Source: Nitrosospira multiformis | GTDB lineage: Bacteria; Pseudomonadota; Gammaproteobacteria; Burkholderiales; Nitrosomonadaceae | Direction of reading: 5' to 3' | Length of the DNA: 64,000 nucleotides | Assembly (NCBI RefSeq): GCF_900103165.1 | Contig: NZ_FNKY01000001.1 | Span: forward strand, 2,232,001 to 2,296,000 | Part shown: in pieces, positions 1 to 64,000 of the stretch | Numbering within the stretch: the stretch's first letter is position 1 | How the letters are laid out: the number at the start of each line of letters is the position of its first letter | The notes under the pieces: generated by a model | What the model was told of the DNA's origin: nothing | The model's input: only the letters and a program-made list of their open reading frames with translations | The model's database searches: none | Translations under genes and position numbers: made by a program

Positions 1-61
1 TCGGAGGGCCGTCTAATGGATTATCCGGGTTCAAATAAATTTATTCGCGCATCCACGGTAA

Positions 62-379
62 ATGAAGAAACTTTGTTCCGCCACGAATCTGATGGAAGCT
101 CATATCATGCTTGATCTTCTCGGGCATGCGTATATAGCGGCGAGGTTATTCAATGAACATGCGCAGGGCGGTATGGGAGACATCCCGTTTACCCATGCTT
201 ATCCCGAGGTGTGGGTTGTCAACGATAGCGATTTTGCTCGGGGACAGGCGATCGTAAGTGCTTTTGAAAAAGCTCCAATCGAAACGCGCGTGGTATTTTG
301 CCGCGCATGTGGCGAAGAGAATCCGCACAATTTTCAATTGTGCTGGCAGTGTGGCGCCGGGCTGGAGGCGATATCCTAG
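62..379 (+). CDS. DUF2007-type protein with C-terminal zinc ribbon
   Basis: A 105-residue protein. The first 70 residues have the pattern of the DUF2007 'putative signal transducing protein' family, a small alpha/beta fold. Cys80, Cys83, Cys94 and Cys97 form two CxxC pairs that would bind one zinc ion. No signal peptide or membrane segment is visible, so it is probably cytoplasmic. The start is the only ATG before the conserved region; the ribosome binding site is weak. The family has no established biochemical role, so only the fold and metal site are supported. It stands alone, with the convergent glutathione transferase gene 220 bp away. Confidence 0.8.
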   Translation: MKKLCSATNLMEAHIMLDLLGHAYIAARLFNEHAQGGMGDIPFTHAYPEVWVVNDSDFARGQAIVSAFEKAPIETRVVFCRACGEENPHNFQLCWQCGAGLEAIS

Positions 380-461
380 CAGCCTGCCGGACTGGCGGGA
401 TTGAAGCCAGGAAAATATAGCTGCACCACCTGAGCGCCGCCGCCCGCGGCCATCCCATCTA

Positions 462-484
462 GGAGTATTGCTTAGCAATACTCC
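462..484. other. Perfect 10-bp stem, 3-nt loop hairpin
   Basis: GGAGTATTGC and GCAATACTCC are exact inverse complements separated by TTA. The hairpin lies between two convergent genes (ends at 379 and 601), where a bidirectional terminator would be useful, but neither side has a clear T-run. The rest of 380-600 shows nothing recognisable. Confidence 0.5.
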
Positions 485-600
485 ATACTAATAGAGGTCG
501 CTTCAAGAAATGGAAATTTACGCACGCTGAGGACGCAGCACAGCAAGTAGGGGCTTTGAGGGGAAGGGACTTTATGCGCGCCGTGGCCGAATTTGACGAT

Positions 601-1248
601 CTATCCCGCCTCGACCCTTGCGCCGTACGCCGCGATGGTGCGCTTCCACGCGGGTCGGGCCAGGCACCGATCTCGATACGACGCGACTCGCGGATACGGC
701 ACGATTAATCCCTCGTTCTTGATGCCCGAGAGCAGCACGTGCGCCATCAGGATGTCGGCGACCGTGAAATCTTTTGTTGCGACGAAGTCGCGGTCGGCGA
801 ACCAGCGCTCAAGGTTCGTCAACACCCGATTGATCCAGCCGATCAGGAAATCGCGGGGCTTGCTGCAACTCCCATCGGCTGTCCAGTCGTGCACCATCAG
901 ACTAAGCAGCGGCGGTTCCACCGAGTTCATCGCGGTAAAACACCAGCGTATTACCTGCGCCTCGCCCGCGTGGTCGCCGGGAATCAAGCGGCCGGACTTT
1001 TTCGCCAGGTAGACGACGATGGCGGCGGATTCGGACAGCACCAACCCGTCATCATCGATCGCCGGAATCTGTTCGAAAGGGCTCAGCCGGCGATAGGCGT
1101 CTGTGGTCAGGTCGTGTGCGGGGTGGTCCATGCCGACCAACTCGAAAGGCAGTTGCATCTCTTCGAGCGCCCACAGCACGCGCAGGTCGCGGGTGTGCCC
1201 GCGTGCGTAAGCGTTGACCTTGGAAAAACCGTAGAGCTTAAGCATCAT
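601..1248 (-). CDS. Glutathione S-transferase family protein
   Basis: A 215-residue cytoplasmic protein of normal GST length. The N-terminal thioredoxin-like domain (about 1-82) contains the cis-proline segment QIPAI (60-64) and the glutathione gamma-glutamyl-binding SES motif (72-74). The all-helical C-terminal domain follows, with the conserved N-capping region around the FTVADILMAH stretch. It would conjugate or reduce electrophiles with glutathione; the substrate cannot be read from sequence. The start at 1248 is supported by GAAGGA seven bases upstream of ATGATG. It is a single gene. The neighbouring Tn3 remnant suggests a disturbed region, but the gene itself looks intact. Confidence 0.9.
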   Translation of the reverse strand: MMLKLYGFSKVNAYARGHTRDLRVLWALEEMQLPFELVGMDHPAHDLTTDAYRRLSPFEQIPAIDDDGLVLSESAAIVVYLAKKSGRLIPGDHAGEAQVIRWCFTAMNSVEPPLLSLMVHDWTADGSCSKPRDFLIGWINRVLTNLERWFADRDFVATKDFTVADILMAHVLLSGIKNEGLIVPYPRVASYRDRCLARPAWKRTIAAYGARVEAG

Positions 1249-1338
1249 GACGTTCCTTCGATTCGTCTGTTTTGATTACCCAACCGCGCATTCAGTTCCA
1301 CATGTTGCGAGTCTTGGTGCAATTGCGCAAACGGCCGT

Positions 1339-1521
1339 TTGTGCAACGATACTTCACGCCAGCACGAAACCATCGACGAAACGCTATTACCGCACGTCCC
1401 GCCTCTAGGCTGGGAGCACATCAATCTGACTGGCGACTACGTTTGGCACGCCAACAGGCGGGCCGCACGAGGTGGGTTCCGTCCTTTGTGGCCAGTCAAA
1501 TCGGCGTTACCAAAAGCTTAG
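1339..1521 (+). pseudogene. C-terminal remnant of a Tn3-family transposase
   Basis: About 60 codons encode the conserved end of Tn3-family TnpA: an [19 protein letters not shown] stretch followed by VW and a G-x-FRPL tail. This is the usual C-terminus of the transposase. Upstream DNA in the same frame shows no transposase similarity and no proper start (the first codon here is TTG), so this is a fragment, not a gene. No 38-bp Tn3 inverted repeat was seen next to it. A resolvase remnant at 5400-5747 could come from the same lost transposon. Confidence 0.7.
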
Positions 1522-1584
1522 CCTACGTAAATTTCCGGTTCTTGAGGTGACCCCTAATAGTGCTATCAATGATCGCGCACTATC

Positions 1585-3837
1585 TTAGAAGGTGTAAGTC
1601 GCGCTTACCCCCACCATATAATTACGCCCCGGCGCGGGCTCATAAAAGCGGCCATTGCCTTCATTGATGATCACCGATCCACTGTATTTTGTATTGGCGA
1701 TATTATCCATGCGAACGAATTCAGTGAACTTCCAACCACGGAATTGATGCGAATAGGCGACGCGAATATTTGCCATCGCATACTGCTTCGCGGCTTCGGT
1801 ATTGGTATCGTTGACAAAGATTTTGCCCCGGTAGATCGCCTCTACCGCCGCTGAAAAACCTGGTTGGCCACGCCGCCAGGTTAACTCCGCATAAGCCGTG
1901 TTGCGTGGCACGCCAGGCAGAAAATTGCCTTCAGCCACAGTTACCGTACGCGGCGCCGCGGTCGGGCGATAAGTATAGGCATCCTGGAAAATTGCATCGA
2001 GATAAGTGTAGGATAGAAATGCGGAAAGATCTGGCCCGAAACGTGAATCAAGCGAGAGTTCCACGCCGCGCCGTGTCGTATCGGCCGCGTTCTGGAAGGT
2101 GGCCCGGCCGCCGGAATTCGTGGCAGGCAGGATTTCACCGGTAACGAAAGCCTGGAAAAGCGCAAGATTGATGCGCGTGTTGTTCGCAGGCAGCCACTTG
2201 AGTCCCGCTTCCACGTTAAGACTCCGGCTTGGCCGCAGCGCAAAATTAAGGCCGCTGGCGCCGTCCGGCCGATAGGCGAGTTCAGCGAAGGTGGGCGTTT
2301 CGAAACCGCTGCCGGTGCTGACATACAGGTTGAGGCTGGATGTCGCCTTGTACAACAGCCCCAGCACCGGATTCACATTCTGGAAAGTGATGCCGCCGCT
2401 GTCATCGGGGTTGCCCGTACGCGTGTAGAAATCCTCGGATTTGAATTTCACCTCCGTATGGCGTACCCCGGCGGAGAGAATCCAGGATGGCACGAATTGC
2501 CACTCGGCCTGCACATACTGGCCGAAACTGGTGACCGTGTTGTTCTCGTTGCGGCGCAGATCGCCGCGCACGCCCAATGTTGCACCGATGAAGTTTTCGA
2601 AACCTTTTCGCCTTTCCTTAGAGCTATCGTAGTCGATCCCCGCCGTCAGCGTTAACGGCCGTGGGCCGCTGGTGCGATGCGTCCATCGCAAACCCAGCCC
2701 GCCAAATTGGCGATCCAGATCGACCACGCCTCCGGAACTGGTAACCGGAATCTGCGCGCCACGCGGTATGGCGAGAAATTGCAGAATCTCCCGTGTTCCC
2801 GCATAGCCGATCAGCTTGATCGTGTTCGAGGGAGAAAGTCTATGTTCATAAACCAGGCCGCCCTGCGTATTGTCGATACTTTTACGGGTATTGAAAGTGG
2901 TGGCGCTTGCGTCCGCCTGGCGTGGATCAGCGCTCATCTGGACGCGCGTCAGGCCAAGCGGGTCCTGTGTGTTGCCCTGGTGCAGTTCGTTGGTCACCAG
3001 TGTAAGCGTGGCGTCATGAGCGAACCGATAGGTCAGCTTTGCGTTTGCCTGGTAACGGGTAGCTGCACTGTGATCGCGATAGCCATGCGTCTCGAAACGG
3101 GAAATATCCACCACGTAATTGAACGGACCTGTTCCGGTTGCCTCCGTTCCGCCGAGCGTACCGCCAAGCTTGAGCTCTCCGCGAGTGGTGCCATAGCTGC
3201 CTCCCAGAAACATGGCGGATAACACTGTGCCCGGCGGGCCATCCTCGGTGAACGCCTGTATCACGCCGCCTGGGGCATTGCCATAAATAGCGGAAAAAGG
3301 CCCTCTCAACACTTCGATGCGCTGGATCGATCCCAGATTGATGGTGGCCGCCTGGCCCTGGCCGTCCGGCATGGTGGCGGGAATGTCATCGACGATCATC
3401 CGTATGCCACGAATTCCAAAAGTGGAGCGTGCACCGAAGCCGCGGCTGGATATTTGCAGATCCTGGGCGTAGTTCTGTCTATTCAGAATTACCAGGCCGG
3501 GAATACGGGTCAATGCCTCCGAAAGATTGACAAGAGGCCGCCCGTCCCGGATGACAGGCGCTTCCACCACGTCAATGGACATGGGCAGTAGAAAGCTCGA
3601 CTGGTCAACGCGGGTACCCGTGACGACAACCGGGTTGAGCGTGGGCGTGGTGTTCGAGGATGAAGCCGCCACAGCCTGAGGACTTTGCTGTGAGGGAGAC
3701 TGGGCTGAGGAGAAGCCGGATGCAAACGCCAAAGTAACCAGGCTCACTACCCGGCAACCATCTGGTATGGGGGTCTTCAAACCTGAATCAGGTAGTTGAA
3801 TGGGGTGAAGTACGCGTTTTTCCGGGAGATGAGGCAA
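1585..3837 (-). CDS. TonB-dependent outer-membrane receptor
   Basis: A 750-residue protein of FecA/FhuA-like architecture. A signal-like hydrophobic stretch lies at about 30-46 and a TonB-box-like NPVVVTGTR near 70. The plug domain (about 80-195) includes the RIEVLRGPFSAIYG hallmark. A 22-strand-type barrel ends in an aromatic-terminated VSATYTF. It should import a ferric chelate or similar ligand through the outer membrane using TonB energy; the ligand is unknown. The start is uncertain: the longest frame begins at TTG (3837), there is no ATG before the signal-like segment, and no convincing ribosome binding site is seen. The N-terminus may therefore be damaged. A Fur-like site lies 310 bp upstream, facing a small divergent gene. 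Confidence 0.85.
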   Translation of the reverse strand: MPHLPEKRVLHPIQLPDSGLKTPIPDGCRVVSLVTLAFASGFSSAQSPSQQSPQAVAASSSNTTPTLNPVVVTGTRVDQSSFLLPMSIDVVEAPVIRDGRPLVNLSEALTRIPGLVILNRQNYAQDLQISSRGFGARSTFGIRGIRMIVDDIPATMPDGQGQAATINLGSIQRIEVLRGPFSAIYGNAPGGVIQAFTEDGPPGTVLSAMFLGGSYGTTRGELKLGGTLGGTEATGTGPFNYVVDISRFETHGYRDHSAATRYQANAKLTYRFAHDATLTLVTNELHQGNTQDPLGLTRVQMSADPRQADASATTFNTRKSIDNTQGGLVYEHRLSPSNTIKLIGYAGTREILQFLAIPRGAQIPVTSSGGVVDLDRQFGGLGLRWTHRTSGPRPLTLTAGIDYDSSKERRKGFENFIGATLGVRGDLRRNENNTVTSFGQYVQAEWQFVPSWILSAGVRHTEVKFKSEDFYTRTGNPDDSGGITFQNVNPVLGLLYKATSSLNLYVSTGSGFETPTFAELAYRPDGASGLNFALRPSRSLNVEAGLKWLPANNTRINLALFQAFVTGEILPATNSGGRATFQNAADTTRRGVELSLDSRFGPDLSAFLSYTYLDAIFQDAYTYRPTAAPRTVTVAEGNFLPGVPRNTAYAELTWRRGQPGFSAAVEAIYRGKIFVNDTNTEAAKQYAMANIRVAYSHQFRGWKFTEFVRMDNIANTKYSGSVIINEGNGRFYEPAPGRNYMVGVSATYTF

Positions 3838-4149
3838 GGTATTGCCAGCAACGTGGCCATACGTCGTAAAAACATGCAGTCCGCCCTATTATGCTGATCC
3901 ACCGGAAAGGCAAAATCCAAATGACGCGGAACATATACGTAGATCATAGCGCTACACTGAAAAACGAGCGGTCAATTGCATTCATTAACTTCCGACTTTT
4001 ACTTAATCATGCGCAATGATAGCGATACTGCCGGTCATCAATCAACCTGCGCCGCATATCCGAAATATTGTCGCAGTACCGTCAGGATGAAATCTGCCAA
4101 TTTCCCCTTCGATATTTGAATCCAGGCCTTTACAGTCCATCATGGTTGA

Positions 4150-4168
4150 GATAGGATTGATTCTCATT
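4150..4168. promoter_or_regulatory. Fur-box-like half site upstream of the small gene
   Basis: TTCTCATT (4161-4168) is a perfect Fur half site. The opposite arm GATAGGAT matches AATGAGAA at only 4 of 8 positions. The location is 20 bp before the small gene at 4188, in the divergent region with a TonB receptor. Iron repression is plausible but not proven. Confidence 0.4.
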
Positions 4169-4187
4169 CACATTTATGGAGGCAACC

Positions 4188-4442
4188 ATGACAACCTTGA
4201 CGCGTGCTGATGCCCAGGTTCTTGAAGCGTATACCGATGCCTTGAGAGCGCTCGTTACCGCTCTAGGGTGGCAGATCGACCCCGTACGTTTACATTCGGA
4301 CCTTCAGTCGATCGCGGGTGTCGCGCGGAAGGATGGCCAGGGCGCGTCGGCGGGGCTGATAGATGAACTTGCGCGCACTGTCGAAGCCAGGCTTCTGACA
4401 ACGAAGGTAAGTATTGAGCGAACGGTCATTCCCTTTCGCTGA
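4188..4442 (+). CDS. Small hypothetical protein, possibly iron-regulated
   Basis: An 84-residue soluble, mostly helical protein that I do not recognise. The start at 4188 is preferred over an in-frame ATG at 4176 because GGAGG (4179-4183) is correctly placed before 4188 and the earlier ATG overlaps it. A Fur half site lies just upstream and a TonB receptor gene diverges from the same region, so a link to iron supply is possible. No cysteine cluster, signal peptide or membrane segment is seen. The C-terminal VIPFR end may be altered, as decayed DNA follows. Confidence 0.5.
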   Translation: MTTLTRADAQVLEAYTDALRALVTALGWQIDPVRLHSDLQSIAGVARKDGQGASAGLIDELARTVEARLLTTKVSIERTVIPFR

Positions 4443-4626
4443 CAGGGAGCGTTTCAGGCCCCCAACACACGATAATTTGACTGAATTGGTGATCAGTCAA
4501 TCTCTGAGCGGGTCTTCCATGGAGCACATTGCTGGCAAAACCGGGGTATTCCGGAATGCTTCGGCGGCCTTTCGACTTGAAGGAAACCGGCTGCAAAAAC
4601 GTCTGGCTGGCGATATTTCACCGCCC

Positions 4627-4663
4627 TATCGGGGCTCCCCCATTTTTAGTGCAATAACTGACG
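4627..4663. repeat. 37-bp imperfect direct repeat, copy 1
   Basis: Matches 7661-7697 at 31 of 37 positions, including an exact 18-nt core TTTTTAGTGCAATAACTG. All six differences are transitions. The two copies flank the HigBA, resolvase-remnant, RelE and GNAT region, so they may be ends or targets of a mobile element. The surrounding 4443-4706 holds no convincing gene. Confidence 0.6.
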
Positions 4664-4706
4664 GTGCGCAAAGCTGGCAACGACACGGGGTCAGCTCGGT
4701 AAGGTA

Positions 4707-5036
4707 TTACGCATGGATCGCCTCTTTCTTGATATCTTTCAAGGTCAGAACCTTGGCCAGCGTATTTTTAGGCTCAGTCTCAGCCATAACAAGGTCATAG
4801 TGCGTTTGGAGATTCAGCCAGTAATTGGGCGTCATGTCAAAAAAGTGGGCCAGGCGCAGGGCCGTATCAGCGGAAACGCCGCGTCGTGCTAATACAATGT
4901 CGTTCAAGCGTGTGCGGGGAACACCTATGGCATTTGCCAGGGCGTATACGCTAATACCAAATGGCTCAAGAAACTCATCCTTGAGTATCTCGCCAGGATG
5001 AGAAATCAGGTTCCTGCGGTTGTCTTTTGCGGTCAT
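4707..5036 (-). CDS. higA: HigA-family antitoxin
   Basis: A 109-residue XRE-type DNA-binding antitoxin. The family-typical N-terminal HPGEILKDEFLEPFGIS (about 13-29) leads into a helix-turn-helix (about 30-60: YALANAIGVPRTRLNDI), then the conserved FFDMTPNYWLNLQ segment. HigA binds and inhibits HigB and represses the operon. It is the second gene of a leftward higB-higA pair with a 10-bp gap, the usual order for this family. It is full length with no odd features. Confidence 0.92.
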   Translation of the reverse strand: MTAKDNRRNLISHPGEILKDEFLEPFGISVYALANAIGVPRTRLNDIVLARRGVSADTALRLAHFFDMTPNYWLNLQTHYDLVMAETEPKNTLAKVLTLKDIKKEAIHA

Positions 5037-5046
5037 TACCTAGCTC

Positions 5047-5328
5047 CTAGTGATAGTCTTCGATTTTTACATCGTGCGCATCACCATCTTTCCAGATAAA
5101 ACAAATGCGCCATTGTTTATTTATACGGATACTATGCTCAGCCCTCCGCTCCCCTTTCAGTTTTTCCAACTGATTGCCGGGAGGAACGAGAAGATCCTTG
5201 ATATCTCCGGCGGCATGTAGCGTCTGAAGGCGGGCATAGGCTCTTATTTTAAGAGCCGATGGAAGTTTTCGGCTTTTACCTGTAAGCCAGAACTCTTCCG
5301 TTTCTTTATCTTTAAAACTAAGTAGCAT
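5047..5328 (-). CDS. higB: HigB-type toxin (RelE superfamily mRNA interferase)
   Basis: A 93-residue toxin expected to cleave mRNA on the ribosome. Start at 5328 (MLLSFKDKETEEF) matches the usual HigB N-terminus; a longer reading frame would run into the operator. Conserved features are the LVPPGNQLEKLKG segment, HSIRINKQWRICF and the terminal DVKIEDYH. No Shine-Dalgarno is visible before the ATG, so translation may be leaderless or weak, which would suit a toxin. It is followed closely by higA. Confidence 0.9.
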   Translation of the reverse strand: MLLSFKDKETEEFWLTGKSRKLPSALKIRAYARLQTLHAAGDIKDLLVPPGNQLEKLKGERRAEHSIRINKQWRICFIWKDGDAHDVKIEDYH

Positions 5329-5334
5329 AATAAG

Positions 5335-5353
5335 CGTAACGAAAAACGTTACG
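5335..5353 (-). promoter_or_regulatory. Palindromic operator and -35 element of higBA
   Basis: CGTAACG and CGTTACG form perfect 7-bp arms around a 5-nt spacer, just ahead of higB. A consensus TTGACA on the minus strand lies immediately upstream (about 5357-5362). The placement fits HigA autorepression; this role is inferred from the family. Confidence 0.6.
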
Positions 5354-5399
5354 TCTGTCAAGAAAATTGGTACTCAGGCCCGGCGAAAGGCCGACTGAG

Positions 5400-5747
5400 C
5401 TATTTTAAGCGGCTTTCTGTTTGCTTCGGTTGCCTTCCACTAAAGCCCATGATGCCACACTGCGTGTATCGATAGGTTACTCTGTCGCCTTGAGGGTGAC
5501 CCCTTGCTTTTTCAGCGTGGACATGATCTTTGATGCTGCGCGCAAGGCGGTCGATCTGCGTGACGACCAGCGTATCTTCAGGACTCAGGAAATCCAGCAG
5601 AATCTGAAGTTCAGTCCGGCCCTCCCGGCCGGCTCCACTCACTTTCTCGGCCCAGACCACTTCGCACCCGGCGACGCGCAGCGCTTGTTCCCGCAGCGCG
5701 AAGTCTTGATCGCTGGTCGAAACACGCGCATATCCGTGAAGCGCCAT
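5400..5747 (-). pseudogene. Serine resolvase (Tn3-type) remnant, frameshifted
   Basis: Residues 1-72 are a good resolvase/invertase catalytic domain: GYARVSTSDQ with the catalytic Ser10, the SGAGREGR loop, and LVVTQIDRLARS with the conserved arginines. After this the frame breaks. The expected dimer-helix segment and C-terminal helix-turn-helix are missing, and family-like words appear in other frames. It would not recombine DNA. It lies between two toxin-antitoxin pairs and may come from the same transposon as the Tn3 transposase scrap at 1339-1521. Confidence 0.8.
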
Positions 5748-5937
5748 GGATCAGAATCCGTCTCGTTAGCCTTTAGAGCCTCAGACAATATCATACCGAA
5801 AATAACAAAAAATCCTATTGAGACACAAAAAGCGTCTCATTATGGTGACCCGACTTGGCCGGGCGGTAGGTCCAAGCTCTGCTCCGCATTCGTCTTTGCC
5901 ACTCCTGGAAACAGCGCTCGCACGCCGGGGCTGGTAA

Positions 5938-6246
5938 TCAAGGCATTTGTTGAGCCGTGTGCTTCACTCTCAAAATTTCGACGGTGCGCGCCTCATCTAG
6001 CACGCGGTAAAAAACGATGTAGTTCCGATGGGCGACTAGCTCGCGCAGGAGGGCCGGCAGGCCGGGCCTGCCAGTACGGCCGAGCTTGGGATGCTGCGCA
6101 AGCGGCAAAGTTTTGTCGCGCAGCTCTTGGCCGAACGCCTCCGCTTTGGTCGGATTGTCCTGGGCAATGTAGTCAATGATGCTGTCTAGGTCGGCCTCAG
6201 CTATCGGTCGCCAGACGATGCGATAAGGGGTTTTTGCCTTCGTCAT
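5938..6246 (-). CDS. RelE/ParE-family toxin
   Basis: A 102-residue basic protein with ParE/RelE features: an early ADLDSIIDYIAQDNP helix, the central HPKLGRTGRPGLPALLREL segment, and YIVFYRVLDEARTVEILRV in the core beta-sheet. ParE-type members poison gyrase and RelE-type members cleave mRNA; the sequence does not decide between them. It follows its presumed antitoxin gene by 38 bp in the same direction. The ribosome binding site is weak. Confidence 0.88.
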   Translation of the reverse strand: MTKAKTPYRIVWRPIAEADLDSIIDYIAQDNPTKAEAFGQELRDKTLPLAQHPKLGRTGRPGLPALLRELVAHRNYIVFYRVLDEARTVEILRVKHTAQQMP

Positions 6247-6284
6247 AAGTCAGTCGGCCACCTCATGCTGCTGTAACTGCTGGT

Positions 6285-6737
6285 TTATGCGCGCTTCCGT
6301 CCTGCCGCCTTGTGTCGAGCAATCCGGGCATCCATCCGCGCCATGACTTCATCGTGCGGAATGCTCGGCCGGGGGTCGTCAATAGATGCCTGAATCTCGG
6401 CAGCCAGCCACTGGTTATAGGCGGCGGCTTCGTGCGCTTCACGCATGGCGTCTGCCCTGCCCCGGTTGCCTGCGTCCGGTTCCTTGTCCGCGGGGTCGTA
6501 TTCGCTCGCGTCGAACTTGCCTACCGTGATGCCAATATCACGCAACACCTTCAACGCGGCCAGCGGATTGCCGAAGCGGCGCGGCTCGGTGCCGCGTGCC
6601 TTCGACAGCACGGCACCGGAACCGCTGCGGGTGGCAATCTGGACAAGAAACACCCCGCCCTGCCCCTTCAAGGTCACGCCTGACACGCCGCCGGCATTAC
6701 TTGCAGCGCGTAGCTGCTCTATGGTCATGCTTTGCAT
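6285..6737 (-). CDS. Antitoxin with extra N-terminal domain
   Basis: A 150-residue protein upstream of a ParE/RelE toxin. The C-terminal 45 residues (WLAAEIQASIDDPRPSIPH and a basic end) resemble the toxin-wrapping tail of ParD/RelB-like antitoxins. The N-terminal 75 residues, rich in Gly and Val (about 14-45), look like a separate domain seen in some plasmid-type antitoxin genes; I do not recognise it firmly. The start at 6737 is supported by AAGGAG six bases upstream. A palindromic operator precedes it at 6758-6772, as expected for self-repression. The assignment rests on context plus the C-terminal pattern. Confidence 0.7.
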   Translation of the reverse strand: MQSMTIEQLRAASNAGGVSGVTLKGQGGVFLVQIATRSGSGAVLSKARGTEPRRFGNPLAALKVLRDIGITVGKFDASEYDPADKEPDAGNRGRADAMREAHEAAAYNQWLAAEIQASIDDPRPSIPHDEVMARMDARIARHKAAGRKRA

Positions 6738-6757
6738 GGTCGGCTCCTTGTTAATAT

Positions 6758-6772
6758 TCCAATTAAATTGGA
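6758..6772 (-). promoter_or_regulatory. Perfect palindrome, likely antitoxin operator
   Basis: TCCAATTAAATTGGA is a perfect palindrome around one central base, 21 bp before the antitoxin start. Self-repression through this site is the normal arrangement for such pairs. The rest of 6773-7115 contains nothing I can assign. Confidence 0.55.
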
Positions 6773-7130
6773 TTTATTGTGCATGATTTCAAGGAGACAT
6801 GCAACGGTAGATAAAAATAAAGGGGGCATATGCCATCTACCGGTCACCGGAACATTACCGCTGAGCGCTGGCACTTAATTATTCCTGGTCGGCCTCAATG
6901 GAATGTAGGCCGACCCGCTTGAATGCAGGTAAATGCAAGCCTGGCCGTTTTCAAATGCGAGCCGTTACACTTAAGATCTAGACTGTATGGTGGCGGAGGT
7001 GCTTAAATTACTCGCTAATTTTTTGGGGCGGTTTGGATCTGCTTGCCAACAATTAAGTTAAAGTGCGGGTTGTTCTAATTAATGGTGGTAGGAAGCCTGA
7101 AAAGGCCGCTACCGTTCTCAGGAGAAAAAG

Positions 7131-7655
7131 ATTATTAAGATCATTTTGTGTAGCTACCAGAAACATGCGGATAAAATTCTGGATATATTTAACGATGAAA
7201 TTCTTAATTCAACGGCACTCTACGAATATAAGCCGCGTACACCTGAAAGTATGGTTTCCTGGTTCAGAGCAAAACAAGAGGGAAATTTTCCAGTAATAGG
7301 ACTAGAGGATGAGGGCGGCGAGCTGTTAGGGTTCGGAAGCTACGGAACCTTTCGAGAATGGCCAGCATACAAATATTCCGTGGAACATTCTGTTTACGTT
7401 CGTAAGGATCAACGTGAAAAAGGTTTCGGCCTGCTAATAATGAATAACATGATCGAAAATGCAAGGAGTCAAGGTTATCATGTTCTCATTGGGGGAATCG
7501 ACGAGTCAAACATGGCAAGTATTTATATGCATACCAAGCTCGGCTTCGTTCATGCAGGAACCATCAAACATGCGGCATTCAAATTTGGACGTTGGCTTAA
7601 TCTCAGCTTTTACCAACTGATACTCGATACGCCAGAGAATCCAGTTGATGGGTAA
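7131..7655 (+). CDS. GNAT N-acetyltransferase (phosphinothricin-type)
   Basis: About 174 residues with the full GNAT fold: the IFNDEILNSTALYEYKPR segment typical of the Pat/YncA group, the acetyl-CoA motif around RKDQREKGFGLLIMN (Q/R-x-x-G-x-G/A-like), and MHTKLGFVHAGTIK near the end. It would acetylate a small amine, such as phosphinothricin, methionine derivatives or an antibiotic. There is no ATG at the expected start. AGGAG (7120-7124) is correctly spaced for ATT at 7131; TTG at 7146 would lack an SD and trim the first strand. The gene looks more AT-rich than its surroundings, consistent with acquisition. Confidence 0.85.
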   Translation: MIKIILCSYQKHADKILDIFNDEILNSTALYEYKPRTPESMVSWFRAKQEGNFPVIGLEDEGGELLGFGSYGTFREWPAYKYSVEHSVYVRKDQREKGFGLLIMNNMIENARSQGYHVLIGGIDESNMASIYMHTKLGFVHAGTIKHAAFKFGRWLNLSFYQLILDTPENPVDG

Positions 7656-7660
7656 CTTTA

Positions 7661-7697
7661 TATCGGGATCCCCTCGTTTTTAGTGCAATAACTGGCG
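7661..7697. repeat. 37-bp imperfect direct repeat, copy 2
   Basis: Partner of 4627-4663 with the same 18-nt exact core. It begins just after the acetyltransferase stop. The following 7698-8072 holds no gene I can support. Confidence 0.6.
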
Positions 7698-8072
7698 CTT
7701 GGAAAACCCTGCCCAGCCTAGAAGGGTTTGTGCAAGGCATTGAGTCTAAGAAGGTTTCTGTTTCATGATTTTATCGGCTGGAAACCTGCAGCGCCACCCA
7801 TCTGCAGTGCTACAAGGATTTCTGATCGACCGACTATTCCAGGTCGGCAGGACACACGAATTTTACCCCTACTGTTGGCAGAGCCGCTCCACTGGTAGAT
7901 ATTGTTGCTCCAGGCATGGTCGGTCACTTCCTACGGCTGGTTGCAGGTTTAGGTCCAGTTGTTGTCCTGCGCAGTGCCCGCCAGGTTATGGGTCAGGGGA
8001 TGGTCGTTGAGAACCCTCCAAATCTATACTACCCAGCCATTTTTCACTTCGGTTTCTTAAGCCGGCACGTTT

Positions 8073-8525
8073 CTAGTCGTAGGTGGTTAGTTGCTCGCCC
8101 GTCGGGGTGATAAGCGTGGCTAGAAGGCGCGCTGGTACGGTCCGACTGGGATTCTCCATGAACGAGTGCACCGTTCCGGGTGGTTCACTCCAACTTTGTC
8201 CGGGATGAAATTCGATTATTTCGCCGCTGTTAAGCTGCGAACGAACCGTACCCTCGAGCACATAGACAAACACCATGCCTCCATGGCGATGGCTGCCGGT
8301 TTTAGCCTCGGGTGCGAGGTTCACTACAACTGTTGTCAGAGTAGTTTTGGGATCATCCGGAAGAACCTGCGACGTGACGGGTGTAAGGGTTATCCCGGTT
8401 GATGTTACGCCGGCCCGCGCGTCGGGCGCACCGGTTATCCATCCCATCCATAGCAAACTCGCCATAAATAAAATCGAAAATACTTTAACAATATTTGGTA
8501 ATAATATAATTGAATTGAATTTCAC
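8073..8525 (-). CDS. Secreted cupin-domain protein
   Basis: A 150-residue protein with an N-terminal hydrophobic segment (about 14-33, ending near ARAG) that acts as signal peptide or anchor, followed by a single small cupin barrel. Metal-ligand candidates are His79, His81, Glu91 and His120 in the usual two cupin motifs (GSHRHGGMVFVYVLEG and PPGTVHSF). The protein probably sits in the periplasm and binds a divalent metal. Small secreted cupins have varied roles, so enzyme or sensor function is not assigned. It is a single gene with a plausible AGGAGATGACGTGAAATTT-like start region (AGGAG upstream of GTG/ATG). Confidence 0.82.
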   Translation of the reverse strand: MKFNSIILLPNIVKVFSILFMASLLWMGWITGAPDARAGVTSTGITLTPVTSQVLPDDPKTTLTTVVVNLAPEAKTGSHRHGGMVFVYVLEGTVRSQLNSGEIIEFHPGQSWSEPPGTVHSFMENPSRTVPARLLATLITPTGEQLTTYD

Positions 8526-8990
8526 GTCATCTCCTTCGGTTGATCATTCTCGCATAAACAGATGTTTCACCCGGCACACAGCAGGCCCGGAAAACCATCT
8601 AAATGGATATTCAGCAGCATATCCGACTTGAAGAATCGAGACGAAAATGCGAGTGGGCAAGTACAGATTAAACGATTCTGAAGGCTAATAGTTATTCTAT
8701 GATCGGACAAGCGGTGAAATAGGGACCCGCCTGACGCTTTGCAGCAACTTTCCTCCAAATAAAGGGTAGACCCAATGGTCATGCCACAGCCGCCATTTCC
8801 ATCACAATAGAGTCAATCGTACTTCACGTCCAGAATATATTGGTTTTTGGTTCCATTGCTGTCCACGCCTTATACAATTTTTCTGATATAAAATGAAAAA
8901 TATACTTGAAAATATCAAGACTATTAAATCAGCGGGAGTAGTCAGCCATGCAACAGATCCCAAAACTACACACTCAAAATCACCGTCAAG
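8526..8990. other. 465-bp region without a supported gene
   Basis: AT-rich in its second half. Short frames on both strands have no family features. It probably includes the missing upstream part of the truncated GGDEF protein, degraded beyond recognition. Confidence 0.5.
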
Positions 8991-9419
8991 ATGCTTAGAA
9001 TCATACCCCCGCGTCCCGGTTGGGTGCCTGCCTGGGACATTCCCAAAGTGCAACCCCATCAGGCGGGTGACATGGTGCTATGCGAGGTGGCGCGGCGGGT
9101 GACGGAGATGCTCAGGCCTTATGATTCCTTTGGCGGTTATGGCGGAGAAGAATTACTAATTGTGTTGCCCGAATGCGATGCGACTGATGCGTTGACGATA
9201 GCAGAGAGGGTGCGATCAGGGATTGCCGATCAACCGATAACGACTAAATTTGGCTTGATACCAACCTCGATAAGCCTGGGGGTGGCAATGGCTGACAAGG
9301 AAACTTTACTTTTCGATGAACTCATTCGGCGCGCTGATGATGCACTTTACCAGGCTAAAAAAGAGGGACGCAACCGTGTGGTGTTCGTAAGCGCAAATTT
9401 GCGTGGTGAAGTAACCTAA
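8991..9419 (+). pseudogene. Truncated GGDEF (diguanylate cyclase) fragment
   Basis: From about residue 22 the frame is a clear GGDEF C-terminal half: HQAGDMVLCEVARRV, the active-site loop GGYGGEELLIVLPE (G51-G52-E53-E54-L55), then SISLGVAM and RADDALYQAKKEGRNRV. The first half of the domain, with the Mg/GTP-binding DxxxFKxxND segment, is absent, as is any sensor domain. The first 20 codons look unrelated. It cannot be an active cyclase alone, so I call it a 5'-truncated remnant. A functional short protein is unlikely. Confidence 0.75.
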
Positions 9420-9747
9420 AATCTCCCGTTCGGGGGGTAATCCCACGTGTCATTTATACCAAATCTCTTAAGTCACAATTCGACCCCGCGTGGGGGACAG
9501 CCCTGGAATAGGCCTGAACCCCGCCTCGTTGGTGCTACTGTGATCGAAATGGCGGTTTCGCGCTCGCCGTACTTCTCCTATGCGGCTGCATCCACCTTAA
9601 TCCGGCGGGCAACCCGCTAGATAACGGGTTCCGCCATCGCCACGTTGAGAGACGCCGATAGCAAACGATCGAAACTTGATCTATGTTAATGAATATCCGG
9701 AGCCATGGGTCTTTTGATTAACTGATAGGCGTGAAGGAGGAGCAACC
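9420..9747. other. 328-bp intergenic region
   Basis: No gene is supported. GGAGGAG at 9736-9742 is the ribosome binding site of the next gene. No terminator with a T-run was recognised after the GGDEF remnant. Confidence 0.4.
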
Positions 9748-11202
9748 ATGTGTGGCAGTGATAGATTTACCGTCATCTTGTCCCATTTAACATGCCGGTT
9801 CTGTTCCTTGACGAGGTTCCTGGTATCGGTGGCAACTCTGTTCGCTACGGCGAATGCGCTCCTGCCCATGCCCAACGCGTATGGATTCGCTTTTCTCAGC
9901 GACCAGCGAATGGTGAATCCGGATTTCGGGGCGAGGATTGGACCGAGGTTCATACCAGTCCCGGTCCACTGGACGAACGCGACCCTGATGCCGTCACCTG
10001 TTCCTGGGGCCTTCGCTCAACGTACGCTCAATATCACGTTCAACACGGCACCGGGATTCATCGTCCCTGTGACCGACCGGCCCGCGCTCGCCAACGCGGT
10101 TACTACTTGGAGCAATCGAAACCCGCTGGCTGCGAACAACATTGTTGCGAATCCCGATGGCTTTCCCGCCGGAACCCCTGTGAAGGTGTTGGGAGGGCAG
10201 AACTATGATCTCGAATCGATCCTGCTGCACGAATTGGGGCATGCCTTCGGGCTCGACCATCCAAATCTTGCAGACCGCTCGACGCCAGAGCTAGATCGCG
10301 CCACCGCGAGCACCAAGGGCAACAACGGCATATTTGACCTTGGCACGGTCGATGGCATCCCAGGGAATTTCAATGACAACCGCGGGGATGATCTATCGCT
10401 TCACCTCGTCGATCAGGATAACAACCCGTTTAGTGGCTTGCCCGCGTTGGCCGGCAAAGAAGGATTTTTTCTGGATGGCCCCTTCGTAACCGGTGGGTAC
10501 GCTCAGGCACCGACCCGGGTGGTCGCCAGCGCGGGCCGCATTGCAACAGGATTCGATGCCATCGCTAATCTGGAAGCAGTCATGGTTCAGGGACTTCCAG
10601 CGCTTGAGTCCCATCGCGCGTTGGCATTAGACGATGCGCAGGGCCTGTTCTACCTGGAAACCGGCGTTGATCAGCAGAGCCGCGGTGATCGCAGGGCCAC
10701 CCTTCTGGATAACTACATGTTCAACTTCGTTTTTAACCCCACGGGTGTGGCCAATGCGGGGGGTGCTCCTCCGGCGGGAACCCAGATCCTTGTAAACAAC
10801 ACGAGGGTGGCGCCACGACTGGGGGAGACCGTGTTCCAGCGACCACTTGCCAACGCCGTCGTCCGATACGATATTGATGCCGCGACCAATGCCGCGCTTG
10901 CGCAGACAGATATCTGGCTTGATGGGCCTATCGAGAGCTTGGGCAGCCAGATCCAGTTCGTGGATATCACTTATTATGACACCCTTGGCCCTATCGTTGC
11001 CGTCCCTGCACCTGCGACGCTCTCGCTAGTTGCCATAGGTGGCTTGTTGCTTCTTGGCGCTATTCATCGAAAGCGGGTTGATGGCCATCCAGGATCGGGG
11101 CGAGGTGCGGAATCGCGCCCGCTACCTCTCCCCACCACTGGCCAAGCAGGTCGGCAGGACTATATGTCTCCCACTTGGACTATCCAAAGTATTTTCCGAT
11201 GA
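9748..11202 (+). CDS. Secreted metzincin-like protease with PEP-CTERM-like anchor
   Basis: A 484-residue protein. A signal peptide lies at about 22-46. The zinc-protease motif HELGHAFGLDH at 161-171 gives three His ligands and the catalytic Glu162, of HExxHxxGxxH type, so a peptidase role is likely. Residues 419-443 form a PEP-CTERM-like sorting signal: VPAPATL, a hydrophobic helix, then HRKR. PEP-CTERM proteins are processed by exosortase and are linked to exopolysaccharide. Unusually, 41 more residues follow the basic end, while the signal is normally C-terminal; a stop occurs right after HRKR in the +2 frame, so a frameshift is possible. A strong GGAGGAG precedes the start. Confidence 0.82.
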   Translation: MCGSDRFTVILSHLTCRFCSLTRFLVSVATLFATANALLPMPNAYGFAFLSDQRMVNPDFGARIGPRFIPVPVHWTNATLMPSPVPGAFAQRTLNITFNTAPGFIVPVTDRPALANAVTTWSNRNPLAANNIVANPDGFPAGTPVKVLGGQNYDLESILLHELGHAFGLDHPNLADRSTPELDRATASTKGNNGIFDLGTVDGIPGNFNDNRGDDLSLHLVDQDNNPFSGLPALAGKEGFFLDGPFVTGGYAQAPTRVVASAGRIATGFDAIANLEAVMVQGLPALESHRALALDDAQGLFYLETGVDQQSRGDRRATLLDNYMFNFVFNPTGVANAGGAPPAGTQILVNNTRVAPRLGETVFQRPLANAVVRYDIDAATNAALAQTDIWLDGPIESLGSQIQFVDITYYDTLGPIVAVPAPATLSLVAIGGLLLLGAIHRKRVDGHPGSGRGAESRPLPLPTTGQAGRQDYMSPTWTIQSIFR

Positions 11203-11334
11203 TCATGAAATGTTCAGGCACAGCAGGATAATGTATGACGTCTTGTAATGAATGACGGCACCATCGCCGGGCAGAAACGCACAACTGTCCGCCTGCGAAT
11301 AGCCTGATATTTTCCCTCTCTAAGGAGGTACCGC

Positions 11335-12255
11335 ATGCCGCACTCTCTTTTCCTACAACATTCGATACTGGCTACTGCGCTGATCTTTGGTTTGGCAAGC
11401 GCTCATGCAGCTGACACACCGGCCGTGGATGCTGTCAAGATTGAACAGATCACAGGCCTCAAAGGTAAGTTATCTCAAGAAGAAAATGTCTTCAAGGTCT
11501 CCAAGCCGCGTACCGACGTCAAAATCCAAATCGATAAGTGGACGATGGTGCCCTTCATGGGATTGACTTCCTGGGCCGGGTTTACACCTGCCCAAAATGG
11601 GCAAGTCGTGATGATGGGCGACACGGTACTGTTCGAGGATGAAGTAAACCCGGCCATAAGTGCTGCATTCGATGCCGGCCTGGAAATCACGGCCCTGCAC
11701 AACCACTTTTTCTTTGACCAACCGAAAGTGTATTTCATGCACATCGGCGGTATAGGCACTGCGTCGCAACTCGCCACCGGCATCAGGAAAATTTATGACA
11801 AAGTGACTGAAATCAGGACAGCAAGACCCGCCCCTGCGACAGAGTTTCCTAAAGCGATTGTCCAGGAAAGTAAGATTGCTGGAGGGCCATTAGAAACAAT
11901 CCTTGGCATGAAAGGAGAGCTGAACAACGGCATGTTCAAGTTCACGATAGGCCGTGACGCTACCGTACATGGCGTAAAGGTCGGTAAGGAAATGGGAGTA
12001 AATACCTGGGTGGCATTTGCTGGCTCTGATACCCAGGCCGTGGTCGATGGTGATTTCGCAGTACTCGAAGACGAGCTGCAGCCTGTTCTAAAAATCCTCC
12101 GGGCGGGTGATATCAACATTGTTGCAATCCACCAGCATATGACACATGACCGGCCCCATTATTTGTTTATACATTATTGGGGCAAGGGCAGCGCAGAAGA
12201 TTTAGCCAGAACTGTCAAAACCGTCTTGGATTTTCAAGTTAATTTCCGTCAATAG
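11335..12255 (+). CDS. DUF1259 (LppY/LpqO-type) periplasmic protein
   Basis: A 306-residue protein with a cleavable signal peptide (ends near AHAAD). It has two tandem copies of the DUF1259 unit, each with an ELVF-like core and a His-rich end: ALHNHFFFDQPKVYFMHIGG in the first half and IHQHMTHDRPHYLFIHYWG in the second. The paired His clusters look like metal sites, but the family has no proven activity. The start is supported by TAAGGAGG upstream of ATG at 11335. It is a single gene, convergent with chrA. Confidence 0.88.
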   Translation: MPHSLFLQHSILATALIFGLASAHAADTPAVDAVKIEQITGLKGKLSQEENVFKVSKPRTDVKIQIDKWTMVPFMGLTSWAGFTPAQNGQVVMMGDTVLFEDEVNPAISAAFDAGLEITALHNHFFFDQPKVYFMHIGGIGTASQLATGIRKIYDKVTEIRTARPAPATEFPKAIVQESKIAGGPLETILGMKGELNNGMFKFTIGRDATVHGVKVGKEMGVNTWVAFAGSDTQAVVDGDFAVLEDELQPVLKILRAGDINIVAIHQHMTHDRPHYLFIHYWGKGSAEDLARTVKTVLDFQVNFRQ

Positions 12256-12302
12256 CATCCCTGCATTCTCCGGGAATTTCTGGCTTAGCGTTTTCCAGAT
12301 GT

Positions 12303-13667
12303 TCAATGAAATAGGTTCGATGCCATGCCCAGGATGCCGCAACTCAGGATAACGGGTATGACTCCTACTTTAAAACGAAATAAGGCAATCAGGGCTATAG
12401 CAGTAATCAGAACAGGAAGCCAGTCCACAGGCTGATCCAAGCCCGAAGGCCAGAATACATGATAGGCGAAGAACAGGGCAAGGTTAACGATCACTCCTAC
12501 CACTGCGGCAGTAATGGCTGTGAGGGGTGCTGTCAGCTTCAGATTGCCGTGTGTGGTTTCGATAAAGGGACCTCCTAGCAAAATAAAAATAAAACTGGGT
12601 AGAAAAGTAAAAAAAGTGGCGATTGCAGAGGCAACAAAGGCTGATGCAAAGATGGCATCAGGGCCAAAGACTTCCTTGGTCCAGCCGCCGACAAAACCCA
12701 CAAAAGTGACCACCATGATGAGAGGACCAGGAGTGGTCTCGCCCAGAGCAAGCCCATCAATCATCTGGACCGGGGATAACCATTGGTAATTTTCCACCGC
12801 GCCTTGATAAACATAAGGCAGAACTGCGTAGGCTCCGCCGAAGGTGAGTAATGCCGCCTTGGTGAAGAACCAGCCGATCTGCGGGAAAGTACCGTCCCAT
12901 CCATAACGGAACGTCAGCGCACTTATCATAGCCACCCAAAGAACCACCCCCACAGCTGTGATACGAGCCAGTTTTACCCAACTAAACAAGGCATGGGCGG
13001 GCGTGGGGGTATCGTCATCAATGAGAGCGGGACCGAATTCTTTTTGAACACTGCCATGTCCCCCGCCTGGCTTGAAGTATTGAGGAAAGATGTTTCTCCC
13101 CACAAAACCAATCAGACCAGCCGCAAGTACGATAGCGGGGAACGGCAGTTTAAAAACAAAGATCATAAAAAATGCGGCGGCAGCAATGCTCCAGGTTACG
13201 GGATTTCGTAATACCCGCGAGCCAATACGATAAGCAGCGAACAGGACAATAGCAACCACCGCCGGCTTAAAGCCGTAGAGCATGCCCGCCACTGCTGGGA
13301 GTGAGCCGTAAGCCATATATACCCATGCAAGCCCTACCAGAATAAAAAATGAAGGCAGGACAAACAATCCGCCTGCTATGATTCCGCCCCAAGTACGATG
13401 CAATAGCCAGCCAATGTAGGTAGCGAGCTGCTGAGCTTCAGGCCCAGGCAGGATCATGCAGTAATTCAATGCATGCAAGAAACGCTTTTCCGAAATCCAG
13501 CGTTTCTCTTCCACCAAATCGTGATGCATGATTGCGATTTGCCCAGCTGGGCCGCCAAAGCTGATGAATCCAAGCTTTAACCAATACAGGGCAGCTTGTG
13601 CGAGCGTGATGGGCGTAGGGGACTTCGGGATTTGTGAGGTCTTGCTATGGTTACTTCCGACGTCCAT
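12303..13667 (-). CDS. chrA: Chromate transporter, ChrA/CHR family
   Basis: A 454-residue inner-membrane protein of the long CHR form, with two homologous halves and about 10-12 hydrophobic segments. Each half shows the family words: LGFISFGGPAGQIAIMHH with LPGPEAQQLATYIG in the first, and FGGAYAVLPYV with GLALGETTPGPLI in the second. Known members export chromate (or related oxyanions) driven by the proton gradient. Start 13667 (MDVGSN) is chosen because GAGGAG lies six bases upstream; a start at 13688 would lie before that site. No chrB regulator is seen next to it. Confidence 0.93.
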   Translation of the reverse strand: MDVGSNHSKTSQIPKSPTPITLAQAALYWLKLGFISFGGPAGQIAIMHHDLVEEKRWISEKRFLHALNYCMILPGPEAQQLATYIGWLLHRTWGGIIAGGLFVLPSFFILVGLAWVYMAYGSLPAVAGMLYGFKPAVVAIVLFAAYRIGSRVLRNPVTWSIAAAAFFMIFVFKLPFPAIVLAAGLIGFVGRNIFPQYFKPGGGHGSVQKEFGPALIDDDTPTPAHALFSWVKLARITAVGVVLWVAMISALTFRYGWDGTFPQIGWFFTKAALLTFGGAYAVLPYVYQGAVENYQWLSPVQMIDGLALGETTPGPLIMVVTFVGFVGGWTKEVFGPDAIFASAFVASAIATFFTFLPSFIFILLGGPFIETTHGNLKLTAPLTAITAAVVGVIVNLALFFAYHVFWPSGLDQPVDWLPVLITAIALIALFRFKVGVIPVILSCGILGMASNLFH

Positions 13668-13689
13668 GGATTCTCCTCTGCGGGGCAAT

Positions 13690-14016
13690 CCCCTAAGATT
13701 GGAGCAGGCCTTGGACGCAAGCGTCTTGAATGGGGAGGCTGCGAAATCCCCGATTTAGTACCGGATGTTAATTTTTTACGGTGAAAAAAACAAGAGGTCG
13801 ACCAAGTCTATATGTTGCCAAGATGGTCAGAAAAAGGCGGGAAACTGTTTTTGGCATTGCTGAGTTGCTGAAGGTGGATCGCACTATCCTAAACGGTACG
13901 CTGAATTGGAGATAATAAGCCCTGGAAGTTTGGCCGCTACGGGGGCTCACTGAAGCTTATCGTACGATTTTTTCTGAATTCTGCGTGCTCCCCAAAAACC
14001 TGCGCGCTGTCTGTCA
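13690..14016. other. Intergenic region with a possible recombinase HTH scrap
   Basis: On the plus strand about 13782-13912 reads KTRGRPSLYVAKMVRKRR followed by GIAELLKVDRTI, which faintly resembles the C-terminal helix-turn-helix of serine recombinases (GRP start, 'IAxxLxV' core). There is no start, no catalytic domain and no family tail. The rest is unremarkable. Confidence 0.25.
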
Positions 14017-14337
14017 CTACAAGAAAAATCTACGCAGGCCTCTCGCACGCCCCAAGACTTTTCTTGCTGCTCTATATGTTTTTTTATAATTATTTTTCAA
14101 TCGCTTGTTCTTATCATAGGCGGGGTCCAAATAAGGCCAGTATGCGTTCTCGCCAGGCGTGCCATGAACCCAGGTACCGCCACCGCCACCCCAGGTTTGT
14201 GCCTCATCAGACGCGTTCAGCAGCCTGAAATATGTGGAAGAAAGCCACCATGCACCGAAACGTGCCCTCGCGAGATCCACATAGCCGCTCAGATAATAGA
14301 GTGCCCATGAGGCTGCCCATCCAATCGTTTTACGCAT
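14017..14337 (-). CDS. Small hypothetical protein with Gly-rich centre
   Basis: A 106-residue protein that I cannot assign. It has a Trp/Tyr-rich N-terminal part that could lie on a membrane (about 4-32), a TWGGGGGTWVHG stretch in the middle, and a very basic C-terminus. The start is well supported: GGGGAGG sits four bases before ATG. The N-terminal style (WALYYLSG with aromatic residues) resembles small phage-encoded proteins, but this is an impression only. It has no operon partner. Confidence 0.5.
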   Translation of the reverse strand: MRKTIGWAASWALYYLSGYVDLARARFGAWWLSSTYFRLLNASDEAQTWGGGGGTWVHGTPGENAYWPYLDPAYDKNKRLKNNYKKTYRAARKVLGRARGLRRFFL

Positions 14338-14776
14338 GATTCCTCCCCGGGTTTGGAACCTGCCCTAGGCAGGTTATCCATGGGTCATCTTACGAGCATG
14401 GCGGATATTGACAATTGGACTCAAGTACTAGCAGGACGGGGCAATACGGTACGGTGCCCTAAATCAGCCGATGCGTCCGCTTACTTGTGCAGGAGTGAGG
14501 CCGACCGTGACAGAGGATTTTCAGAAAATGCGGGGATGCGCCAAGGGGCCTCAGCGGCGGCCCGCCGCTCCTGCGGTGCCAGCGGCACCGCAGGAGTGCT
14601 GCGCCAACACAAACTCCAGATCCTCCTATCATCTGTAGTAGTCAAGATTTGATCTGACACTGGTTGTCAGGTTCGAGTTACTGGAACTTGTTGCTATCAA
14701 GAATATATCTGCTATAAATAAAATGAGATAAGTTATAACCGTCGTTATAGAGCTATTCCCTTCACCGGAGATTTCT
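14338..14776. other. 439-bp region with a strong hairpin at 14566-14598
   Basis: CTCCTGCGGTGCC and GGCACCGCAGGAG are perfect 13-bp arms around a 3-nt loop, extended by a G-T and a C-G pair. There is no T-run, so it is not a standard terminator; it may be a REP-like element or RNA-stabilising structure. A 99-codon plus-strand frame crosses it but has no coding features. The upstream promoter region of the next gene is AT-rich. Confidence 0.6.
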
Positions 14777-15484
14777 ATGAACCCGTTAAGCCGCGTCATG
14801 GTTTGTTTGTTTGCTATAGTCGCCATTGCTGGGTGCGCGTCAAGCACCGTCAAGGAACGACAGGAATACCGGGGTGGAAAGATAGCTCGGCCCGATCACA
14901 TCATCGTATATAACTTCGCAGCCACCCCTGCCGATGTGCCAGCCGAGTCCCCTCTTGCCGGCCAAAATCTTGAACATAGTACGTCACAAACGGCGAACCA
15001 GACCGCTACCGGACGTCGACTGGGCGCCCAGATCGCAGCAGGTCTGGTCACGAAAATTCGTGCCATGGGACTGCCAGCGCAGCAGGCTTCGACCAAAACT
15101 TCGCCACAAGTTGGCGACCTTGTGATCAGAGGTTATCTCATTTCAATCGAAGAAGGCAGCACTGTCAAACGTGTCTCAATCGGCTTGGGGTCGGGTGCTT
15201 CCGAGTTAAAAGCAATGGCGGAGGTCTATCTGATGACAGACAGTGGACTCCAAAAACTGGGTTCCGGCCGTGTAGATTCCACTGGAGGTAAAGCACCGGG
15301 AGGAGCGATGGGGGTTGCTGCCCTCGCTGCGACAGGCAATCCAGCCGGTCTCATCATTGGCACGGGCATGAAAATGTACGGGGAGACCACTGGGAGCAGC
15401 AAAATCGAAGGCAGGGCCGAGGATATGGCCACGGAAATCGCCAATATCTTAAAGGTAAAGTTCAAAGAACAGGGCTGGATCTAA
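14777..15484 (+). CDS. DUF4410 lipoprotein
   Basis: A 235-residue protein with a lipobox (AIAGC, Cys20), so it is probably anchored to the outer membrane facing the periplasm. The remainder matches the DUF4410 pattern: an IIVYNFAATPADVP segment after the linker, a long helix of Gln/Ala type, VIRGYLISIEEG, and a Gly-rich stretch (GGAMGVAAL) near the end. The function of the family is unknown. Length is normal and the start is supported by a purine-rich site upstream. It stands alone. Confidence 0.82.
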   Translation: MNPLSRVMVCLFAIVAIAGCASSTVKERQEYRGGKIARPDHIIVYNFAATPADVPAESPLAGQNLEHSTSQTANQTATGRRLGAQIAAGLVTKIRAMGLPAQQASTKTSPQVGDLVIRGYLISIEEGSTVKRVSIGLGSGASELKAMAEVYLMTDSGLQKLGSGRVDSTGGKAPGGAMGVAALAATGNPAGLIIGTGMKMYGETTGSSKIEGRAEDMATEIANILKVKFKEQGWI

Positions 15485-15696
15485 TCGGGGAAAATCGGGT
15501 TGGGACCATTTACCTGGTTGTCAAAACTGACGCTTGAGTTGCAGCACTTCATTGCTTCCCCAATAAACAGACATTAGACGATACCACCGTCTGCTCTTGG
15601 GCTTTAGCGTTAGTGCGAATCTGACATTGTCTGCCTGATTAGATCCAAATTAATACACATCATCAATACCGTCGATGCCCGGCTGGTCACGATTTT

Positions 15697-16404
15697 CTAT
15701 TTGTCATGGGGTGCTTGCGGGATATTGAAGTTCAGCGTGGCGCGGTGGCGAAATGCTTCAAATTTTTGCCCTTTAAATTCCCCTGGCTGCCTTTCCAGGT
15801 GAATAACCTCCAGAACATACTGGCCAGACCACGGCGTGGTGATGCTGACCCTGCCATTTTCGTCGGTGTGGCGCTCCTGCATCCAGAAATTTGGGGCGTA
15901 GACCATGAGCTTGGCTTTTGCGAGCGGTGCGTTCCGTAAATAAACGATGAATGCGTTAGGCGATCCACTCTCCGGCAGAATGTCGAGTACAAGTTCCGGC
16001 TTGGGCGTTGAGCGCCGCAGCAGCGGACTGAAGCGGGTATAAAACATCGGCTTTACAATGCCAATACCGTGCTCGGTCCAGTCCTTGACTTCGTAACCGA
16101 GCTCCTCGGCGATCAATGGGAATGTGCGGTTCGAGGTCATCCCCAAATCAAAGTGATTCCCCTTCCGGATCACTTTCAGCTCCTGCCGCTTGCCGTTCGC
16201 ATCAAGCAGCCATGCCTGCGGTCCTTTTATCTCATCCAGCCTGCCACCGGTGACTTCTTTTTCCTGATCCTGGTATTCACCGAAATAAAGGCGCGCATGA
16301 TTCATCTCATCCCGTTCTATCCAGATATAATGCGCGGCTGCGGGGAGCGTGTGGAATAACCCTGTTAAAACAAGGGACATACGGATAAGCAGCATCTTAA
16401 GCAT
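15697..16404 (-). CDS. DUF4198-type periplasmic protein
   Basis: A 235-residue secreted protein. A signal peptide ends near AAAH. The mature part starts with HYIWIERDEMNHARLYFGEY, characteristic of DUF4198, a family related to the periplasmic component of some nickel/cobalt uptake systems and rich in beta-sheet. The C-terminal half has a carboxypeptidase-regulatory-like fold (TDENGRVSITTPWSGQYVLEV). The first mature residue is His, a frequent metal ligand. A metal-related role is possible, but no transporter gene is adjacent. The start is preceded by AAGGAAA. Confidence 0.75.
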   Translation of the reverse strand: MLKMLLIRMSLVLTGLFHTLPAAAHYIWIERDEMNHARLYFGEYQDQEKEVTGGRLDEIKGPQAWLLDANGKRQELKVIRKGNHFDLGMTSNRTFPLIAEELGYEVKDWTEHGIGIVKPMFYTRFSPLLRRSTPKPELVLDILPESGSPNAFIVYLRNAPLAKAKLMVYAPNFWMQERHTDENGRVSITTPWSGQYVLEVIHLERQPGEFKGQKFEAFRHRATLNFNIPQAPHDK

Positions 16405-16858
16405 GGTGTATTTCCTTAAAATATGAAATAACTCCGCTTGGGAAGCGGGCGCAATAGAAGCGGCAGAGAGGATGATCTCTATCGCAGTTTATCACCCCCC
16501 TATCATTTGCCGGTGGTCATTCTAGTCCATTAATCATTCCTGAATGACCCTGCCCAGCGCGGATACGGGAGTTCTGGAGAAAACATTGATGTTCTCGATT
16601 TTGGCTATTTGACCTGAAACGCAATCCACTCACCTGACGCATGGCAGACTTGTGCTGATATCCGAACGAAGCTAAAGCAGCCGCCGGGTAGCAGCTCATT
16701 TCGGCAAACACTGTACGGCAGCATACAGACGGCTATATTACGCAATGCGTATTATTATATGGCATCCCTGTATGGTATCTGCATCGTCGGCATCTCCCTT
16801 GAGATCCAGGCTTACGTGCCGCTAAAAATCCAAATGATAACGGGAATCTCAAGCAAAC
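16405..16858. other. 454-bp divergent intergenic region
   Basis: It separates the DUF4198 gene from the O-antigen-ligase-like gene and should contain both promoters. I see no clear operator, terminator or small gene; short frames lack coding features. Confidence 0.4.
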
Positions 16859-18133
16859 ATGAGTTCTGAATCAGAAACCCGCAGTCCGGAAGATTGGATT
16901 CGCCAAAACCCCGTCGCCTCACCCAGGCAGACGCCAAGCACTTTCGATTGGCGCGATGTGCTGGCAATATCCGCACTATTTTTTTTCGGTATCGCCTTAT
17001 GGAGCAGAGGGCTGAGCCTCTATGCCTATTATCTTCTGGTTCTGGCCTGGCTCCTGGACGGCGGCCTGGGCAGAATCAGGGAGACGATTAAAGAACCTCT
17101 TGTATTGGCAATGCTTACCCTGTGCATGGTGCTTGCGCTTGGAATTTTATGGAGTGAATATCCTAAACTTGGATTAAAGGTGTGGAATAGATACTTTGCA
17201 TATTTGATCTTTATTCCCTACTTATCCCTTCTAAGTAAAACACGAGTGTCTTGGGCGATTAGCGGCGCGCTTATCGGTTATTTTGGTGTGCTCCTCATCG
17301 GCATATACCAGTGGATAGTTATAGGCGCACAGGGTATTCCCCCTCTTGGAATAACTTACCTGGACTTTTCCACAATGCTCGGGATCGGGGTCATATTGAC
17401 GCTTTATCTGGCAGGCAGCAGCAACGGTAAAAAAGCAAGAACTTGGTTATGGCTTCTGGCGGTTTTTCTGCTGTTTATGCAGTTTAACCAGAATGGACGT
17501 GCACTACTTATCGCCACTCTCGTTTCATCGGTGTTTTTGCTTTTCCTGCTGCACAGAAAAGAAATCAAAAAACTCCTCGTTGCTACGGCAGCATTACTCG
17601 TTGCGATGGTATTTTTTGCATACGGCAGCGACAGTTTCCAGCAAAGGCTCGTTCAGGCCAGGAGCGATATTGAATTATCCAAGCAGGGAAAATATGACTC
17701 CAGCCTCGGATACCGCTTTGCCATCTGGGACGTCGGCCTGTATGGGATTGGGGAACGACCGGTACTGGGTCATGGCACGGGGATGGCGGCTCCCTACTTT
17801 GATAAGACCGTCGAGACCTACAAGGGAGGGCTTTACAAGGATCTACCGAATTTTCTCAAAACCTATCACTACCACAACGACTGGATCGAGATCGGAATGC
17901 AGATGGGCGCACTTGGCATGCTGACGTATGCTTTCTTCTTATGGAGCTGGCTTCGAACGCTGAAAGCATACCAGTTAGGCATTCCAGGGGCAGCCTTTAC
18001 GTGTTTCATCATTCTTTTCGGATTAACGGATGTGCTTGTAATATTCAGACAAAATCTTTATCTGCTTCTTGTCATCACCGCCATTGGGGTCGCGTGGCAG
18101 AAAGCATATGCGACACGATTTCTCTCCGAATGA
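16859..18133 (+). CDS. O-antigen ligase (Wzy/WaaL)-type membrane protein
   Basis: A 424-residue inner-membrane protein with about ten hydrophobic segments after a polar N-terminus. The periplasmic loop of the Wzy_C family is recognisable: FNQNGRALLI before it (the usual S/NGR box) and HYHNDWIEIGMQMG near residues 337-350, where the conserved His-Asn lies. Members join or polymerise oligosaccharides on lipid carriers, as in O-antigen ligation, or glycosylate pilins. The exact acceptor cannot be told, and no other LPS gene is nearby. The start ATG follows a weak site. Confidence 0.85.
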   Translation: MSSESETRSPEDWIRQNPVASPRQTPSTFDWRDVLAISALFFFGIALWSRGLSLYAYYLLVLAWLLDGGLGRIRETIKEPLVLAMLTLCMVLALGILWSEYPKLGLKVWNRYFAYLIFIPYLSLLSKTRVSWAISGALIGYFGVLLIGIYQWIVIGAQGIPPLGITYLDFSTMLGIGVILTLYLAGSSNGKKARTWLWLLAVFLLFMQFNQNGRALLIATLVSSVFLLFLLHRKEIKKLLVATAALLVAMVFFAYGSDSFQQRLVQARSDIELSKQGKYDSSLGYRFAIWDVGLYGIGERPVLGHGTGMAAPYFDKTVETYKGGLYKDLPNFLKTYHYHNDWIEIGMQMGALGMLTYAFFLWSWLRTLKAYQLGIPGAAFTCFIILFGLTDVLVIFRQNLYLLLVITAIGVAWQKAYATRFLSE

Positions 18134-18209
18134 AGAATGTAAACCAAAAATCCATTGCTGACTAACGTCATGTATATGTCTACAATGGCATTTACGTGGA
18201 GGAGCTTAC

Positions 18210-20186
18210 ATGAAACTGGTGCGTGCACGAATTCAGAATTTCCGAAGCATTGACGATTCTGATGAGTTCAGTTTTGATGAACATATCACTTGCTTCGTCG
18301 GGAAGAATGAATCGGGCAAGACTACTCTGCTGACGGCTCTCCACCGCCTCAATCCAATCTTCGATGATGCCAGATTTGACCGGCAGAAAGACTACCCGCG
18401 CCGCCATCTATCAGATTACGAAGAACGCCACGAAGGTGAAGACGCGGCCGTGGTCACGACATGGTGGGCCATCGACCCAGCCGAGCAACAAGCGATCACC
18501 GATGTGTTTGGAGCTGGAGCACTGGCGAGCGACAAGGTGGTGGTGCAGAAGGATTACAGCAACCGGACCCGCTGGACGGTGAGCTTCGATGAAGCTGCGA
18601 TCGTTCAACATCTTATCGATACCAGCGGCTTTCATGATGATGAGAAGGCGCAGATCGGTACGGTCCGCACGGTGGCGGAACTGAAGGCGCAAACGGAATC
18701 GCTTCATGAAACATCACCAGGGCGGACACATTGCCTTCATCGAATCGGGCGGGATTTTCCCGAAGGCTCGGTTTCACAGGGCATTGTGCAGCTGCTGGAT
18801 TTGCCGAAATTCATGCTGTTCTCCCAGTATCAGCGGATGCAAGGTCAAGTGAGCCTTGAGCAGATCCGGGAGAGGGAATCGAGCAATACGCTTGAATCCT
18901 CCGACCAGGTGTTCATCGCGCTCTGTGACATGGCCTCCACAACGGTTGAGCAGGTTGCCTCGATCCAGGATTTCGAGAGCCTGGTTTCACGCTTCGAAGG
19001 CGCCTCCAACAAGATTTCGGCTGAGATGTTCCGTTATTGGAGCCAGAATAAATTCCTCAAGGTGATTTTCCGGCTCGACCATGCGCTGCCGGGCGACCCG
19101 TCTCCCTTCAGCAGCGGTCGCATTTTCCGGACACGCATTTTAAACAAGCTTCATGACGTGACGGTTCCATTCGACGATCGCAGCACGGGTTTCGTGTGGT
19201 TTTTCTCGTTTCTCGCGCTGTTCTCACAGGTGAAAAAGCGGAACCAGAGGAAGATAATCCTACTGCTGGATGAACCGGGGCTGAGTTTGCACGGTAAGGC
19301 GCAGGCCGACCTGCTGCGATACTTCAGGGAGCGTCTGGCGCCTGACCATCAAGTCATTTACACGACACATTCACCGTTCATGGTGCCGGCCGATGATCTT
19401 CCTTCCGTCCGCACCGTGGAGGACGTGGTGATTTATCATCAGGATGAAGCGCCTGAGGTTCGAGGCACCAAAGTGGGCGGCGATGTGCTCAGTACGGACC
19501 CGGACACGCTCTTCCCCTTGCAGCATGCGCTGGCCTACGAGATTACCCAAGCCCTTTCCGCCAATGAGCATACGCTGCTGGTGACCAGACCGTCCGACCT
19601 GCTTTATTTGAGAGCCATGTCGGAAGTATTGCGCTCGCATAAGCGCACTCCGCTCGACCCGCGCTGGACCATTTGCCCGGCCGGTGGTATCGAGAAAATT
19701 AGCGCTTTCATGAGTCTTTTCGGGGGTAATCGATTGCAGGTGGCAATACTGACGGACTTGGCTTCAGACCATGAAAAGGTCGAAGACCTGCGCCGCTGGA
19801 AAATTCTGCGTGATGGCCATATTTTCACGGCGGGCGCGTATGCCGGTCAACGCGAGGCGGATGTTGAAGACATGCTCGGCGCGGGGCTTTATGCGGAGAT
19901 CGTAGGCGCAAGTTTCGGTCTCAAGGGAAAACAGGCCGTCGCCGCCCTGCCCGCCGGATCACGCATTGTAACTCACACGACAGAGCGTTTCCGGACACAG
20001 CCAGAAACGGCTCTGAATACGGCTCCGGAATTCGATCGTTACGTGCCCGCCGTCTATTTCACGGAACATCAATCCGACATCGTCAAAAAACTGTTTGGAG
20101 CGGATTTAAAAGTGACGCTTACCCGCTTTGAGCAGTTATTCAGCGACTTGAATGCGCTGTTGCCGGAAACTAGATCGGCTTCCTAG
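18210..20186 (+). CDS. OLD-like AAA ATPase with degenerate TOPRIM region
   Basis: A 658-residue protein. The N-terminal SMC/ABC-type ATPase has Walker A GKNESGKTT (31-39), a signature-like STGFVWFFSF (about 325) and Walker B LLLDEPGLSLH (348-358, Asp354-Glu355), with a switch-His segment IYTTHSPFM after it. The C-terminal third sits where OLD-family nucleases carry TOPRIM. There LLVTRPSDLLYL replaces the usual LLVEGxxD, losing the catalytic Glu, and ILTDLASD is an imperfect DxD. OLD and GajA-like proteins act in phage defence. This one stands alone (no UvrD-like partner) next to a toxin-antitoxin pair and a prophage. It has a strong GGAGG ribosome site. Confidence 0.82.
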   Translation: MKLVRARIQNFRSIDDSDEFSFDEHITCFVGKNESGKTTLLTALHRLNPIFDDARFDRQKDYPRRHLSDYEERHEGEDAAVVTTWWAIDPAEQQAITDVFGAGALASDKVVVQKDYSNRTRWTVSFDEAAIVQHLIDTSGFHDDEKAQIGTVRTVAELKAQTESLHETSPGRTHCLHRIGRDFPEGSVSQGIVQLLDLPKFMLFSQYQRMQGQVSLEQIRERESSNTLESSDQVFIALCDMASTTVEQVASIQDFESLVSRFEGASNKISAEMFRYWSQNKFLKVIFRLDHALPGDPSPFSSGRIFRTRILNKLHDVTVPFDDRSTGFVWFFSFLALFSQVKKRNQRKIILLLDEPGLSLHGKAQADLLRYFRERLAPDHQVIYTTHSPFMVPADDLPSVRTVEDVVIYHQDEAPEVRGTKVGGDVLSTDPDTLFPLQHALAYEITQALSANEHTLLVTRPSDLLYLRAMSEVLRSHKRTPLDPRWTICPAGGIEKISAFMSLFGGNRLQVAILTDLASDHEKVEDLRRWKILRDGHIFTAGAYAGQREADVEDMLGAGLYAEIVGASFGLKGKQAVAALPAGSRIVTHTTERFRTQPETALNTAPEFDRYVPAVYFTEHQSDIVKKLFGADLKVTLTRFEQLFSDLNALLPETRSAS

Positions 20187-20316
20187 CCCGCGATCTTAAT
20201 TCCGAATTCCATTGATCCGGCGAGAGATCCCACGAATTCCGTCGTTCCGGCCTGATCCCGGAAACTGGATACCGACTACCTAGCCCATACTAAACTTTAG
20301 ATACTGCCCGTCGTTT

Positions 20317-20661
20317 TCAGTCATCTTCGAGCCCATCAAGCGTAATATCCGGAAAAATGAGATTTTCACTGCTTAAATTCTGTTCAATATCCATGTTCTG
20401 GTGCAGGATACCGATAATCTCGATTACACTTCCCGCCACCCGGTAAAAGATTATGTGGCTGCCTTCATTGAAACTGCGGTAACCTTCCTTTACTTCATCT
20501 CTTGACTTTCCAAACATTGGATTGTCTGCCAGACATCGCATCCGTTCCCGAAGGTGCGAACTATATTTATCTGTCTGGGCTTTGCCCCATTGCCGGGTTG
20601 TATATTTGCGTATATTGATAATATCCGTTTTTGCTTCTGGTGAGAGGATATAGCGTTTCAT
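20317..20661 (-). CDS. ParE-family toxin
   Basis: A 114-residue toxin of the ParE/RelE superfamily: SPEAKTDIINIRKYTTRQWG helix near the start, the MRCLADNPMFGKSRDEV turn, and the core YRSFNEGSHIIFYRV followed by VIEIIGILHQNMD (the family's 'ILH...MD' end). ParE members with this end usually inhibit gyrase; this is inferred. It overlaps the antitoxin gene by four bases (ATGA), showing translational coupling. It has about 20 extra residues after the family's usual end. Confidence 0.9.
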   Translation of the reverse strand: MKRYILSPEAKTDIINIRKYTTRQWGKAQTDKYSSHLRERMRCLADNPMFGKSRDEVKEGYRSFNEGSHIIFYRVAGSVIEIIGILHQNMDIEQNLSSENLIFPDITLDGLEDD

Positions 20662-20903
20662 GCTTCATTTAACAGCTCGGCAAAAAATATTTCGCCGTCC
20701 ACCCCTTCCCCTCTATCCAATTGCCCCTCGCCTATGGCGAGCTTTGCCCGTAACCTTTCGAGCTTCATTTGCCGGTACGCTTGCGCTGACATGACTACGG
20801 CAACCGCCCGGCCATGTTTTTCAATAGAAAGAGGTTCTCGTTGCACAGTATCCAGCATTTCCCCAAAATTATTTTTTGCATCTTTAGCGGCTATGGCTTT
20901 CAT
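20658..20903 (-). CDS. Phd/YefM-type antitoxin
   Basis: An 81-residue antitoxin. The N-terminal MKAIAAKDAKNNFGEML with EPLSIEKHGRAVAVVMSAQAY is the Phd/YefM DNA-binding fold; the C-terminal tail (about 50-81) would wrap the toxin. Start 20903 is chosen because GGGAGGG is spaced correctly before it; an upstream GTG/ATG reading adds five residues without support. It is first in a two-gene operon with the ParE toxin. A near-palindromic site with a TATAAT lies just upstream. Confidence 0.9.
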   Translation of the reverse strand: MKAIAAKDAKNNFGEMLDTVQREPLSIEKHGRAVAVVMSAQAYRQMKLERLRAKLAIGEGQLDRGEGVDGEIFFAELLNEA

Positions 20904-20935
20904 GGTGAGCCCTCCCAAAAATAGCTCTTATAGAC

Positions 20936-20949
20936 ATAGTAGCTATTAT
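20936..20949 (-). promoter_or_regulatory. Near-palindromic operator of the Phd-ParE pair
   Basis: ATAGTAGCTATTAT is palindromic at 12 of 14 positions and overlaps a minus-strand TATAAT (about 20944-20949), 33 bp before the antitoxin start. The layout fits self-repression by the antitoxin complex. Confidence 0.45.
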
Positions 20950-21264
20950 AACCACTAAATACAGACTAAAAGTGACTGATCGTTCAAATGCAGTGAGTAA
21001 TCTGGCGCTGTTGCAAGAAATAAGAAGCGTGGCGCACGATTGTGTTTTTCAGGGCAGATCATCAGCGCCATATTTACATGGCACGATGCATTTTCATGCC
21101 TCTATCGTAATCAGGTAAAAAAGGGTTAACGTGCCCGTAATTTACCCAACTTACTCACAAGGTTTTACAGGAATTCTGTGGACTACCTGGCGGAAAAAAG
21201 GGTCGCGTGGCGATTATGAACTTCATATTGACGCCGGGGCGCCGTAGCGGCCCCTTTGCGGATT

Positions 21265-21474
21265 TCAGCAGTCGCCTGAATACGCCTCGAATGTGGTAAA
21301 AAAATCCGCAGTGCTATCAGCCACCCCATAAAAATAGAGAGCTGCAGCCTGTGCATACTGCCAAGCATCGGCATAGCCCTCTACCCTGATCATCGGGACG
21401 AAGCGCAACAACTTCTCAGGCATGCGGACAAGGCTATGTATTTTGAGACAAGGAACGATTTTCCAGTAGTCCAT
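21265..21474 (-). CDS. Possible small protein at the prophage edge
   Basis: A 69-residue frame containing a protein-like helical stretch (YADAWQYAQAAALYFYG). It reads in the same direction as the phage genes and would follow the last one. No good ribosome site is seen at the first ATG. It may be a real terminal phage gene or chance. The rest of 20950-21499 shows no gene, tRNA or obvious attachment core. Confidence 0.3.
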   Translation of the reverse strand: MDYWKIVPCLKIHSLVRMPEKLLRFVPMIRVEGYADAWQYAQAAALYFYGVADSTADFFTTFEAYSGDC

Positions 21475-21499
21475 CCTGAAATGCCCCGCCCACCCCGAT

Positions 21500-22309
21500 C
21501 TATCGGGAAAGCATGGAAGAAGGAAAAAACCGGATCGCCAATTCCTTCAAGTTGACATCCTGTGCAGCGCCATCCTCGAACCTGAATTTCCAGCTGCTTT
21601 GCGGATCATCCGGATTCGCTGGTATTGGATCATCCGCGAGATTTATGCCCCCCTTCTTCAGAATTGCCCTGGCGCCTTTGGCATCACCGCTTAGTAGCAA
21701 GCTCAAGGCATCGGGAATGCGCTTTTTCTTTGCTTCCCAGGCTTTGTTCATCCATGGCGCCATTTCCGCCAAGAGGCCATGTTTTTTGTAGATGCCTGCC
21801 ATTCGCGTCAGTTCATCCGGGTCATCCAGGAGATTGCCGGTCAGCATGCGTCGGGCGATCATCTCGTCGGCCGACGCCGGTGCACCGGGACGGTTCTTTT
21901 GACCAGCGGATTCCTTGTGCAGGCTCATCAGGCCCGCACCATGATCCGCCGGGGCCGCGGGAATCTCCGATTGAAGCCCGCTCACTGAATCTCCCCCGGT
22001 GGATTGCCGGGAAATGGGGTTTGCCTCGAGAAGCGCATCCGGGCCGGAGCTTGGCAGACCCGGTTTAAGTATGGCGGATGGCTGCTGCATCGTTTCCTCC
22101 CAACCCGCGGCTATTTCATCATTGGCTGCTCTTAGCCGGTCGCGCGTGCCCTTATGATAAGCAGCCTTATCCATTCTTGCGCCGTGAATTTCCGCTTCGC
22201 GCTCATCCGCTCTTGCTATTCGCGCCGCCTGTTTCTGCCTGAGCGCCATATTCTGGCCGCTACGTGCGCCCTCCGCCAGCCCACCCGCAAATGCACCAAA
22301 GTTAAACAT
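21500..22309 (-). CDS. Putative internal virion protein
   Basis: A 269-residue, Gln/Ala/Arg-rich protein. It starts with a glycine-rich MFNFGAFAGGLAEGARSG, then long charged helices (about 22-75), a variable linker, and a C-terminal helical-repeat-like part (about 145-235). The Gly/Ala-rich start followed by helix is common in phage proteins ejected with DNA or placed inside the portal barrel. No enzyme motif is seen. It is last in the late operon; in related phages a much larger ejection protein is often found here, so the set may be incomplete. GGAGGAACAC precedes the start. Confidence 0.6.
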   Translation of the reverse strand: MFNFGAFAGGLAEGARSGQNMALRQKQAARIARADEREAEIHGARMDKAAYHKGTRDRLRAANDEIAAGWEETMQQPSAILKPGLPSSGPDALLEANPISRQSTGGDSVSGLQSEIPAAPADHGAGLMSLHKESAGQKNRPGAPASADEMIARRMLTGNLLDDPDELTRMAGIYKKHGLLAEMAPWMNKAWEAKKKRIPDALSLLLSGDAKGARAILKKGGINLADDPIPANPDDPQSSWKFRFEDGAAQDVNLKELAIRFFPSSMLSR

Positions 22310-22376
22310 GTGTTCCTCCGTTCATGGTTCCCTTCATTCGCTATCGCACTGTTTCAGACTGGCGCTCCATCACAAA

Positions 22377-22565
22377 TTATTTGAGCCGCTTGAATTCGCT
22401 TGCCCGCATGAGCAGTTCCAGTGTTGTTTCGAGTTTGATCACGCGCTCTGTCAGATTTTCAATCTTGTCCTGCTGGGTTTTGATTACCTCGCTTTGGCGA
22501 ACGACCCTGTCCTCCAGCTTTATCATCGAGGTCAGGGCACCCCATACGCGATCCGTCACGCCCAT
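22377..22565 (-). CDS. Small coiled-coil phage protein
   Basis: A 62-residue protein, nearly all one coiled coil: heptad-like spacing from LEDRVVRQSEVIKTQQDKIE to the end. Its ATG overlaps the stop of the preceding gene (TGATG), so it is translationally coupled. The function is unknown; a structural or regulatory partner of the preceding DNA-binding-like protein is possible. Confidence 0.65.
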   Translation of the reverse strand: MGVTDRVWGALTSMIKLEDRVVRQSEVIKTQQDKIENLTERVIKLETTLELLMRASEFKRLK

Positions 22566-22861
22566 CAGATAGCCTTGCCCATATTTCCGGATGCCTCGGC
22601 TTCCATTGCAGCTATCCGCTTGTTGCTGGCTTCCACGAACGCCAGCACTTCGTCGATTGACTCGGATGCCCGGTCCGCGGCGGCCTTGGCCTTATCGGCA
22701 AGGATACCTAATTCTTCATCCGCCGCGGCGGATTCATATGCCGTGGCACCGCGACGCATCAATTCCGCGACAGGAAGCCCCAGTTTCTTGGCCTTAAGCA
22801 TGATCATTTCTTTTTCCTGGGGCGTGGCTTGCACCACAATTCTTTCAATCGCTGTTGCCAT
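22565..22861 (-). CDS. Ribbon-helix-helix-like phage protein
   Basis: A 98-residue protein. Residues 3-40 (ERIVVQATPQEKEMIMLKAK, then GLPVAELMRRGA) look like a ribbon-helix-helix DNA-binding unit, similar to plasmid mobilisation or antitoxin regulators. The rest is an Ala/Glu-rich coiled coil. Start 22861 is chosen because AAGGAG lies six bases upstream; a longer frame to 22900 crosses a palindromic site. The gene sits inside virion genes but has its own operator-like sequence, suggesting separate control. The assignment is by pattern, not certain homology. Confidence 0.6.
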   Translation of the reverse strand: MATAIERIVVQATPQEKEMIMLKAKKLGLPVAELMRRGATAYESAAADEELGILADKAKAAADRASESIDEVLAFVEASNKRIAAMEAEASGNMGKAI

Positions 22862-22892
22862 GAAAACTCCTTTAGTCTTGAATAAGCTTATC

Positions 22893-22917
22893 CTGTACAT
22901 GTACAGTATATGTACAT
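22893..22917 (-). promoter_or_regulatory. TGTACA-repeat operator upstream of the RHH-like gene
   Basis: CTGTACATGTACAG (22893-22906) is a perfect 14-bp palindrome containing two TGTACA units; a third, TGTACAT, follows at 22911-22917. The cluster is 32-56 bp upstream of a probable ribbon-helix-helix gene, typical for self-repression. It is not a standard LexA box because the half sites are two bases too close. Confidence 0.5.
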
Positions 22918-23092
22918 CTAACGGCTGTCAATGATAATCTCCAGCATGTTCTCATCTTAATGAAAAGGAGTGGGGCGTGAAAAGGCCCATTAACGGGCCG
23001 GGCGGGCATCAGCCCCTTGGTGTCCATGAGCCGGATTTTGCATGGATCCGCCAGTGGCATGTACGAATGGTAGTCCGCATTACACCGCTTTT

Positions 23093-23920
23093 TCACAGCT
23101 TCTTTGTGATAGCGGCCGAACCGAGCTGGCCAAGCAGGCTCCCGAGCCCCGCAGCCCCCAACGCTGAATTCTGGTTCGCTTGCCGCCACGCATCGAGTTG
23201 CCCCTGGTATTGCCCCAGCCCCAGATTGCCGGCGGACGCATTTGCGCTGGTTGCACCGCCAAACCAGTTTTGCGCGGCATTCATCCCCGCGTTGTGCAGT
23301 TCCGCGCCCGTCGCGATATTGCCGGTGGCGGAGTTGGCGGCATTAAGCGCTGCGGCATCGGCGGCAAGCCCCGTGTTCGGCATGTTGCGCCCGAATTTCG
23401 CCGCCCCTTCGCGCATTGCCATGCCCTGCAATTCCGTATCTCGCCGCGCCTTATTCATTGCGCCGGCAGTATCCCTGGCCAGCCCGAGGTTGATATCCTG
23501 CGTCAATGCCTGGAATCTGCCCGAGTTCGGGTTGACGCCCAATCGCTCCAGCGCCCGCTGGTTCGACTCCAGCGCTCCCTGATAGCCGCGCGAGACATCC
23601 GCCGCCGCTTCCCCGGCCATTCTTTCCTGGCGGCCGGGGGAGTCGAATTCGCTGGCATCCCCGACCATGCGCGCTTCCAGCGGGGCGAAAAGATCGCGAT
23701 AGATTTGCCACTGCGATTCGGCACGGCCGGCATTGGCATCGCCCAGGGCAATCTGCTGGTCGACGATTTTTTCCATCAGGGGATCCTGCCTTGCGGCGCG
23801 ATTTTTCTCCCAGGCCAGCTGATCGCGCGCGACCCCGGCCATTTCCCTGGCGAGTTCCGCGTTGGACATGGCGGCCTGGCCGATAAGCGGATCGGGTTTC
23901 GGCGGTTTTGCGCTACACAT
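23093..23920 (-). CDS. Putative internal/ejection virion protein
   Basis: A 275-residue Ala/Gln/Asn-rich protein. The N-terminal helix-rich half (NAELAREMAGVARDQLAWEK, about 19-38) is followed by repeated Ala/Asn-rich helical turns, with a Gly-rich C-terminus (GAAGLGSLLGQLGS) that could be amphipathic. Such proteins in short-tailed phages are packaged inside the head and injected with DNA. A partial, degraded second copy of its first 165 codons lies immediately upstream and is fused to the neighbouring gene. The start overlaps the remnant GNAT tail, exactly as the original junction must have looked. Confidence 0.65.
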   Translation of the reverse strand: MCSAKPPKPDPLIGQAAMSNAELAREMAGVARDQLAWEKNRAARQDPLMEKIVDQQIALGDANAGRAESQWQIYRDLFAPLEARMVGDASEFDSPGRQERMAGEAAADVSRGYQGALESNQRALERLGVNPNSGRFQALTQDINLGLARDTAGAMNKARRDTELQGMAMREGAAKFGRNMPNTGLAADAAALNAANSATGNIATGAELHNAGMNAAQNWFGGATSANASAGNLGLGQYQGQLDAWRQANQNSALGAAGLGSLLGQLGSAAITKKL

Positions 23921-24530
23921 TTTCGACCTCCAGTATTTTGGTTAAACCATTCTCGACATGACAGTACCCGGAAGCCGGAAGAATCTTCCAGCCTTGTCCA
24001 CTGTCTTCACCGAAATATTGATTTCGCTGATTCCCAGCAAAAATTCCGTATCACGCCGCGCCTTGTTCGCTGCGCCGGCGGTACTTGGCAGGCCCAGGCT
24101 GATACCCGTCTCCATGCCTGGAATCTGCCGAGTTCGGGTTGACGCCCAACCGCCCTAGTGCCCGCTGGTTCGACTCCAGCGCGCCATGAGAACCACGCGA
24201 GACATCCGCCGCCGCTTCTCCGGCCCTTCTTTCCTTGCGTTCGGCGGAGTCGAATCCGCTGGCATCCTCGACCAGCGCGCTACCAGCGGGGCGCGATTTT
24301 TCTCCGAGGCCCGCTGATCGCGCGCGACCCCGGCCATTTCCCTGACGAGTGCCGCGTTGCGCATGGCGGCCTGGCCGGTAAGGGGACCGGGTTCCGGCAG
24401 TTTTGCGCTACACTTTTCGACCTCCAGTATTTTGGTTAAACCATTTTCCACATGACGGTAGCCCAGAAGCCGGAAGAACCTTTCCGCCTTGTTCACCGTC
24501 TTCACGGAAATATTGATTTCGCTGACTCCC
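23430..24530 (-). repeat. Tandem duplication of about 0.6 kb inside the prophage
   Basis: Unit 1 is 23430-24037 and unit 2 is 24042-24530. Both contain the 5' part of the virion gene and the 3' end of the acetyltransferase gene. For example, the CCTCCAGTATTTTGGTTAAA stretch occurs at 23927 and 24421. Unit 2 lacks about 120 bp inside the virion-gene part and has many substitutions, so it is the decayed copy for that gene. For the acetyltransferase end, unit 2 is the working copy. DNA between 24042 and 24154 is therefore remnant. Confidence 0.9.
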
Positions 24531-25027
24531 AGCAACCGCATTGCATTCTCGACATACGCCACAAAACAGTTTGCAACCCGGCCCTTGCGTGCCTCCGGTA
24601 ACAGATAAAGCGTGTCTTCCGTGGCGATGAGTGTTTGCGTATGTGCGCTTTTGTCCAGGTACAGGGCGCAGTTACCCAATAATCGCATTTCGCTTCTCAG
24701 CGTGAAAAGCACGTAGCGCCCCGCACGCTCGTAGCGGATGAATGTGTCGTAATCCGGGTTGAAGGGCAGCTCATGCCGGTATTCTTCGGTTTCAGCCCAA
24801 TGCGCCCGGTGCAGGGGTTCGATTTCATCGGTAATGCCTTCAATGCGCTCAACAGAAAAAACAAGGCCTCCGTGCCGTGCCGGTTCGATCTGTTGAATAT
24901 CTTCTGCAGGTACCAAGGTGGCAAGATGGTCTGCGGCGAGACAGATGTCGGCCGCCAGTTCGGGCGTGAGAGGCAGGCCCAGGTTATCCTTAAGGAGTGC
25001 AAGCAATTGATGATTGGTCATGGTCAT
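24155..25027 (-). CDS. GNAT-like phage protein fused to a degraded copy of its neighbour
   Basis: Residues 1 to about 203 form the original protein. An N-terminal helical part is followed by a GNAT-like domain with SAHTQTLIATEDTLYLLPEA, EINISVKTVNKAERFFRLLG and a final GYRHVENGLTKILEVE. Such proteins occur among virion genes of several podoviruses; their acetyl acceptor is unknown. The last 87 residues are the translated remnant of a duplicated virion-gene start. One base (an A on the plus strand, between 24413 and 24414) is missing relative to the second copy, which destroys the normal stop and joins the two. The gene overlaps the upstream stop by one base. Confidence 0.75.
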   Translation of the reverse strand: MTMTNHQLLALLKDNLGLPLTPELAADICLAADHLATLVPAEDIQQIEPARHGGLVFSVERIEGITDEIEPLHRAHWAETEEYRHELPFNPDYDTFIRYERAGRYVLFTLRSEMRLLGNCALYLDKSAHTQTLIATEDTLYLLPEARKGRVANCFVAYVENAMRLLGVSEINISVKTVNKAERFFRLLGYRHVENGLTKILEVEKCSAKLPEPGPLTGQAAMRNAALVREMAGVARDQRASEKNRAPLVARWSRMPADSTPPNARKEGPEKRRRMSRVVLMARWSRTSGH

Positions 25028-25803
25028 TAGCTATCCAGTCTCGCAAGAATATTTTCAACCGATGCACGTATATCATTGGTGTAAGCGTAAAGCGCCTCAC
25101 ATTCCGCCTGGGTCGGGGCTGCCGAGAAGGTTAATGTTTGAAATTCAGGCACCTCGATCGCGTTACCCCGCCGTCCGATGACAATTTCCAAAAGGGTCTT
25201 GAGCCATTCCGGCGTTCCGGCAGGTATGCCCGGCTTCTTGACACGGATGATTCTGTCCATGCCGGTCATGAGACCGGGTTCTAAAACCGTTCCGATTTGA
25301 GCGATTACACCCGTTCCGCCAGGATTCACCTGCATCGATGGCGCGGCCGCCAGATTCCCGCTGCTGAGGCTCATTGCGCCAGCCTCGCCCGGATTGGCCT
25401 GCGCGGATGCCGCTCCGGTCAGTACATGGATTTGCGTAACAGCGACAGCGGTTGATGGATTGACCTGCATCGATGCAGAAACAGCCAGCACATGGGGCTG
25501 ATCTATGGCTGCCACGCTGCTGACATCGGCCTGAGCGGCGTTGGCGGCAACGAGATCATTGACTGCGCTCAGTGTGATAGCGCCGGTGCTGCCGGCATTT
25601 ACCTGGATCGAACCCGCTGCGGCAAACGCATGCGCCTGGGTTATCCCCGCCGTGCCGCTGGTGTTAGCCTGGGCGGAGTTCGCACCGGATAGGCTGTGTC
25701 CGGTGGACACCGTTTCATTAACGAATGCGCCACCGGGTATCTGTGCTTGCCGCGTGCCGGTTTCGTTAACGAAAGGCCCGCCCGGTATCTGCCGTTGGGT
25801 CAT
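25027..25803 (-). CDS. Repeat-rich phage structural protein
   Basis: A 258-residue protein. It starts with two copies of a PGG-x-FVNET motif (residues 7-15 and 22-30), then about seven imperfect repeats of 20-24 residues with the pattern AxS/AxQ(A/V)N followed by Gly/Ala and a hydrophobic pair (about 38-170). The C-terminal 80 residues are a different, helical domain. Regular small-residue repeats of this kind suggest an elongated beta-solenoid or fibre. It lies directly after a beta-helix protein (zero gap). No enzyme motif is seen; the role is probably tail or head fibre assembly. Confidence 0.65.
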   Translation of the reverse strand: MTQRQIPGGPFVNETGTRQAQIPGGAFVNETVSTGHSLSGANSAQANTSGTAGITQAHAFAAAGSIQVNAGSTGAITLSAVNDLVAANAAQADVSSVAAIDQPHVLAVSASMQVNPSTAVAVTQIHVLTGAASAQANPGEAGAMSLSSGNLAAAPSMQVNPGGTGVIAQIGTVLEPGLMTGMDRIIRVKKPGIPAGTPEWLKTLLEIVIGRRGNAIEVPEFQTLTFSAAPTQAECEALYAYTNDIRASVENILARLDS

Positions 25804-27132
25804 CTATGCGACCGTTAAGAGCGGATCGGCGTATACCGTATAGCTTGCCTTGCCCATGCACACGTGCGCATGAAGGTAACCTTTCTCTTGCGGGGTGAAT
25901 GTCACCGATAGTTTCTGTTTGTTCGGGTTTGCCAGGCCGGCCGTTGTCCATGTGACCGAACTTGACGACTGCGCAGCCGCCGAGGCCAGAACATCCGATT
26001 TTGAGTCGCTGATTATTGAACCCAGCGGGAATCCCGAGGTTCCCAAGTACTGGACTTCCAGCCACACCTCATCGTCATTCAGCGCGGCCGTGCCGTCATG
26101 GACAATCTCAACCGTTGCGGTTAGTGGACTTCCGACAGTATCGTTCCAACGCACAATCTCCGGCGTGCAAAACCGGCCCGATAAAAAATTGCAATTTGCC
26201 GTACTCGTCAGCTTCCACGACAGCGAGGTCGTGCCATCGCTCGCGCCGCCAGACCTGACTATCATCGTTTCCTGAATCAAATCTCCGGCGAAGTCTGATA
26301 TCCATATCCGGTAATTCGTATCGGTTGCATCGCAGTTGTACATTGCCGCTCTGAACGTTGCCACTCTGGTACCTGTTGCGAGCAGGCCGGACCACGAAGC
26401 GGGTAGCTTGCAGTTGATAAAGATGATATCCAGACCATTCGCTATCAGGCACAGATTCGCAGTAGAGGAAAGGCCGGACAGATCAACATTCTTCACAATC
26501 GCGGTGGCGGCACTCGCGACCGCGTTCGTAAACAACGACGTTATATCCGTGCCTCCGGCAACGATGCTTCCGCCGTCCCACTCAAAGAATCCGCCATTGA
26601 CGGATATTGCTTGACTCGCATGTGCGAATTTAACTGTGCAGTCTTTCCACCTCACAGTAGCAATGGTGGAACCCGAAGCGTTTACGGCATATATACGATT
26701 GCCGCTGGACGAACCCCCGAGCCGGAAACTGCAATTTTCGTAAAATTGAGAATCCCCTCCTGCATTGCCAAGACGGAAAATGGCGCTGCTGGCGCCGTTT
26801 CCCGCCGTGAAGACAATCCCGTAAAAACGGGCATGTCCACTAATATTTATGTCACTTGCACCCGTAGTGGATAGTGTTGCGGTAGCGGCTAGCGAAGCAG
26901 GCGGCTCTGCCGCATCGTTGCCGCACAGCACCTGTACCGGATTGGAGATCGTTCCTGCAAGCGTGATTGTCTGCGCGGTGGCCGGGGCTTCGGCATGCGC
27001 CTGAGACAGAAATATCCTGTCTCCAGCGGTATCCACAGCCGCAACCCCGGCGAGTGTCGCTTTGGCTAACGGCCATGTTGCGCCGCTATCCCCATCACTG
27101 CCATCGGCAGACCTGACGTAACGGTCTGTCAT
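25804..27132 (-). CDS. Beta-helix-type phage structural protein
   Basis: A 442-residue protein with short, regularly spaced hydrophobic and Asn/Gly turns from about 70 to 330 (for example SDINISGHARFYGIVFTAGN), typical of a right-handed parallel beta-helix. The C-terminal 110 residues look like a separate beta-sandwich, perhaps for trimer formation or attachment. Likely a tail appendage or decoration protein. The start overlaps the preceding gene by four bases (ATGA). No polysaccharide lyase or hydrolase active site was recognised. Confidence 0.65.
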   Translation of the reverse strand: MTDRYVRSADGSDGDSGATWPLAKATLAGVAAVDTAGDRIFLSQAHAEAPATAQTITLAGTISNPVQVLCGNDAAEPPASLAATATLSTTGASDINISGHARFYGIVFTAGNGASSAIFRLGNAGGDSQFYENCSFRLGGSSSGNRIYAVNASGSTIATVRWKDCTVKFAHASQAISVNGGFFEWDGGSIVAGGTDITSLFTNAVASAATAIVKNVDLSGLSSTANLCLIANGLDIIFINCKLPASWSGLLATGTRVATFRAAMYNCDATDTNYRIWISDFAGDLIQETMIVRSGGASDGTTSLSWKLTSTANCNFLSGRFCTPEIVRWNDTVGSPLTATVEIVHDGTAALNDDEVWLEVQYLGTSGFPLGSIISDSKSDVLASAAAQSSSSVTWTTAGLANPNKQKLSVTFTPQEKGYLHAHVCMGKASYTVYADPLLTVA

Positions 27133-27311
27133 GCGACACCTGTCATCGCAGGGCGAGCGGCAGGCACTCCATCCGTATCCAGCCCGATAGCGGCGAGATG
27201 CTCGTGCCCATGCGCAACCCCCGGGTAACCGGTATGGCGCTCACGAGCTCGTGTGCGACCATCATCAACCTGTACCGATGACGGGATGACCCGGCTAGCT
27301 ATGGTCTGCAT
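27129..27311 (-). CDS. Small phage protein
   Basis: A 60-residue polar protein with several His and Arg. It starts two bases after the previous stop and overlaps the next gene by ATGA, so its translation is coupled on both sides. This packing is the main reason to accept it. The function is unknown. Confidence 0.55.
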   Translation of the reverse strand: MQTIASRVIPSSVQVDDGRTRARERHTGYPGVAHGHEHLAAIGLDTDGVPAARPAMTGVA

Positions 27312-27313
27312 GG

Positions 27314-27697
27314 CTATGTCGGCTGATTGCTGGTGTAAGTGAGTGCCGGAAAGTTGACCGTGTTGCCGCTGGTCACCACCTGATCGCTGGTTTCATCCGT
27401 CACCCAGAGCACCTTGCTCACGTTATCGGTGAAGGCAATGTGCAGGTCCGGTGTTGCGCCCGAGTTTGCGGATGCCGTGCCGCTCTTCGCGCCCGTCGTG
27501 CAGACGCGCGGGTTATTGGCCGAGCCTGACAACGTATAGTCGCCGGAAGCCATCGTGACCGTACAAACCGCATTTGCGACGACCGTGGCGTAACTGTCTC
27601 CCGCCGTATAGGCCTTGATCAGGATCATGCGGATAGCATTGTTCCTGATTGCGTTCAACCCGCCGTCAAGAACATCGGAATGTGCCCATTTAGCCAT
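27314..27697 (-). CDS. Phage structural protein, beta-rich
   Basis: A 127-residue protein starting MAKWAHSDVLDGGLNAIRNN, a beginning seen in small virion proteins next to tail genes. The middle is Ser/Thr/Ala/Gly-rich beta-structure and the end is an LTYTSNQPT tail. It follows a terminator hairpin and a GGGGG ribosome site, so it begins a sub-operon of four or five genes. The function is probably structural. Confidence 0.65.
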   Translation of the reverse strand: MAKWAHSDVLDGGLNAIRNNAIRMILIKAYTAGDSYATVVANAVCTVTMASGDYTLSGSANNPRVCTTGAKSGTASANSGATPDLHIAFTDNVSKVLWVTDETSDQVVTSGNTVNFPALTYTSNQPT

Positions 27698-27708
27698 TTG
27701 AATCCCCC

Positions 27709-27736
27709 AATAAAAAACCGCTCGAACGAGCGGTTT
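27709..27736 (-). terminator. Intrinsic terminator just ahead of a ribosome site
   Basis: On the minus strand AAACCGCTCG pairs with CGAGCGGTTT and is followed by TTTTTT-ATT, then GGGGG and the ATG at 27697. The T-run ends 12 bp before the start codon, so this terminator lies between co-directional late genes. Confidence 0.8.
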
Positions 27737-27843
27737 GGTTAAGCATCCGGTTCATTTGTTTCTTGTGCCCGGCAGCAGGCTTGCTTCAACAACGAAAAGG
27801 AATAGCAAATTTATCAATACGCATGTTTTCGTGGAAATTTCGG

Positions 27844-29880
27844 TCAAGCCTGCTTCAGCCCATCCATGCTCTCAGCGAGTACCACTCCCGTCACTTTCAC
27901 ATTACCGGATAATGCAATCTCCACGTTATCGGACTTGTAGCCGCCCGGGAGCCGGAAAGCACGGCAGTTCTCGACCTGCCTGGTAAACTTCAGCACGCCA
28001 TCCGCCCACAACTGGAATTGCAGCGAGTCAATGGAGAGGGGCGGAATCGCCTGCATTTCATCACCGTCAATCTCGTATTCGCCCAGGTAAGGATCGGCAA
28101 TTCCGTCATTCATTATGCCGGCGGCAACAAGCGCCTGGTTTGCGGCAATCGCGGCGGCATATGATGCGCTGGCGGAGCCGGATTCCTCCTCCGTCATCTC
28201 GAAATCCGCATCGACCTTGGCCGCGCCGTAGTTCAGCGGCGGCTGGCTGATAAACCTCTTGCTCTTCCATTCATAGCCAAGCTTGGTGCCCGCATCCCCT
28301 TCCCATCGGTATATCTTTTTATCCGCCGCCACGTAGAGTTTGCCGGTCCATGGATCTGCCCATATGGCAGTTATTTTCTGGTTCACCTTGACGAATGACG
28401 CGTTCTCGGCCTTATCAATCACGAACATGAGCGAGCTGTCGTCAGCGGTGTAGCCAGCGTAATACCGGTTATCGGCGGATGCGGCAATGAATGTTTCGGG
28501 GTTGAGCTCAGCCCACTCTTTCTGCGTGAACAGGTCCTTGGTAACGATGTCCGTATTCATTCCGGCGATCACCAGCCCTTGCGGCGCCGGGTATCCTACG
28601 CCGAACGCGAAACTCGCCATGCCGCGCTTTGCCATGCACGGCCACGCCACGCCCAGCTTTTCCATACCGCCGCCCATGGTCATAGGCTCAACGCCGGTGA
28701 TGGTGAAAGGGTTGCCCCGGGTCATGCCTACCAGGGTCGTGCCGGCGATCCCTATTGCAATGATGTCCTGATCGTAGGTTTGACGATAGGCGGCCGGCCA
28801 TGCGTAAGGCTTGAACGGTTCCGAAAAATGCACCTCGTTTCCGGTGAAGCCGGCTGCAATCCCGTTTGCCAGAATGACAATGCCCTTCATGCCGGCTGGC
28901 GGCATGGCCCAGGACGCGGAGGGAAGCACTTCTCCCAGTGCGGCATTGGTATCGGAGGTCGTATCGTTGTATGTCGAGGTTATGGCAGTGAGGGTGGCAA
29001 TGTAGTGGTACTCGGTGCCCGCCGGGGTCGTCAGCGTGCGGTAAATCCGCTTGTTCATCCCGATGGTATTGTGTGGCGCCATGCGTGCCCAGGTGCCGCC
29101 TGCAATAAAAGTTTGAGTGGTCGAGAGCGATACGGCTACCTTGCGTGTTGCGGGGTCCACGCTCACGAGGATGAATGTGGCGTTGAGGTCCGTCATGCCG
29201 GTCACAGCCGCAAACGTGACGGTTTCACCAGCGCGCAATCCAAAAACTGAATCAAGCGTCACCTGGGCATATCCGGCCGACGGCGTATCCTTCACCGCGG
29301 CTGATACCGCACCGGAATTCGGCGGCGCGGCATCCATGGCGGTCAGCGCCCAGGTAGCGTCAACCTTTCCGGTTGTGACAATCGAAGGGGGAGATGGCGC
29401 AGACTCTTCTCCCCATTGCGTAACGAAAGTATAAACGTAGGAGCGGGTAACACTGGCCCCCGCACCGCCGGAAGGTGTCACGGCCGCCGCGGTAACCGGG
29501 GGCGTCACCCCCAGCACATAGCAACCGGACGGATAAGGCCCGGCACCCACGGTCGCCATGTCGTAATCCGATGCACGCGGCTCGCCGTCGCCGGTGTAAT
29601 AGAACCGTCTGGCGGTATTGCCGGCAACAGGGGAACGCGCCACATCCACATCCTTATCCCATGCCAGCCATTTTTCGTTACCATCCTTCTCCATGCGAAA
29701 CATGGACTTTATGTCATTACCGATGACGGGCGAGAATACATGCAGCGGGCCATTCCCTGGGCGCAGGTCGCCGGATGTCAGGTTGCAGTTCGTCGCAACC
29801 TGCGCCTGATTCGGCGCAAGCAACTGCTTTGCCAGCCTTGGCACAAGCCCGGAAAACCCGGCGATTCTGAATGCGGTCAT
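27844..29880 (-). CDS. Large phage tail/neck structural protein
   Basis: A 678-residue protein. The N-terminal FSGLVPRLAKQLLAPNQAQVATNCNL stretch is reminiscent of the start of tail tubular or nozzle proteins of podoviruses (T7 gp12-like), which also begin with an 'acquired-and-named' Cys/Asn motif. The centre has beta-sandwich-like domains (YTFVTQWGEESAPSPP, Ig-like, about 150-165), then beta-propeller-like repeats (about 380-530). The C-terminus carries another beta-domain. A tail tube or stabilisation role is inferred from size, place and style only. Confidence 0.6.
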   Translation of the reverse strand: MTAFRIAGFSGLVPRLAKQLLAPNQAQVATNCNLTSGDLRPGNGPLHVFSPVIGNDIKSMFRMEKDGNEKWLAWDKDVDVARSPVAGNTARRFYYTGDGEPRASDYDMATVGAGPYPSGCYVLGVTPPVTAAAVTPSGGAGASVTRSYVYTFVTQWGEESAPSPPSIVTTGKVDATWALTAMDAAPPNSGAVSAAVKDTPSAGYAQVTLDSVFGLRAGETVTFAAVTGMTDLNATFILVSVDPATRKVAVSLSTTQTFIAGGTWARMAPHNTIGMNKRIYRTLTTPAGTEYHYIATLTAITSTYNDTTSDTNAALGEVLPSASWAMPPAGMKGIVILANGIAAGFTGNEVHFSEPFKPYAWPAAYRQTYDQDIIAIGIAGTTLVGMTRGNPFTITGVEPMTMGGGMEKLGVAWPCMAKRGMASFAFGVGYPAPQGLVIAGMNTDIVTKDLFTQKEWAELNPETFIAASADNRYYAGYTADDSSLMFVIDKAENASFVKVNQKITAIWADPWTGKLYVAADKKIYRWEGDAGTKLGYEWKSKRFISQPPLNYGAAKVDADFEMTEEESGSASASYAAAIAANQALVAAGIMNDGIADPYLGEYEIDGDEMQAIPPLSIDSLQFQLWADGVLKFTRQVENCRAFRLPGGYKSDNVEIALSGNVKVTGVVLAESMDGLKQA

Positions 29881-29934
29881 TATCCTAAATCCGGCAACTG
29901 GACGCAGCGGAGTGCAATCCGCTCAAATGAGCGG

Positions 29935-30483
29935 TCAGCCACTGGATTCGGAATTCATGCCACCCAATGATTGGAGCGATTTTTTCCCCTCGCATATGGC
30001 TCGTTCCTCCGCTCGTCTTTTTACCAGGCCCGGCAATACTTTCCTGCCTGGTCCGTATTTGAACGCCTCGATGCGCTTGCAGGCTTCCGCATAGTTCCCG
30101 GCGTTGATCAGATCAATCAGATTGGGCGGCTTCCCCGGCTTTGCCTTCTTGCAGAATGTGCCGACGCCGATGTTATAGGCGAGCGACACATACGCCTCAT
30201 ACTCATGCTGATACAGCGGCGCGGTCACGCACTTTTTCACCCCGGCTGCGTAGACGCCCTCGACTTCGTCGAGCAATCGCACCAGCGAGCGTGTGGGCGT
30301 GGTTCTGTCACCCATCCTGACACCGGCGGTCGTTCCAAAGCCGATAGTGGGCACATCGCCGGGTGCGGGGATATAGGCCTCGTCCTTGTAGTCTTCATGC
30401 AAGGCGATCCCGACGAGGGTCGACGCCGCCAGTACCATGACCGCAATCGTGGAACGAACCTGCGTGGGAGACGGATTAATCAT
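29935..30483 (-). CDS. Phage lysozyme (GH24), SAR-type endolysin
   Basis: A 182-residue muramidase. The catalytic Glu30 of the GH24 family lies in LHEDYKDEAYIPAPGDVPTIGFG with Asp and Thr at the right spacing (E-8x-D/C-5x-T type). A weakly hydrophobic N-terminal segment (about 12-28, rich in Ala, Ser, Thr and Gly) fits a signal-arrest-release anchor rather than a cleaved signal. It cuts peptidoglycan at the end of infection. The start overlaps the previous gene by four bases. The C-terminus extends by a polar tail. Confidence 0.88.
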   Translation of the reverse strand: MINPSPTQVRSTIAVMVLAASTLVGIALHEDYKDEAYIPAPGDVPTIGFGTTAGVRMGDRTTPTRSLVRLLDEVEGVYAAGVKKCVTAPLYQHEYEAYVSLAYNIGVGTFCKKAKPGKPPNLIDLINAGNYAEACKRIEAFKYGPGRKVLPGLVKRRAEERAICEGKKSLQSLGGMNSESSG

Positions 30484-30767
30484 TTGGCATTCTCCTGGAG
30501 GCAGTCAAGTTTCGCCTTTATGGTCGCCTTCAAATCGCCGGCATCGAGATTCGCGCAGGGCGAGACGTCGGATGTGGATGGCGCCACCGGCCTGGGTTTC
30601 AGCTTGCGCCCCTCGGCCCGGCTTTCCGATGCTTCGGGATTTGCCTCGGGGGTTTTCACGGGATTTGCCACCGGGGGAGTGGACTGTTCAACAGCATGAT
30701 CATCTATGGGTGCAGGCGTGAATATGGTGCAGGACGCCAGAAACAGGACAGCGACGAGGTACCTCAT
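30480..30767 (-). CDS. Small phage lipoprotein
   Basis: A 95-residue protein with a short lipoprotein signal (VLFLASC, Cys13) and a Pro/Glu/Ala-rich extended region (about 20-60), ending in a Cys-containing helix. Start 30767 is chosen: ATGA overlaps the previous stop and GGGAG is spaced correctly; a start at 30788 would lie inside the upstream gene. Position between a membrane-anchored coiled-coil protein and the endolysin, and its Pro-rich nature, resemble an outer-membrane spanin subunit. A separate Rz/Rz1 pair already exists, so the role is uncertain. Confidence 0.65.
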   Translation of the reverse strand: MRYLVAVLFLASCTIFTPAPIDDHAVEQSTPPVANPVKTPEANPEASESRAEGRKLKPRPVAPSTSDVSPCANLDAGDLKATIKAKLDCLQENAK

Positions 30768-31069
30768 TGTTTTCTCCCGCGAGGCCACTGCTCGATGATT
30801 CTATCGAGCTTTTCGTTAAACTCCTTCATCGTTTCCCGCTGCTCGACTCTCACGGATTTGATCTCGTCACTGAGGCGCTCATTGGTTCTCTCCTGATACA
30901 GTTCTCCGCGTTTCAAACTGGCGATATCATTCTGCACCGCGTTGTAAGTCGCCACACCGGACGCAAGCAGACTGGCTATTGCGATAATCCCGCCGAAGGA
31001 TAGCGTGGAGGTGGATGGGCCGCGCCGCCGCTCGGGTTTGTGATCGCTGTCAGGATCCTGGCTTGCCAT
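30764..31069 (-). CDS. Membrane-anchored coiled-coil lysis-region protein
   Basis: A 101-residue protein. A charged N-terminus is followed by one membrane segment (about 24-44, TLSFGGIIAIASLLASGVAT) and a long coiled coil (about 46-95). It precedes a lipoprotein and the endolysin. It could be an accessory holin, an inner-membrane spanin-like protein or an antiholin; single-span-plus-coil fits inner-membrane spanin best. The start lies one base after the previous stop. Confidence 0.6.
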   Translation of the reverse strand: MASQDPDSDHKPERRRGPSTSTLSFGGIIAIASLLASGVATYNAVQNDIASLKRGELYQERTNERLSDEIKSVRVEQRETMKEFNEKLDRIIEQWPRGRKQ

Positions 31070-31070
31070 G

Positions 31071-31247
31071 TCAGAACAGATCCCACAAGACTACGATCAC
31101 TATTACCGCAGCGACGGCGAGCAGGATCGCGCCCGTCCACTTCGAAGCCCGCAGCTTGTCGAGAAATCTGTCCGCGCCCGCATCAACCGCCGCATTTTGC
31201 TTCTCGATTTCTTCCTTGATACGCTTGCGCTGGAACTGGGTCATCAT
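31071..31247 (-). CDS. Small single-span membrane protein, holin candidate
   Basis: Reading the minus strand from 31247 gives a 58-residue protein: MMTQFQRKRIKEEIEKQNAA, an amphipathic charged helix, then SKW and a very hydrophobic C-terminal span (about 38-56) ending WDLF. GGAGG is spaced correctly before ATGATG, just after a terminator hairpin. It is first in a four-gene lysis cluster that ends with the endolysin. A C-terminal-tail-anchored holin or antiholin is the best guess. Confidence 0.65.
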   Translation of the reverse strand: MMTQFQRKRIKEEIEKQNAAVDAGADRFLDKLRASKWTGAILLAVAAVIVIVVLWDLF

Positions 31248-31255
31248 GAACCTCC

Positions 31256-31282
31256 AATAAAAAAGGCCGCATATGCGGCCTT
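31256..31282 (-). terminator. Intrinsic terminator before the lysis cluster
   Basis: On the minus strand AAGGCCGC-ATAT-GCGGCCTT is followed by TTTTTTATT, GGAGG and the ATG at 31247. It is strong by shape and placed between co-directional genes. Confidence 0.85.
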
Positions 31283-31307
31283 GTTGAACATCGTTTAAAA
31301 AGCGTCT

Positions 31308-31556
31308 TTAATCTCTGCCGCGATGGGTAGTGGACGGCACAGACGGCTGCGATGCTGCTGCCCAGCGATCAACTATCCACTGGAAAGCTGTAATGGCTTC
31401 CAGAGAGGCGTTTGCCGCATTGTCGTACTCGATATGCCCGCTCTCTCCATTCCACTGTATCGCACGAATTTCCGGCGGCAATGCGGACAGATCGACCTGC
31501 CGGAACAACCCATCCACCCCGACCACGCCATCGTCCCGAATGATCGTTATTCGCAT
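31308..31556 (-). CDS. Small phage protein after the fibre
   Basis: An 82-residue acidic protein (MRITIIRDDGVVGVDGLFRQ). Small proteins of this style with 'IRAIQWN' and 'ITAFQWIVDRW' segments are found next to tail-fibre genes and are likely chaperone or assembly factors, but this is a general impression. It overlaps the preceding gene by 10 bp, so it is part of the same translation unit. Confidence 0.6.
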   Translation of the reverse strand: MRITIIRDDGVVGVDGLFRQVDLSALPPEIRAIQWNGESGHIEYDNAANASLEAITAFQWIVDRWAAASQPSVPSTTHRGRD

Positions 31557-31885
31557 GTCTTGCCCTCCCCTTGCAATAGCTTTTGTTGTGTTGCCACGAA
31601 TAATGCCTCCTGCATCTGTTGCGACTGCGCGCTCCGCTTCACCATTTCATTGCGGAATGACTCGGTGGCCGCCGCCCCCTTGCGTGATTCGTTGGCCGTA
31701 TTGATCATCAACGCGGGCATCCAGGCAATGGCGCAGCCCCAGTTGCCGGTTTCCTCGCCGGTATTCATATCGACCCCGCGTACCTGCACATACCAGGGGC
31801 AGCGGTAAAGCATGGGTTTTCCCGCCTCGATCTTGATCTCCTCGCACTTTGCCCCAAGCGGACAATCGGCAATCCGGGTCTCCAT
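31547..31885 (-). CDS. Hypothetical phage protein
   Basis: A 112-residue protein with four Cys in the N-terminal half (CPLGAKC, RCPWY, WGCAIAW), possibly a metal site or disulfides, then a helical Gln-rich tail. It overlaps the fibre gene stop by one base. I do not recognise a family function. Confidence 0.6.
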   Translation of the reverse strand: METRIADCPLGAKCEEIKIEAGKPMLYRCPWYVQVRGVDMNTGEETGNWGCAIAWMPALMINTANESRKGAAATESFRNEMVKRSAQSQQMQEALFVATQQKLLQGEGKTCE

Positions 31886-32787
31886 TAATTCTTGCTCGCT
31901 AGGATCATGTCGATATATTGCACAGCAAGGTTAATGGCGGTACCCGTGAATGCATGATTATGGGAACCACCGCCACCGGTACCTCCATCTGTCGATGGGG
32001 TTCCCTGTACGGACCCCCCGCTACCCCCACTAGGGTTCGCCCCTGCGCCAGCAGTGTTATACACAGGCAGTCCATGCGTATGCCAGGGTATTTGGGCCGC
32101 CGTCAGTGTCGTTGCACTATTCGAACCGGTAACCGGCTGCAAGGCGAAAGCGCTGGTAAACGCCACCGATCCGCCCGATCCGCCCCCTGTCCCGCCGACG
32201 ATCCGCATTGCCTTGTTGTGGTGCGTGGTTACCTGCGTCCAGCCGACGGGTGCCGCAGCCTGAAAAAATGCCATGACAGTGCCGGATGGAATCAGCGTAG
32301 CCGCGGCAGCCCCCAGCGTCGTACGCGCCGCCACCGCATCCGTATCATCCAGCAAGGTTCTGGCAAACTCGCTCAGGCTGGTCAGCGCGGCGGCGCCCGC
32401 ACCGGAAAAGTACGGCAGAGTATCGGCGGATGACGCAAGCCCGCCCAGGGCGATGAGGTTGGTATTGGATAATGACTCTTCCAGCGCCGCGCGGGTGATG
32501 CCCGCTACAAAATAATCGCCTGCCGCCCAGGTTCTGGCCGTGGTGCCGTCCAGTCCGCGTCCGCCTGCGGCGATGGTGAAGCTGTCAATGCTGCGGATGT
32601 CGATTTTCACGATTTCCCGGTTACCGGAAGCATCCTTGAAGGTTCCATAGAAATAATCGCCCGCACCGAGTACCGGAAAGAAAATACCTTTACCCGCCTC
32701 CACCGTGAAGTTCAAGCCTGCCGTTCCATCTGGGGCGGAACCGACTTTCGCCTTGCCGAAATTTGAAAACTTGAGTCCCATTCCCAT
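31885..32787 (-). CDS. Phage tail fibre with collar-type C-terminus
   Basis: A 300-residue protein. The N-terminal part is a small beta domain that includes [15 protein letters not shown] and a repeated DYFYG/DYFVAG pattern. The middle [11 protein letters not shown] and ARTTLGAA segments are typical of tail-fibre shafts. The C-terminal third is the tail-collar-type receptor domain: [20 protein letters not shown], then His-containing turns ([18 protein letters not shown]) that bind metal along a trimer axis, ending [12 protein letters not shown]. It likely binds the host surface. A Gly-rich loop (GTGGGSGG) may be variable between phages. Confidence 0.85.
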
Positions 32788-32799
32788 CCCCCGTTTTAC

Positions 32800-33423
32800 T
32801 TATCTTCTGGCCATGATCGTGGTTCGCAGCGGAGCACGCGTGTAGCTTCTGGCCACGCGCATGCCCGCCGCCGCCGTGCTGATGCCGAATTGCCGCTGGT
32901 GGTGGGTGGCGAGTTGCGCATTGGTATAGGGCTTTTCAGGCGAAAGCATAAGCTGCGCCAAGGCGCCATGAATAATGGATTCCCGGAATTCATTGAATAA
33001 CGCATCGTCGATTCCCGTGCTGCTTGCGGATGGTTTGAGGGCTACCACCATAGTCAGGATTCCGGCCGTATCGGGGATCGGCACCAGTGTGGCCGCCGTT
33101 GCACCGCCCAGAACATAGAGCGGCGTACCTGACTGATTGCGCCAGTTCCAGACGGTTATGCCGGATTCTCCCGCATGGGTCTCGATTTCCTCTCCATTCA
33201 GTACCGCATGGGTAACGCAATGCACGGCGGCGCCCGCCGGTGGAAGGAAGGCGTACTCCGCTGTTCCGGCTATTACCGGGATATCGGGATGATTAAACCG
33301 CCAGGCCAGCGATTGTTCGCAAAACACCATGGCTGATTGACGCAGGGCGTTATCAACCATCACGAACGGGCAACCCGGCAGACCCGGCATGACCAGGTCA
33401 TAAAAATCACTCCATGGCTTCAT
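32800..33423 (-). CDS. Head-tail adaptor-like phage protein
   Basis: A 207-residue protein with a helical N-terminus, a beta-sandwich insert (about 48-130, PVIAGTAEYAFLPPAG) and C-terminal helices (DDALFNEFRESIIHGALAQL). This helix-sandwich-helix plan is that of tail adaptor or tubular-A proteins of short-tailed phages. The start overlaps the previous stop by four bases. The role is inferred from plan and place. Confidence 0.65.
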   Translation of the reverse strand: MKPWSDFYDLVMPGLPGCPFVMVDNALRQSAMVFCEQSLAWRFNHPDIPVIAGTAEYAFLPPAGAAVHCVTHAVLNGEEIETHAGESGITVWNWRNQSGTPLYVLGGATAATLVPIPDTAGILTMVVALKPSASSTGIDDALFNEFRESIIHGALAQLMLSPEKPYTNAQLATHHQRQFGISTAAAGMRVARSYTRAPLRTTIMARR

Positions 33424-33755
33424 ATTGCCGCCCCTGAGGCAAAGAGCTGCATGAACATGGCCGCACGCCCGGCGTTAATGTATTCATCGTCAGTCATCTC
33501 AGCTCTTGCCGTGACATAATCCGCCAGGATTTGCACGTACTCGCCGGAGAGCGGGAATACATCGGTGAGCAAGTGTTCGCCGTGGGGCGGGTTGTCAAAT
33601 CGACCTGCGAACAGATCCGGGCGCCGCATGAAGATTTGCAGCATTCCGTGATTGGCAAACGATAATAAAGCGGCATCCGGATACCGGTCCTTACCCGCAT
33701 CGTTGAGCGGAATTCGCGCGAGATCGACGGCGGACTGATAGGTAAAGGCCATCAT
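33420..33755 (-). CDS. DUF6682-like phage neck protein
   Basis: A 111-residue helical protein (MAFTYQSAVDLARIPLNDAG, then RYPDAALLSFANHGMLQI and YVQILADYVTARAEMTDDEY). The pattern of a small helical connector with a conserved 'PLND' turn is that of the DUF6682 family of phage proteins found between capsid and tail genes. Both ends overlap neighbours by four bases. Likely a head-completion protein. Confidence 0.65.
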   Translation of the reverse strand: MMAFTYQSAVDLARIPLNDAGKDRYPDAALLSFANHGMLQIFMRRPDLFAGRFDNPPHGEHLLTDVFPLSGEYVQILADYVTARAEMTDDEYINAGRAAMFMQLFASGAAI

Positions 33756-34138
33756 TCACCCCATTCAACCTGATGGTGCCTGGCAAACAGGTCGATGAGC
33801 TTGTGCCGGATAACGCCTTCATTCTGGCGTTTGTCCAATCGTTCGTTGTAATTACGCGCGGCGTACTCGACCATGGCTTTTTTGTCCATGGCATGGAAAT
33901 CAACCACCGGCAGCGGCTCTTCAACCGATTTCTCCTCCGGCGCCAGTCCGATTGGTTCGTCTACTTTAAGCGCGCATGGTGCCTCTTCCTTTTCCCGCGC
34001 CCAGGTATCGGAAAACGCTAAAAGCCTTTCGGCGACCTCGGCGGTTACGTTTCTGACTTGTCCCGGTTCCCAGTGCAAACCAACGTTATTGATGCTGTCT
34101 TTTTTAACGCAGGCGCCTACGTATTTCACTTGAGGCAT
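33752..34138 (-). CDS. Phage protein sharing an N-terminal module with a second gene
   Basis: A 128-residue protein. Residues 1-45 (PQVKYVGACVKKDSINNVG, WEPGQVRN, then AERLLAFSDTW) closely match the start of the protein at 36999-37682. The rest is acidic and helical. Start 34138 is preferred: GGAG precedes it by six bases, and an in-frame ATG at 34150 overlaps the end of a terminator T-run. The shared module probably docks onto the particle. Confidence 0.65.
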   Translation of the reverse strand: MPQVKYVGACVKKDSINNVGLHWEPGQVRNVTAEVAERLLAFSDTWAREKEEAPCALKVDEPIGLAPEEKSVEEPLPVVDFHAMDKKAMVEYAARNYNERLDKRQNEGVIRHKLIDLFARHHQVEWGE

Positions 34139-34148
34139 ATCAGGCTCC

Positions 34149-34173
34149 ATAAAAAAAGCGATCTAAAGATCGC
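34149..34173 (-). terminator. Intrinsic terminator between late genes
   Basis: On the minus strand GCGATCT-TT-AGATCGC is followed by seven Ts, ATGGAG and the start at 34138. Same arrangement as at 27709 and 31256. Confidence 0.75.
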
Positions 34174-34206
34174 CTCATTACTGCTGTTTGCTATTAAGGT
34201 CGCTTT

Positions 34207-35478
34207 TCAGCGTTGTGTGATTGCCAGATACTTCCTGGTGACCGACAAATCATCCACCGCGCCAATATTGGGCGGATTATAAAACTGCTTTCCGTAAAAA
34301 TCCTTTCCTCCCACATAAGTTCCCGTCCTTTTGACGGTTACGGTCTGCGGTCGATAATGCGCGTCGACTTTCGCATTGCCGTCAAGATGGGTGTAATTTG
34401 TTGCTTTGGCATACGCGAGGACAGGGGTGGAACCAGCGGACTGTATGAGATTGTTCATTGCCACATTTTTGGTACCGAGAAGCTCTATGGCTCTCTGATG
34501 CGCCATGATCGTATTCTGCCTTGCATTAACCGTCGCACCCGATGTGCAGCCTATCCCTATCGTATTGCCACCCTGCCCCATCACAATATTGCTGTCGATA
34601 TCCGCGGTACTTGTAGCACCCAGGATATAGATGCCTTTATCCCCGATGAGCTTATTCCTGCGGATCTTGACGCCAGTCACAAAATTCACCGATAACGCTC
34701 CCGCCCCTTCCGCATTGCCGATCAATTCGCAATCTTCGACAACAATATCGCTCGCAGGAATCAGAACACCTGTTCCGAGCACCATGGGCTGCTTCTGGGA
34801 ATTATTTGAATGATCGAGCAGGCATCTGCGCCAGCGGGAATTAGACCTGCAATAATGATGCGCGATGCAATCGCCCAGACCTCCATTGGTATTATTGATT
34901 CTTCTGACTACGATATCTTCGCCTGTTACACTGCCGGCATGGCATATCCCATCGCCAGCGCAATCCTCAATCAGAATATTGTTATATCTCACGCCTGACC
35001 CTTGAATCCAGATTGCAGCCAGGTCATACGCATAAATATGATGAATATACAGATTCTTTAACTGGACAGCAGTTACAAAATCCGCTTTCTGATCGACGGT
35101 TCCGGTGGAGTGCCCCTCATAAATTCCATAATTCTGGCAGTTGTAAACCTCGAAGCCATCCATCAGAACGTTATAGCGATCCTGCATGTTAATGCCTATG
35201 CTATTCCCATTGCCATTGACCCTTGCCGCACCCTGAATGCCGGTGATGCGCTCACCTGTCTGGGCACGGTAAACGCCCATTATTATCGGCGCCGTAGCGC
35301 TTGCGCCATTCCTGCTGCATCCGATGGTCCCGGTAAAAGTAGTACCCTGTTTTTGCAAAAGAACATCGCTGCTGCCTGCGCCTGCAGCGGCCCACGCGCT
35401 GCTCCAGGTATTGAACGGAGAGGCAAGGCTGCCCGTACCATTCGTTGATGCTGTGGGATCTACACAGTATGTAGCCAT
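34207..35478 (-). CDS. Beta-helix tailspike-like protein, copy 2
   Basis: A 423-residue protein. The start MATYCVDPTASTNGTGSLAS with SPFNTWSSAW is the typical entry of pectate-lyase-like parallel beta-helix proteins. Regular coils follow, with Asn-rich turns (IEDCAGDGIC, VEDCELIGN). A C-terminal cap ends in NPPNIGAVDDL. It closely resembles its neighbour at 35666-36916 over the whole length, so they are tandem paralogs. A receptor-binding or depolymerase spike is likely; no catalytic triad was identified with confidence. The ribosome site is weak. Confidence 0.8.
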   Translation of the reverse strand: MATYCVDPTASTNGTGSLASPFNTWSSAWAAAGAGSSDVLLQKQGTTFTGTIGCSRNGASATAPIIMGVYRAQTGERITGIQGAARVNGNGNSIGINMQDRYNVLMDGFEVYNCQNYGIYEGHSTGTVDQKADFVTAVQLKNLYIHHIYAYDLAAIWIQGSGVRYNNILIEDCAGDGICHAGSVTGEDIVVRRINNTNGGLGDCIAHHYCRSNSRWRRCLLDHSNNSQKQPMVLGTGVLIPASDIVVEDCELIGNAEGAGALSVNFVTGVKIRRNKLIGDKGIYILGATSTADIDSNIVMGQGGNTIGIGCTSGATVNARQNTIMAHQRAIELLGTKNVAMNNLIQSAGSTPVLAYAKATNYTHLDGNAKVDAHYRPQTVTVKRTGTYVGGKDFYGKQFYNPPNIGAVDDLSVTRKYLAITQR

Positions 35479-35522
35479 TATTCAGTATGGTTCTGTAATT
35501 GAGGAAATACACCGCCAGTGAC

Positions 35523-35557
35523 CTCGATTTCTTGACCCGATTTCCCGAGAAATCGAG
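35523..35557 (-). other. Hairpin between the two spike genes
   Basis: CTCGATTTCT and AGAAATCGAG form a perfect 10-bp stem with a 15-nt loop in the 187-bp gap between the paralogous spike genes. No T-run follows on either strand, so RNA stabilisation or a weak attenuator is more likely than termination. Confidence 0.5.
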
Positions 35558-35665
35558 CAAACGGAGGAGTTCCAGCAAAATCTTGCAAGAACTCCCCGTA
35601 AAAATCATATGACAGTCATTGTTGGATTCCCCGGGAGGAGCCGATTATCCCCATTGCGGGTTCAA

Positions 35666-36916
35666 TTACTTCGTGGCAAACGATAGCTCATCCACCGCTC
35701 CGATATTGGGGGGATTGCTAAAGTCACCACCGTAATAGTCCTTTCCTCCAAGATAAACACCGGCCCCTTTCACTGCGGGCGTTTGCGGGCGGTAGAACAG
35801 ATTGAGCGCGGGGTCGCCCTCGACATTGGTATAATTATTTGCTTTGGTATACGCGATAATCGGCGAAGGACCGGTAGAGTAGACGATGTTATTTTTCGCC
35901 ATGTTGTTAGTCCCGGTAAGCTCTATGCCCCTTTGATGGCCGATAATAGTGTTATGCCGTGCATTGACCGTTGCCCCTAATGTGCAACCAATGCCAATGG
36001 TATTTCCACCCTGTCCGATAATGATATTGCTGTCGATATCGGCAGAACTGGTGACTCCCAGAACATAGACCCCCTTGTTCCCGGTGAATTTATTCCTGCG
36101 GATCGTAACCCCGGTTACAAAATTTACCGATACCAGCCCAGCCCCTTCCGCACTGCCAATAAATTCGCAGTCTTCAACAACAATGTCGCTCGCAGTAATC
36201 AGAACGCCAGTTCCGAGCACCATGGGCTGCTTCTGGGTATTATTGGAATGATCAAGCGAACATCTGCGCCATACGGAATTGGATCTGCAATATTGATGCG
36301 ATATGCAATCACCCAGACCTCCTGCGGTATCGTTGATCCTCCGGATAGTGATGTCTTCGCCGATGGCGCTGCCGGCATGGCATATGCCATCACCGGCACA
36401 ATCCTCGATCAGAATATTGTTGTATTTAACGCCTGAACCCTGGATCCAGATTGCGGCCAGATCATATGCAAATATATGATGCACATATAAATTCCTGAAC
36501 TGGATAGCGGTCACATAGTCGGCCTTTTGATCCAGGGTTCCCGTGGGATGTCCTTCGTAAACCCCATAGTTCTGACAATTGTAAATCTCGAAGCCATCTA
36601 TCAGTATGTTGTAGCAATTTTGCAGGCTGATGCCGATGCTACCGCCATTGCCATTGATCTTCGCTGCCCCTCTTACCCCCACGACACGTTCTCCGGTAAT
36701 GGCGTTATAAACGCCAACAACAATTGGAGCGTCGGCGTTTGCGCCATTTTTACTGCATCCGACGGTGCCGGTAAAAGTCGTGCCCTGTTTTTGTAAAAGC
36801 ACATCGCTGCTACCCGCACCTGCCGCGTTCCAGGCACTGCTCCAGCTATTGAAAGGTAGGGCGAAAACACCCGTGCCATTGCATGGAGCAGTCGGATCTA
36901 CGTAATATGTGGCCAT
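35666..36916 (-). CDS. Beta-helix tailspike-like protein, copy 1
   Basis: A 416-residue parallel-beta-helix protein nearly colinear with the protein at 34207-35478: both share the YYVDPT/YCVDPT start, VLLQKQGTTFTGT, AIWIQGSGV and NPPNIGAVDEL/DDL. Start 36916 is chosen since AGGA precedes it; the frame could extend ten residues to 36946 without support. Tandem spike genes allow two receptor specificities or a hetero-oligomer. No enzyme site is claimed. Confidence 0.8.
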   Translation of the reverse strand: MATYYVDPTAPCNGTGVFALPFNSWSSAWNAAGAGSSDVLLQKQGTTFTGTVGCSKNGANADAPIVVGVYNAITGERVVGVRGAAKINGNGGSIGISLQNCYNILIDGFEIYNCQNYGVYEGHPTGTLDQKADYVTAIQFRNLYVHHIFAYDLAAIWIQGSGVKYNNILIEDCAGDGICHAGSAIGEDITIRRINDTAGGLGDCISHQYCRSNSVWRRCSLDHSNNTQKQPMVLGTGVLITASDIVVEDCEFIGSAEGAGLVSVNFVTGVTIRRNKFTGNKGVYVLGVTSSADIDSNIIIGQGGNTIGIGCTLGATVNARHNTIIGHQRGIELTGTNNMAKNNIVYSTGPSPIIAYTKANNYTNVEGDPALNLFYRPQTPAVKGAGVYLGGKDYYGGDFSNPPNIGAVDELSFATK

Positions 36917-36998
36917 AATTTTTATTCCTATAAAAGAATTTAACAACGAATAATAAGCTGCCGTCCTTAACTGAATTGCATATAGACGGCTAACCTGC

Positions 36999-37682
36999 TC
37001 AGTCTCCCAGGAAATGCAGAGCCCGGTAGTACTCCAACACCAAACTATCCCCGCTACTCGCCCTCTGCCCGATGAGTTCGACAGTGTTGGTCAGGGAGAA
37101 ATCGATTGTTGCAACTGCTGGAAAACCTGCTCCGGCAGCGAAATAACCAGAATTTGCAGAGTACGGAAGAATCTGCGAATTCAGGGAATTCCGGTTTATC
37201 ATTACCCACAACGGGGCCTCCGCCATGGCGGTTGTGCGCGTCACGTTAAACAGCACGGTCCCAGCTATGGCAATTCTCAAAAACTTGTTGTTCGCGCTGC
37301 TGGTGAATGTCCATAGCGGTTCAATCTGCAGGATACTGTTAACCCCCAGCGTTCTGGCTGGAATGGGAAATGATGCGAGTACCTCATTGATACCGGCTGA
37401 AGTGCATGGTGCCGCAACCGCCGTACTGGACAATACTTCGATCGAGCGCGAGATTATCGGGTAGGTATCGCCGGCGTTTCCCACCAATCCACCGATGTCG
37501 CCGAATGAATCCTTGGTTAGCCATACGTCAGAGGCCGCCACTACCCAGGAGTCCGGATATGCCAGCAGTCTTTCCGCGTCTCCAAGGGTCATATTCCGCG
37601 TTTGGCCCGGTTCCCAGCTCATCAGCGACCCGGGTATGGAATCCACCTTACGAACCGTTCCGATATACCTTACCAGTGGCAT
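36999..37682 (-). CDS. Phage structural protein with shared N-terminal module
   Basis: A 227-residue protein. Residues 1-48 (PLVRYIGTVRKVDSIPG, WEPGQTRN, AERLLAYPDSW) match the N-terminus of the protein at 33752-34138. The remaining 175 residues are a beta-sandwich-like domain with NSLNSQILPYS and LIGQRASSGDSLVLEYY, of a type seen in phage appendages. AGGAGG precedes the start. It is probably an appendage or decoration protein that docks through the shared module. Confidence 0.65.
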   Translation of the reverse strand: MPLVRYIGTVRKVDSIPGSLMSWEPGQTRNMTLGDAERLLAYPDSWVVAASDVWLTKDSFGDIGGLVGNAGDTYPIISRSIEVLSSTAVAAPCTSAGINEVLASFPIPARTLGVNSILQIEPLWTFTSSANNKFLRIAIAGTVLFNVTRTTAMAEAPLWVMINRNSLNSQILPYSANSGYFAAGAGFPAVATIDFSLTNTVELIGQRASSGDSLVLEYYRALHFLGD

Positions 37683-37762
37683 TTCGCCTCCTTAGACGTA
37701 CCAGGCAGCCTCTTTTCTGCTTTTGCATAGACGCCACCTGGTATTGTTTGCGATGATCCGAC

Positions 37763-38209
37763 TTACTTGATTCCTGCCGCATCACCCTTGACGATTGCGG
37801 TTACCTTGCCGGCTGCGAATGTTGCCGCTGCCGCCGAAAGCGTGATGGTTAGAAATACCGGTTTCTCGAACTTGACTGGCTGAAATGCCAATGAAGTACG
37901 CCCGGCTGTATTGAGAAAGGTTTTTCCTGCCGCGGCAAAATAGTCATCGACGGCTGCAGGTCCATCCGCCGCATTGAGCGGCGCATAGCCTACCTTGCAG
38001 GCGATAGTTGGGGAAACATTCGTATCGAGATCATCATTGACGATGTCAACGTCAGTCACATCCGTGCCGGCTGGAATGATGACGGAACGGTAGATGTCAC
38101 CCACGGCGCCAGCGGTCGGTGTCACCGAGCCATAAACGACGGTCGTATTGCCATATCCCCCCATGTGACGCGATTTGCTATACAAATCCGGTGCATTGAA
38201 AGTAGCCAT
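37763..38209 (-). CDS. Putative capsid decoration (cement) protein
   Basis: A 148-residue beta-rich protein immediately after the major capsid gene. Residues 28-140 have alternating beta-strand and turn pattern with AGAVGDIYRSVIIPAG and KPVFLTITLSAAAATF. Small beta proteins in this position are often cement or head-fibre proteins that stabilise capsids. No direct family call is possible. A ribosome site AAGGAG is present upstream. Confidence 0.6.
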   Translation of the reverse strand: MATFNAPDLYSKSRHMGGYGNTTVVYGSVTPTAGAVGDIYRSVIIPAGTDVTDVDIVNDDLDTNVSPTIACKVGYAPLNAADGPAAVDDYFAAAGKTFLNTAGRTSLAFQPVKFEKPVFLTITLSAAAATFAAGKVTAIVKGDAAGIK

Positions 38210-38300
38210 GGTAAAAAACTCCTTGAGAATGAATGGACGTGAAGGCAGCGGAGCGTTGAAAAGACTCCGTTTATCTGTCCTGGATTAAAAAGCTGCGGGA

Positions 38301-39572
38301 TTAAAGAGAAACGACGGAATCGACCGCAATTACGCCGAAGTCGGTCGGTACCTTCGTGCCGGTACCATCATTGATCGACAGGCGTACTTTGCCCTTGCCG
38401 CATACCCGCTCACCCATGACCTCCAGATTGCTCTCAAAGTTGTACCAGTGTTCCTTCCAGCCGAACTGCATGCCGCTGACCCCTGTTTTGCCGTAAGCCA
38501 CCCCAAGTGCTTGCGCACCCAGCAAAAGGCCGCGCTCGACGGCATAACCGGCGCTCAGCGAGGCGTTGATGGCCTGGTCGGTTTCGGCTGCGGTCGCCGC
38601 ATTGGCGGCGGTGACGACTTTTGTGTTTTCGCCGGGCAGAAAACGAATGGCCCGCTCGTTTTTTATTACCAGAATACCGTTCCACATGCCGGCCTCACCG
38701 GCAAACAACGGATGGCGGGTATCCAGATAGGCGGCGCGATTCACGGCATTCTGCTGGAATGCCCGCAGAGAGCCTTCGGCCAGCAATATCGAATACTGGT
38801 TCGGCGTGGCGAGAAATACCCACATTTTCGACGTCTGTGCAGCCCGGTCGCCGGCAAGCTTTACTGACTGCAAGGGCTGGTCCATGTCGTCCAACCGCTT
38901 GCGCAGATTGTCCAGATGCATCAATTTGAATTGATCGGTGGAAACGATGGACCCCAATTGCTGCCCACCGGCGGTGAGATTGGCGCCGTTCACCACGAAA
39001 TGCCGGTTATAGGTCGGTGCCTTGACCGGGTTTACCATAACCGAAGCGAAATTGGCGCTGCTCTGGAGCGGTATCGCCCAATCCGTGCCGATCTGCGACC
39101 CGCGCGAGCCCGCCAGATGCACCAGCGATTCCTGCGTATCGAAGCGCGGGAAATAACCGGATAGCTGCGCCAGCGCGATCTCACGCAGGTTATGCTTGGT
39201 GCGTTGCTGCGACATGCTGCCGCCCGCATCGATCACCTTGCTCGCCAGATCGATCTTGATTTCCATCGAAGAAAATGACAGCGTGTCGCCCTTGCCTTCG
39301 CGATTGATATCTCCCATCAACGGTTCTCCGCTGACGGTATCGACCAGATCGAGCGTAACGATATCACCGGCATTTTTCATCAGATTGTCGATCCTGACGA
39401 TCGGCATGCCCGGTTGCGTCTGCCCGGCGATCTTCTCCATCGCGGCGGATGGTTCCACCGGCCCAGCCAGATTCTCCATCGCCGATGCGCCCTTCAGGGT
39501 ATTGGCAAAAAGTGCGGCGCTATAATGTTTCACCGCAATCGAGCTGCCGCTTGCTACATTAGTTTCAGCCAT
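38301..39572 (-). CDS. Major capsid protein, N4-gp56 family
   Basis: A 423-residue protein with the family pattern: SSIAVKHYSAALFANTL near the start, the GDIVTLDLVD strand, a KVIDAGGSMSQQRTKHNLRE segment where the helix-rich spine would be, and a C-terminal ALGVAYGKTG...FGWKEHWYNFE region. HK97-fold capsid proteins of this group form the icosahedral shell of N4-like and related podoviruses. It follows the scaffold gene by 11 bp. Size is normal for the family. Confidence 0.88.
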   Translation of the reverse strand: MAETNVASGSSIAVKHYSAALFANTLKGASAMENLAGPVEPSAAMEKIAGQTQPGMPIVRIDNLMKNAGDIVTLDLVDTVSGEPLMGDINREGKGDTLSFSSMEIKIDLASKVIDAGGSMSQQRTKHNLREIALAQLSGYFPRFDTQESLVHLAGSRGSQIGTDWAIPLQSSANFASVMVNPVKAPTYNRHFVVNGANLTAGGQQLGSIVSTDQFKLMHLDNLRKRLDDMDQPLQSVKLAGDRAAQTSKMWVFLATPNQYSILLAEGSLRAFQQNAVNRAAYLDTRHPLFAGEAGMWNGILVIKNERAIRFLPGENTKVVTAANAATAAETDQAINASLSAGYAVERGLLLGAQALGVAYGKTGVSGMQFGWKEHWYNFESNLEVMGERVCGKGKVRLSINDGTGTKVPTDFGVIAVDSVVSL

Positions 39573-39583
39573 TTCATATATCC

Positions 39584-40582
39584 TTAGTCAAGTTCGGATC
39601 TCAAGGCTGCCGCCTGTTGCGAGGGCATCTTCATCAATTGCCTGGCCAGTTCATGCGGACTCAGGTTCTCGAGTTGCTCACGCTCGGAAGCGGGGTTTGC
39701 GCCTCCTTGAATATCCGATAGGGTTGTGGGTTTCCTGGCCGGCGCGCGCTCAAGCTTTGCTTTTGCTTCGGCTTTTGTTTGCTCGGGATCGGTTTGTTTC
39801 TTTGGTAATGAAGCTTCTGGCATAATCGCCCTGACACGCCGGACAACTTCCTCAAATCTTTCGGAATAAGGTTTTGCAGCCCACTTGCCGCTCGTTCTCA
39901 GAATCTCATCCTGTTTGATGGCTTCATCCCACGCTTGCGGATCGTTGCTTTCCCAGTACACCAGATCAGAGTTATTGTCCTTGGCCTCGGCTACCTGCTC
40001 TTCAATGCGGAGCTGTCTCGTACGATCGGATTCCTCCTTTTCGCGTTTCAGTTCCGCAAGTGTTTTTTCAAGCTTTTCGCCTTGCCTGCGGCTTCCTTCA
40101 AGAACAGCGCTAACCACCTGGTACAGCTCGGGCATGTCTTCCTTGATACGCTCCAGGTGCGCGTCGATGGCTTTATCGGCCAAGGTGATGCCGGCACCGG
40201 TTGCGTTCTCCTTTTGCTGCAGAAGCGCCTCCAGTTTTTCAGCCGCTTTATTGCTTTCCAGCCGTGCGGCCTGTAACTGTTCGCGTAGCGCCGAGTTCTC
40301 CACCCGCAGTTCCTTGTGCTTCTCATAAGGGATCACGCCTTTGCCGCTCTTGTTCAGAACGACCGGCATATCCTCCCCCACGGCGGACAGCACGCCACTG
40401 GTCGAGTCATTGAGCGCGTCCCGCTTCTCCTCCTGTCCGGGCTCGTCTTTTGCCCTGGTTTTTTCCTCCTCCTTCTGATTGTCCAGAATTTCTGAGAGAC
40501 GGTCCGGGTCGCTCTCCAGCATCTCGATCTGTTCCGGCGTCAGATTTGCAATTTGTTCATCCGTAAGCTGATCTACTTCCAT
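39584..40582 (-). CDS. Scaffolding protein
   Basis: A 332-residue, highly charged, helical protein: an acidic N-terminus (DQLTDEQIANLTPEQIEML), long coiled coils (about 90-185, LREQLQAARLESNKAAEKLE) and a basic C-terminal part ending in a short LSPHELARQLMKM helix. The composition and place just before the major capsid gene are those of phage scaffolding proteins, which shape the procapsid and then leave. No protease domain is visible. Confidence 0.82.
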   Translation of the reverse strand: MEVDQLTDEQIANLTPEQIEMLESDPDRLSEILDNQKEEEKTRAKDEPGQEEKRDALNDSTSGVLSAVGEDMPVVLNKSGKGVIPYEKHKELRVENSALREQLQAARLESNKAAEKLEALLQQKENATGAGITLADKAIDAHLERIKEDMPELYQVVSAVLEGSRRQGEKLEKTLAELKREKEESDRTRQLRIEEQVAEAKDNNSDLVYWESNDPQAWDEAIKQDEILRTSGKWAAKPYSERFEEVVRRVRAIMPEASLPKKQTDPEQTKAEAKAKLERAPARKPTTLSDIQGGANPASEREQLENLSPHELARQLMKMPSQQAAALRSELD

Positions 40583-41003
40583 CGCCGTTTTCTCCTACTG
40601 CTTAACCCAGTGAGCGGGCCGCCCGGGTATGAGCGGGTTGATAAAACTTCGGTATTGCCGTAAGCGCGCTTGAGTTATCCGGAAATCCGGATAACTGAGT
40701 CTGGCAGTCCGGGAACGAAAAAGCCGCTCGAAAGCGGCTGGTATAGGCTGGATATAGGATGGGCGCGTTTGATTCTCCGGCTTGCTATCTTGAGCAGGCC
40801 CGCGGAATCCGTATCAATTGATAATCTCTTCCGCCACAGAGCCCTTTATATCGGTATCCAGTAGCGCCGCATGAAAATCCCTTCTCTTCCTGATCATAAG
40901 ATAATCATTTAACATTATTAAATATCTTCATGTTTAATATAAGGTTATTCATATTTAGATCGGCATTCGGATGACTCTTTACCGCCTGAGTCATCACTTG
41001 GGG
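40583..41003. other. 421-bp gap inside the late operon
   Basis: The only sizeable gap in the late genes. It holds an 8-bp stem hairpin (GATGACTC at 40970, GAGTCATC at 40988) right after the portal stop, an AT-rich centre, and a terminator at 40716-40740. No coding sequence is supported. It could contain a promoter for the capsid genes, but none was clear. Confidence 0.6.
40716..40740 (-). terminator. Intrinsic terminator between portal and scaffold genes
   Basis: On the minus strand AGCCGCT-TTCG-AGCGGCT with a UUCG-type tetraloop is followed by TTTTT. It lies 134 bp before the scaffold gene. Confidence 0.8.
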
Positions 41004-42863
41004 CTATTGCTGCGTGGCAGCCTGGAATGGTTGGCGCATGACGGGTGCTTGCTGGTCCTCTTCAACTACACCACCCGCCCTGCGTAACTGATCAGCCAGC
41101 TCATGCCGGTTCGGCACATCGGACAGTTCCAGCATGGCCGGATACAGCACGGCCTGGTATGCAGGCGGTGCCGCCTGCACGATCTGGGTGAAAGCTTGCA
41201 GCTGCTGTGCCCTGAAACTCGGCGTAGCCGGTATGTCTTCCAGCACGACCCTGACCTGGGCGGTCTCGATATCGTTCTCGATCACAGGGCCGGAATGGGT
41301 CATGACTTCGCGGTTGAAATAAACCGTCCTCTGTTTGTTGCCCCGCTTCACCGCTATGGCCGTCTGCCTGCCCAGTAAGTCGTACTTGATGAATGCCAGA
41401 AGCTGTTGTCCCACCAGCCGCCGGGCATAGCGGAAATTATCGTTGGGTTCCGCCAGTACGGTGGAGCCCTGCTCCACCAGATTGTTGATGGCAACACCGC
41501 TCGCGGCCTGCGTCGATGCGCCGAGCATTGCCCGGTACACGCCGCTCACCGCTTCAATCCTGTGCTTGCGCTCTTCCACCAGTTGGAACACCTGCGCGGC
41601 CAGCGCATGCTCGCGCGTCACCTTGAATCCGCCCGCATTCCTGCGCTGGGCATTCAGAACGGTCATCGAGCGCAGGCTGCTGATGTTGTGCGCAACCTCC
41701 TGATAGGTATTCTGGCTCAAATCGAGCGCATCGTTATCCACCTCGACTTTTACCGAATTCAGGACTTCATACAGCAAAATATCCAGATCGAGGATCTGAT
41801 CCTGCGGCCCCCGCATATCGCGGATCAATCCATACGGTACCCGGCTGCGGTCCTTGCGGAAGCACCAGAACGGGACATAGGGAAAATCACGATGCGGCAG
41901 CGGGCTGGGTACATCCATTAATTTGTGCGGTCCCAGCCAGATTGCCACGCGCATTCTCGGCAGCATGGATCTCTGAACGTGCACCAGGCCAGCGCTGAGT
42001 GCTGCCTCATGGTAGGGATTATCTTCGCGGTATTCAATCGCCTTGCCGTCGGGCAATACCAGAACGTAGGCATCCTCGAAATGCCGGTACCACAGCTCGG
42101 ATAAACGTACCATGCCCGAGTTGCGGTTGAGGTAATCCTCCTGGCTATGTCCCCACGTCTGGCCCCATGCCTGCTCGATTTCGTATGCTCTGGCCATGCC
42201 CGTATCGGCACCATCGTATACGTCCAGATTATTCCAGCCGTTCCAGCTATTACCGATAAGCGCCTGCTGTTCCGGAAACATCCTCGCAGCCTGCGCACGG
42301 TCAACCCACTTATCGCGTCGTAAATAACGCGCGTCCGATAGATCCGGCTCCTTCGACGTCCAGTCCCACCAGATTTCGTTGCGATGAATCTCCCGCACCC
42401 GGTACGGATACCTGAGCGGATCGAATTCGCGTGAGACCTCAACCCATCCGACTCCTGCCCGGATCATGCTGGAATAAGCGTCAGACATTGCCCTGTCCGC
42501 CCTGGATTCCGCTTCGACCTCCTTGATTTTCGCAGAGAGCCCCTCGGCAATCTCGGCCTGCTGCTCATCGTCGGACGTGATCTTGTAATCCGTGCGGCTG
42601 CGCGCCTCGATCCCCAGCACGGCATTGATGGTCGGCTTGATCAGATTCGAATCCTGCGGTGGAATACCCGCCTCTTTCAGGCGCCGGATTACCTCGACGC
42701 TGGTCTGCGCGCCGTCGTAATAATCGCAATCCGTATCCGAATCCAGACGCCACTTCGGCTGATTGCGAATATCCCGGCAGATCCCGCTGTATGCCTCGAC
42801 TGATATGTCTGACGCTATGTCCGCCATATCCACTGTGTCCACCCTGCCGGTATCCAGGATCAT
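41004..42863 (-). CDS. Portal protein, P22-like
   Basis: A 619-residue portal protein. Features include an N-terminal clip/stem build-up with SNLIKPTINAVLGIEARSRT (about 72-91), a central KDRSRVPYGLIRDMRGPQDQ region with the conserved portal helix, and a Gln-rich helical C-terminus like the P22 barrel. The dodecamer forms the DNA entry channel and the joint for the tail. The start overlaps the terminase large gene by four bases. Full length, no disruption. Confidence 0.88.
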   Translation of the reverse strand: MILDTGRVDTVDMADIASDISVEAYSGICRDIRNQPKWRLDSDTDCDYYDGAQTSVEVIRRLKEAGIPPQDSNLIKPTINAVLGIEARSRTDYKITSDDEQQAEIAEGLSAKIKEVEAESRADRAMSDAYSSMIRAGVGWVEVSREFDPLRYPYRVREIHRNEIWWDWTSKEPDLSDARYLRRDKWVDRAQAARMFPEQQALIGNSWNGWNNLDVYDGADTGMARAYEIEQAWGQTWGHSQEDYLNRNSGMVRLSELWYRHFEDAYVLVLPDGKAIEYREDNPYHEAALSAGLVHVQRSMLPRMRVAIWLGPHKLMDVPSPLPHRDFPYVPFWCFRKDRSRVPYGLIRDMRGPQDQILDLDILLYEVLNSVKVEVDNDALDLSQNTYQEVAHNISSLRSMTVLNAQRRNAGGFKVTREHALAAQVFQLVEERKHRIEAVSGVYRAMLGASTQAASGVAINNLVEQGSTVLAEPNDNFRYARRLVGQQLLAFIKYDLLGRQTAIAVKRGNKQRTVYFNREVMTHSGPVIENDIETAQVRVVLEDIPATPSFRAQQLQAFTQIVQAAPPAYQAVLYPAMLELSDVPNRHELADQLRRAGGVVEEDQQAPVMRQPFQAATQQ

Positions 42864-44113
42864 GCGCGCCAGCCTTTCATGCTGATGCCGCGCGCACTAC
42901 CGGCCGGCTTGTCGTCTTCGGTGGACACGGCAAAGTAGCGGAATGCGTCCGCGGCATGGCTATGGTGATCGTGCAGCGGCCTGCCACTGAGCTGCCTTGT
43001 GGCCGGATCGACATCGAACCGGTAATGCCGCAGGCTCTGCAGTCCTTCCGCACACTTCGCTTCATCGAAATAACAACGGTTGAATATCGTTCTGGCGGCA
43101 TTGATGCCATCGGAAATCGAAAGATTCGGCACTATCCTCACCTTGCGCCCGGCCGCGATCATGATTTCCTCCACGCTTCGACCCGTGGCCAGCGTTTTGG
43201 CCCTGGCATCGTGCGGCAGCCAATCCATGCCATATAAATATCCCCTATCCTGCAGCACATTGATGTAATGTTGTATTGGCATCTGATTGTTGCTGTAATA
43301 ATCGATTAATCTGAGTTCGCCGCCGACAGTTTGCGCAAACCATATGCTGGTGTTGTCCGCCCAGCCCAGATCGAAGAACGTATGCACCGGTTTTGCGGCG
43401 TCGTAAGGTACATGCCTGATACGGCCTTCTTCCTGGGCCAGCCTCAACTCCCTGGCGTAAATCGCACCGTCCAGCGTCACACGGCAATGACCCTCCCAGA
43501 CATTCAAGTACGCGTCGGGATCCCTGATTTTCAAGTCGTCCTTCTCGCGCAGCAACGTATCCGGAAACCACGGATTGTCATTCCAGTTAATCTTTACAAC
43601 AACCGCTCCCGCCGGCGGATTGATAACAAACCGCTGATGCGTTTCGTCGGTCTCCAGCTCCGGGTTGTAGGTCACCCAGATTTCCGAACCTTGCTTGCGG
43701 ACAGTGGGAACAAGCGTGTCCCAGCTTGGCTTGCTTACCGCCTGAGCTTCTTCCACCCAGACCCGGTCAATGCCCTCGAACGACTTTATCCGGGTGATGT
43801 TGTTACGCAACCCGGCAAACAGGAATTCGGAGCCGTTTCTACCCAGAATGATGTTGTTCTGCACCTCGTAAAATGATTCCAGGCCGATTTCAACAATCTG
43901 GGACTGCAACAAGTGATGCACCGACTCGGTGATTGAATTCTGAAACTCACGTGCGCAGAGTATGCGCAGCGGTGCGGCGGCGGCTTGTATCAGCAATGCC
44001 CTGGCCACACTCCATGACTTTGCGCCGCCACGGCCGCCATATAAAATCTTGTACCTTGCCGCTTCGAACAGAAATCGGAGTTTTTCAGGAAATTCCGCCC
44101 TGTGCGCGGTCAT
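42860..44113 (-). CDS. terL: Terminase large subunit, PBSX family
   Basis: A 417-residue packaging motor. The ATPase has Walker A GGRGGAKS (26-33) and Walker B VWVEEAQAV. The nuclease domain has an acidic FFDLGWADN motif near 240 and an Asp in HDHHSHAADAFRYF near 385. It cuts concatemeric DNA and pumps it into the procapsid. The short, PBSX-type form fits headful packaging, which is typical with P22-like portals. It follows terS by 42 bp. Confidence 0.93.
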   Translation of the reverse strand: MTAHRAEFPEKLRFLFEAARYKILYGGRGGAKSWSVARALLIQAAAAPLRILCAREFQNSITESVHHLLQSQIVEIGLESFYEVQNNIILGRNGSEFLFAGLRNNITRIKSFEGIDRVWVEEAQAVSKPSWDTLVPTVRKQGSEIWVTYNPELETDETHQRFVINPPAGAVVVKINWNDNPWFPDTLLREKDDLKIRDPDAYLNVWEGHCRVTLDGAIYARELRLAQEEGRIRHVPYDAAKPVHTFFDLGWADNTSIWFAQTVGGELRLIDYYSNNQMPIQHYINVLQDRGYLYGMDWLPHDARAKTLATGRSVEEIMIAAGRKVRIVPNLSISDGINAARTIFNRCYFDEAKCAEGLQSLRHYRFDVDPATRQLSGRPLHDHHSHAADAFRYFAVSTEDDKPAGSARGISMKGWRA

Positions 44114-44155
44114 GCCGCTATCGAATAGTCAGGAATCATGAGACCCAATACCTGG

Positions 44156-44668
44156 CTACTTGCCGGCGGCAAGCATTGCGACAAAGGCTACTTCGACCTT
44201 ATGCACAATCGGCTTGCCCGTATCGCCGTCTTCTCGCGTATTCAGCAATTTGTCGCCGTATTTCTTGGGCGCGAGCCTCGCCGCATACCACTTGCGTGCG
44301 TCGATACGCAGCTGGGAGCGTGCGATAACCTCGCGGTTCATCACTTCTTTTCCCTTCTCGTCGGTATAGGTATCTTTTGACCCGTCATCCGAAATTTCTA
44401 TGATTTCTTCGGCATAGGCATCCACGCAAAGCTCCTTCGCACGCAGGTATTGCTGCATGAGCGCCGCATCGCTCGCCAGCCAGTTCCATAAGACCCGTTG
44501 ACTGATGCCAGTCTCCACACACATCGCCCGTGCCGATTTTCCCAGCGAAATACCGGTACAGATTGCGTCCACCAGTTCACGGGTTTTTATGGTCGGAGCC
44601 CCTCTTTTGCCGTTTGGGGCCGCGTTTATCGGTTCCTTCGCTTTTTTCCGGAGTCTATGCTCATTCAT
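44156..44668 (-). CDS. terS: Terminase small subunit
   Basis: A 170-residue DNA-recognition subunit. The N-terminal third has a basic segment followed by a helix-turn-helix (about 35-65, SARAMCVETGISQRVLWNWL). The middle is a coiled-coil oligomerisation part (about 70-130), and RSQLRIDARKWYAARLAPKKYGDKL is typical of this family. It overlaps the Rz1 gene by eight bases. Confidence 0.88.
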   Translation of the reverse strand: MNEHRLRKKAKEPINAAPNGKRGAPTIKTRELVDAICTGISLGKSARAMCVETGISQRVLWNWLASDAALMQQYLRAKELCVDAYAEEIIEISDDGSKDTYTDEKGKEVMNREVIARSQLRIDARKWYAARLAPKKYGDKLLNTREDGDTGKPIVHKVEVAFVAMLAAGK

Positions 44669-44966
44669 GATCTGATTCTTTTAGCGGCAGACTGTTGCAC
44701 CCCTTTACCGCCGCAAGCAATTTAATCTCGCATGCCCAGCGTTCTTCTATTTCGGCACGCAGCGCACGATTAATAGTCAAGGAGTCATCCTTTGCGGATA
44801 TGCGATCAACCGCGTAAGCTGATTTGCACTCTGCCGGTGTTTCAACCTGGCATAAAACGGCAACCGGCTTTTCGACCACCTGTGTCTGAATGACAGGTTT
44901 GCCTGCGCAACCACTCACCATTAATGCAAATAATGGCATCGCCACGAGGCTAATGTGATAAGTCAT
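44661..44966 (-). CDS. Rz1-like outer-membrane spanin lipoprotein
   Basis: A 101-residue lipoprotein (lipobox ALMVSGC, Cys20) with several more Cys and a mixed-charge tail. It begins out of frame inside the 3' end of the Rz gene (overlap 44950-44966), the classical Rz/Rz1 overlap. Start 44966 gives a good lipoprotein signal; the frame extends seven codons further without support. With Rz it fuses the membranes at lysis. Confidence 0.8.
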   Translation of the reverse strand: MTYHISLVAMPLFALMVSGCAGKPVIQTQVVEKPVAVLCQVETPAECKSAYAVDRISAKDDSLTINRALRAEIEERWACEIKLLAAVKGCNSLPLKESDHE

Positions 44967-45351
44967 GGCGTTGGCGGCTTTGCACATACTGTATTTGTTC
45001 CGTATTTATCATCTCGCATTGTTTGCCAGGTGTCGCTGCCGGAACTGGCCGAAGAGAGCGTATTTTTTTTGCGTTGCCGGTATGTGTCGCCGCAGCGATT
45101 GCGGCTCCGCGCATCGCCTTGATCGCATCTTTTTCTCTTTTAGCGGTGGCTACTGTCAGTGCCTCCAGCGCCATGCGTACGGACTGAATATCAGTAGCGC
45201 ATCTATCATTTGCCGCCGATAACATTGCATTGTTGGTATTAAGCCGCTGTATCTGTGCTGCCGTTCGCCAGTCGCTAAGTGCGAACCCGCCACCGAAGGC
45301 AAGCGCGGCAAGGACGGCAATCACTATTGCTGTAATCGCTGGACTAATCAT
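44950..45351 (-). CDS. Rz-like inner-membrane spanin
   Basis: A 133-residue protein with one N-terminal membrane anchor (about 5-25, AITAIVIAVLAALAFGGGFA), a periplasmic coiled coil with SDWRTAAQIQRLNTNNA and a basic end. Single anchor plus coil, and an overlapping lipoprotein gene in another frame, identify an i-spanin. It is the first gene of the late operon, downstream of the hairpin array. Placing spanins ahead of the terminase genes, 14 kb from the endolysin, is unusual. Confidence 0.82.
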   Translation of the reverse strand: MISPAITAIVIAVLAALAFGGGFALSDWRTAAQIQRLNTNNAMLSAANDRCATDIQSVRMALEALTVATAKREKDAIKAMRGAAIAAATHTGNAKKIRSLRPVPAATPGKQCEMINTEQIQYVQSRQRHDLSH

Positions 45352-45365
45352 TTACGTTACCTGTG

Positions 45366-45587
45366 AAAAGAACCCCGCTCTGGGGCAGAAATAAAAAACC
45401 CGCGCATGGCGGGGCAGACAAGGAAAACCGCACGAAGCGGTTTCTGGATACAAGGCAAAAAAATACCCGCATAAGCGGGTTTGGGTGCTACATAAACGCC
45501 CACACGGGGCAGGCAACAAAAAGCCCGTTTTGAACGGGCGGATAAGTGGATAAGCGGAAAATAAAAAACTCGCCTGAAGCGAGTTTT
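45366..45587 (-). terminator. Array of seven tandem hairpins, most terminator-like
   Basis: On the minus strand, in order of transcription: AAACTCGC/GCGAGTTT (45566-45586, T-run), GCCCGTT/AACGGGC (45523-45539, T-run), a weak GCCC/GGGC (45498-45510), ACCCGC/GCGGGT (45465-45480, seven Ts), AAACCGC/GCGGTTT (45425-45443, four Ts), CCCGC/GCGGG (45399-45413, six Ts) and CCCC/GGGG (45373-45385, T-rich). The stems differ in sequence, so this is not a simple repeat. No long reading frame here looks coding. Confidence 0.75.
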
Positions 45588-45589
45588 GA

Positions 45590-45657
45590 ATATTGTGTTT
45601 GGACACAAAAATCCACAATATAGATGCGTATTATATAGCGTTACCGGCATTTGTCAA
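45590..45657 (-). promoter_or_regulatory. Perfect-consensus sigma70 promoter with palindrome at the start site
   Basis: TTGACA (45652-45657) and TATAAT (45630-45635) are exact consensus with a 16-bp spacer, reading leftward. Transcription would begin near 45623, at an inverted repeat ATATTGTG/CACAATAT (45590-45597 and 45614-45621) that contains a nested TTTG/CAAA. This could bind a repressor or shape the 5' end of the RNA. It drives the hairpin array and Rz. Confidence 0.75.
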
Positions 45658-45811
45658 GCTATTTGTTGCCAAGATTTACGGTATTAATCCCATTCTGTTC
45701 AAAAATTGATTTTTCCCTCATCAATGCTATAAATAGCTGTATGTGAGCAGGCTAAGCTATAATTATTTGAAGTTGTCTCATGGTTTTGAAATTCCTGAGT
45801 ATTTTTAATAC

Positions 45812-46408
45812 TTGAGCAATTCTGTGATCAAACATTTTGCGAAATATCTCGTGACCGTACTCGGTGTGGCCTATTCGAGCTATCCAGGCTACACAGCGGC
45901 GCAGGAAGCAAGCGGCATGGACGCGAATATGGGCGCATTTCCGGCGGAGATGCACCAGGGCATGGTTCAGAACAGTCCATTCATCTCCCCGGGAACCCTC
46001 CCGAATCCTAACCCCTATACTGACAATCGTGTCCTTGGCGGCCCTACCCGCGGCGCTCAGCCCGGCGCTCCGTTAATACTATTGCCGGTACCAGCCAATA
46101 GTATGTCCGGGATCAACACTCCGTACGGAACCCAGTTCCCCGGCAGCTACATGCCTGGTGGCACCCCCCTCCATCGATACAATGGTTATGTGGTGTGCGA
46201 TCCTCCAGACCTGAACAAGGGGACAGCCACCGGGGCAGCGACGGGTGCAACGGCACAGCGTATCGTCAAGATTACGACAACAAGGTCTCCCTCTGCCCCT
46301 AGTCATCAGCAGCCATGCCCCGTCTACACGGTAAATGGCGAGATCCAGCCGCCAAAAGGCTACACGACTACGACTACCACTACACCATCGATTCGAAGTG
46401 CGCCCTAA
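45812..46408 (+). CDS. Secreted hypothetical protein, Pro/Gly/Thr-rich
   Basis: A protein of about 198 residues. A weak signal peptide (KHFAKYLVTVLGVAYSS, ends near TAAQ) is followed by low-complexity Pro/Gly/Asn sequence with repeated PGxP turns, two Cys (CDPPD and QPCPVY) and a Thr-rich end. The start is either TTG 45812 or GTG 45824; no clear ribosome site helps. I do not recognise a family. It is the first gene right of the prophage and points away from it. Confidence 0.5.
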   Translation: MSNSVIKHFAKYLVTVLGVAYSSYPGYTAAQEASGMDANMGAFPAEMHQGMVQNSPFISPGTLPNPNPYTDNRVLGGPTRGAQPGAPLILLPVPANSMSGINTPYGTQFPGSYMPGGTPLHRYNGYVVCDPPDLNKGTATGAATGATAQRIVKITTTRSPSAPSHQQPCPVYTVNGEIQPPKGYTTTTTTTPSIRSAP

Positions 46409-46599
46409 TAAAAAATAATTGACTCATCAAGGAGTGCGGGAATGGTTTTCATGACGATGACAATTTCCGGAATAATAAAAAATGCCTGCTTCACATGTGT
46501 TGCCCCCCACAGCACAAGTAGCCTTTTGGTCTTGTCTGCCGCAAGCTTCATCCCACAACATTGTCGTGCTCTCGACGATGCCACTGTACAGGTGCCTTC

Positions 46600-49500
46600 A
46601 TGACTCGCCTCTCCATTCCGCTTGAGAATCTGAAACCTCATTACGATGTTGTCGTCGTCGGTTCCGGCTACGGCGGTGCGATAACGGCCTCCCGTCTTGC
46701 ACGTGCTGGAAAGCATGTTTGTCTGCTGGAACGCGGCAAGGAGTTTCAGCCGGGTGAATATCCCGATACACCCGTTGAGGCTGCTGCTGAAGTTCAGATG
46801 GATTTGCCCGGCAAGCATATAGGTAACGTGACGGGCCTGTATGATTTTCGCATCAACAGCGACATGAACGTTTTCATGGGCTGCGGTCTCGGGGGAACCT
46901 CACTCGTTAACGCCAATGTATCACTGCCGCCGGAGCCTCGTGTCATGCAGGATACCGCGTGGCCGCTGGCGCTTCGCACGGATGCCGATGAGCTGTTAGA
47001 GAAGGGTTTCGATCTTGCGCGCGAGATGCTGAAGCCGGTGCCCTACCCTGCGGATTTCCCGCCGCTCGCCAAGCTGGACGCGCTCGAGAAATCCGCGAAT
47101 TCGTTTCTTCAGAATACGCCCAACGCTAAATTTTACCGTCCTCCCATCAATGTGAATTTCGACATCGACGGGATAAATCACGTGGGTGTTGAACAACATC
47201 CCTGCAAGCTCTGCGGCGACTGCGTCTCGGGTTGCAACTACAGCGCAAAGAATACGATTCTGATGAATTATCTACCCGATGCGCGCAATTTTGGTACGGA
47301 CATTTTCTGTGAATGTGCCGTACGATGGGTGAAGCGCACCGGCGATAAATGGATCGTCCATTTCGACCCGATCGGCGACGGCCGCGAAAAATTTGATGCC
47401 CCGACGCTGACAGTCAGCGCGGATGTGGTCGTGATTTCCGCCGGGACGCTGGGCTCCAATGAAATCCTGCTGCGTTCGCGCGAAAAGGGTCTAAAGGTTT
47501 CCAATCGGCTGGGTGATCGCTTTACGGGCAATGGGGACGTGATGGCTTTTGGCTACAACAGCGATACGGATATCAATGGAATCGGCTACGGCCCCCTGAA
47601 GCCGGAAGGCCGCGATCCAGTGGGACCCTGCATCACCGGCATCATTGATCTGCGCGAGCAATCCCTACTGCAGGAGGGCATGGTGATCGAAGAAGGCGCC
47701 ATTCCCGGCGCATTGGCATCATTGATCCCAGCCACACTGTCTGCCGCCGCGAAAGCGCTCGGCAGGGACACCGACACTGGCATCGCCGACAAAATCCGCG
47801 AAAAAGCGCGCGAGAATAGAAGTCTCATACTGGGCGCCTATCATGGCGCGACCCGCAATACCCAGACCTATCTCGTGATGGCGCATGACGACAGTGCGGG
47901 ACGGCTGGAACTGGAGGATGATCGCGTGCGTGTGGTGTGGCCCGGGGCGGGAAAGCAACCCGGCCTGAAGAAGATCAACGACAATCTCGGCGAGTGCACC
48001 CATGCAAATGGCGGGACATTGGTGCCAAACCCTATCTGGAGCAAGCTGTTCGGCCACGATTTAATCACCGTGCATCCGCTTGGCGGCTGCATATTGGCCG
48101 ACGACGCGGCTGAAGGCGTTGTGAATGAGCGTGGGCTGGTGTTCGCGGACACACACGGTACAGCCACCCATAAAGGATTATATGTTTCGGATGGATCGGT
48201 GATCCCGCTGCCACTCGGAGTCAATCCGTTATTGACCATTTCAGCGGTGGCTGAGCGCTGCGCCGCGCTGATTGCGAAGGATTATGGCTGGCAAATTGAT
48301 TACAAGCTGCCTTCCATACCGCCGGCGGCTGGCCCGGCACCCGCCGTCGGCGTGCAATTTACTGAAACCATGCGTGGTTTTTTCTCGGTGGAGGAGAAGA
48401 ACGACTACCTTCGCGCCGAGGAACAAGGACGCAAGAACAACACGCCATTCGAGTTCACGCTCACGGTCACGGCGGATGACGTCGACCTGCTGGTGACAGA
48501 CGACCGCCATCCGGCCCGCATGGTTGGCACCGTGACGGCCCCTGTGCTGTCGGAGCAGCCGCTCACGGTCACGAATGGCCATTTTTCGTTACTGACCATA
48601 GACCCGGATCAGGTCAATGCGCACAAGATGAGCTATCGCATGAACATGACAGCAGAGTCTGGAAAAACCTTTCTTTTCCTTGGCTTCAAGCAGGTTCACG
48701 ATGAGAAAGAGCTGGATATTTGGCCCGATACGACGACGCTTTACATTACGGTGTATGACGGAACGGATGATACCGCACCGGTGCTGGGCAAAGGCATTCT
48801 GCACATTCTGCCGGTGGATTTTGCCAGGCAAATCGCCACGATACGCGTGTTGAATGCACCTGATGCAAAAGCGCGTTTCAAGGCATTGGCAAAGTTCGCC
48901 AAATATTTTGCGGGGGTCCTGGCCGATACATATGGCGGCATTGCTGCGCGCGATAGCGTATTCGATCCCGAGGCCCCGCCGCGCAAAAAGCGCCCGTTGC
49001 GTGTGAATGAGCCTGAAGTCCACTTTTTCAATACTGACGATGGCGTGACGCTGAAGCTCACGCGCTACCGCGGCGGCGATAAAGGCCCTGTGATCCTCGC
49101 GCACGGGCTGGGTGTGAGCAGTCTGATTTTTAGCATCGATACCATCGAGACCAATCTCCTGGAGTTCCTTTTTAGTCACGGGTATGACGTATGGCTACTG
49201 GATTTTCGGGCGAGTATCGATCTGGTTTCAGCTAAGACTCAGTTCACGGGGGATGATATCGCTTTGCATGACTATCCCGCCGCTATTGCGAAGGTACGGC
49301 AACTCAGCGGCGCGCCGAGCGTGCAAATGGTAGTCCATTGCTTCGGTTCGACCACATTCTTCATGGCAATGCTTGCGGGCTTGCAGGGTGTGCGCTCGGT
49401 CGTTGCATCGCAAATTGCCGCCCACACTGTCGTCACCGGCATAAACAAGTTGAAAACGGGCCTCTATCTACCGGATCTTCTGGACAACCTGGGTATAAAG

Positions 49501-50028
49501 TCGCTCAACGCATACGTGGATAGTAATGCCGACTGGCAGGACAAATTATTCAATGCGGTACTGAAACTATATCCGGTGGAATTCGAGGAGCGTTCCCGCA
49601 GCCCGGTGGATAGGCGGATCATGTTCATGTATGGCGTGCTGTATGAGCATGACCAGTTGAATACGGCAACATTCGACGCATTGCATGAGATGTTCGGCAT
49701 CGCCAACATGAGTTCATTCGATCACCTCGCACGTATTGCCCGCGCCGGCCATCTGGTCAATGCAAATGGCGACGAGGTTTACCTGGGGCATTTCGATCGA
49801 CTCGCGCTTCCCATCACGTTCATCCATGGCGCCGAGAATGAGACGTTCCTGCCGAAAAGTACGGAGTTAACCTATAACGCACTGCGTGAAGCGAACGATC
49901 CTGATGGAGGCAAGAAACTCTACAAACGCCATGTCATTCCTGACTATGGGCATATCGACTGTATCTTTGGTAAAAACGCGGTTGATGATGTATATCCGCT
50001 TATCCTTGATCATCTGGAGTCCAATTGA
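46600..50028 (+). CDS. GMC oxidoreductase fused to a Cys-type alpha/beta hydrolase
   Basis: A 1142-residue fusion. The N-terminal 560 residues are a GMC/cholesterol-oxidase-type flavoprotein: FAD motif VVVGSGYGGA (18-27), a ferredoxin-like Cys cluster CKLCGDCVSGC near 203-213, and HPLGGC with GVNPLLTISAVAE near its end. After a beta domain (about 570-760), an alpha/beta hydrolase starts at about 805. It has LAHGLG, a nucleophile elbow VHCFGS with Cys914 where Ser is usual, and His1118 in DYGHID. PHA synthases also use Cys there. Oxidation of a sterol-like or other alcohol plus acyl transfer or hydrolysis is possible. Start 46600 is preferred over TTG 46561 by homology at MTRLSIPLEN. Confidence 0.85.
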   Translation: MTRLSIPLENLKPHYDVVVVGSGYGGAITASRLARAGKHVCLLERGKEFQPGEYPDTPVEAAAEVQMDLPGKHIGNVTGLYDFRINSDMNVFMGCGLGGTSLVNANVSLPPEPRVMQDTAWPLALRTDADELLEKGFDLAREMLKPVPYPADFPPLAKLDALEKSANSFLQNTPNAKFYRPPINVNFDIDGINHVGVEQHPCKLCGDCVSGCNYSAKNTILMNYLPDARNFGTDIFCECAVRWVKRTGDKWIVHFDPIGDGREKFDAPTLTVSADVVVISAGTLGSNEILLRSREKGLKVSNRLGDRFTGNGDVMAFGYNSDTDINGIGYGPLKPEGRDPVGPCITGIIDLREQSLLQEGMVIEEGAIPGALASLIPATLSAAAKALGRDTDTGIADKIREKARENRSLILGAYHGATRNTQTYLVMAHDDSAGRLELEDDRVRVVWPGAGKQPGLKKINDNLGECTHANGGTLVPNPIWSKLFGHDLITVHPLGGCILADDAAEGVVNERGLVFADTHGTATHKGLYVSDGSVIPLPLGVNPLLTISAVAERCAALIAKDYGWQIDYKLPSIPPAAGPAPAVGVQFTETMRGFFSVEEKNDYLRAEEQGRKNNTPFEFTLTVTADDVDLLVTDDRHPARMVGTVTAPVLSEQPLTVTNGHFSLLTIDPDQVNAHKMSYRMNMTAESGKTFLFLGFKQVHDEKELDIWPDTTTLYITVYDGTDDTAPVLGKGILHILPVDFARQIATIRVLNAPDAKARFKALAKFAKYFAGVLADTYGGIAARDSVFDPEAPPRKKRPLRVNEPEVHFFNTDDGVTLKLTRYRGGDKGPVILAHGLGVSSLIFSIDTIETNLLEFLFSHGYDVWLLDFRASIDLVSAKTQFTGDDIALHDYPAAIAKVRQLSGAPSVQMVVHCFGSTTFFMAMLAGLQGVRSVVASQIAAHTVVTGINKLKTGLYLPDLLDNLGIKSLNAYVDSNADWQDKLFNAVLKLYPVEFEERSRSPVDRRIMFMYGVLYEHDQLNTATFDALHEMFGIANMSSFDHLARIARAGHLVNANGDEVYLGHFDRLALPITFIHGAENETFLPKSTELTYNALREANDPDGGKKLYKRHVIPDYGHIDCIFGKNAVDDVYPLILDHLESN

Positions 50029-50085
50029 ACCGGAATGTGAGACAAGGGAGAAGTCAGTACAAAATAATTTCTGGGGAAGACCACA

Positions 50086-50493
50086 ATGAATGCCGCAACG
50101 ACGACAAGTAGCCGCAGTAGTTTTCGCTCCACCTGTCTTGCTGCCTGCATGGCCGGATTTCTGGCCCTGTCCGGCTGCGCCAGTTTTCAGATCACCATAC
50201 CGGATTCCGATCCCATCAAGCCCAAGGGCCATACCGAGGGGTATCTGAAGAAGACCATGCACGCCTACTTCTGGGGACTGGTGCTTGATCCCCAGGTTCT
50301 TTCGGCGGAATGCGAGGGCCAGGGCATCAATGACGTTATTGTCTACCGCTCATTGGCGCATGACCTGGCGGGTGTTGTAACCCTGGGTTTATGGATGCCA
50401 ACGGAGGTGTATTACCGTTGCAAGGCGCCCCCGACGAGGCCGGGTGTGCTGCCATCACCATCCAAGCGATCAAAATCACGGCACCTTTCCTGA
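50086..50493 (+). CDS. Bor-family lipoprotein
   Basis: A 135-residue lipoprotein (lipobox ALSGC, Cys31). The mature part matches the Bor pattern: a His-rich start, AECEGQGINDVIVYRS and VVTLGLWMPTEVYYRC. Phage lambda Bor helps serum resistance, but chromosomal relatives are mostly of unknown role. GGGGAAG precedes the start. It lies 57 bp after the oxidoreductase-hydrolase fusion and 30 bp before another oxidase, so it is probably co-transcribed. The Ser/Lys-rich C-terminal tail is longer than usual. Confidence 0.82.
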   Translation: MNAATTTSSRSSFRSTCLAACMAGFLALSGCASFQITIPDSDPIKPKGHTEGYLKKTMHAYFWGLVLDPQVLSAECEGQGINDVIVYRSLAHDLAGVVTLGLWMPTEVYYRCKAPPTRPGVLPSPSKRSKSRHLS

Positions 50494-50523
50494 GACAGAT
50501 CATTGAATAAGGGGAAATAAATC

Positions 50524-52089
50524 ATGCCCAATGGACACGGACGCAGTTTCTTCAGGCCGCAGACGCTCGAAACGGGGCGGCATCAATCTTATGAACAAAC
50601 GCTTGAGGGAGAATACGCTTTTAACATAGACCGGGGCGGTAAGCCGCCCTTCGAAACCTACAACGATGCGACCAGGGAATTGCGGGGTATCATCCAGACC
50701 TGTATTCAGGATGGCGCGTCGCTGCGGGCGCATGGCAGCCTCTGGTCGCTGAGCACGGTCGCTGTCACGGATGGCCGCCTGATCGATACCACGGCCCTGC
50801 GGCTGGCATTCGAAGTGCCCAAGGACCTGACGAATCCCGCTTATAAGGGCGATGCAGCGAAATTGCGCTTCGTCGAGTGCGGCAACTCGGTTGCCGCATT
50901 GAACGACTATCTCTTTGCCGCCGGTTTGTCGATCAAGGGCTGCGGCTCCAACAACGGCCAGACCATTGCCGGTGCCCTGTCAACCGGGACGCATGGCGGC
51001 GCCTATAGGTTTGGCGCCATGCAGGAGATGGTCGTCGGCCTGCACCTCATCACCGGGCCGGACAAGCACGTCTACCTGGAACGAAAATCCTTCCCTGTCA
51101 TGCAATCTGCCTTCGCCGAAAGTATCGGTGCCGATTTCATCCAGGACGATACGTTGTTCAATGCCGCGCTGGTTAGCTTTGGCTCATTCGGAATCATACA
51201 CGGCATCATGATCGAGACGCGCGAGTTGTTCCTCCTCAATGCCATGCGCTTCCGGCACCCTTACGATGCCACACTCAAAGCGGCGATTGCCGCTTGCGAT
51301 CCGACACACATTCCCCTGCCGGCGGAAGCCAATGCCGTCCCCAGGGACAAACCCTATCATTTCGAGATCTTCTTCAACCCCAACGAAGGCACGCCCCCTG
51401 ACGAGGCCATCGTTCTCATCATGTATGAGGGAGTTTACGACCCGGACAACTACAATCCGCCGGAATGGAACACGGGTGAGCCAGGTTTGGGCGCATCGGG
51501 ATTGGATATCATGGGAGCGGTGGTGGGCAGGATACCCAGTCCGCTCAATAAATTAGCCGTGCCATTGCTGAACAGCCAGGTGAACCAGCAGTTCGCGCCC
51601 TACTTCAAGCAGGCGCTCATTCGCGACCTCTTCCGTGGCGAAAAAACGCTGGGCAAGACCCTTGCCTGCGGCGTCGGCATGCCGGTGGCGCGCGCGGTCG
51701 AAGCAATGGAAATCGCCTTCAGGGTCTACAAGGATTCAAACACCGTTTTGCCGGTCATCCTCTCGCACCGTTTCGTCAAGGGCACCAGGGCATTGCTGGG
51801 ATTCACCCGCTTCGACAACACCGCGGTCATGGAAGTGGATGCCGTCAATACACCGGAAACCCGCGCGTTCTACAACCGGATCTGGGATGATCTGGATGCG
51901 GCGGGTATCCCCTTTACGCTGCACTGGGGCAAATATAATGATTTCCTCACGCCAGAGCGCGTACGCAACCGCTATGGTGATGCCGCCGTCGCTCAATGGA
52001 TCGCCAGCCGCGGAACCCTGCTGGAAAATGCGGCGGTGCGGCAGATCTTCAACAACAGCTTCACCACCCGCGTGGGGTTGGCGACCTGA
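50524..52089 (+). CDS. VAO-family FAD-dependent oxidase
   Basis: A 521-residue flavoprotein of the lactone oxidase/type II cholesterol-oxidase kind. The FAD-binding half (about 35-220) has GASLRAHGSLWSLS and IAGALSTGTHGG (the PP loop), with AALVSFGSFGIIHG closing the domain. The C-terminal half is the substrate domain ending in a family-typical HWGKYNDF. No signal peptide is seen. A hydroxyl group is likely oxidised with oxygen or another acceptor. It is third in a group with a GMC oxidase fusion and a lipoprotein; both GMC and VAO folds occur among cholesterol oxidases, which suggests a shared type of substrate. AAGGGGAA precedes the start. Confidence 0.85.
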   Translation: MPNGHGRSFFRPQTLETGRHQSYEQTLEGEYAFNIDRGGKPPFETYNDATRELRGIIQTCIQDGASLRAHGSLWSLSTVAVTDGRLIDTTALRLAFEVPKDLTNPAYKGDAAKLRFVECGNSVAALNDYLFAAGLSIKGCGSNNGQTIAGALSTGTHGGAYRFGAMQEMVVGLHLITGPDKHVYLERKSFPVMQSAFAESIGADFIQDDTLFNAALVSFGSFGIIHGIMIETRELFLLNAMRFRHPYDATLKAAIAACDPTHIPLPAEANAVPRDKPYHFEIFFNPNEGTPPDEAIVLIMYEGVYDPDNYNPPEWNTGEPGLGASGLDIMGAVVGRIPSPLNKLAVPLLNSQVNQQFAPYFKQALIRDLFRGEKTLGKTLACGVGMPVARAVEAMEIAFRVYKDSNTVLPVILSHRFVKGTRALLGFTRFDNTAVMEVDAVNTPETRAFYNRIWDDLDAAGIPFTLHWGKYNDFLTPERVRNRYGDAAVAQWIASRGTLLENAAVRQIFNNSFTTRVGLAT

Positions 52090-52253
52090 CTCTCAATCCC
52101 GTTTCACAGCAATCCAGGAAGTGACATCACCCGCCTTGACCCGGCCATTGCTGTGGAGAACCGTGCGTACCACGGAACCTGTTATGGCAGGACGCTGATT
52201 GATCCTCACCTAAGGGGTCCCTGCCAGATTGAAACTGAAGGAAATAAATACGA

Positions 52254-52868
52254 TTACTGCACGGGCGTAAGCCGTATTACCCGCGGGTCGTCGGCAAACT
52301 CCAGCAGCAGGCGCCGCACACGCTCCTGCCATGCTTCGGCGAAGGCGGCACGCTGGGAATCATCAGCGCTATCCTGCAGGATGGCGGCTAAACGCCCCCC
52401 CTGCGCCGGATCGTTCGGCACCAGAGAAACATCCAGGCTCACTGCCACGCTGGCGCCGGTATCGAGGCGCTTGAAGGTAATCGCATCACCGTCGCGGTGA
52501 TCGGCGAAACTGAGCAATCCTCTGCGTTTGAAACGTCCCTGGATGCCATGAAAGCCGTTATCGGCGGCCGCGCCGGTAAGCAAAGTCAGCACCTGCGCGA
52601 CGACACCGGTGGTACCTTCCTTTTCCGGTGCGGGCATATGCACGGCAATGGCACCACGCTCGGCAGGTTCGTCCGGATAAAGCGCCGCCAGCGCCGCGCG
52701 TCCCATCAGAAACGCACCGGCGACGGTGGGGCAGGAATGACCAGCCAGGCGCACCGCATCCTCATAGTGATATTCAAGCACGCCATCACGGGAGGCGCCC
52801 AGCGTAGCGGCAAATGGATCATGGGTAAGTACCACCGGCGCCTGTTCATAGAAATCGGGAAAATTCAT
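52254..52868 (-). CDS. FmdE-like domain protein
   Basis: A 204-residue protein with the FmdE N-terminal pattern: a GHSCPTVAGAFLMGRAAL helix with the conserved His-x-Cys-Pro, an Ala/Leu-rich core, and a GFHGIQGRFKRRGLLSFAD segment. FmdE is named after a formylmethanofuran dehydrogenase subunit, but bacterial relatives are stand-alone metal- or redox-related proteins of unknown role. It is followed upstream by a hemerythrin gene 54 bp away, so the two are probably an operon. AAGGAG precedes the start. Confidence 0.75.
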   Translation of the reverse strand: MNFPDFYEQAPVVLTHDPFAATLGASRDGVLEYHYEDAVRLAGHSCPTVAGAFLMGRAALAALYPDEPAERGAIAVHMPAPEKEGTTGVVAQVLTLLTGAAADNGFHGIQGRFKRRGLLSFADHRDGDAITFKRLDTGASVAVSLDVSLVPNDPAQGGRLAAILQDSADDSQRAAFAEAWQERVRRLLLEFADDPRVIRLTPVQ

Positions 52869-52922
52869 GCGGATCTCCTTGCTGAGTTGATTGAATGAGT
52901 TGAAGTTGATCGGAAACGCCGC

Positions 52923-53342
52923 TTAAGGATCGGCATCGGTAACACAGGGATGGGACTGTAATTGTGGAAAAAGCGTGCGTTCCTCATAGCGCACGTGTGC
53001 GCTGATAAGGTCGGCGAAGCGCCGCAGGCGCGCAGCAGGTTCAAGCGCGCACGGACCAGCGGCAAGTATACGCAGTTCGGCATGTTCAGCGAGCACACGC
53101 GTCACCGCCCGGGGGTCGAGTGTATCCTGCGCGATCCGTATCAGCCGTTCCTCCTTCTCGAAATGCGCAGCCATCAGGGTATGCCAATGCGCCTCGATGG
53201 AGGCCATCGCCGCGGTCATCGCGACCGCACGGGCCATCACGTTGTTCTCATTTTCATTAGCCGCACGCCGTGCGGTACGCGCCATGACCAGCGAGGTATG
53301 ATGTTCGCGCGACAACGAAAGCAAAGCACCAGTCCGGGGCAT
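52923..53342 (-). CDS. Hemerythrin-domain protein
   Basis: A 139-residue four-helix protein. Likely di-iron ligands are in SLSREHHTSL, EAHWHTLMAAHFEKEE, LAEHAEL and AHVRYEERTLFP. Such proteins bind oxygen, NO or act in redox sensing or iron storage. No other domain is attached. It is first in a leftward pair with the FmdE-like gene, separated by 54 bp. Confidence 0.85.
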   Translation of the reverse strand: MPRTGALLSLSREHHTSLVMARTARRAANENENNVMARAVAMTAAMASIEAHWHTLMAAHFEKEERLIRIAQDTLDPRAVTRVLAEHAELRILAAGPCALEPAARLRRFADLISAHVRYEERTLFPQLQSHPCVTDADP

Positions 53343-53384
53343 TCAGAAATTAACCACAATGAAAGAATTCGTGGATCGGACGGC

Positions 53385-53951
53385 TCATTCCCTCATGGTT
53401 TTCAGCGCCTGCGCCCATTTGTACAACTCATTCAGCAACGTCGCACCCGAATTCTTGTGATGCTCGCCCGGCAGAAAATTTTCGTTGTCATCGAGGTGGC
53501 TGGAAACATTCTGTACTGTGACAGCCTCCACCATCGGCATCATTTTCAACGTGGTCAAAGTGAGTTTTTCTATCAGTGCGGAACGCATGCCGCCCGAGAC
53601 TCCACCATAACTGACAATCCCGGCCGGCTTGTAGTTCCATTCCTTGTAGACGTAATTCAGTGCATTCAAAAGCGAAGGTGGCGGTCCGAAGTTGTATTCC
53701 GGCGTCACGAATACATAGGCATCGGCGGCATTGACGCTGGCGGCCCATTTCTTGGTATGCGCGTGGCGGTAGTTCTGGCGGATGGGATGTTCCGGTTCAT
53801 CGTATACCGGAAGATTGAATTCGGCGAGGTCGACCAGCACGGCGTCAAACTTGCCATCCAGCATTGCGAGTTCGTGAAACCAGTTGGCGACGGGAGGTCC
53901 GACACGGCCCGGCCGCGTGCTGCAGATGATGGTATGAAGTTTAAGAGTCAT
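53385..53951 (-). CDS. NAD(P)H-dependent FMN reductase family protein
   Basis: A 188-residue flavodoxin-fold protein. The FMN phosphate loop STRPGRVGPPVANWF (about 11-25), the PEYNFGPPPSLLNALNYV flavin/ring segment (about 83-100) and SYGGVSGGMRS are all present. It would reduce FMN or quinone-like acceptors with NADPH. It stands 42 bp from the hemerythrin gene in the same direction and may be co-transcribed. Confidence 0.88.
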   Translation of the reverse strand: MTLKLHTIICSTRPGRVGPPVANWFHELAMLDGKFDAVLVDLAEFNLPVYDEPEHPIRQNYRHAHTKKWAASVNAADAYVFVTPEYNFGPPPSLLNALNYVYKEWNYKPAGIVSYGGVSGGMRSALIEKLTLTTLKMMPMVEAVTVQNVSSHLDDNENFLPGEHHKNSGATLLNELYKWAQALKTMRE

Positions 53952-54045
53952 GATTTTCCTTATTAAACCTGAATCTGGCGCGTTTGGACAGGGTGCTTGG
54001 TTTAACCCGCCAAATTATCTTCACCCAGTCACTTTTTCGCTTCGA

Positions 54046-54711
54046 TTAACCCCTGAATACGATATCGAATTCCGCCACCATGAAATCGGGCTCCTCCGGC
54101 AATGGCGGGCTCAGTTTTACGATCAACGCTTTCGGATTGGGCGCGCTCTGAAGGAACGCGTCCGTCTTGTGGTAGGGATCTCCCTCGAAATACATTTGTG
54201 TTACCAATTCATCATGGCGGCCCCTGACGTCGAAATGAATGTGTGCCGGGCGCGTTCTGGTCGGCGTGATGGGATAAGGCGGCGGTTTTATGGTCTTGAA
54301 CTGATAATGCCCATCGGCGCCAGTGGTCACCGCGCCGAAACCTTCGAAGTTCGGGTCGAGGGGCGCCGGGTTCGTGTCATCCGGATGGGCATAGCGCCCC
54401 ACGGAATTAGCCTGCCAGATTTCGACATCCGCTCCCGCAACTGGCTTCCCGGTGGGGTCGATCACGCGGCCCTTGACTATGAGAAGCTGTCCCTTGGCGC
54501 GCCGTGAGCCTCCGGGCACCTGCGTCAGGTCTCCGGTGCGATTGGGCTTGCTCATAATGGGATAAAAAGGCCCAAGGATCTGATCCTGCGTCCGGTTCAG
54601 AACCCTCTGCGCAAAAGCGGAACCAACTAGTGGCAGTATACCCGCAGCGAGCAATGCTGCTGATGCTTTCAGAATAGTGCGGCGACCATGCATTGGTCTA
54701 TCAGACTTCAT
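54046..54711 (-). CDS. Tat-exported intradiol ring-cleavage dioxygenase
   Basis: A 221-residue protein. The N-terminus carries a twin-arginine signal GRRTILKASAALLAAG, so export of the folded enzyme is expected. The catalytic domain has ligands for non-haem Fe(III): Tyr107 (VGRYAHPDD), Tyr146 (PPPYPITP), His157 and His159 (PAHIHFD), in the usual Tyr-Tyr-His-His order. Protocatechuate and catechol dioxygenases open an aromatic ring between two hydroxyls. Exported members are known and usually lack an established substrate. No pathway genes for the product are adjacent. Confidence 0.88.
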   Translation of the reverse strand: MKSDRPMHGRRTILKASAALLAAGILPLVGSAFAQRVLNRTQDQILGPFYPIMSKPNRTGDLTQVPGGSRRAKGQLLIVKGRVIDPTGKPVAGADVEIWQANSVGRYAHPDDTNPAPLDPNFEGFGAVTTGADGHYQFKTIKPPPYPITPTRTRPAHIHFDVRGRHDELVTQMYFEGDPYHKTDAFLQSAPNPKALIVKLSPPLPEEPDFMVAEFDIVFRG

Positions 54712-54796
54712 ATTGAGGCTCTCTTTTTAAAATCAGCCATAATATATATAATTTATTCATAAATAAAATGTTATTAATATAATCCGAGATTCTACA

Positions 54797-55059
54797 TTAA
54801 GAATTTGAATAGATCACCGCCCAATGGTAATACCGGCGGACATACTCTTCCATCGATATCCAGCTGTGGCCTTGGTCGTCGACGAGAAGCTGGTCGCCAC
54901 CGACCCGATAGGTGCCGGGGTGCATTCCGGCCAGCTTGGCGCGCTGGGAGGATAAAGATTAACTAGCTCGGTATTGATGTAGCCTGGCCCCACCGCGTTG
55001 GCGCGAATGCCCTGCCTGGCATAGTCCAACGCAATCGTCTTCGTCAGGCAATGAAGGGG
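54797..55059 (-). pseudogene. Chimeric remnant of two dehydrogenase genes
   Basis: The first part reads ALDYARQGIRANAVGPGYIN-TELV, a classical short-chain dehydrogenase segment (after the catalytic Lys), without its N-terminal Rossmann part. It then shifts frame into MHPGTYRVGGDQLLVDDQGH, then SWISMEEYV, which resembles the C-terminus of an NmrA-like atypical SDR. So two unrelated gene ends meet here by deletion. It is not functional as either. Confidence 0.65.
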
Positions 55060-55082
55060 GCAGGCGTTGCTCGCTCATCCGC

Positions 55083-55658
55083 CTAATGAATAAATTTGAA
55101 TCCGGCGTTGGTGCCGTTGCCCAGAACGTATCCAAGCTGGATATTGAGATATCCTAACGCCTCAAGCTGGCGCGCGTTGGCAAGGGGACCTGCATCGACC
55201 GCATCGAATCCGATTGCCCTGCCAAAATCCAGCGCCATGCTACGGGCTTGCTGGTCATCGCTTGCGGCAAACAGAGTGAGCTGCTGCCCCAACACGCTGC
55301 CTGTATCCATATGTTGTGCAAAGACGGTATTGAAGGCTTTGACGACGCGTGCCTTCGGGGCTTTCCTTTGGAGTGCTTCAGCGCCGCTGGTTGAAAAACC
55401 CAGTGCCAGCCGCATGTCTTGAGTCAATGCATTGGTCACATCCACAACCACTTTCCCGTCAATTGCATCTGCCAGCTCATGCAGCACAGCGTCGATCGCA
55501 GTGTAGGGAACCGCGATCATCACGGCCTCGCCCCAGTTTGCGGTTTCCTTTACCGTTTCCTTGCGGCTGTTACGAACCTCATAGCCGGCCCGGACCAGGC
55601 CCCGGTTAAGTGCGCCGCCAACATTTCCACTTCCTATAATCGCGATTTTCTGTACCAT
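55083..55658 (-). CDS. NADPH-dependent F420-type reductase family protein
   Basis: A 191-residue Rossmann-fold protein. The dinucleotide motif GSGNVGGALNRGL (9-21) and VVVDVTNAL at the end of strand 5 fit the family 'NADP oxidoreductase, coenzyme F420-dependent'. Most bacteria with this gene lack F420, so a short-chain NADPH reductase with another acceptor is likelier. AGGAGG precedes the start. It is downstream of an ADP-ribosylglycohydrolase gene by 53 bp. Confidence 0.85.
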   Translation of the reverse strand: MVQKIAIIGSGNVGGALNRGLVRAGYEVRNSRKETVKETANWGEAVMIAVPYTAIDAVLHELADAIDGKVVVDVTNALTQDMRLALGFSTSGAEALQRKAPKARVVKAFNTVFAQHMDTGSVLGQQLTLFAASDDQQARSMALDFGRAIGFDAVDAGPLANARQLEALGYLNIQLGYVLGNGTNAGFKFIH

Positions 55659-55711
55659 ATCATCCTCCTTATTGTCCGAATACGATTTGACCTGCCGTCC
55701 GGCAGGCCGGG

Positions 55712-56791
55712 CTAGACACCGACTCTCGTTGCCAATTCCATTGCAAGCTTCCTGAGCGTTTGGCCTTCTTCCAAGCCATCCAGGAAGCGTTGAGGAATGC
55801 CAGCCAGCCCGGTTTGGGCTCCGGCTAACGCTCCGGTCAAAATAGTGCGCGCTTGGTTTTGCCCTCCGCCATTCAGGGCGTGCAGCACAGCCGATTCAAA
55901 GTCTTGAGGGAAACGGGCAGCCAGGTAGTAGGCTGCGGGAAGCTGGTGATAGATGGCGCAAGGCATGCCGTATACAAGCGACACCTTCCACGCGGGTTCT
56001 ATTGCGATGGCGGGATCTGTCGCGGCGGTGGCAACATACGATGGCGTCAGCAATGCGTCAGGTGATGCAAACCTTCCCGCGCGGGGAGGGTCCGGATCAC
56101 CGGGGCGCGGCGGTTGCAGATCCGAGTGCGTCACTGCGTGAAAAGGCAGTTGGCCCGTTTTCACCAATTGCATCATTATGCCGGAGAGGTTTTTGTCGAG
56201 CTTGTGCCCCTGGACCAGAAGGCCGAGCACGGCTCCGTAAGCGACCGTCATCGATAGCACAACATCGTCGATCTGGGTAAGGCGGGCATTATTCGAAATA
56301 ACGGTGGCCAGTTCATGGGGCTGCATCGCATAGCGAACGGCCAGGGCGAGCGTGCGTTCGATGGCTTCGGTTGTATCGGCATTGCCGCCTGTTTGTCCCC
56401 ATGGTAGTCCTTCCTGGACGCGCTTGCGCCAGGCGTTGCGGATGGATTGGCTGGTGTATCCGCCGGGTCCGTTCGCCGGAGTGCCGTCAAGCAAGGGAAA
56501 GAGCTCTTCGTCCATCCGCCTGCAGAAATCCGCTTCGTCATAACCACCTTGATCGACGAGCGAGCGGAGCATGAGCCTGAGAATAATGCCTGCCTGCGAC
56601 AACTGGCCTGCTTTCAGGCCTTCATGGTAACGGCCGGGCTCGGGATCCGTATAAGTTGTGATCCAGTCACCATAGTCACGGTGAAGCTCTTCCAGGTCAT
56701 AGTACCAGTGAGGCCCAACGCCCAGGGCGTCTCCGATAAAGGCACCCATGATGGCGCCGGCAGCACGATCTTGAAGGGCGGCGTCGGTCAT
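55712..56791 (-). CDS. ADP-ribosylglycohydrolase family protein
   Basis: A 359-residue all-helical enzyme. AAGAIMGAFIGDALGVGPHWYY near the start carries the first acidic metal ligands; TGGNADTTEAIERTLAL and QIDDVVLSMTVAYGAVLG follow. It removes ADP-ribose from proteins or other molecules, or acts on related N-glycosides, using two Mg ions. Start 56791 is chosen because GGGAGG is spaced correctly; a GTG at 56842 would add 17 residues with no support. It could reverse the effect of an unseen ADP-ribosyl transferase. Confidence 0.85.
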   Translation of the reverse strand: MTDAALQDRAAGAIMGAFIGDALGVGPHWYYDLEELHRDYGDWITTYTDPEPGRYHEGLKAGQLSQAGIILRLMLRSLVDQGGYDEADFCRRMDEELFPLLDGTPANGPGGYTSQSIRNAWRKRVQEGLPWGQTGGNADTTEAIERTLALAVRYAMQPHELATVISNNARLTQIDDVVLSMTVAYGAVLGLLVQGHKLDKNLSGIMMQLVKTGQLPFHAVTHSDLQPPRPGDPDPPRAGRFASPDALLTPSYVATAATDPAIAIEPAWKVSLVYGMPCAIYHQLPAAYYLAARFPQDFESAVLHALNGGGQNQARTILTGALAGAQTGLAGIPQRFLDGLEEGQTLRKLAMELATRVGV

Positions 56792-57012
56792 GTTCTGATC
56801 CTCCCAGGCAGCGCGCTTGTCACCCGCAAGACACCGGTCCACCCAGCCTTGCAGGAATATTTTGCTGCGCTCATTTCCGATATTTCCAGCTTCATCATAA
56901 CGACTCTCCTAAGTTGGGGGTGATTGCAGTGCCTTAATACGTATGCACGTATGCAGACCGAAGGCATTCGAGATCGATGTCCCTGATGGGACGTATCCCA
57001 GCCAGCGCTCGG

Positions 57013-57417
57013 TTAGTCTGGTTTCAAGGCGAACCGGCCGCTGCCCAGAAATATGATTGCTAGCCCTGACAAAAGGAAAAACCCCTGCAACTCCAATGCC
57101 CAGCCACCCATATTTGTAAGCGTGAATATCTGCGCCCGGTGAGCCAACGCTAGCGCAAATAGCATGTTGCCGGCAATGAGCAAACCCCCAATCCGTGAAT
57201 AGACTCCAAGGATAACCATCAGGGCGCCCACTACCTCGCCAAAATAAACGCCATAGGCCAGCAACGACGGCAAGCTGATGGATGCGAGCATGTTGCGGAT
57301 TGAGTCGAGAGATCCGGGATTCAGTATCTTGTGTAAACCATGAAGCAGCATCAGGACGCCAACCATCATGCGTACGATCAGCTTACCTATATCATCAAAA
57401 CGGGATTGATTAAGCAT
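57013..57417 (-). CDS. DoxX-family membrane protein
   Basis: A 134-residue protein with four hydrophobic segments and the DoxX pattern (MLLHGLHKILNPG, then GVYFGEVVGALMVILGVYSR). DoxX proteins sit in the inner membrane and are tied to quinone or thiosulfate redox chemistry, but most have no proven role. It starts AGGTGGAATTCC-ATG. The gene lies between ADP-ribosylglycohydrolase and the azoreductase remnant. Confidence 0.87.
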   Translation of the reverse strand: MLNQSRFDDIGKLIVRMMVGVLMLLHGLHKILNPGSLDSIRNMLASISLPSLLAYGVYFGEVVGALMVILGVYSRIGGLLIAGNMLFALALAHRAQIFTLTNMGGWALELQGFFLLSGLAIIFLGSGRFALKPD

Positions 57418-57562
57418 GGAATTCCACCTCTCTTGGTTCAGTTATAGGGAGCAAGGTTGCATCCCCTTCAATATGTAACCTTCGCACCCGTTACTTCTGG
57501 TCCACCACCAATACGTCATGCCGATCGGTACCTGTCACCAGTCCCGGCGCGTTCCGAATCAG

Positions 57563-57706
57563 TCAGTGGTAGATATATGCAAGGTCTCGGACAACCAAAT
57601 GCGCGTCCGGCTCGCTCGCACGCCACGCGGCGACAAACTGATCGGCGAGCTGACTGGATTGGCCACCGGAAGAAAAGATGCTTGAATTGAGTTGCAGGTT
57701 TCTCAT
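57563..57706 (-). pseudogene. Azoreductase (AzoR) N-terminal remnant
   Basis: The minus strand from 57706 encodes 47 residues: MRNLQLNSSIFSSGGQSSQL, then ADQFVAAWRASEPDAHLVVR, the FMN-binding start of AzoR-type NADH:quinone/azoreductases, before a stop. The rest of the gene is missing or scrambled. GGAGAG before the ATG is intact. A LysR gene diverges from this point, suggesting it once controlled azoR. Confidence 0.75.
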
Positions 57707-57747
57707 GGAATTTCTCTCCATCAATGAAAGTAATGATATTTAACTTC

Positions 57748-57762
57748 TTATCGATCAGATAA
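57748..57762. promoter_or_regulatory. LysR-type binding site candidate
   Basis: TTATC-GATCA-GATAA is an interrupted palindrome midway in the 105-bp gap between the LysR gene and the azoreductase remnant. Its dyad shape and place fit a LysR regulator site (T-N11-A class). Confidence 0.45.
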
Positions 57763-57811
57763 AAAAGTACAATAATCTGGTATAGATCATCTATTTATTA
57801 GATAGGTTACG

Positions 57812-58756
57812 ATGGCGCCTCATATCACCCTGGAGCAATGGCGATCATTGATCGCGGTCGTGGACGCTGGCGGATACGCCCAAGCAGCGGAAACGCTGTT
57901 CAAAAGTCAATCCGCCGTTACCTATGCGGTGCAAAAAATAGAATCGCTGCTTGGGGTGAAGGCGTTCGAGATTCAAGGGCGCAAGGCGATCCTCACGCCG
58001 ACCGGACAGATGCTCTACCGGCGTGCGCTGGCGCTGGTGGATGAGGCAAATGATCTGGAGCGGGCGGCCCACACGCTGTCGGCCGGCTGGGAAGTGGTCA
58101 TACACATCGCTGCTGAAATCCTCTTTCCCTCTAGCCTGCTATTGGCTTGTCTGGAGCGTTTTGGCCAGGAAAGCCCCCGTACGCGGGTCGAGCTGATCGA
58201 ATCCGTGATTGGCGGCACTTCGGATGCGCTACTCAAGGGGGAGGTGGATCTGGCGATTCTGCCGCAGCTGCCACCCGGATTTCTTGGCAATCTCTTGATG
58301 CGGATACGATTGCTCGCGGTGGCTCATGCCGATCATCCCTTGCATCATCATGGCCGGGAATTGACCTATCGGGACCTGCGCGCCTATCGCCATCTGGTGG
58401 TACGGGATTCGGGTGCCAAGCGCGATCAACGTGCGGTAACCGTCGAAGTGGATCAGCGCTGGACGGTGGGTCAGGTCGCCACGTCGATTCAGGCAGTCTG
58501 CATGGGATATGGCTTTGCCTGGCTGCCGGAGGAGCATATTCGCGAGGAATTGCGGACAGGAATGCTCCGGCCACTGCCGTTGCGGGAAGGTGGGACGCGC
58601 GAGGTACCGCTCTACTTGGTTCTGGCCAATCCGGACTTTGCCGGTCCCGGGGCAAGACGTCTGGTGGAGATCATCAGGAAGTCGGTAGATGAGGAATACG
58701 TATCTGAAAAATCAGAATCCTCAGTTCAGTTGTACAGAGGTTTTTTCTCGAAATAG
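57812..58756 (+). CDS. LysR-family transcriptional regulator
   Basis: A 314-residue regulator. Residues 1-65 form the winged helix-turn-helix (LEQWRSLIAVVDAGGYAQAA, then SQSAVTYAVQKIESLLG). The periplasmic-binding-fold effector domain follows (about 90-295). It likely controls the divergent azoreductase gene, now broken, and perhaps its own. The C-terminal 20 residues are a polar tail. The effector is unknown. Confidence 0.92.
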   Translation: MAPHITLEQWRSLIAVVDAGGYAQAAETLFKSQSAVTYAVQKIESLLGVKAFEIQGRKAILTPTGQMLYRRALALVDEANDLERAAHTLSAGWEVVIHIAAEILFPSSLLLACLERFGQESPRTRVELIESVIGGTSDALLKGEVDLAILPQLPPGFLGNLLMRIRLLAVAHADHPLHHHGRELTYRDLRAYRHLVVRDSGAKRDQRAVTVEVDQRWTVGQVATSIQAVCMGYGFAWLPEEHIREELRTGMLRPLPLREGGTREVPLYLVLANPDFAGPGARRLVEIIRKSVDEEYVSEKSESSVQLYRGFFSK

Positions 58757-59044
58757 TTTTTATAAATATTCAAGCTGAATATGAGTTTCGAGAAGGAAAC
58801 TACTGTCGCTAGCTGAGATAGACCACGTATTTACGCTCTAAAACTCGCATTACAGAATGAACAGAAAGCCGCGAATCGTGTCTTCACCCCCTTTTTTCAG
58901 AATCAGGCAGCGAGAGATATAATATATTTATTAATATAATGTTACTGGAACAACCTATATTTTACATTAAGAGTGTGAAGCTATCATCGCTGCGCCTGGC
59001 GCAACTGATAATACTCGGCAGAGCGGATGGCATTCAGGACTCCG
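58757..59044. other. Intergenic region, AT-rich
   Basis: No gene supported. The block TTATTAATATAAT (58928-58940) also occurs at 54771-54783; both are AT-rich and followed by TACATTAAG within 30 bp. This may be chance in AT-rich DNA. No clear terminator was found. Confidence 0.4.
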
Positions 59045-60151
59045 CTAAGATACCAGCCGGATAATCGGTTTGATGGTGACCCCCTTCTCGCTGTCTTCAG
59101 CCGCCTGATTGATCTGCTCCAGTGTATAGAATTTCACCAGTTTGTCGAACGGAAAACGTCCCTGCATATAAAGCGCGACCAGAGCGGGGATAAAGAGATC
59201 CGGCTTACTGTCGCCCTCGATGATCCCGATAATACGCTTGCCTGTCGTCATTACGCCATTCACATCGAAACTCGCCTCGGTCCCCAGGGCTGGTGCCCCC
59301 ACGATGCCGCAGGTGCCACGTATGGCGAGCGCATCGATGGCCTGGCGCAGTACCGCCGGGCGGCCGCTCGATTCGAGCGTAAAATCGACACCGCCGCCGA
59401 TTATTTCCCGTACGGCTTCAACCGGATCGGTCTCGCGGCTATTTATGGTATGGGTCGCCCCGAGTTCCATGGCCAGCGCCAGGCGAGACGGCACCACATC
59501 CACCGCGATAATGATAGCGGCACCCGCCACGCGTGCGGCCATCACGGCGCTCAATCCCACCGCGCCGCCGCCGAACGCCGCGAAACTGCTGCCTGGATTG
59601 ACTTTAAGCGCGTTCATCACGGCTCCCGCGCCGGTTTGAATACCGCAGCCAAGCGGGCCGAGCAGTTCCAGCGGAGCATCCTTTGGCACCTTGATGACGT
59701 TGCGCTCGTGGATCAGCGCAAAAGTGCCAAACGATGACTGTCCGAAGAAATGGTCGTGGATCGGCTCGCTTGCATCTTGGGTGGCCGTGCTGCCGTCTTC
59801 ACGGGTGCCGCCGAAATTAAGCGCATAGAAGTTTTCGCAATAGGTCAGATCGCCGCGCAAGCAGGGTTTGCAGTGGCCGCACCACATATAGGTCAGCACG
59901 ACGTGATCGCCTACCGCCACTTTCTTCACGCCGCCGCCGACCTGCTCTACCACGCCCGAGCCTTCGTGTCCGAGTACGATGGGCAGAGGCACGTCATAGA
60001 GCTGGTCGCGTGCCACCATGTCCGTGTGGCACATGCCGGCTGCAACCACCCGTACCAGCACCTCGTCGGGGCGCGGCTCATCCAAACTGAGCGTCTCGAT
60101 CTGGAAAGGACCGCCCTTCCGGCGTATCGTTGCCGCCTTGATTTTTCTCAT
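59045..60151 (-). CDS. Zinc-dependent aryl-alcohol-type dehydrogenase
   Basis: A 368-residue medium-chain dehydrogenase. Catalytic zinc ligands are Cys41 (AAGMCHTD), His and Glu in [13 protein letters not shown], and Cys in GCGIQTGAG. Structural zinc is bound by four Cys of [17 protein letters not shown]. The NAD motif [14 protein letters not shown] is Rossmann-type. This group oxidises benzyl-type alcohols, so 4-hydroxybenzyl alcohol to 4-hydroxybenzaldehyde fits the neighbouring cresol-dehydrogenase-like genes. It lies 182 bp downstream of the flavoprotein gene and may have its own promoter. Confidence 0.9.
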
Positions 60152-60333
60152 CCCTGGCCTCCGATATTTGTCATTTAATTAGTTCCGGAAAATGATCTCT
60201 GGCGCGGCGCGGTCATGAGCCGTGGTACCCAATAGGTATTCGGCGGTACTCACTGGCAACAGTTCGGCGTCACCCCGAGTAAAGGAAAACTCGATAAGCG
60301 CGCGCCCCCTCTAAACCTCCAGCGGCTAAATTT

Positions 60334-61881
60334 CTACAGCCGAATGCCCGATTTCCCCGGAGCGAGGATTCCGTTGGGGTCCAACGCCTTTTTAAGAATC
60401 TTGTTGACGTTGCGCTGCACCGGGCCGTAGGTATCAGCCACCTTGTCCATGAACGCAGTATTGACCCGATAGATTCCGTATCCCTGCGCTGAAAACGTCG
60501 TCACCAGCTCGTCGAAGCACTGGTAGGCCGCTTTCACCTGTTTCGGGTTGGTCTTATCGTACAAGACATCGACGACATGATGCATGTCACGCATGCCGAC
60601 AATGAATTCGCCGGAATAATCCAGTCCGTACTTGCCGAGAATCTGCTTGGTCAGGGACATCTGCTTGAGCGTCTCGCTGCCGCGCGCCTGGGAAACCGGC
60701 GCGAACCACATCGAGCCGCCGCCGCCGCGCCAGTTGTAGAGGGAAAATTCCGTCAGCGTCATATCCCCGCGCATGAGCTTGGCGCGGTAAACAAATGCGG
60801 GGTCCTCAGCCGCTTCTTGCTCGGTCAGGATCTTTGCTTTGCCGGATTTGCTGAATGCCTGCGTCACGATCTTCCAGTTCACGTCGATCTGTTCCTGTGT
60901 GCCGTAAAGCGCCGCATACACGTTCCAGATTCCCAGCTTGTGGTCCTTGGTGATCTTGCGCACCGCCTCGTCCGTAATCGATCCGGCCCCGCTCACATAG
61001 TCGCTGCGCCGCGCCTTCACCGGCGCTTCGTACAACGCATGGGCGATGACGACCGCGTTGGGAATCACGCCGCTGATGCGCAGCGGCCGGATGATTTCCA
61101 CGATCTCCACGATGTCTTCCTCATGCTCGTACTGGATAACGAACGGCTTGAAAGCGGGTGGAGCGGGCATGAGCCAGAAACCGAATTTGGTGACAATGCC
61201 ATAGTTGGACTGGGTGAAGATTCCATCCAGATAAGGACCGTATCCCCACTTGAAAACCTGCCAGGTGTTGGAGTTCGGCATCGATCCCATGCCGGTGCGC
61301 AGCACTTCGCCATTCGCCAGCACCACTTCCATGCCGCAGGCAAACATGAAATGCTCGCCATAGGGCGTATAGCCTACCCCCCGGTCCAGCGTATTGCCAA
61401 CCGGTCCCGCGATCGCCGAGGGAGCCGGCATGGATAGCCATAAGCCCAGCTTGTGTTCGGCGATATGGTCGTAGAGCTGTTTATAGGTGACCCCGGGCTC
61501 GACCAGGGCATAGGCCAGGTCTTTGTCGACTTCGAGAATGCGGTTCATCCGCTTGAGATCGAGTACAACCTGGCCGCGTTCGGCCGGCGCCGCGGAACCA
61601 TAACCCAGATTTTTGCCGGTTGAGATGGGCCAGACAGGTACTTTGTACTGGTTGCAGATACCCACAATCTTCTGGATCTGCTCCACCGTTGTGGCCATGA
61701 GCGCCGCGGAAGGGGCATGTTCGGAGTCCGGCACCGGCATCATGGTTTTGATGTAAGGTGCAAGCTGTTCCGCGCTGGTGAGAACGGATGCCTTGCCAAG
61801 AACACCGCGAAACGCCTTGATGGCGGCATCAAAGGTTTGTTCGGATACCCCCTTGGGCAGTGCAATATATTTACCGGCCAT
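60334..61881 (-). CDS. pchF: 4-cresol-dehydrogenase-like flavoprotein (PchF-type)
   Basis: A 515-residue VAO-family flavoprotein. The FAD domain has WPISTGKNLGYGSAAP (93-108) and MPNSNTWQVFKWGYGPYLDG. The substrate domain has SLYNWRGGGGSMWFAPVS, where Tyr382 lies at the place of the FAD-linked Tyr384 known in Pseudomonas putida PchF (from memory). The enzyme oxidises 4-alkylphenols at the para carbon, adds water and passes electrons to cytochrome c. The neighbouring cytochrome gene supports this over vanillyl-alcohol oxidase, which uses oxygen. GGGAGAAC precedes the start. No signal peptide is seen. Confidence 0.85.
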   Translation of the reverse strand: MAGKYIALPKGVSEQTFDAAIKAFRGVLGKASVLTSAEQLAPYIKTMMPVPDSEHAPSAALMATTVEQIQKIVGICNQYKVPVWPISTGKNLGYGSAAPAERGQVVLDLKRMNRILEVDKDLAYALVEPGVTYKQLYDHIAEHKLGLWLSMPAPSAIAGPVGNTLDRGVGYTPYGEHFMFACGMEVVLANGEVLRTGMGSMPNSNTWQVFKWGYGPYLDGIFTQSNYGIVTKFGFWLMPAPPAFKPFVIQYEHEEDIVEIVEIIRPLRISGVIPNAVVIAHALYEAPVKARRSDYVSGAGSITDEAVRKITKDHKLGIWNVYAALYGTQEQIDVNWKIVTQAFSKSGKAKILTEQEAAEDPAFVYRAKLMRGDMTLTEFSLYNWRGGGGSMWFAPVSQARGSETLKQMSLTKQILGKYGLDYSGEFIVGMRDMHHVVDVLYDKTNPKQVKAAYQCFDELVTTFSAQGYGIYRVNTAFMDKVADTYGPVQRNVNKILKKALDPNGILAPGKSGIRL

Positions 61882-61904
61882 TATTTGTTCTCCCTGGCGC
61901 TACG

Positions 61905-62933
61905 CTAAATGTCGATTACGAATGAGGTGAACCGCTCTGCCGGGCCGATTGGTTCACCGCGTCCGTTCACTTTATCCTTACTTGGCCGGTGCACGAACGC
62001 GCGGCTGGAGCAGGATTCCTGAAACGCACTCGTGCCTAACGCCGCAGCCATGACGGCATAACCCACCGATTCCATCCAGCCAGCGGATTGAGGTTGCCCA
62101 GCCCCCCTCCTTGCGCCTGCTTCGCGGGTGGATACCTGCCGGGAAACAGAGGTCCATCCTCCTGCTGTGTTCCAGCCAAGCGATTCGCATCCGTCTGAAG
62201 GCGAAAGACCGGAACAATGGAGATGGATGGCATCCGGTCCATCGAGCCGGTAAGCCAGGAAGCCTGGCCAATAGGTAAAAGAACCGGGGTTAGGCCCGCT
62301 TGCCGCTATGCTATCCGCCCGCATCTGCGTGGAAGAATGCTCTGCGGAAAGAAAATTCTCTACGATGGAAAAACTGCCCTGATTCTCGATGAGCCGAGAG
62401 GCAAGAATACCTCCCGCGCTGTGCATCGGCGATGCGGCGGCCCATACGTGGCGAAGCTCGGGAATACCGGGGGAAATACCGTGCATGAAGGCGTCATCAC
62501 CGGAAGACGCGTGTGAACCCAGCAAGATCAGCCTGGCGCCGGCATTGCGCGCCAGTTCCATGAAAATCGCCGCGCTGCCATCGTCCATTACGGCAATCCA
62601 CCGCGTATCGCGGGATTTTTCCAGCAATCCGGTCACTCTCTCATAGTCATTGAGCAGCCCGCCTGTCAGCTTTACCACCTGGGGTGCGTCGAGTCCCGCC
62701 ACCCCTGCCCCAGTTGCCCCGCTCTCCATACCATCGTATCGGGCATTGGCGGCATAGGCCGTGCGGATGCCGGCGGCAAACTCAGCATCCAGGGGCGTGT
62801 TCCCCAGCAGCAACCCGAACCTTCCGGCCCTCCCGGCGGGTGCGCTAGCAAATGCTCCCGGTGGGATGCCCAGCGCCAGCAGCGTGCCACCCGTCAATAC
62901 ACCTTTCATGAGATTGCGCCGGTTAACGTCCAT
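61905..62933 (-). CDS. Tat-exported hypothetical protein in the cresol gene group
   Basis: A 342-residue protein with a twin-arginine signal (NRRNLMKGVLTGGTLLALG), so it is exported folded. It has a Gly/Ala-rich mature part with GLLLGNTPLDAEFAAG and a His/Cys segment AIHLHCSGLSPSDGC. The overall style suggests an ABC-substrate-binding-like or cell-envelope protein, but no family is clear. It lies between the cytochrome and flavoprotein genes with gaps of 25 and 23 bp, so it is co-transcribed and probably helps export or assemble the complex. AAGGAAGG precedes the start. Confidence 0.65.
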   Translation of the reverse strand: MDVNRRNLMKGVLTGGTLLALGIPPGAFASAPAGRAGRFGLLLGNTPLDAEFAAGIRTAYAANARYDGMESGATGAGVAGLDAPQVVKLTGGLLNDYERVTGLLEKSRDTRWIAVMDDGSAAIFMELARNAGARLILLGSHASSGDDAFMHGISPGIPELRHVWAAASPMHSAGGILASRLIENQGSFSIVENFLSAEHSSTQMRADSIAASGPNPGSFTYWPGFLAYRLDGPDAIHLHCSGLSPSDGCESLGWNTAGGWTSVSRQVSTREAGARRGAGQPQSAGWMESVGYAVMAAALGTSAFQESCSSRAFVHRPSKDKVNGRGEPIGPAERFTSFVIDI

Positions 62934-62958
62934 TGATCAAGCCTTCCTTGCCAGTCTA

Positions 62959-63288
62959 TTAATTCTTCGAAATATATTCAGCCAGTTTTATGAGCGATTC
63001 ATCGTCGATTTCGGAGGAACGAAAAGCTGGCATCGCCCGGTGTCCATTCCGCACGATGGTACGGATATACGCTGCGGGAAGGCTGCGGCCACGGATCTGC
63101 GGACCGATCTGTGCATCGTGGCAATATCCGCAAACCTTGGCGTAGACTTCGGCCCCATCTTTCCAGACGAAGCCGCGAGAGGGAACGTCCTGCGGCGCTG
63201 CCCAAGCACTATTTGCCGTAATAACAATAACGGTCGCTATCGCCAGCATCAAACCGGATGTTGCGCCTCCCGGTCTTGTAGTTTTCAT
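62959..63288 (-). CDS. pchC: Small c-type cytochrome (PchC-like)
   Basis: A 109-residue periplasmic cytochrome. A signal peptide ends near WAAPQ. The haem site CGYCH is at 53-57 and the likely Met ligand is in HRAMPAF. Start 63288 is chosen since GGGAGG is spaced correctly; the frame extends 12 codons further without support. It should accept electrons from the 4-cresol-dehydrogenase-like flavoprotein two genes downstream and pass them to the respiratory chain. Confidence 0.82.
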   Translation of the reverse strand: MKTTRPGGATSGLMLAIATVIVITANSAWAAPQDVPSRGFVWKDGAEVYAKVCGYCHDAQIGPQIRGRSLPAAYIRTIVRNGHRAMPAFRSSEIDDESLIKLAEYISKN

Positions 63289-63472
63289 ATCGCGCCTCCC
63301 GGAAAGATTCATAGTGAATACCATACCGCACGGTTTATCTGCCAGCGGCCAATGAGGGCTTGATAAACGGATTGATGAGTTTAATTAGATTATTACAGAA
63401 TGGTGGTGTTTGTCTATCCAGGTCTCTTTATAGACGCTTCTTTTATATGGAATTATTTTCTATTTATAGTAC

Positions 63473-63491
63473 AATGAGAATGGTTCGTATT
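63473..63491. promoter_or_regulatory. Fur box
   Basis: AATGAGAA-TGG-TTCGTATT is a 19-bp inverted repeat close to the Fur consensus (AATGAGAA with TTCTCATT, two mismatches on one side), 144 bp before a receptor-like gene. Iron repression of that gene is expected. Confidence 0.65.
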
Positions 63492-63634
63492 ATTGGCAAC
63501 ATTGGTATTGTCATTGTTATTTAATAACGGGAAAGCGGCAAGCTATCTTAAATAAATAATTGATTTAAATAATGATAATCTAATAAAACTTAGAAATTTA
63601 ACCATATAAATAATTGTAATGGGAGAAGAATACT

Positions 63635-64000
63635 GTGTCACGCAATAGTAGATATCATTCAAAATTAGCAGACAATCGCGCCATAAAACTCAAAGAATCC
63701 GCTCTAACCAAACAAAAACACGACCGTAATTCGTTTACAAAAACGCTTAATAGTGGATTAATCTGCTTCAGTATGGGCATCGCCATGGGGCTTCCCCATA
63801 GCGTTCTGGCCGAGCCTTCCGCCGGCACCGAGATTCCTGCCGGCACCACCGTTCACGCGTACGATATTTCTTCGGGTCCACTGGAAACAGCGCTTAATCA
63901 ATTTGCAAATCAGTCAGGCATCAATATTTCATTTGACGCTGCTCACGTAAGCGGAATAAGCGCCCAGGAACTGAAGGGCAGCTTTACTGCTCAAGCCGGG
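63635..64000 (+). CDS. N-terminus of an STN-domain TonB-dependent (siderophore) receptor, cut by the window
   Basis: 122 codons without a stop up to the window end. The start is GTG at 63635, with GGGAGAAG six bases upstream. A long positively charged n-region leads to a hydrophobic signal (SGLICFSMGIAMGLPHSVLA, about 46-65). It is followed by the short N-terminal (STN) domain (HAYDISSGPLETALNQFANQ, then SGINISFDA). STN at this place marks receptors that signal to a FecR/FecI-type regulator, or a secretin. A Fur box upstream favours a siderophore receptor. The barrel lies outside. Confidence 0.8.
   Translation, partial: MSRNSRYHSKLADNRAIKLKESALTKQKHDRNSFTKTLNSGLICFSMGIAMGLPHSVLAEPSAGTEIPAGTTVHAYDISSGPLETALNQFANQSGINISFDAAHVSGISAQELKGSFTAQAG

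Follow-up and report, generated by a model that had tools for sequence, protein, structure and literature searches.

Why should a promoter of perfect consensus sequence fire straight into a stack of transcription terminators placed immediately before a set of late phage genes? The question is raised by a short leader in a genome of Nitrosospira multiformis, a Nitrosospira-type ammonia oxidiser whose close relatives are Nitrosospira and Nitrosovibrio; the window analysed here is the whole stretch of 64,000 nucleotides that contains this leader. An earlier note had argued that a promoter running into terminators needs an antiterminator acting in trans (or a processing enzyme), a claim now supported by a conserved element in the promoter spacer, by a candidate protein with an AlpA/Q fold, and by the pairing of such a protein with a promoter and terminators in a prophage relative. 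We conclude that the leader is very probably the late-gene control leader of a split, domesticated and vertically inherited prophage, whose circuit would consist of a repressor, a Q/AlpA-type antiterminator and a terminator-gated late operon.

In the window, TTGACA (45657-45652) and TATAAT (45635-45630) are separated by 16 bases on the minus strand, exactly as the earlier note had read them, and together form the sole 12/12 consensus promoter between positions 40000 and 50000, a region without enrichment in promoter-like matches (4 observed vs 7.9 expected). The -35 hexamer (45652..45657) is the same in 21/21 genomes and the -10 hexamer (45630..45635) is exact in 19/21. Between them lies the hexamer GTAACG (45639..45644, minus strand, approximately -21 to -16), also exact in 19/21, which we propose as the binding element of a Q/AlpA-type antiterminator. 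Across the 21 genomes these six spacer bases are conserved almost as strongly as the promoter hexamers themselves, with 1.86 bits per column as compared with 2.0 for the -35 and 1.93 for the -10, the corresponding values being 0.73 for the first seven spacer bases, 1.58 for the 20 bases 3' of the -10 and 0.32 upstream of the promoter. The composite pattern TTGACA-N7-GTAACG-N3-TATAAT, with at most two mismatches, is found at exactly one place per genome in 21/23 genomes, and its reversed control gives three matches across all 23; in the two genomes without a match (G106 and G108) the contigs start inside the spanin genes, i.e., at contig edges.

Downstream of this promoter, the minus strand is predicted to form seven non-overlapping hairpins between 45587 and 45372, each with a GC-rich stem and a T-rich tail, before the first late gene, which starts at 45351. 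Hairpins 1 (45565..45587), 2 (45523..45539), 4 (45465..45480) and 6 (45399..45413) carry an uninterrupted T-run of at least five, while the T tails of hairpins 3 (45497..45515), 5 (45424..45444) and 7 (45372..45386) are weak, with runs of 3-4, in agreement with the seven hairpins, at least four of them with such a run, that had been described before. Folding of the 272-nt leader, suggested along with that description, gave z = -6.4 relative to 200 shuffles. How many hairpins are counted depends on the rule applied; under a stricter one requiring at least four G-C pairs, the window leader has seven sense and no antisense terminators, as compared with a mean of 0.23 and a maximum of 2 in 100 dinucleotide shuffles. 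Between two and seven sense-strand terminators are predicted in each of the 21 readable leaders (69 sense vs 12 antisense in total), with shuffle means of 0.08-0.29 and the observed number equalled by a shuffle only in G105 and G112, once per 100 each. As a background, 854 kb taken from elsewhere in these 22 genomes and searched on both strands contained 449 single terminators, 36 that begin a pair and two that begin a triple within 260 nt, and no 260-nt stretch with more than three. The stack is therefore real, but seven is not its general size: the number and sequence of terminators vary by lineage, from two to seven with the window genome at the extreme, while the promoter block is nearly frozen.

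The search for similar leaders beside related terminases, which had also been proposed, did recover stacks, yet among 106 loci related by their large terminase subunit (TerL) four or more terminators per 260 nt occur only in three Nitrosospira copies (L083, L084 and L100, on the operon strand only); besides the seven of the window, the leader of G096 has five. When IMG/VR was searched for terminators paired in tandem in one exact layout, 20 contigs emerged, none with more than two terminators in 260 nt, and relatives of the leader in public phages were limited to four short matches (30-43 nt of the query, E 0.1-0.3). Two trivial identities could be set aside. A known RNA family was rejected, as Rfam has no match at the array, and so was a dispersed repeat family, the case that would have disconnected the region from the phage genes, as the leader is present in one copy in its genome, plus one 24-nt match. 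The sole Rfam match of the window is unrelated, a chrB-b RNA motif (RF03086) at 13704-13752 on the minus strand, upstream of a 461-aa ORF (12303-13688).

Stacked terminators would also be suitable for insulation, protecting dangerous genes from stray transcription while another promoter or activator switches on the late operon, and free variation in size from two to seven is what would be expected of redundant stops. However, in 21/21 readable leaders the stack is preceded by a consensus promoter that is better conserved than any other block of the region, the six conserved bases of its spacer are dispensable for sigma-70, and a Q/AlpA-fold protein is conserved alongside it and directly paired with such a promoter in the prophage relative described below. 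We consider insulation improbable.

A further conserved block covers the start site (45611..45625, minus strand), reading ATCTATATTGTGGAT in the window and ATCCATATTGTGGAT in most relatives of the leader alignment, i.e., ATCCA-N5-TGGAT in the latter, with ATCTA in the window. The inverted repeat previously noted at the expected start is present (ATATTGTG/CACAATAT at 45590-45597 and 45614-45621), but its exact form is unique to the window among 20 aligned leaders, and the block that is conserved is a different one. Inside the latter, the -10-like hexamer TATATT (45622-45617, minus strand) is proposed as a sigma-dependent pause element; counted from the predicted start, positions of about +2 to +7 read CATATT or TATATT, an imperfect element with A at the second position in 21/21 leaders and the final T in 16/21, and in prophage-type leaders a hand count gives TAGTAT or TAGTGT at this place. 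A regulon of the start-site motif CCATATTGTGGAT was sought and rejected: seven places in the genome match with at most one mismatch, including the leader itself, as against one for the reversed control, and no convincing second target emerged.

In phage HK022, it is the put leader RNA that makes polymerase ignore stops. A similar RNA could in principle replace a protein here, given the conservation of the 20 bases after the -10 (1.58 bits per column) and a start-site block that can pair, but the dyad at the start site is no longer intact in G103 and G109 and is imperfect in the window as well, no Rfam family is matched, a dedicated antiterminator-fold gene is present, and the spacer element is conserved though untranscribed, all of which makes a put-like mechanism very unlikely.

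The cluster following the leader encodes spanin-like, terminase, portal, capsid, adaptor, tail fibre, endolysin and internal virion proteins, all on the minus strand. Its first gene (44950..45351) is i-spanin-like (PHROG 739, Rz-like spanin, E 0.00093; PHROG 3774, without function, E 0.00021) and is overlapped by a second (44661..44987; PHROG 3580, no named function) that we read, from its position and lipobox-like start, as an o-spanin-like lipoprotein. These are followed by an Sf6-like terminase small subunit (44156..44668; PF20901, PHROG 1482), TerL (42860..44113; PF04466, PHROG 3717), a P22-like portal (41004..42863; PF16510, PHROG 156), the major capsid protein (38301..39572; PF13252, PHROG 334), an SU10-type head-tail adaptor (32800..33423; PF24175), a tail-fibre-like protein (31885..32787; PHROG 8469), an endolysin-like protein (29935..30483; PHROG 7) and an internal virion protein (27844..29880; PHROG 511). 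The remaining distal genes (21500..27697), whose conserved extent gives the approximate end of the cluster, comprise a virion structural gene (23093-23920) and unknowns. Beside this distal end lies a ParE/Phd-type toxin-antitoxin pair (20317-20918, minus strand), absent from the stretches compared in 21 other genomes (four of which end early) and so perhaps a recent arrival.

The late genes are a feature of the whole genus: TerL has an open frame in 23/23 genomes, the best copy in the other 22 being 80-96% identical, and in the family outside the genus it is matched in 2/102 genomes at 37-38% identity. When the window genes were compared with stretches of up to 40 kb from 21 genomes (G108 was left out, and those of G101, G103, G106 and G111 are cut short), the order of the core late genes was the same, with variation in the presence or place of a 227-aa ORF, a 426-aa ORF and the beta-helix ORFs. 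The two beta-helix genes of the window (34207-36946, minus strand) have no match in 10/21 other genomes and lie elsewhere in most of the rest; they are a variable and possibly receptor-binding part of the particle. The surroundings are shared as well: including the window genome (G000), g198 (45812-46408, plus strand) is beside the promoter in 20/22 genomes, an FAD-binding oxidase gene (PF01565) is upstream in 17/22, and a Wzy_C gene (PF04932) is past the far end of the cluster in 15/22, the seven genomes without it being four with shortened stretches and three (G097, G113 and G115) without shortening. From these common neighbours we read the late cluster as occupying one chromosomal site.

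Three genes upstream of the late promoter deserve a word of their own. The gene g198, divergent from the promoter, is 38-78% identical among genomes, has no Pfam or PHROG match, and may belong to the element. A Bor-like lipoprotein gene (PF06291; 50086-50493, plus strand) is upstream of the promoter in most genomes; Bor is a lambda prophage gene, so that this neighbour may also be phage-derived. Between the two lies a 1155-aa GMC oxidoreductase-hydrolase fusion (46561-50028, plus strand) that is unmatched in the compared stretches of the 21 other genomes.

The phylogeny of the late genes is consistent with vertical inheritance. A tree of TerL, portal, terminase small subunit and capsid from 21 genomes has 12/18 splits in common with that of rpoB; 9/10 rpoB splits with support of at least 95 recur in it, 9/12 such element splits are present in the rpoB tree, and there is no conflict at 95/95. 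Pairwise distances of element and rpoB are likewise correlated (r = 0.96, Spearman 0.87, 0/4999 permutations as high). When 22 element copies of TerL were placed in one tree with 16 copies from prophages or viruses, 15 of these 16 fell on one side of a split with support 95; a metagenomic contig that bears the element's promoter (L022) groups among the element copies. The ten late genes measured are under purifying selection (dN/dS 0.06-0.21), the medians, taken at saturated dS, being 0.058 for TerL, 0.065 for the capsid, 0.100 for the portal, 0.107 for the endolysin-like protein and 0.20-0.21 for the spanins, as compared with 0.097 for the FAD oxidase. Second TerL copies, 42-80% identical, are present beside the domesticated element in G103, G110, G113 and G114.

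An ordinary prophage would be one contiguous element flanked by attachment repeats and equipped with an integrase, which is not what is found at the late cluster. No integrase, excisionase or replication family was detected in the 27 ORFs scanned, and the longest word common to both ends is 11 bp (E 0.43). Although PF00589 genes exist somewhere in all 23 genomes, in all five genomes with a complete list of such matches none is in the late cluster or beside the Q-like gene described below; the G000 matches closest to the late cluster are more than 300 kb from it, and in G094 and G113 an integrase remnant is located in host DNA between the cluster and the Q-like gene. The absence of a nearby integrase, together with the loss of two early genes in one clade (G097-G101), would also fit a cryptic prophage in decay, with a leader that now serves no function. 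We regard this as highly improbable, given a TerL frame open in 23/23 genomes, dN/dS of 0.06-0.21 at saturated dS, a promoter kept almost to the base, and a Q-like gene and repressor retained in 22/22 cassettes. What the earlier note had called a phage late operon thus does consist of late phage genes but belongs, as far as sequence can tell, to a vertically inherited, domesticated part of a prophage, split and genus-wide, and not to a phage or an ordinary prophage.

A candidate for the factor acting in trans came from a second, fuller prophage of the same lineage in Nitrosospira sp. Nsp11 (L097, contig C24 of G113, to which the second TerL copy of that genome belongs). Its genes for a primosomal protein, a helicase-loader-like protein, a C-5 methylase, RusA, NinB and an HNH protein are followed by one for an unnamed 165-aa protein (hereafter Q-like) and then by a promoter (TTGACT-17-TATCAT), two terminators and the lysis genes, with the integrase 24 kb further upstream. 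This is a lambdoid gene order with the unnamed protein at the place of Q. An alignment profile of the Q-like protein retrieved one credible solved structure, AlpA (E = 0.0013; next 0.11). An AlphaFold model (pLDDT 82.7) matched AlpA with Z scores of 15.8 and 15.0, lambda Q with 9.1 and the next row with 6.3; since unrelated helical proteins may, according to the tool, score as high as Z 13, the weight lies on the AlpA match, and that to lambda Q is supporting only. Foldseek with the same model gave AlpA at E 2e-4 and nothing else below 0.001. The structure modelled is that of the prophage protein, to which the orthologue of the window genome is 70% identical. The classical Q families PF06530 and PF03589 are each found in 0/23 genomes, and PHROGs and Pfam give the protein no name, although with VIA-align a family missing from its listing could still exist. 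On the basis of the modelled fold, the Q-like protein is a strong candidate for an antiterminator of AlpA/Q type.

Outside the element, only L097 and its IMG/VR copy L025 combine a Q-like gene, a good promoter and terminators. In the viral contig L034 the gene (67-69% identical) precedes a -35, a spacer block reading GGTACA, a -10 of poor match and a terminator, while L029 and L033 have a promoter of the type TTGAC-N8-GGTACATGATT-TATCAT and one terminator, with no Q-like match in their available DNA. The GTA of the genus-wide spacer element recurs at the same distance from the -35 in L097/L025 and L034, whereas L029 and L033 have it one base further away. No such leader was seen within 700 nt after the gene in L036/L080 (53-56% identical), nor a recognisable copy within the same distance at homologues of 30-37% (L030, L031, L032, L038, L039, L042 and L044), and a pattern search of viral contigs for more homologues returned only the known prophage.

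Within the genus, orthologues of the Q-like protein, 61-73% identical to that of the prophage, are present in 22/23 genomes, the exception (G108) being 80% complete. In G000 the gene lies outside the window (C1:2404578-2405072). Coordinates compared by hand place it on the same strand as the late promoter and 49-133 kb upstream in 15/15 genomes where both are on one contig; in seven genomes they are on different contigs. Its dN/dS is 0.146 and its distances track those of rpoB (r = 0.91, 0/1999 permutations).

The Q-like gene closes an early-type operon divergent from a Cro/CI-type repressor gene (PF01381), and the repressor, the Q-like gene and three small neighbours are present in 22/22 cassettes read. 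DUF1376 (primosomal-type) and DUF6475 (weakly helicase-loader-like) genes occur in 17/22 and are both absent in G097-G101; the 27 late-cluster ORFs scanned gave no replication family, but primosomal-type genes persist in this separate cassette. Three ACAAG-N5-CTTG operators are located between repressor and early operon in 22/22 cassettes, and an extra copy lies about 1.5-3 kb away before a 77-aa gene, p77a, again in 22/22 (in L258, about 4.67 kb before the Q-like gene), making p77a a possible antirepressor gene or other target of the repressor. The Q-like gene is overlapped at its start by a small Cys-rich ORF (L258:9070-9315, minus strand), matched in 18/22 genomes with dN/dS 0.33 and possibly encoding a partner of the antiterminator. 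The repressor is itself under purifying selection (dN/dS 0.193), and a domain search found no recognised peptidase or autocleavage domain in it, so that self-cleavage as in lambda is not indicated.

This arrangement can be compared with three known systems. The lambda pR'/Q leader consists of a promoter with a binding element in its spacer, a -10-like pause element and a terminator, with lysis genes coming first in the operon. The Nitrosospira leader has its parts in the same order, the binding and pause elements being putative, and also places lysis genes first (pR'/Q is summarised in PMC9371919). The logic of repressor, operators, early operon and Q is also that of lambda, and the Q-like fold resembles lambda Q (Z 9.1); unlike in lambda, there is no match to a Pfam Q family, the Q-like gene is 49-133 kb from its promoter, several terminators are stacked, and no infectious phage is inferred for the element.

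A second parallel is AlpA, described in the available parts of two papers as the Pseudomonas aeruginosa antiterminator of the alpBCDE lysis operon, with the motif GGGACG-N5-GGTA and with one predicted terminator at alpB and two at PA0807 (PMC7969949, PMC9371919). As far as these descriptions go, both systems have a sigma-70 promoter with an element (here putative) between -35 and -10, one or more terminators before a lysis-type operon, and a repressor-controlled antiterminator gene, and the model of the Q-like protein has the AlpA fold (Z 15.8). They differ in the number of terminators (2-7 here vs one or two), in the sequence and register of the element, in the phage structural parts encoded by the Nitrosospira operon, and in its repressor without recognised autocleavage domain. 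The spacer element is in the same zone as the published AlpA motif but has another sequence and register. Reading GGTA in the spacer as an AlpA half-site was rejected, because the AlpA motif runs from -25 as against about -21 to -16 here and some of the genomes lack the first G.

The gene transfer agent of Caulobacter crescentus (CcGTA) offers the third comparison: its antiterminator GafZ, with a putative element between -35 and -10, is reported to have no similarity to Q or AlpA (PMC11150451). In both cases a phage-derived particle cluster is opened, in Nitrosospira by prediction, by a repressor-controlled antiterminator encoded elsewhere. By the same account (PMC11150451), the CcGTA terminator sits after the first gene, unlike in the Nitrosospira leader; a GafY/IHF tier has no known counterpart in Nitrosospira; and a 14-kb alphaproteobacterial cluster is to be set against a 24-kb cluster of P22-portal type in Betaproteobacteria.

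The precedent of AlpA, as far as described in the accessible text (PMC7969949), together with the conserved spacer block and the CATATT/TATATT hexamer, leads us to read the array as a lock opened by the Q-like protein. Anatomy, conservation, fold and co-occurrence are what was observed; from them we infer that the hairpins terminate transcription, that the Q-like protein binds and lets polymerase read through, that relief of repression induces the operon and that particles are formed. Sigma-70 RNA polymerase would start at the late promoter and be halted by the hairpin stack, which would hold a lethal operon of lysis and particle genes tightly silent in most cells. Once the repressor leaves its operators, the Q/AlpA-type protein would be made, bind to the element in the spacer during a pause of polymerase shortly after the start, and travel with the enzyme through the hairpins, switching on the 24-kb gene cluster.

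A phage-like particle is the most likely product, plausibly a gene transfer agent, as the locus combines a phage structural cluster, vertical inheritance, a fixed site and purifying selection on particle genes, and the absence of an integrase close by in the five genomes listed in full also fits. The same switch could also serve a killing or defective-phage particle, the type represented by PBSX. The anatomy would fit either, with terminase, portal, capsid, tail and lysis genes all there, and receptor specificity is conceivable for the variable beta-helix genes (34207-36946); on the other hand, the occurrence of the cluster throughout the genus and the strong constraint on its terminase and portal suggest that DNA packaging is under selection. 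A PBSX-like particle is in our view on the improbable side, though a serious possibility. As a bolder proposal, held tentatively and put at somewhat below an even chance, Nitrosospira and Nitrosovibrio may carry a genus-wide gene transfer agent derived from a phage of P22-portal type, the first in ammonia-oxidising or betaproteobacterial bacteria in the literature searched. Its lambda-like circuit would be intact, with an early half (repressor, three operators and Q/AlpA-type antiterminator) and a late half (terminator-gated particle operon) kept apart by some 50-130 kb of host chromosome since before the radiation of the genus, and the terminator stack would be an evolvable lock setting the rarity of lysis commitment. 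No description of a gene transfer agent in Nitrosospira was found in the literature covered, whose scope lay outside most subscription journals and all preprints.

The original paper on cadmium induction of a prophage in N. multiformis is reportedly that of Choi and others, 2010. According to a review, prophage in N. multiformis 25196 is inducible by cadmium (PMC9502458), and in the accessible portions of the N. briensis C-128 genome paper phage is mentioned only with regard to CRISPR. The switch proposed here could account for this reported induction, and the explanation is testable. Antitermination of a domesticated phage cluster has already been described, in the text at hand, for Caulobacter GafZ (PMC11150451); a second case, with an unrelated antiterminator of Q/AlpA fold, would point to terminator gating as a recurrent way of taming lethal particle operons. 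Two to seven terminators behind one conserved promoter represent a natural experiment on how tight such a lock needs to be, and the orthologous antiterminator-promoter pair, small and present in some 20 species, is usable for biochemistry. If the proposal is true, it would provide a candidate route of gene exchange for ammonia-oxidising bacteria, which are central to soil nitrification.
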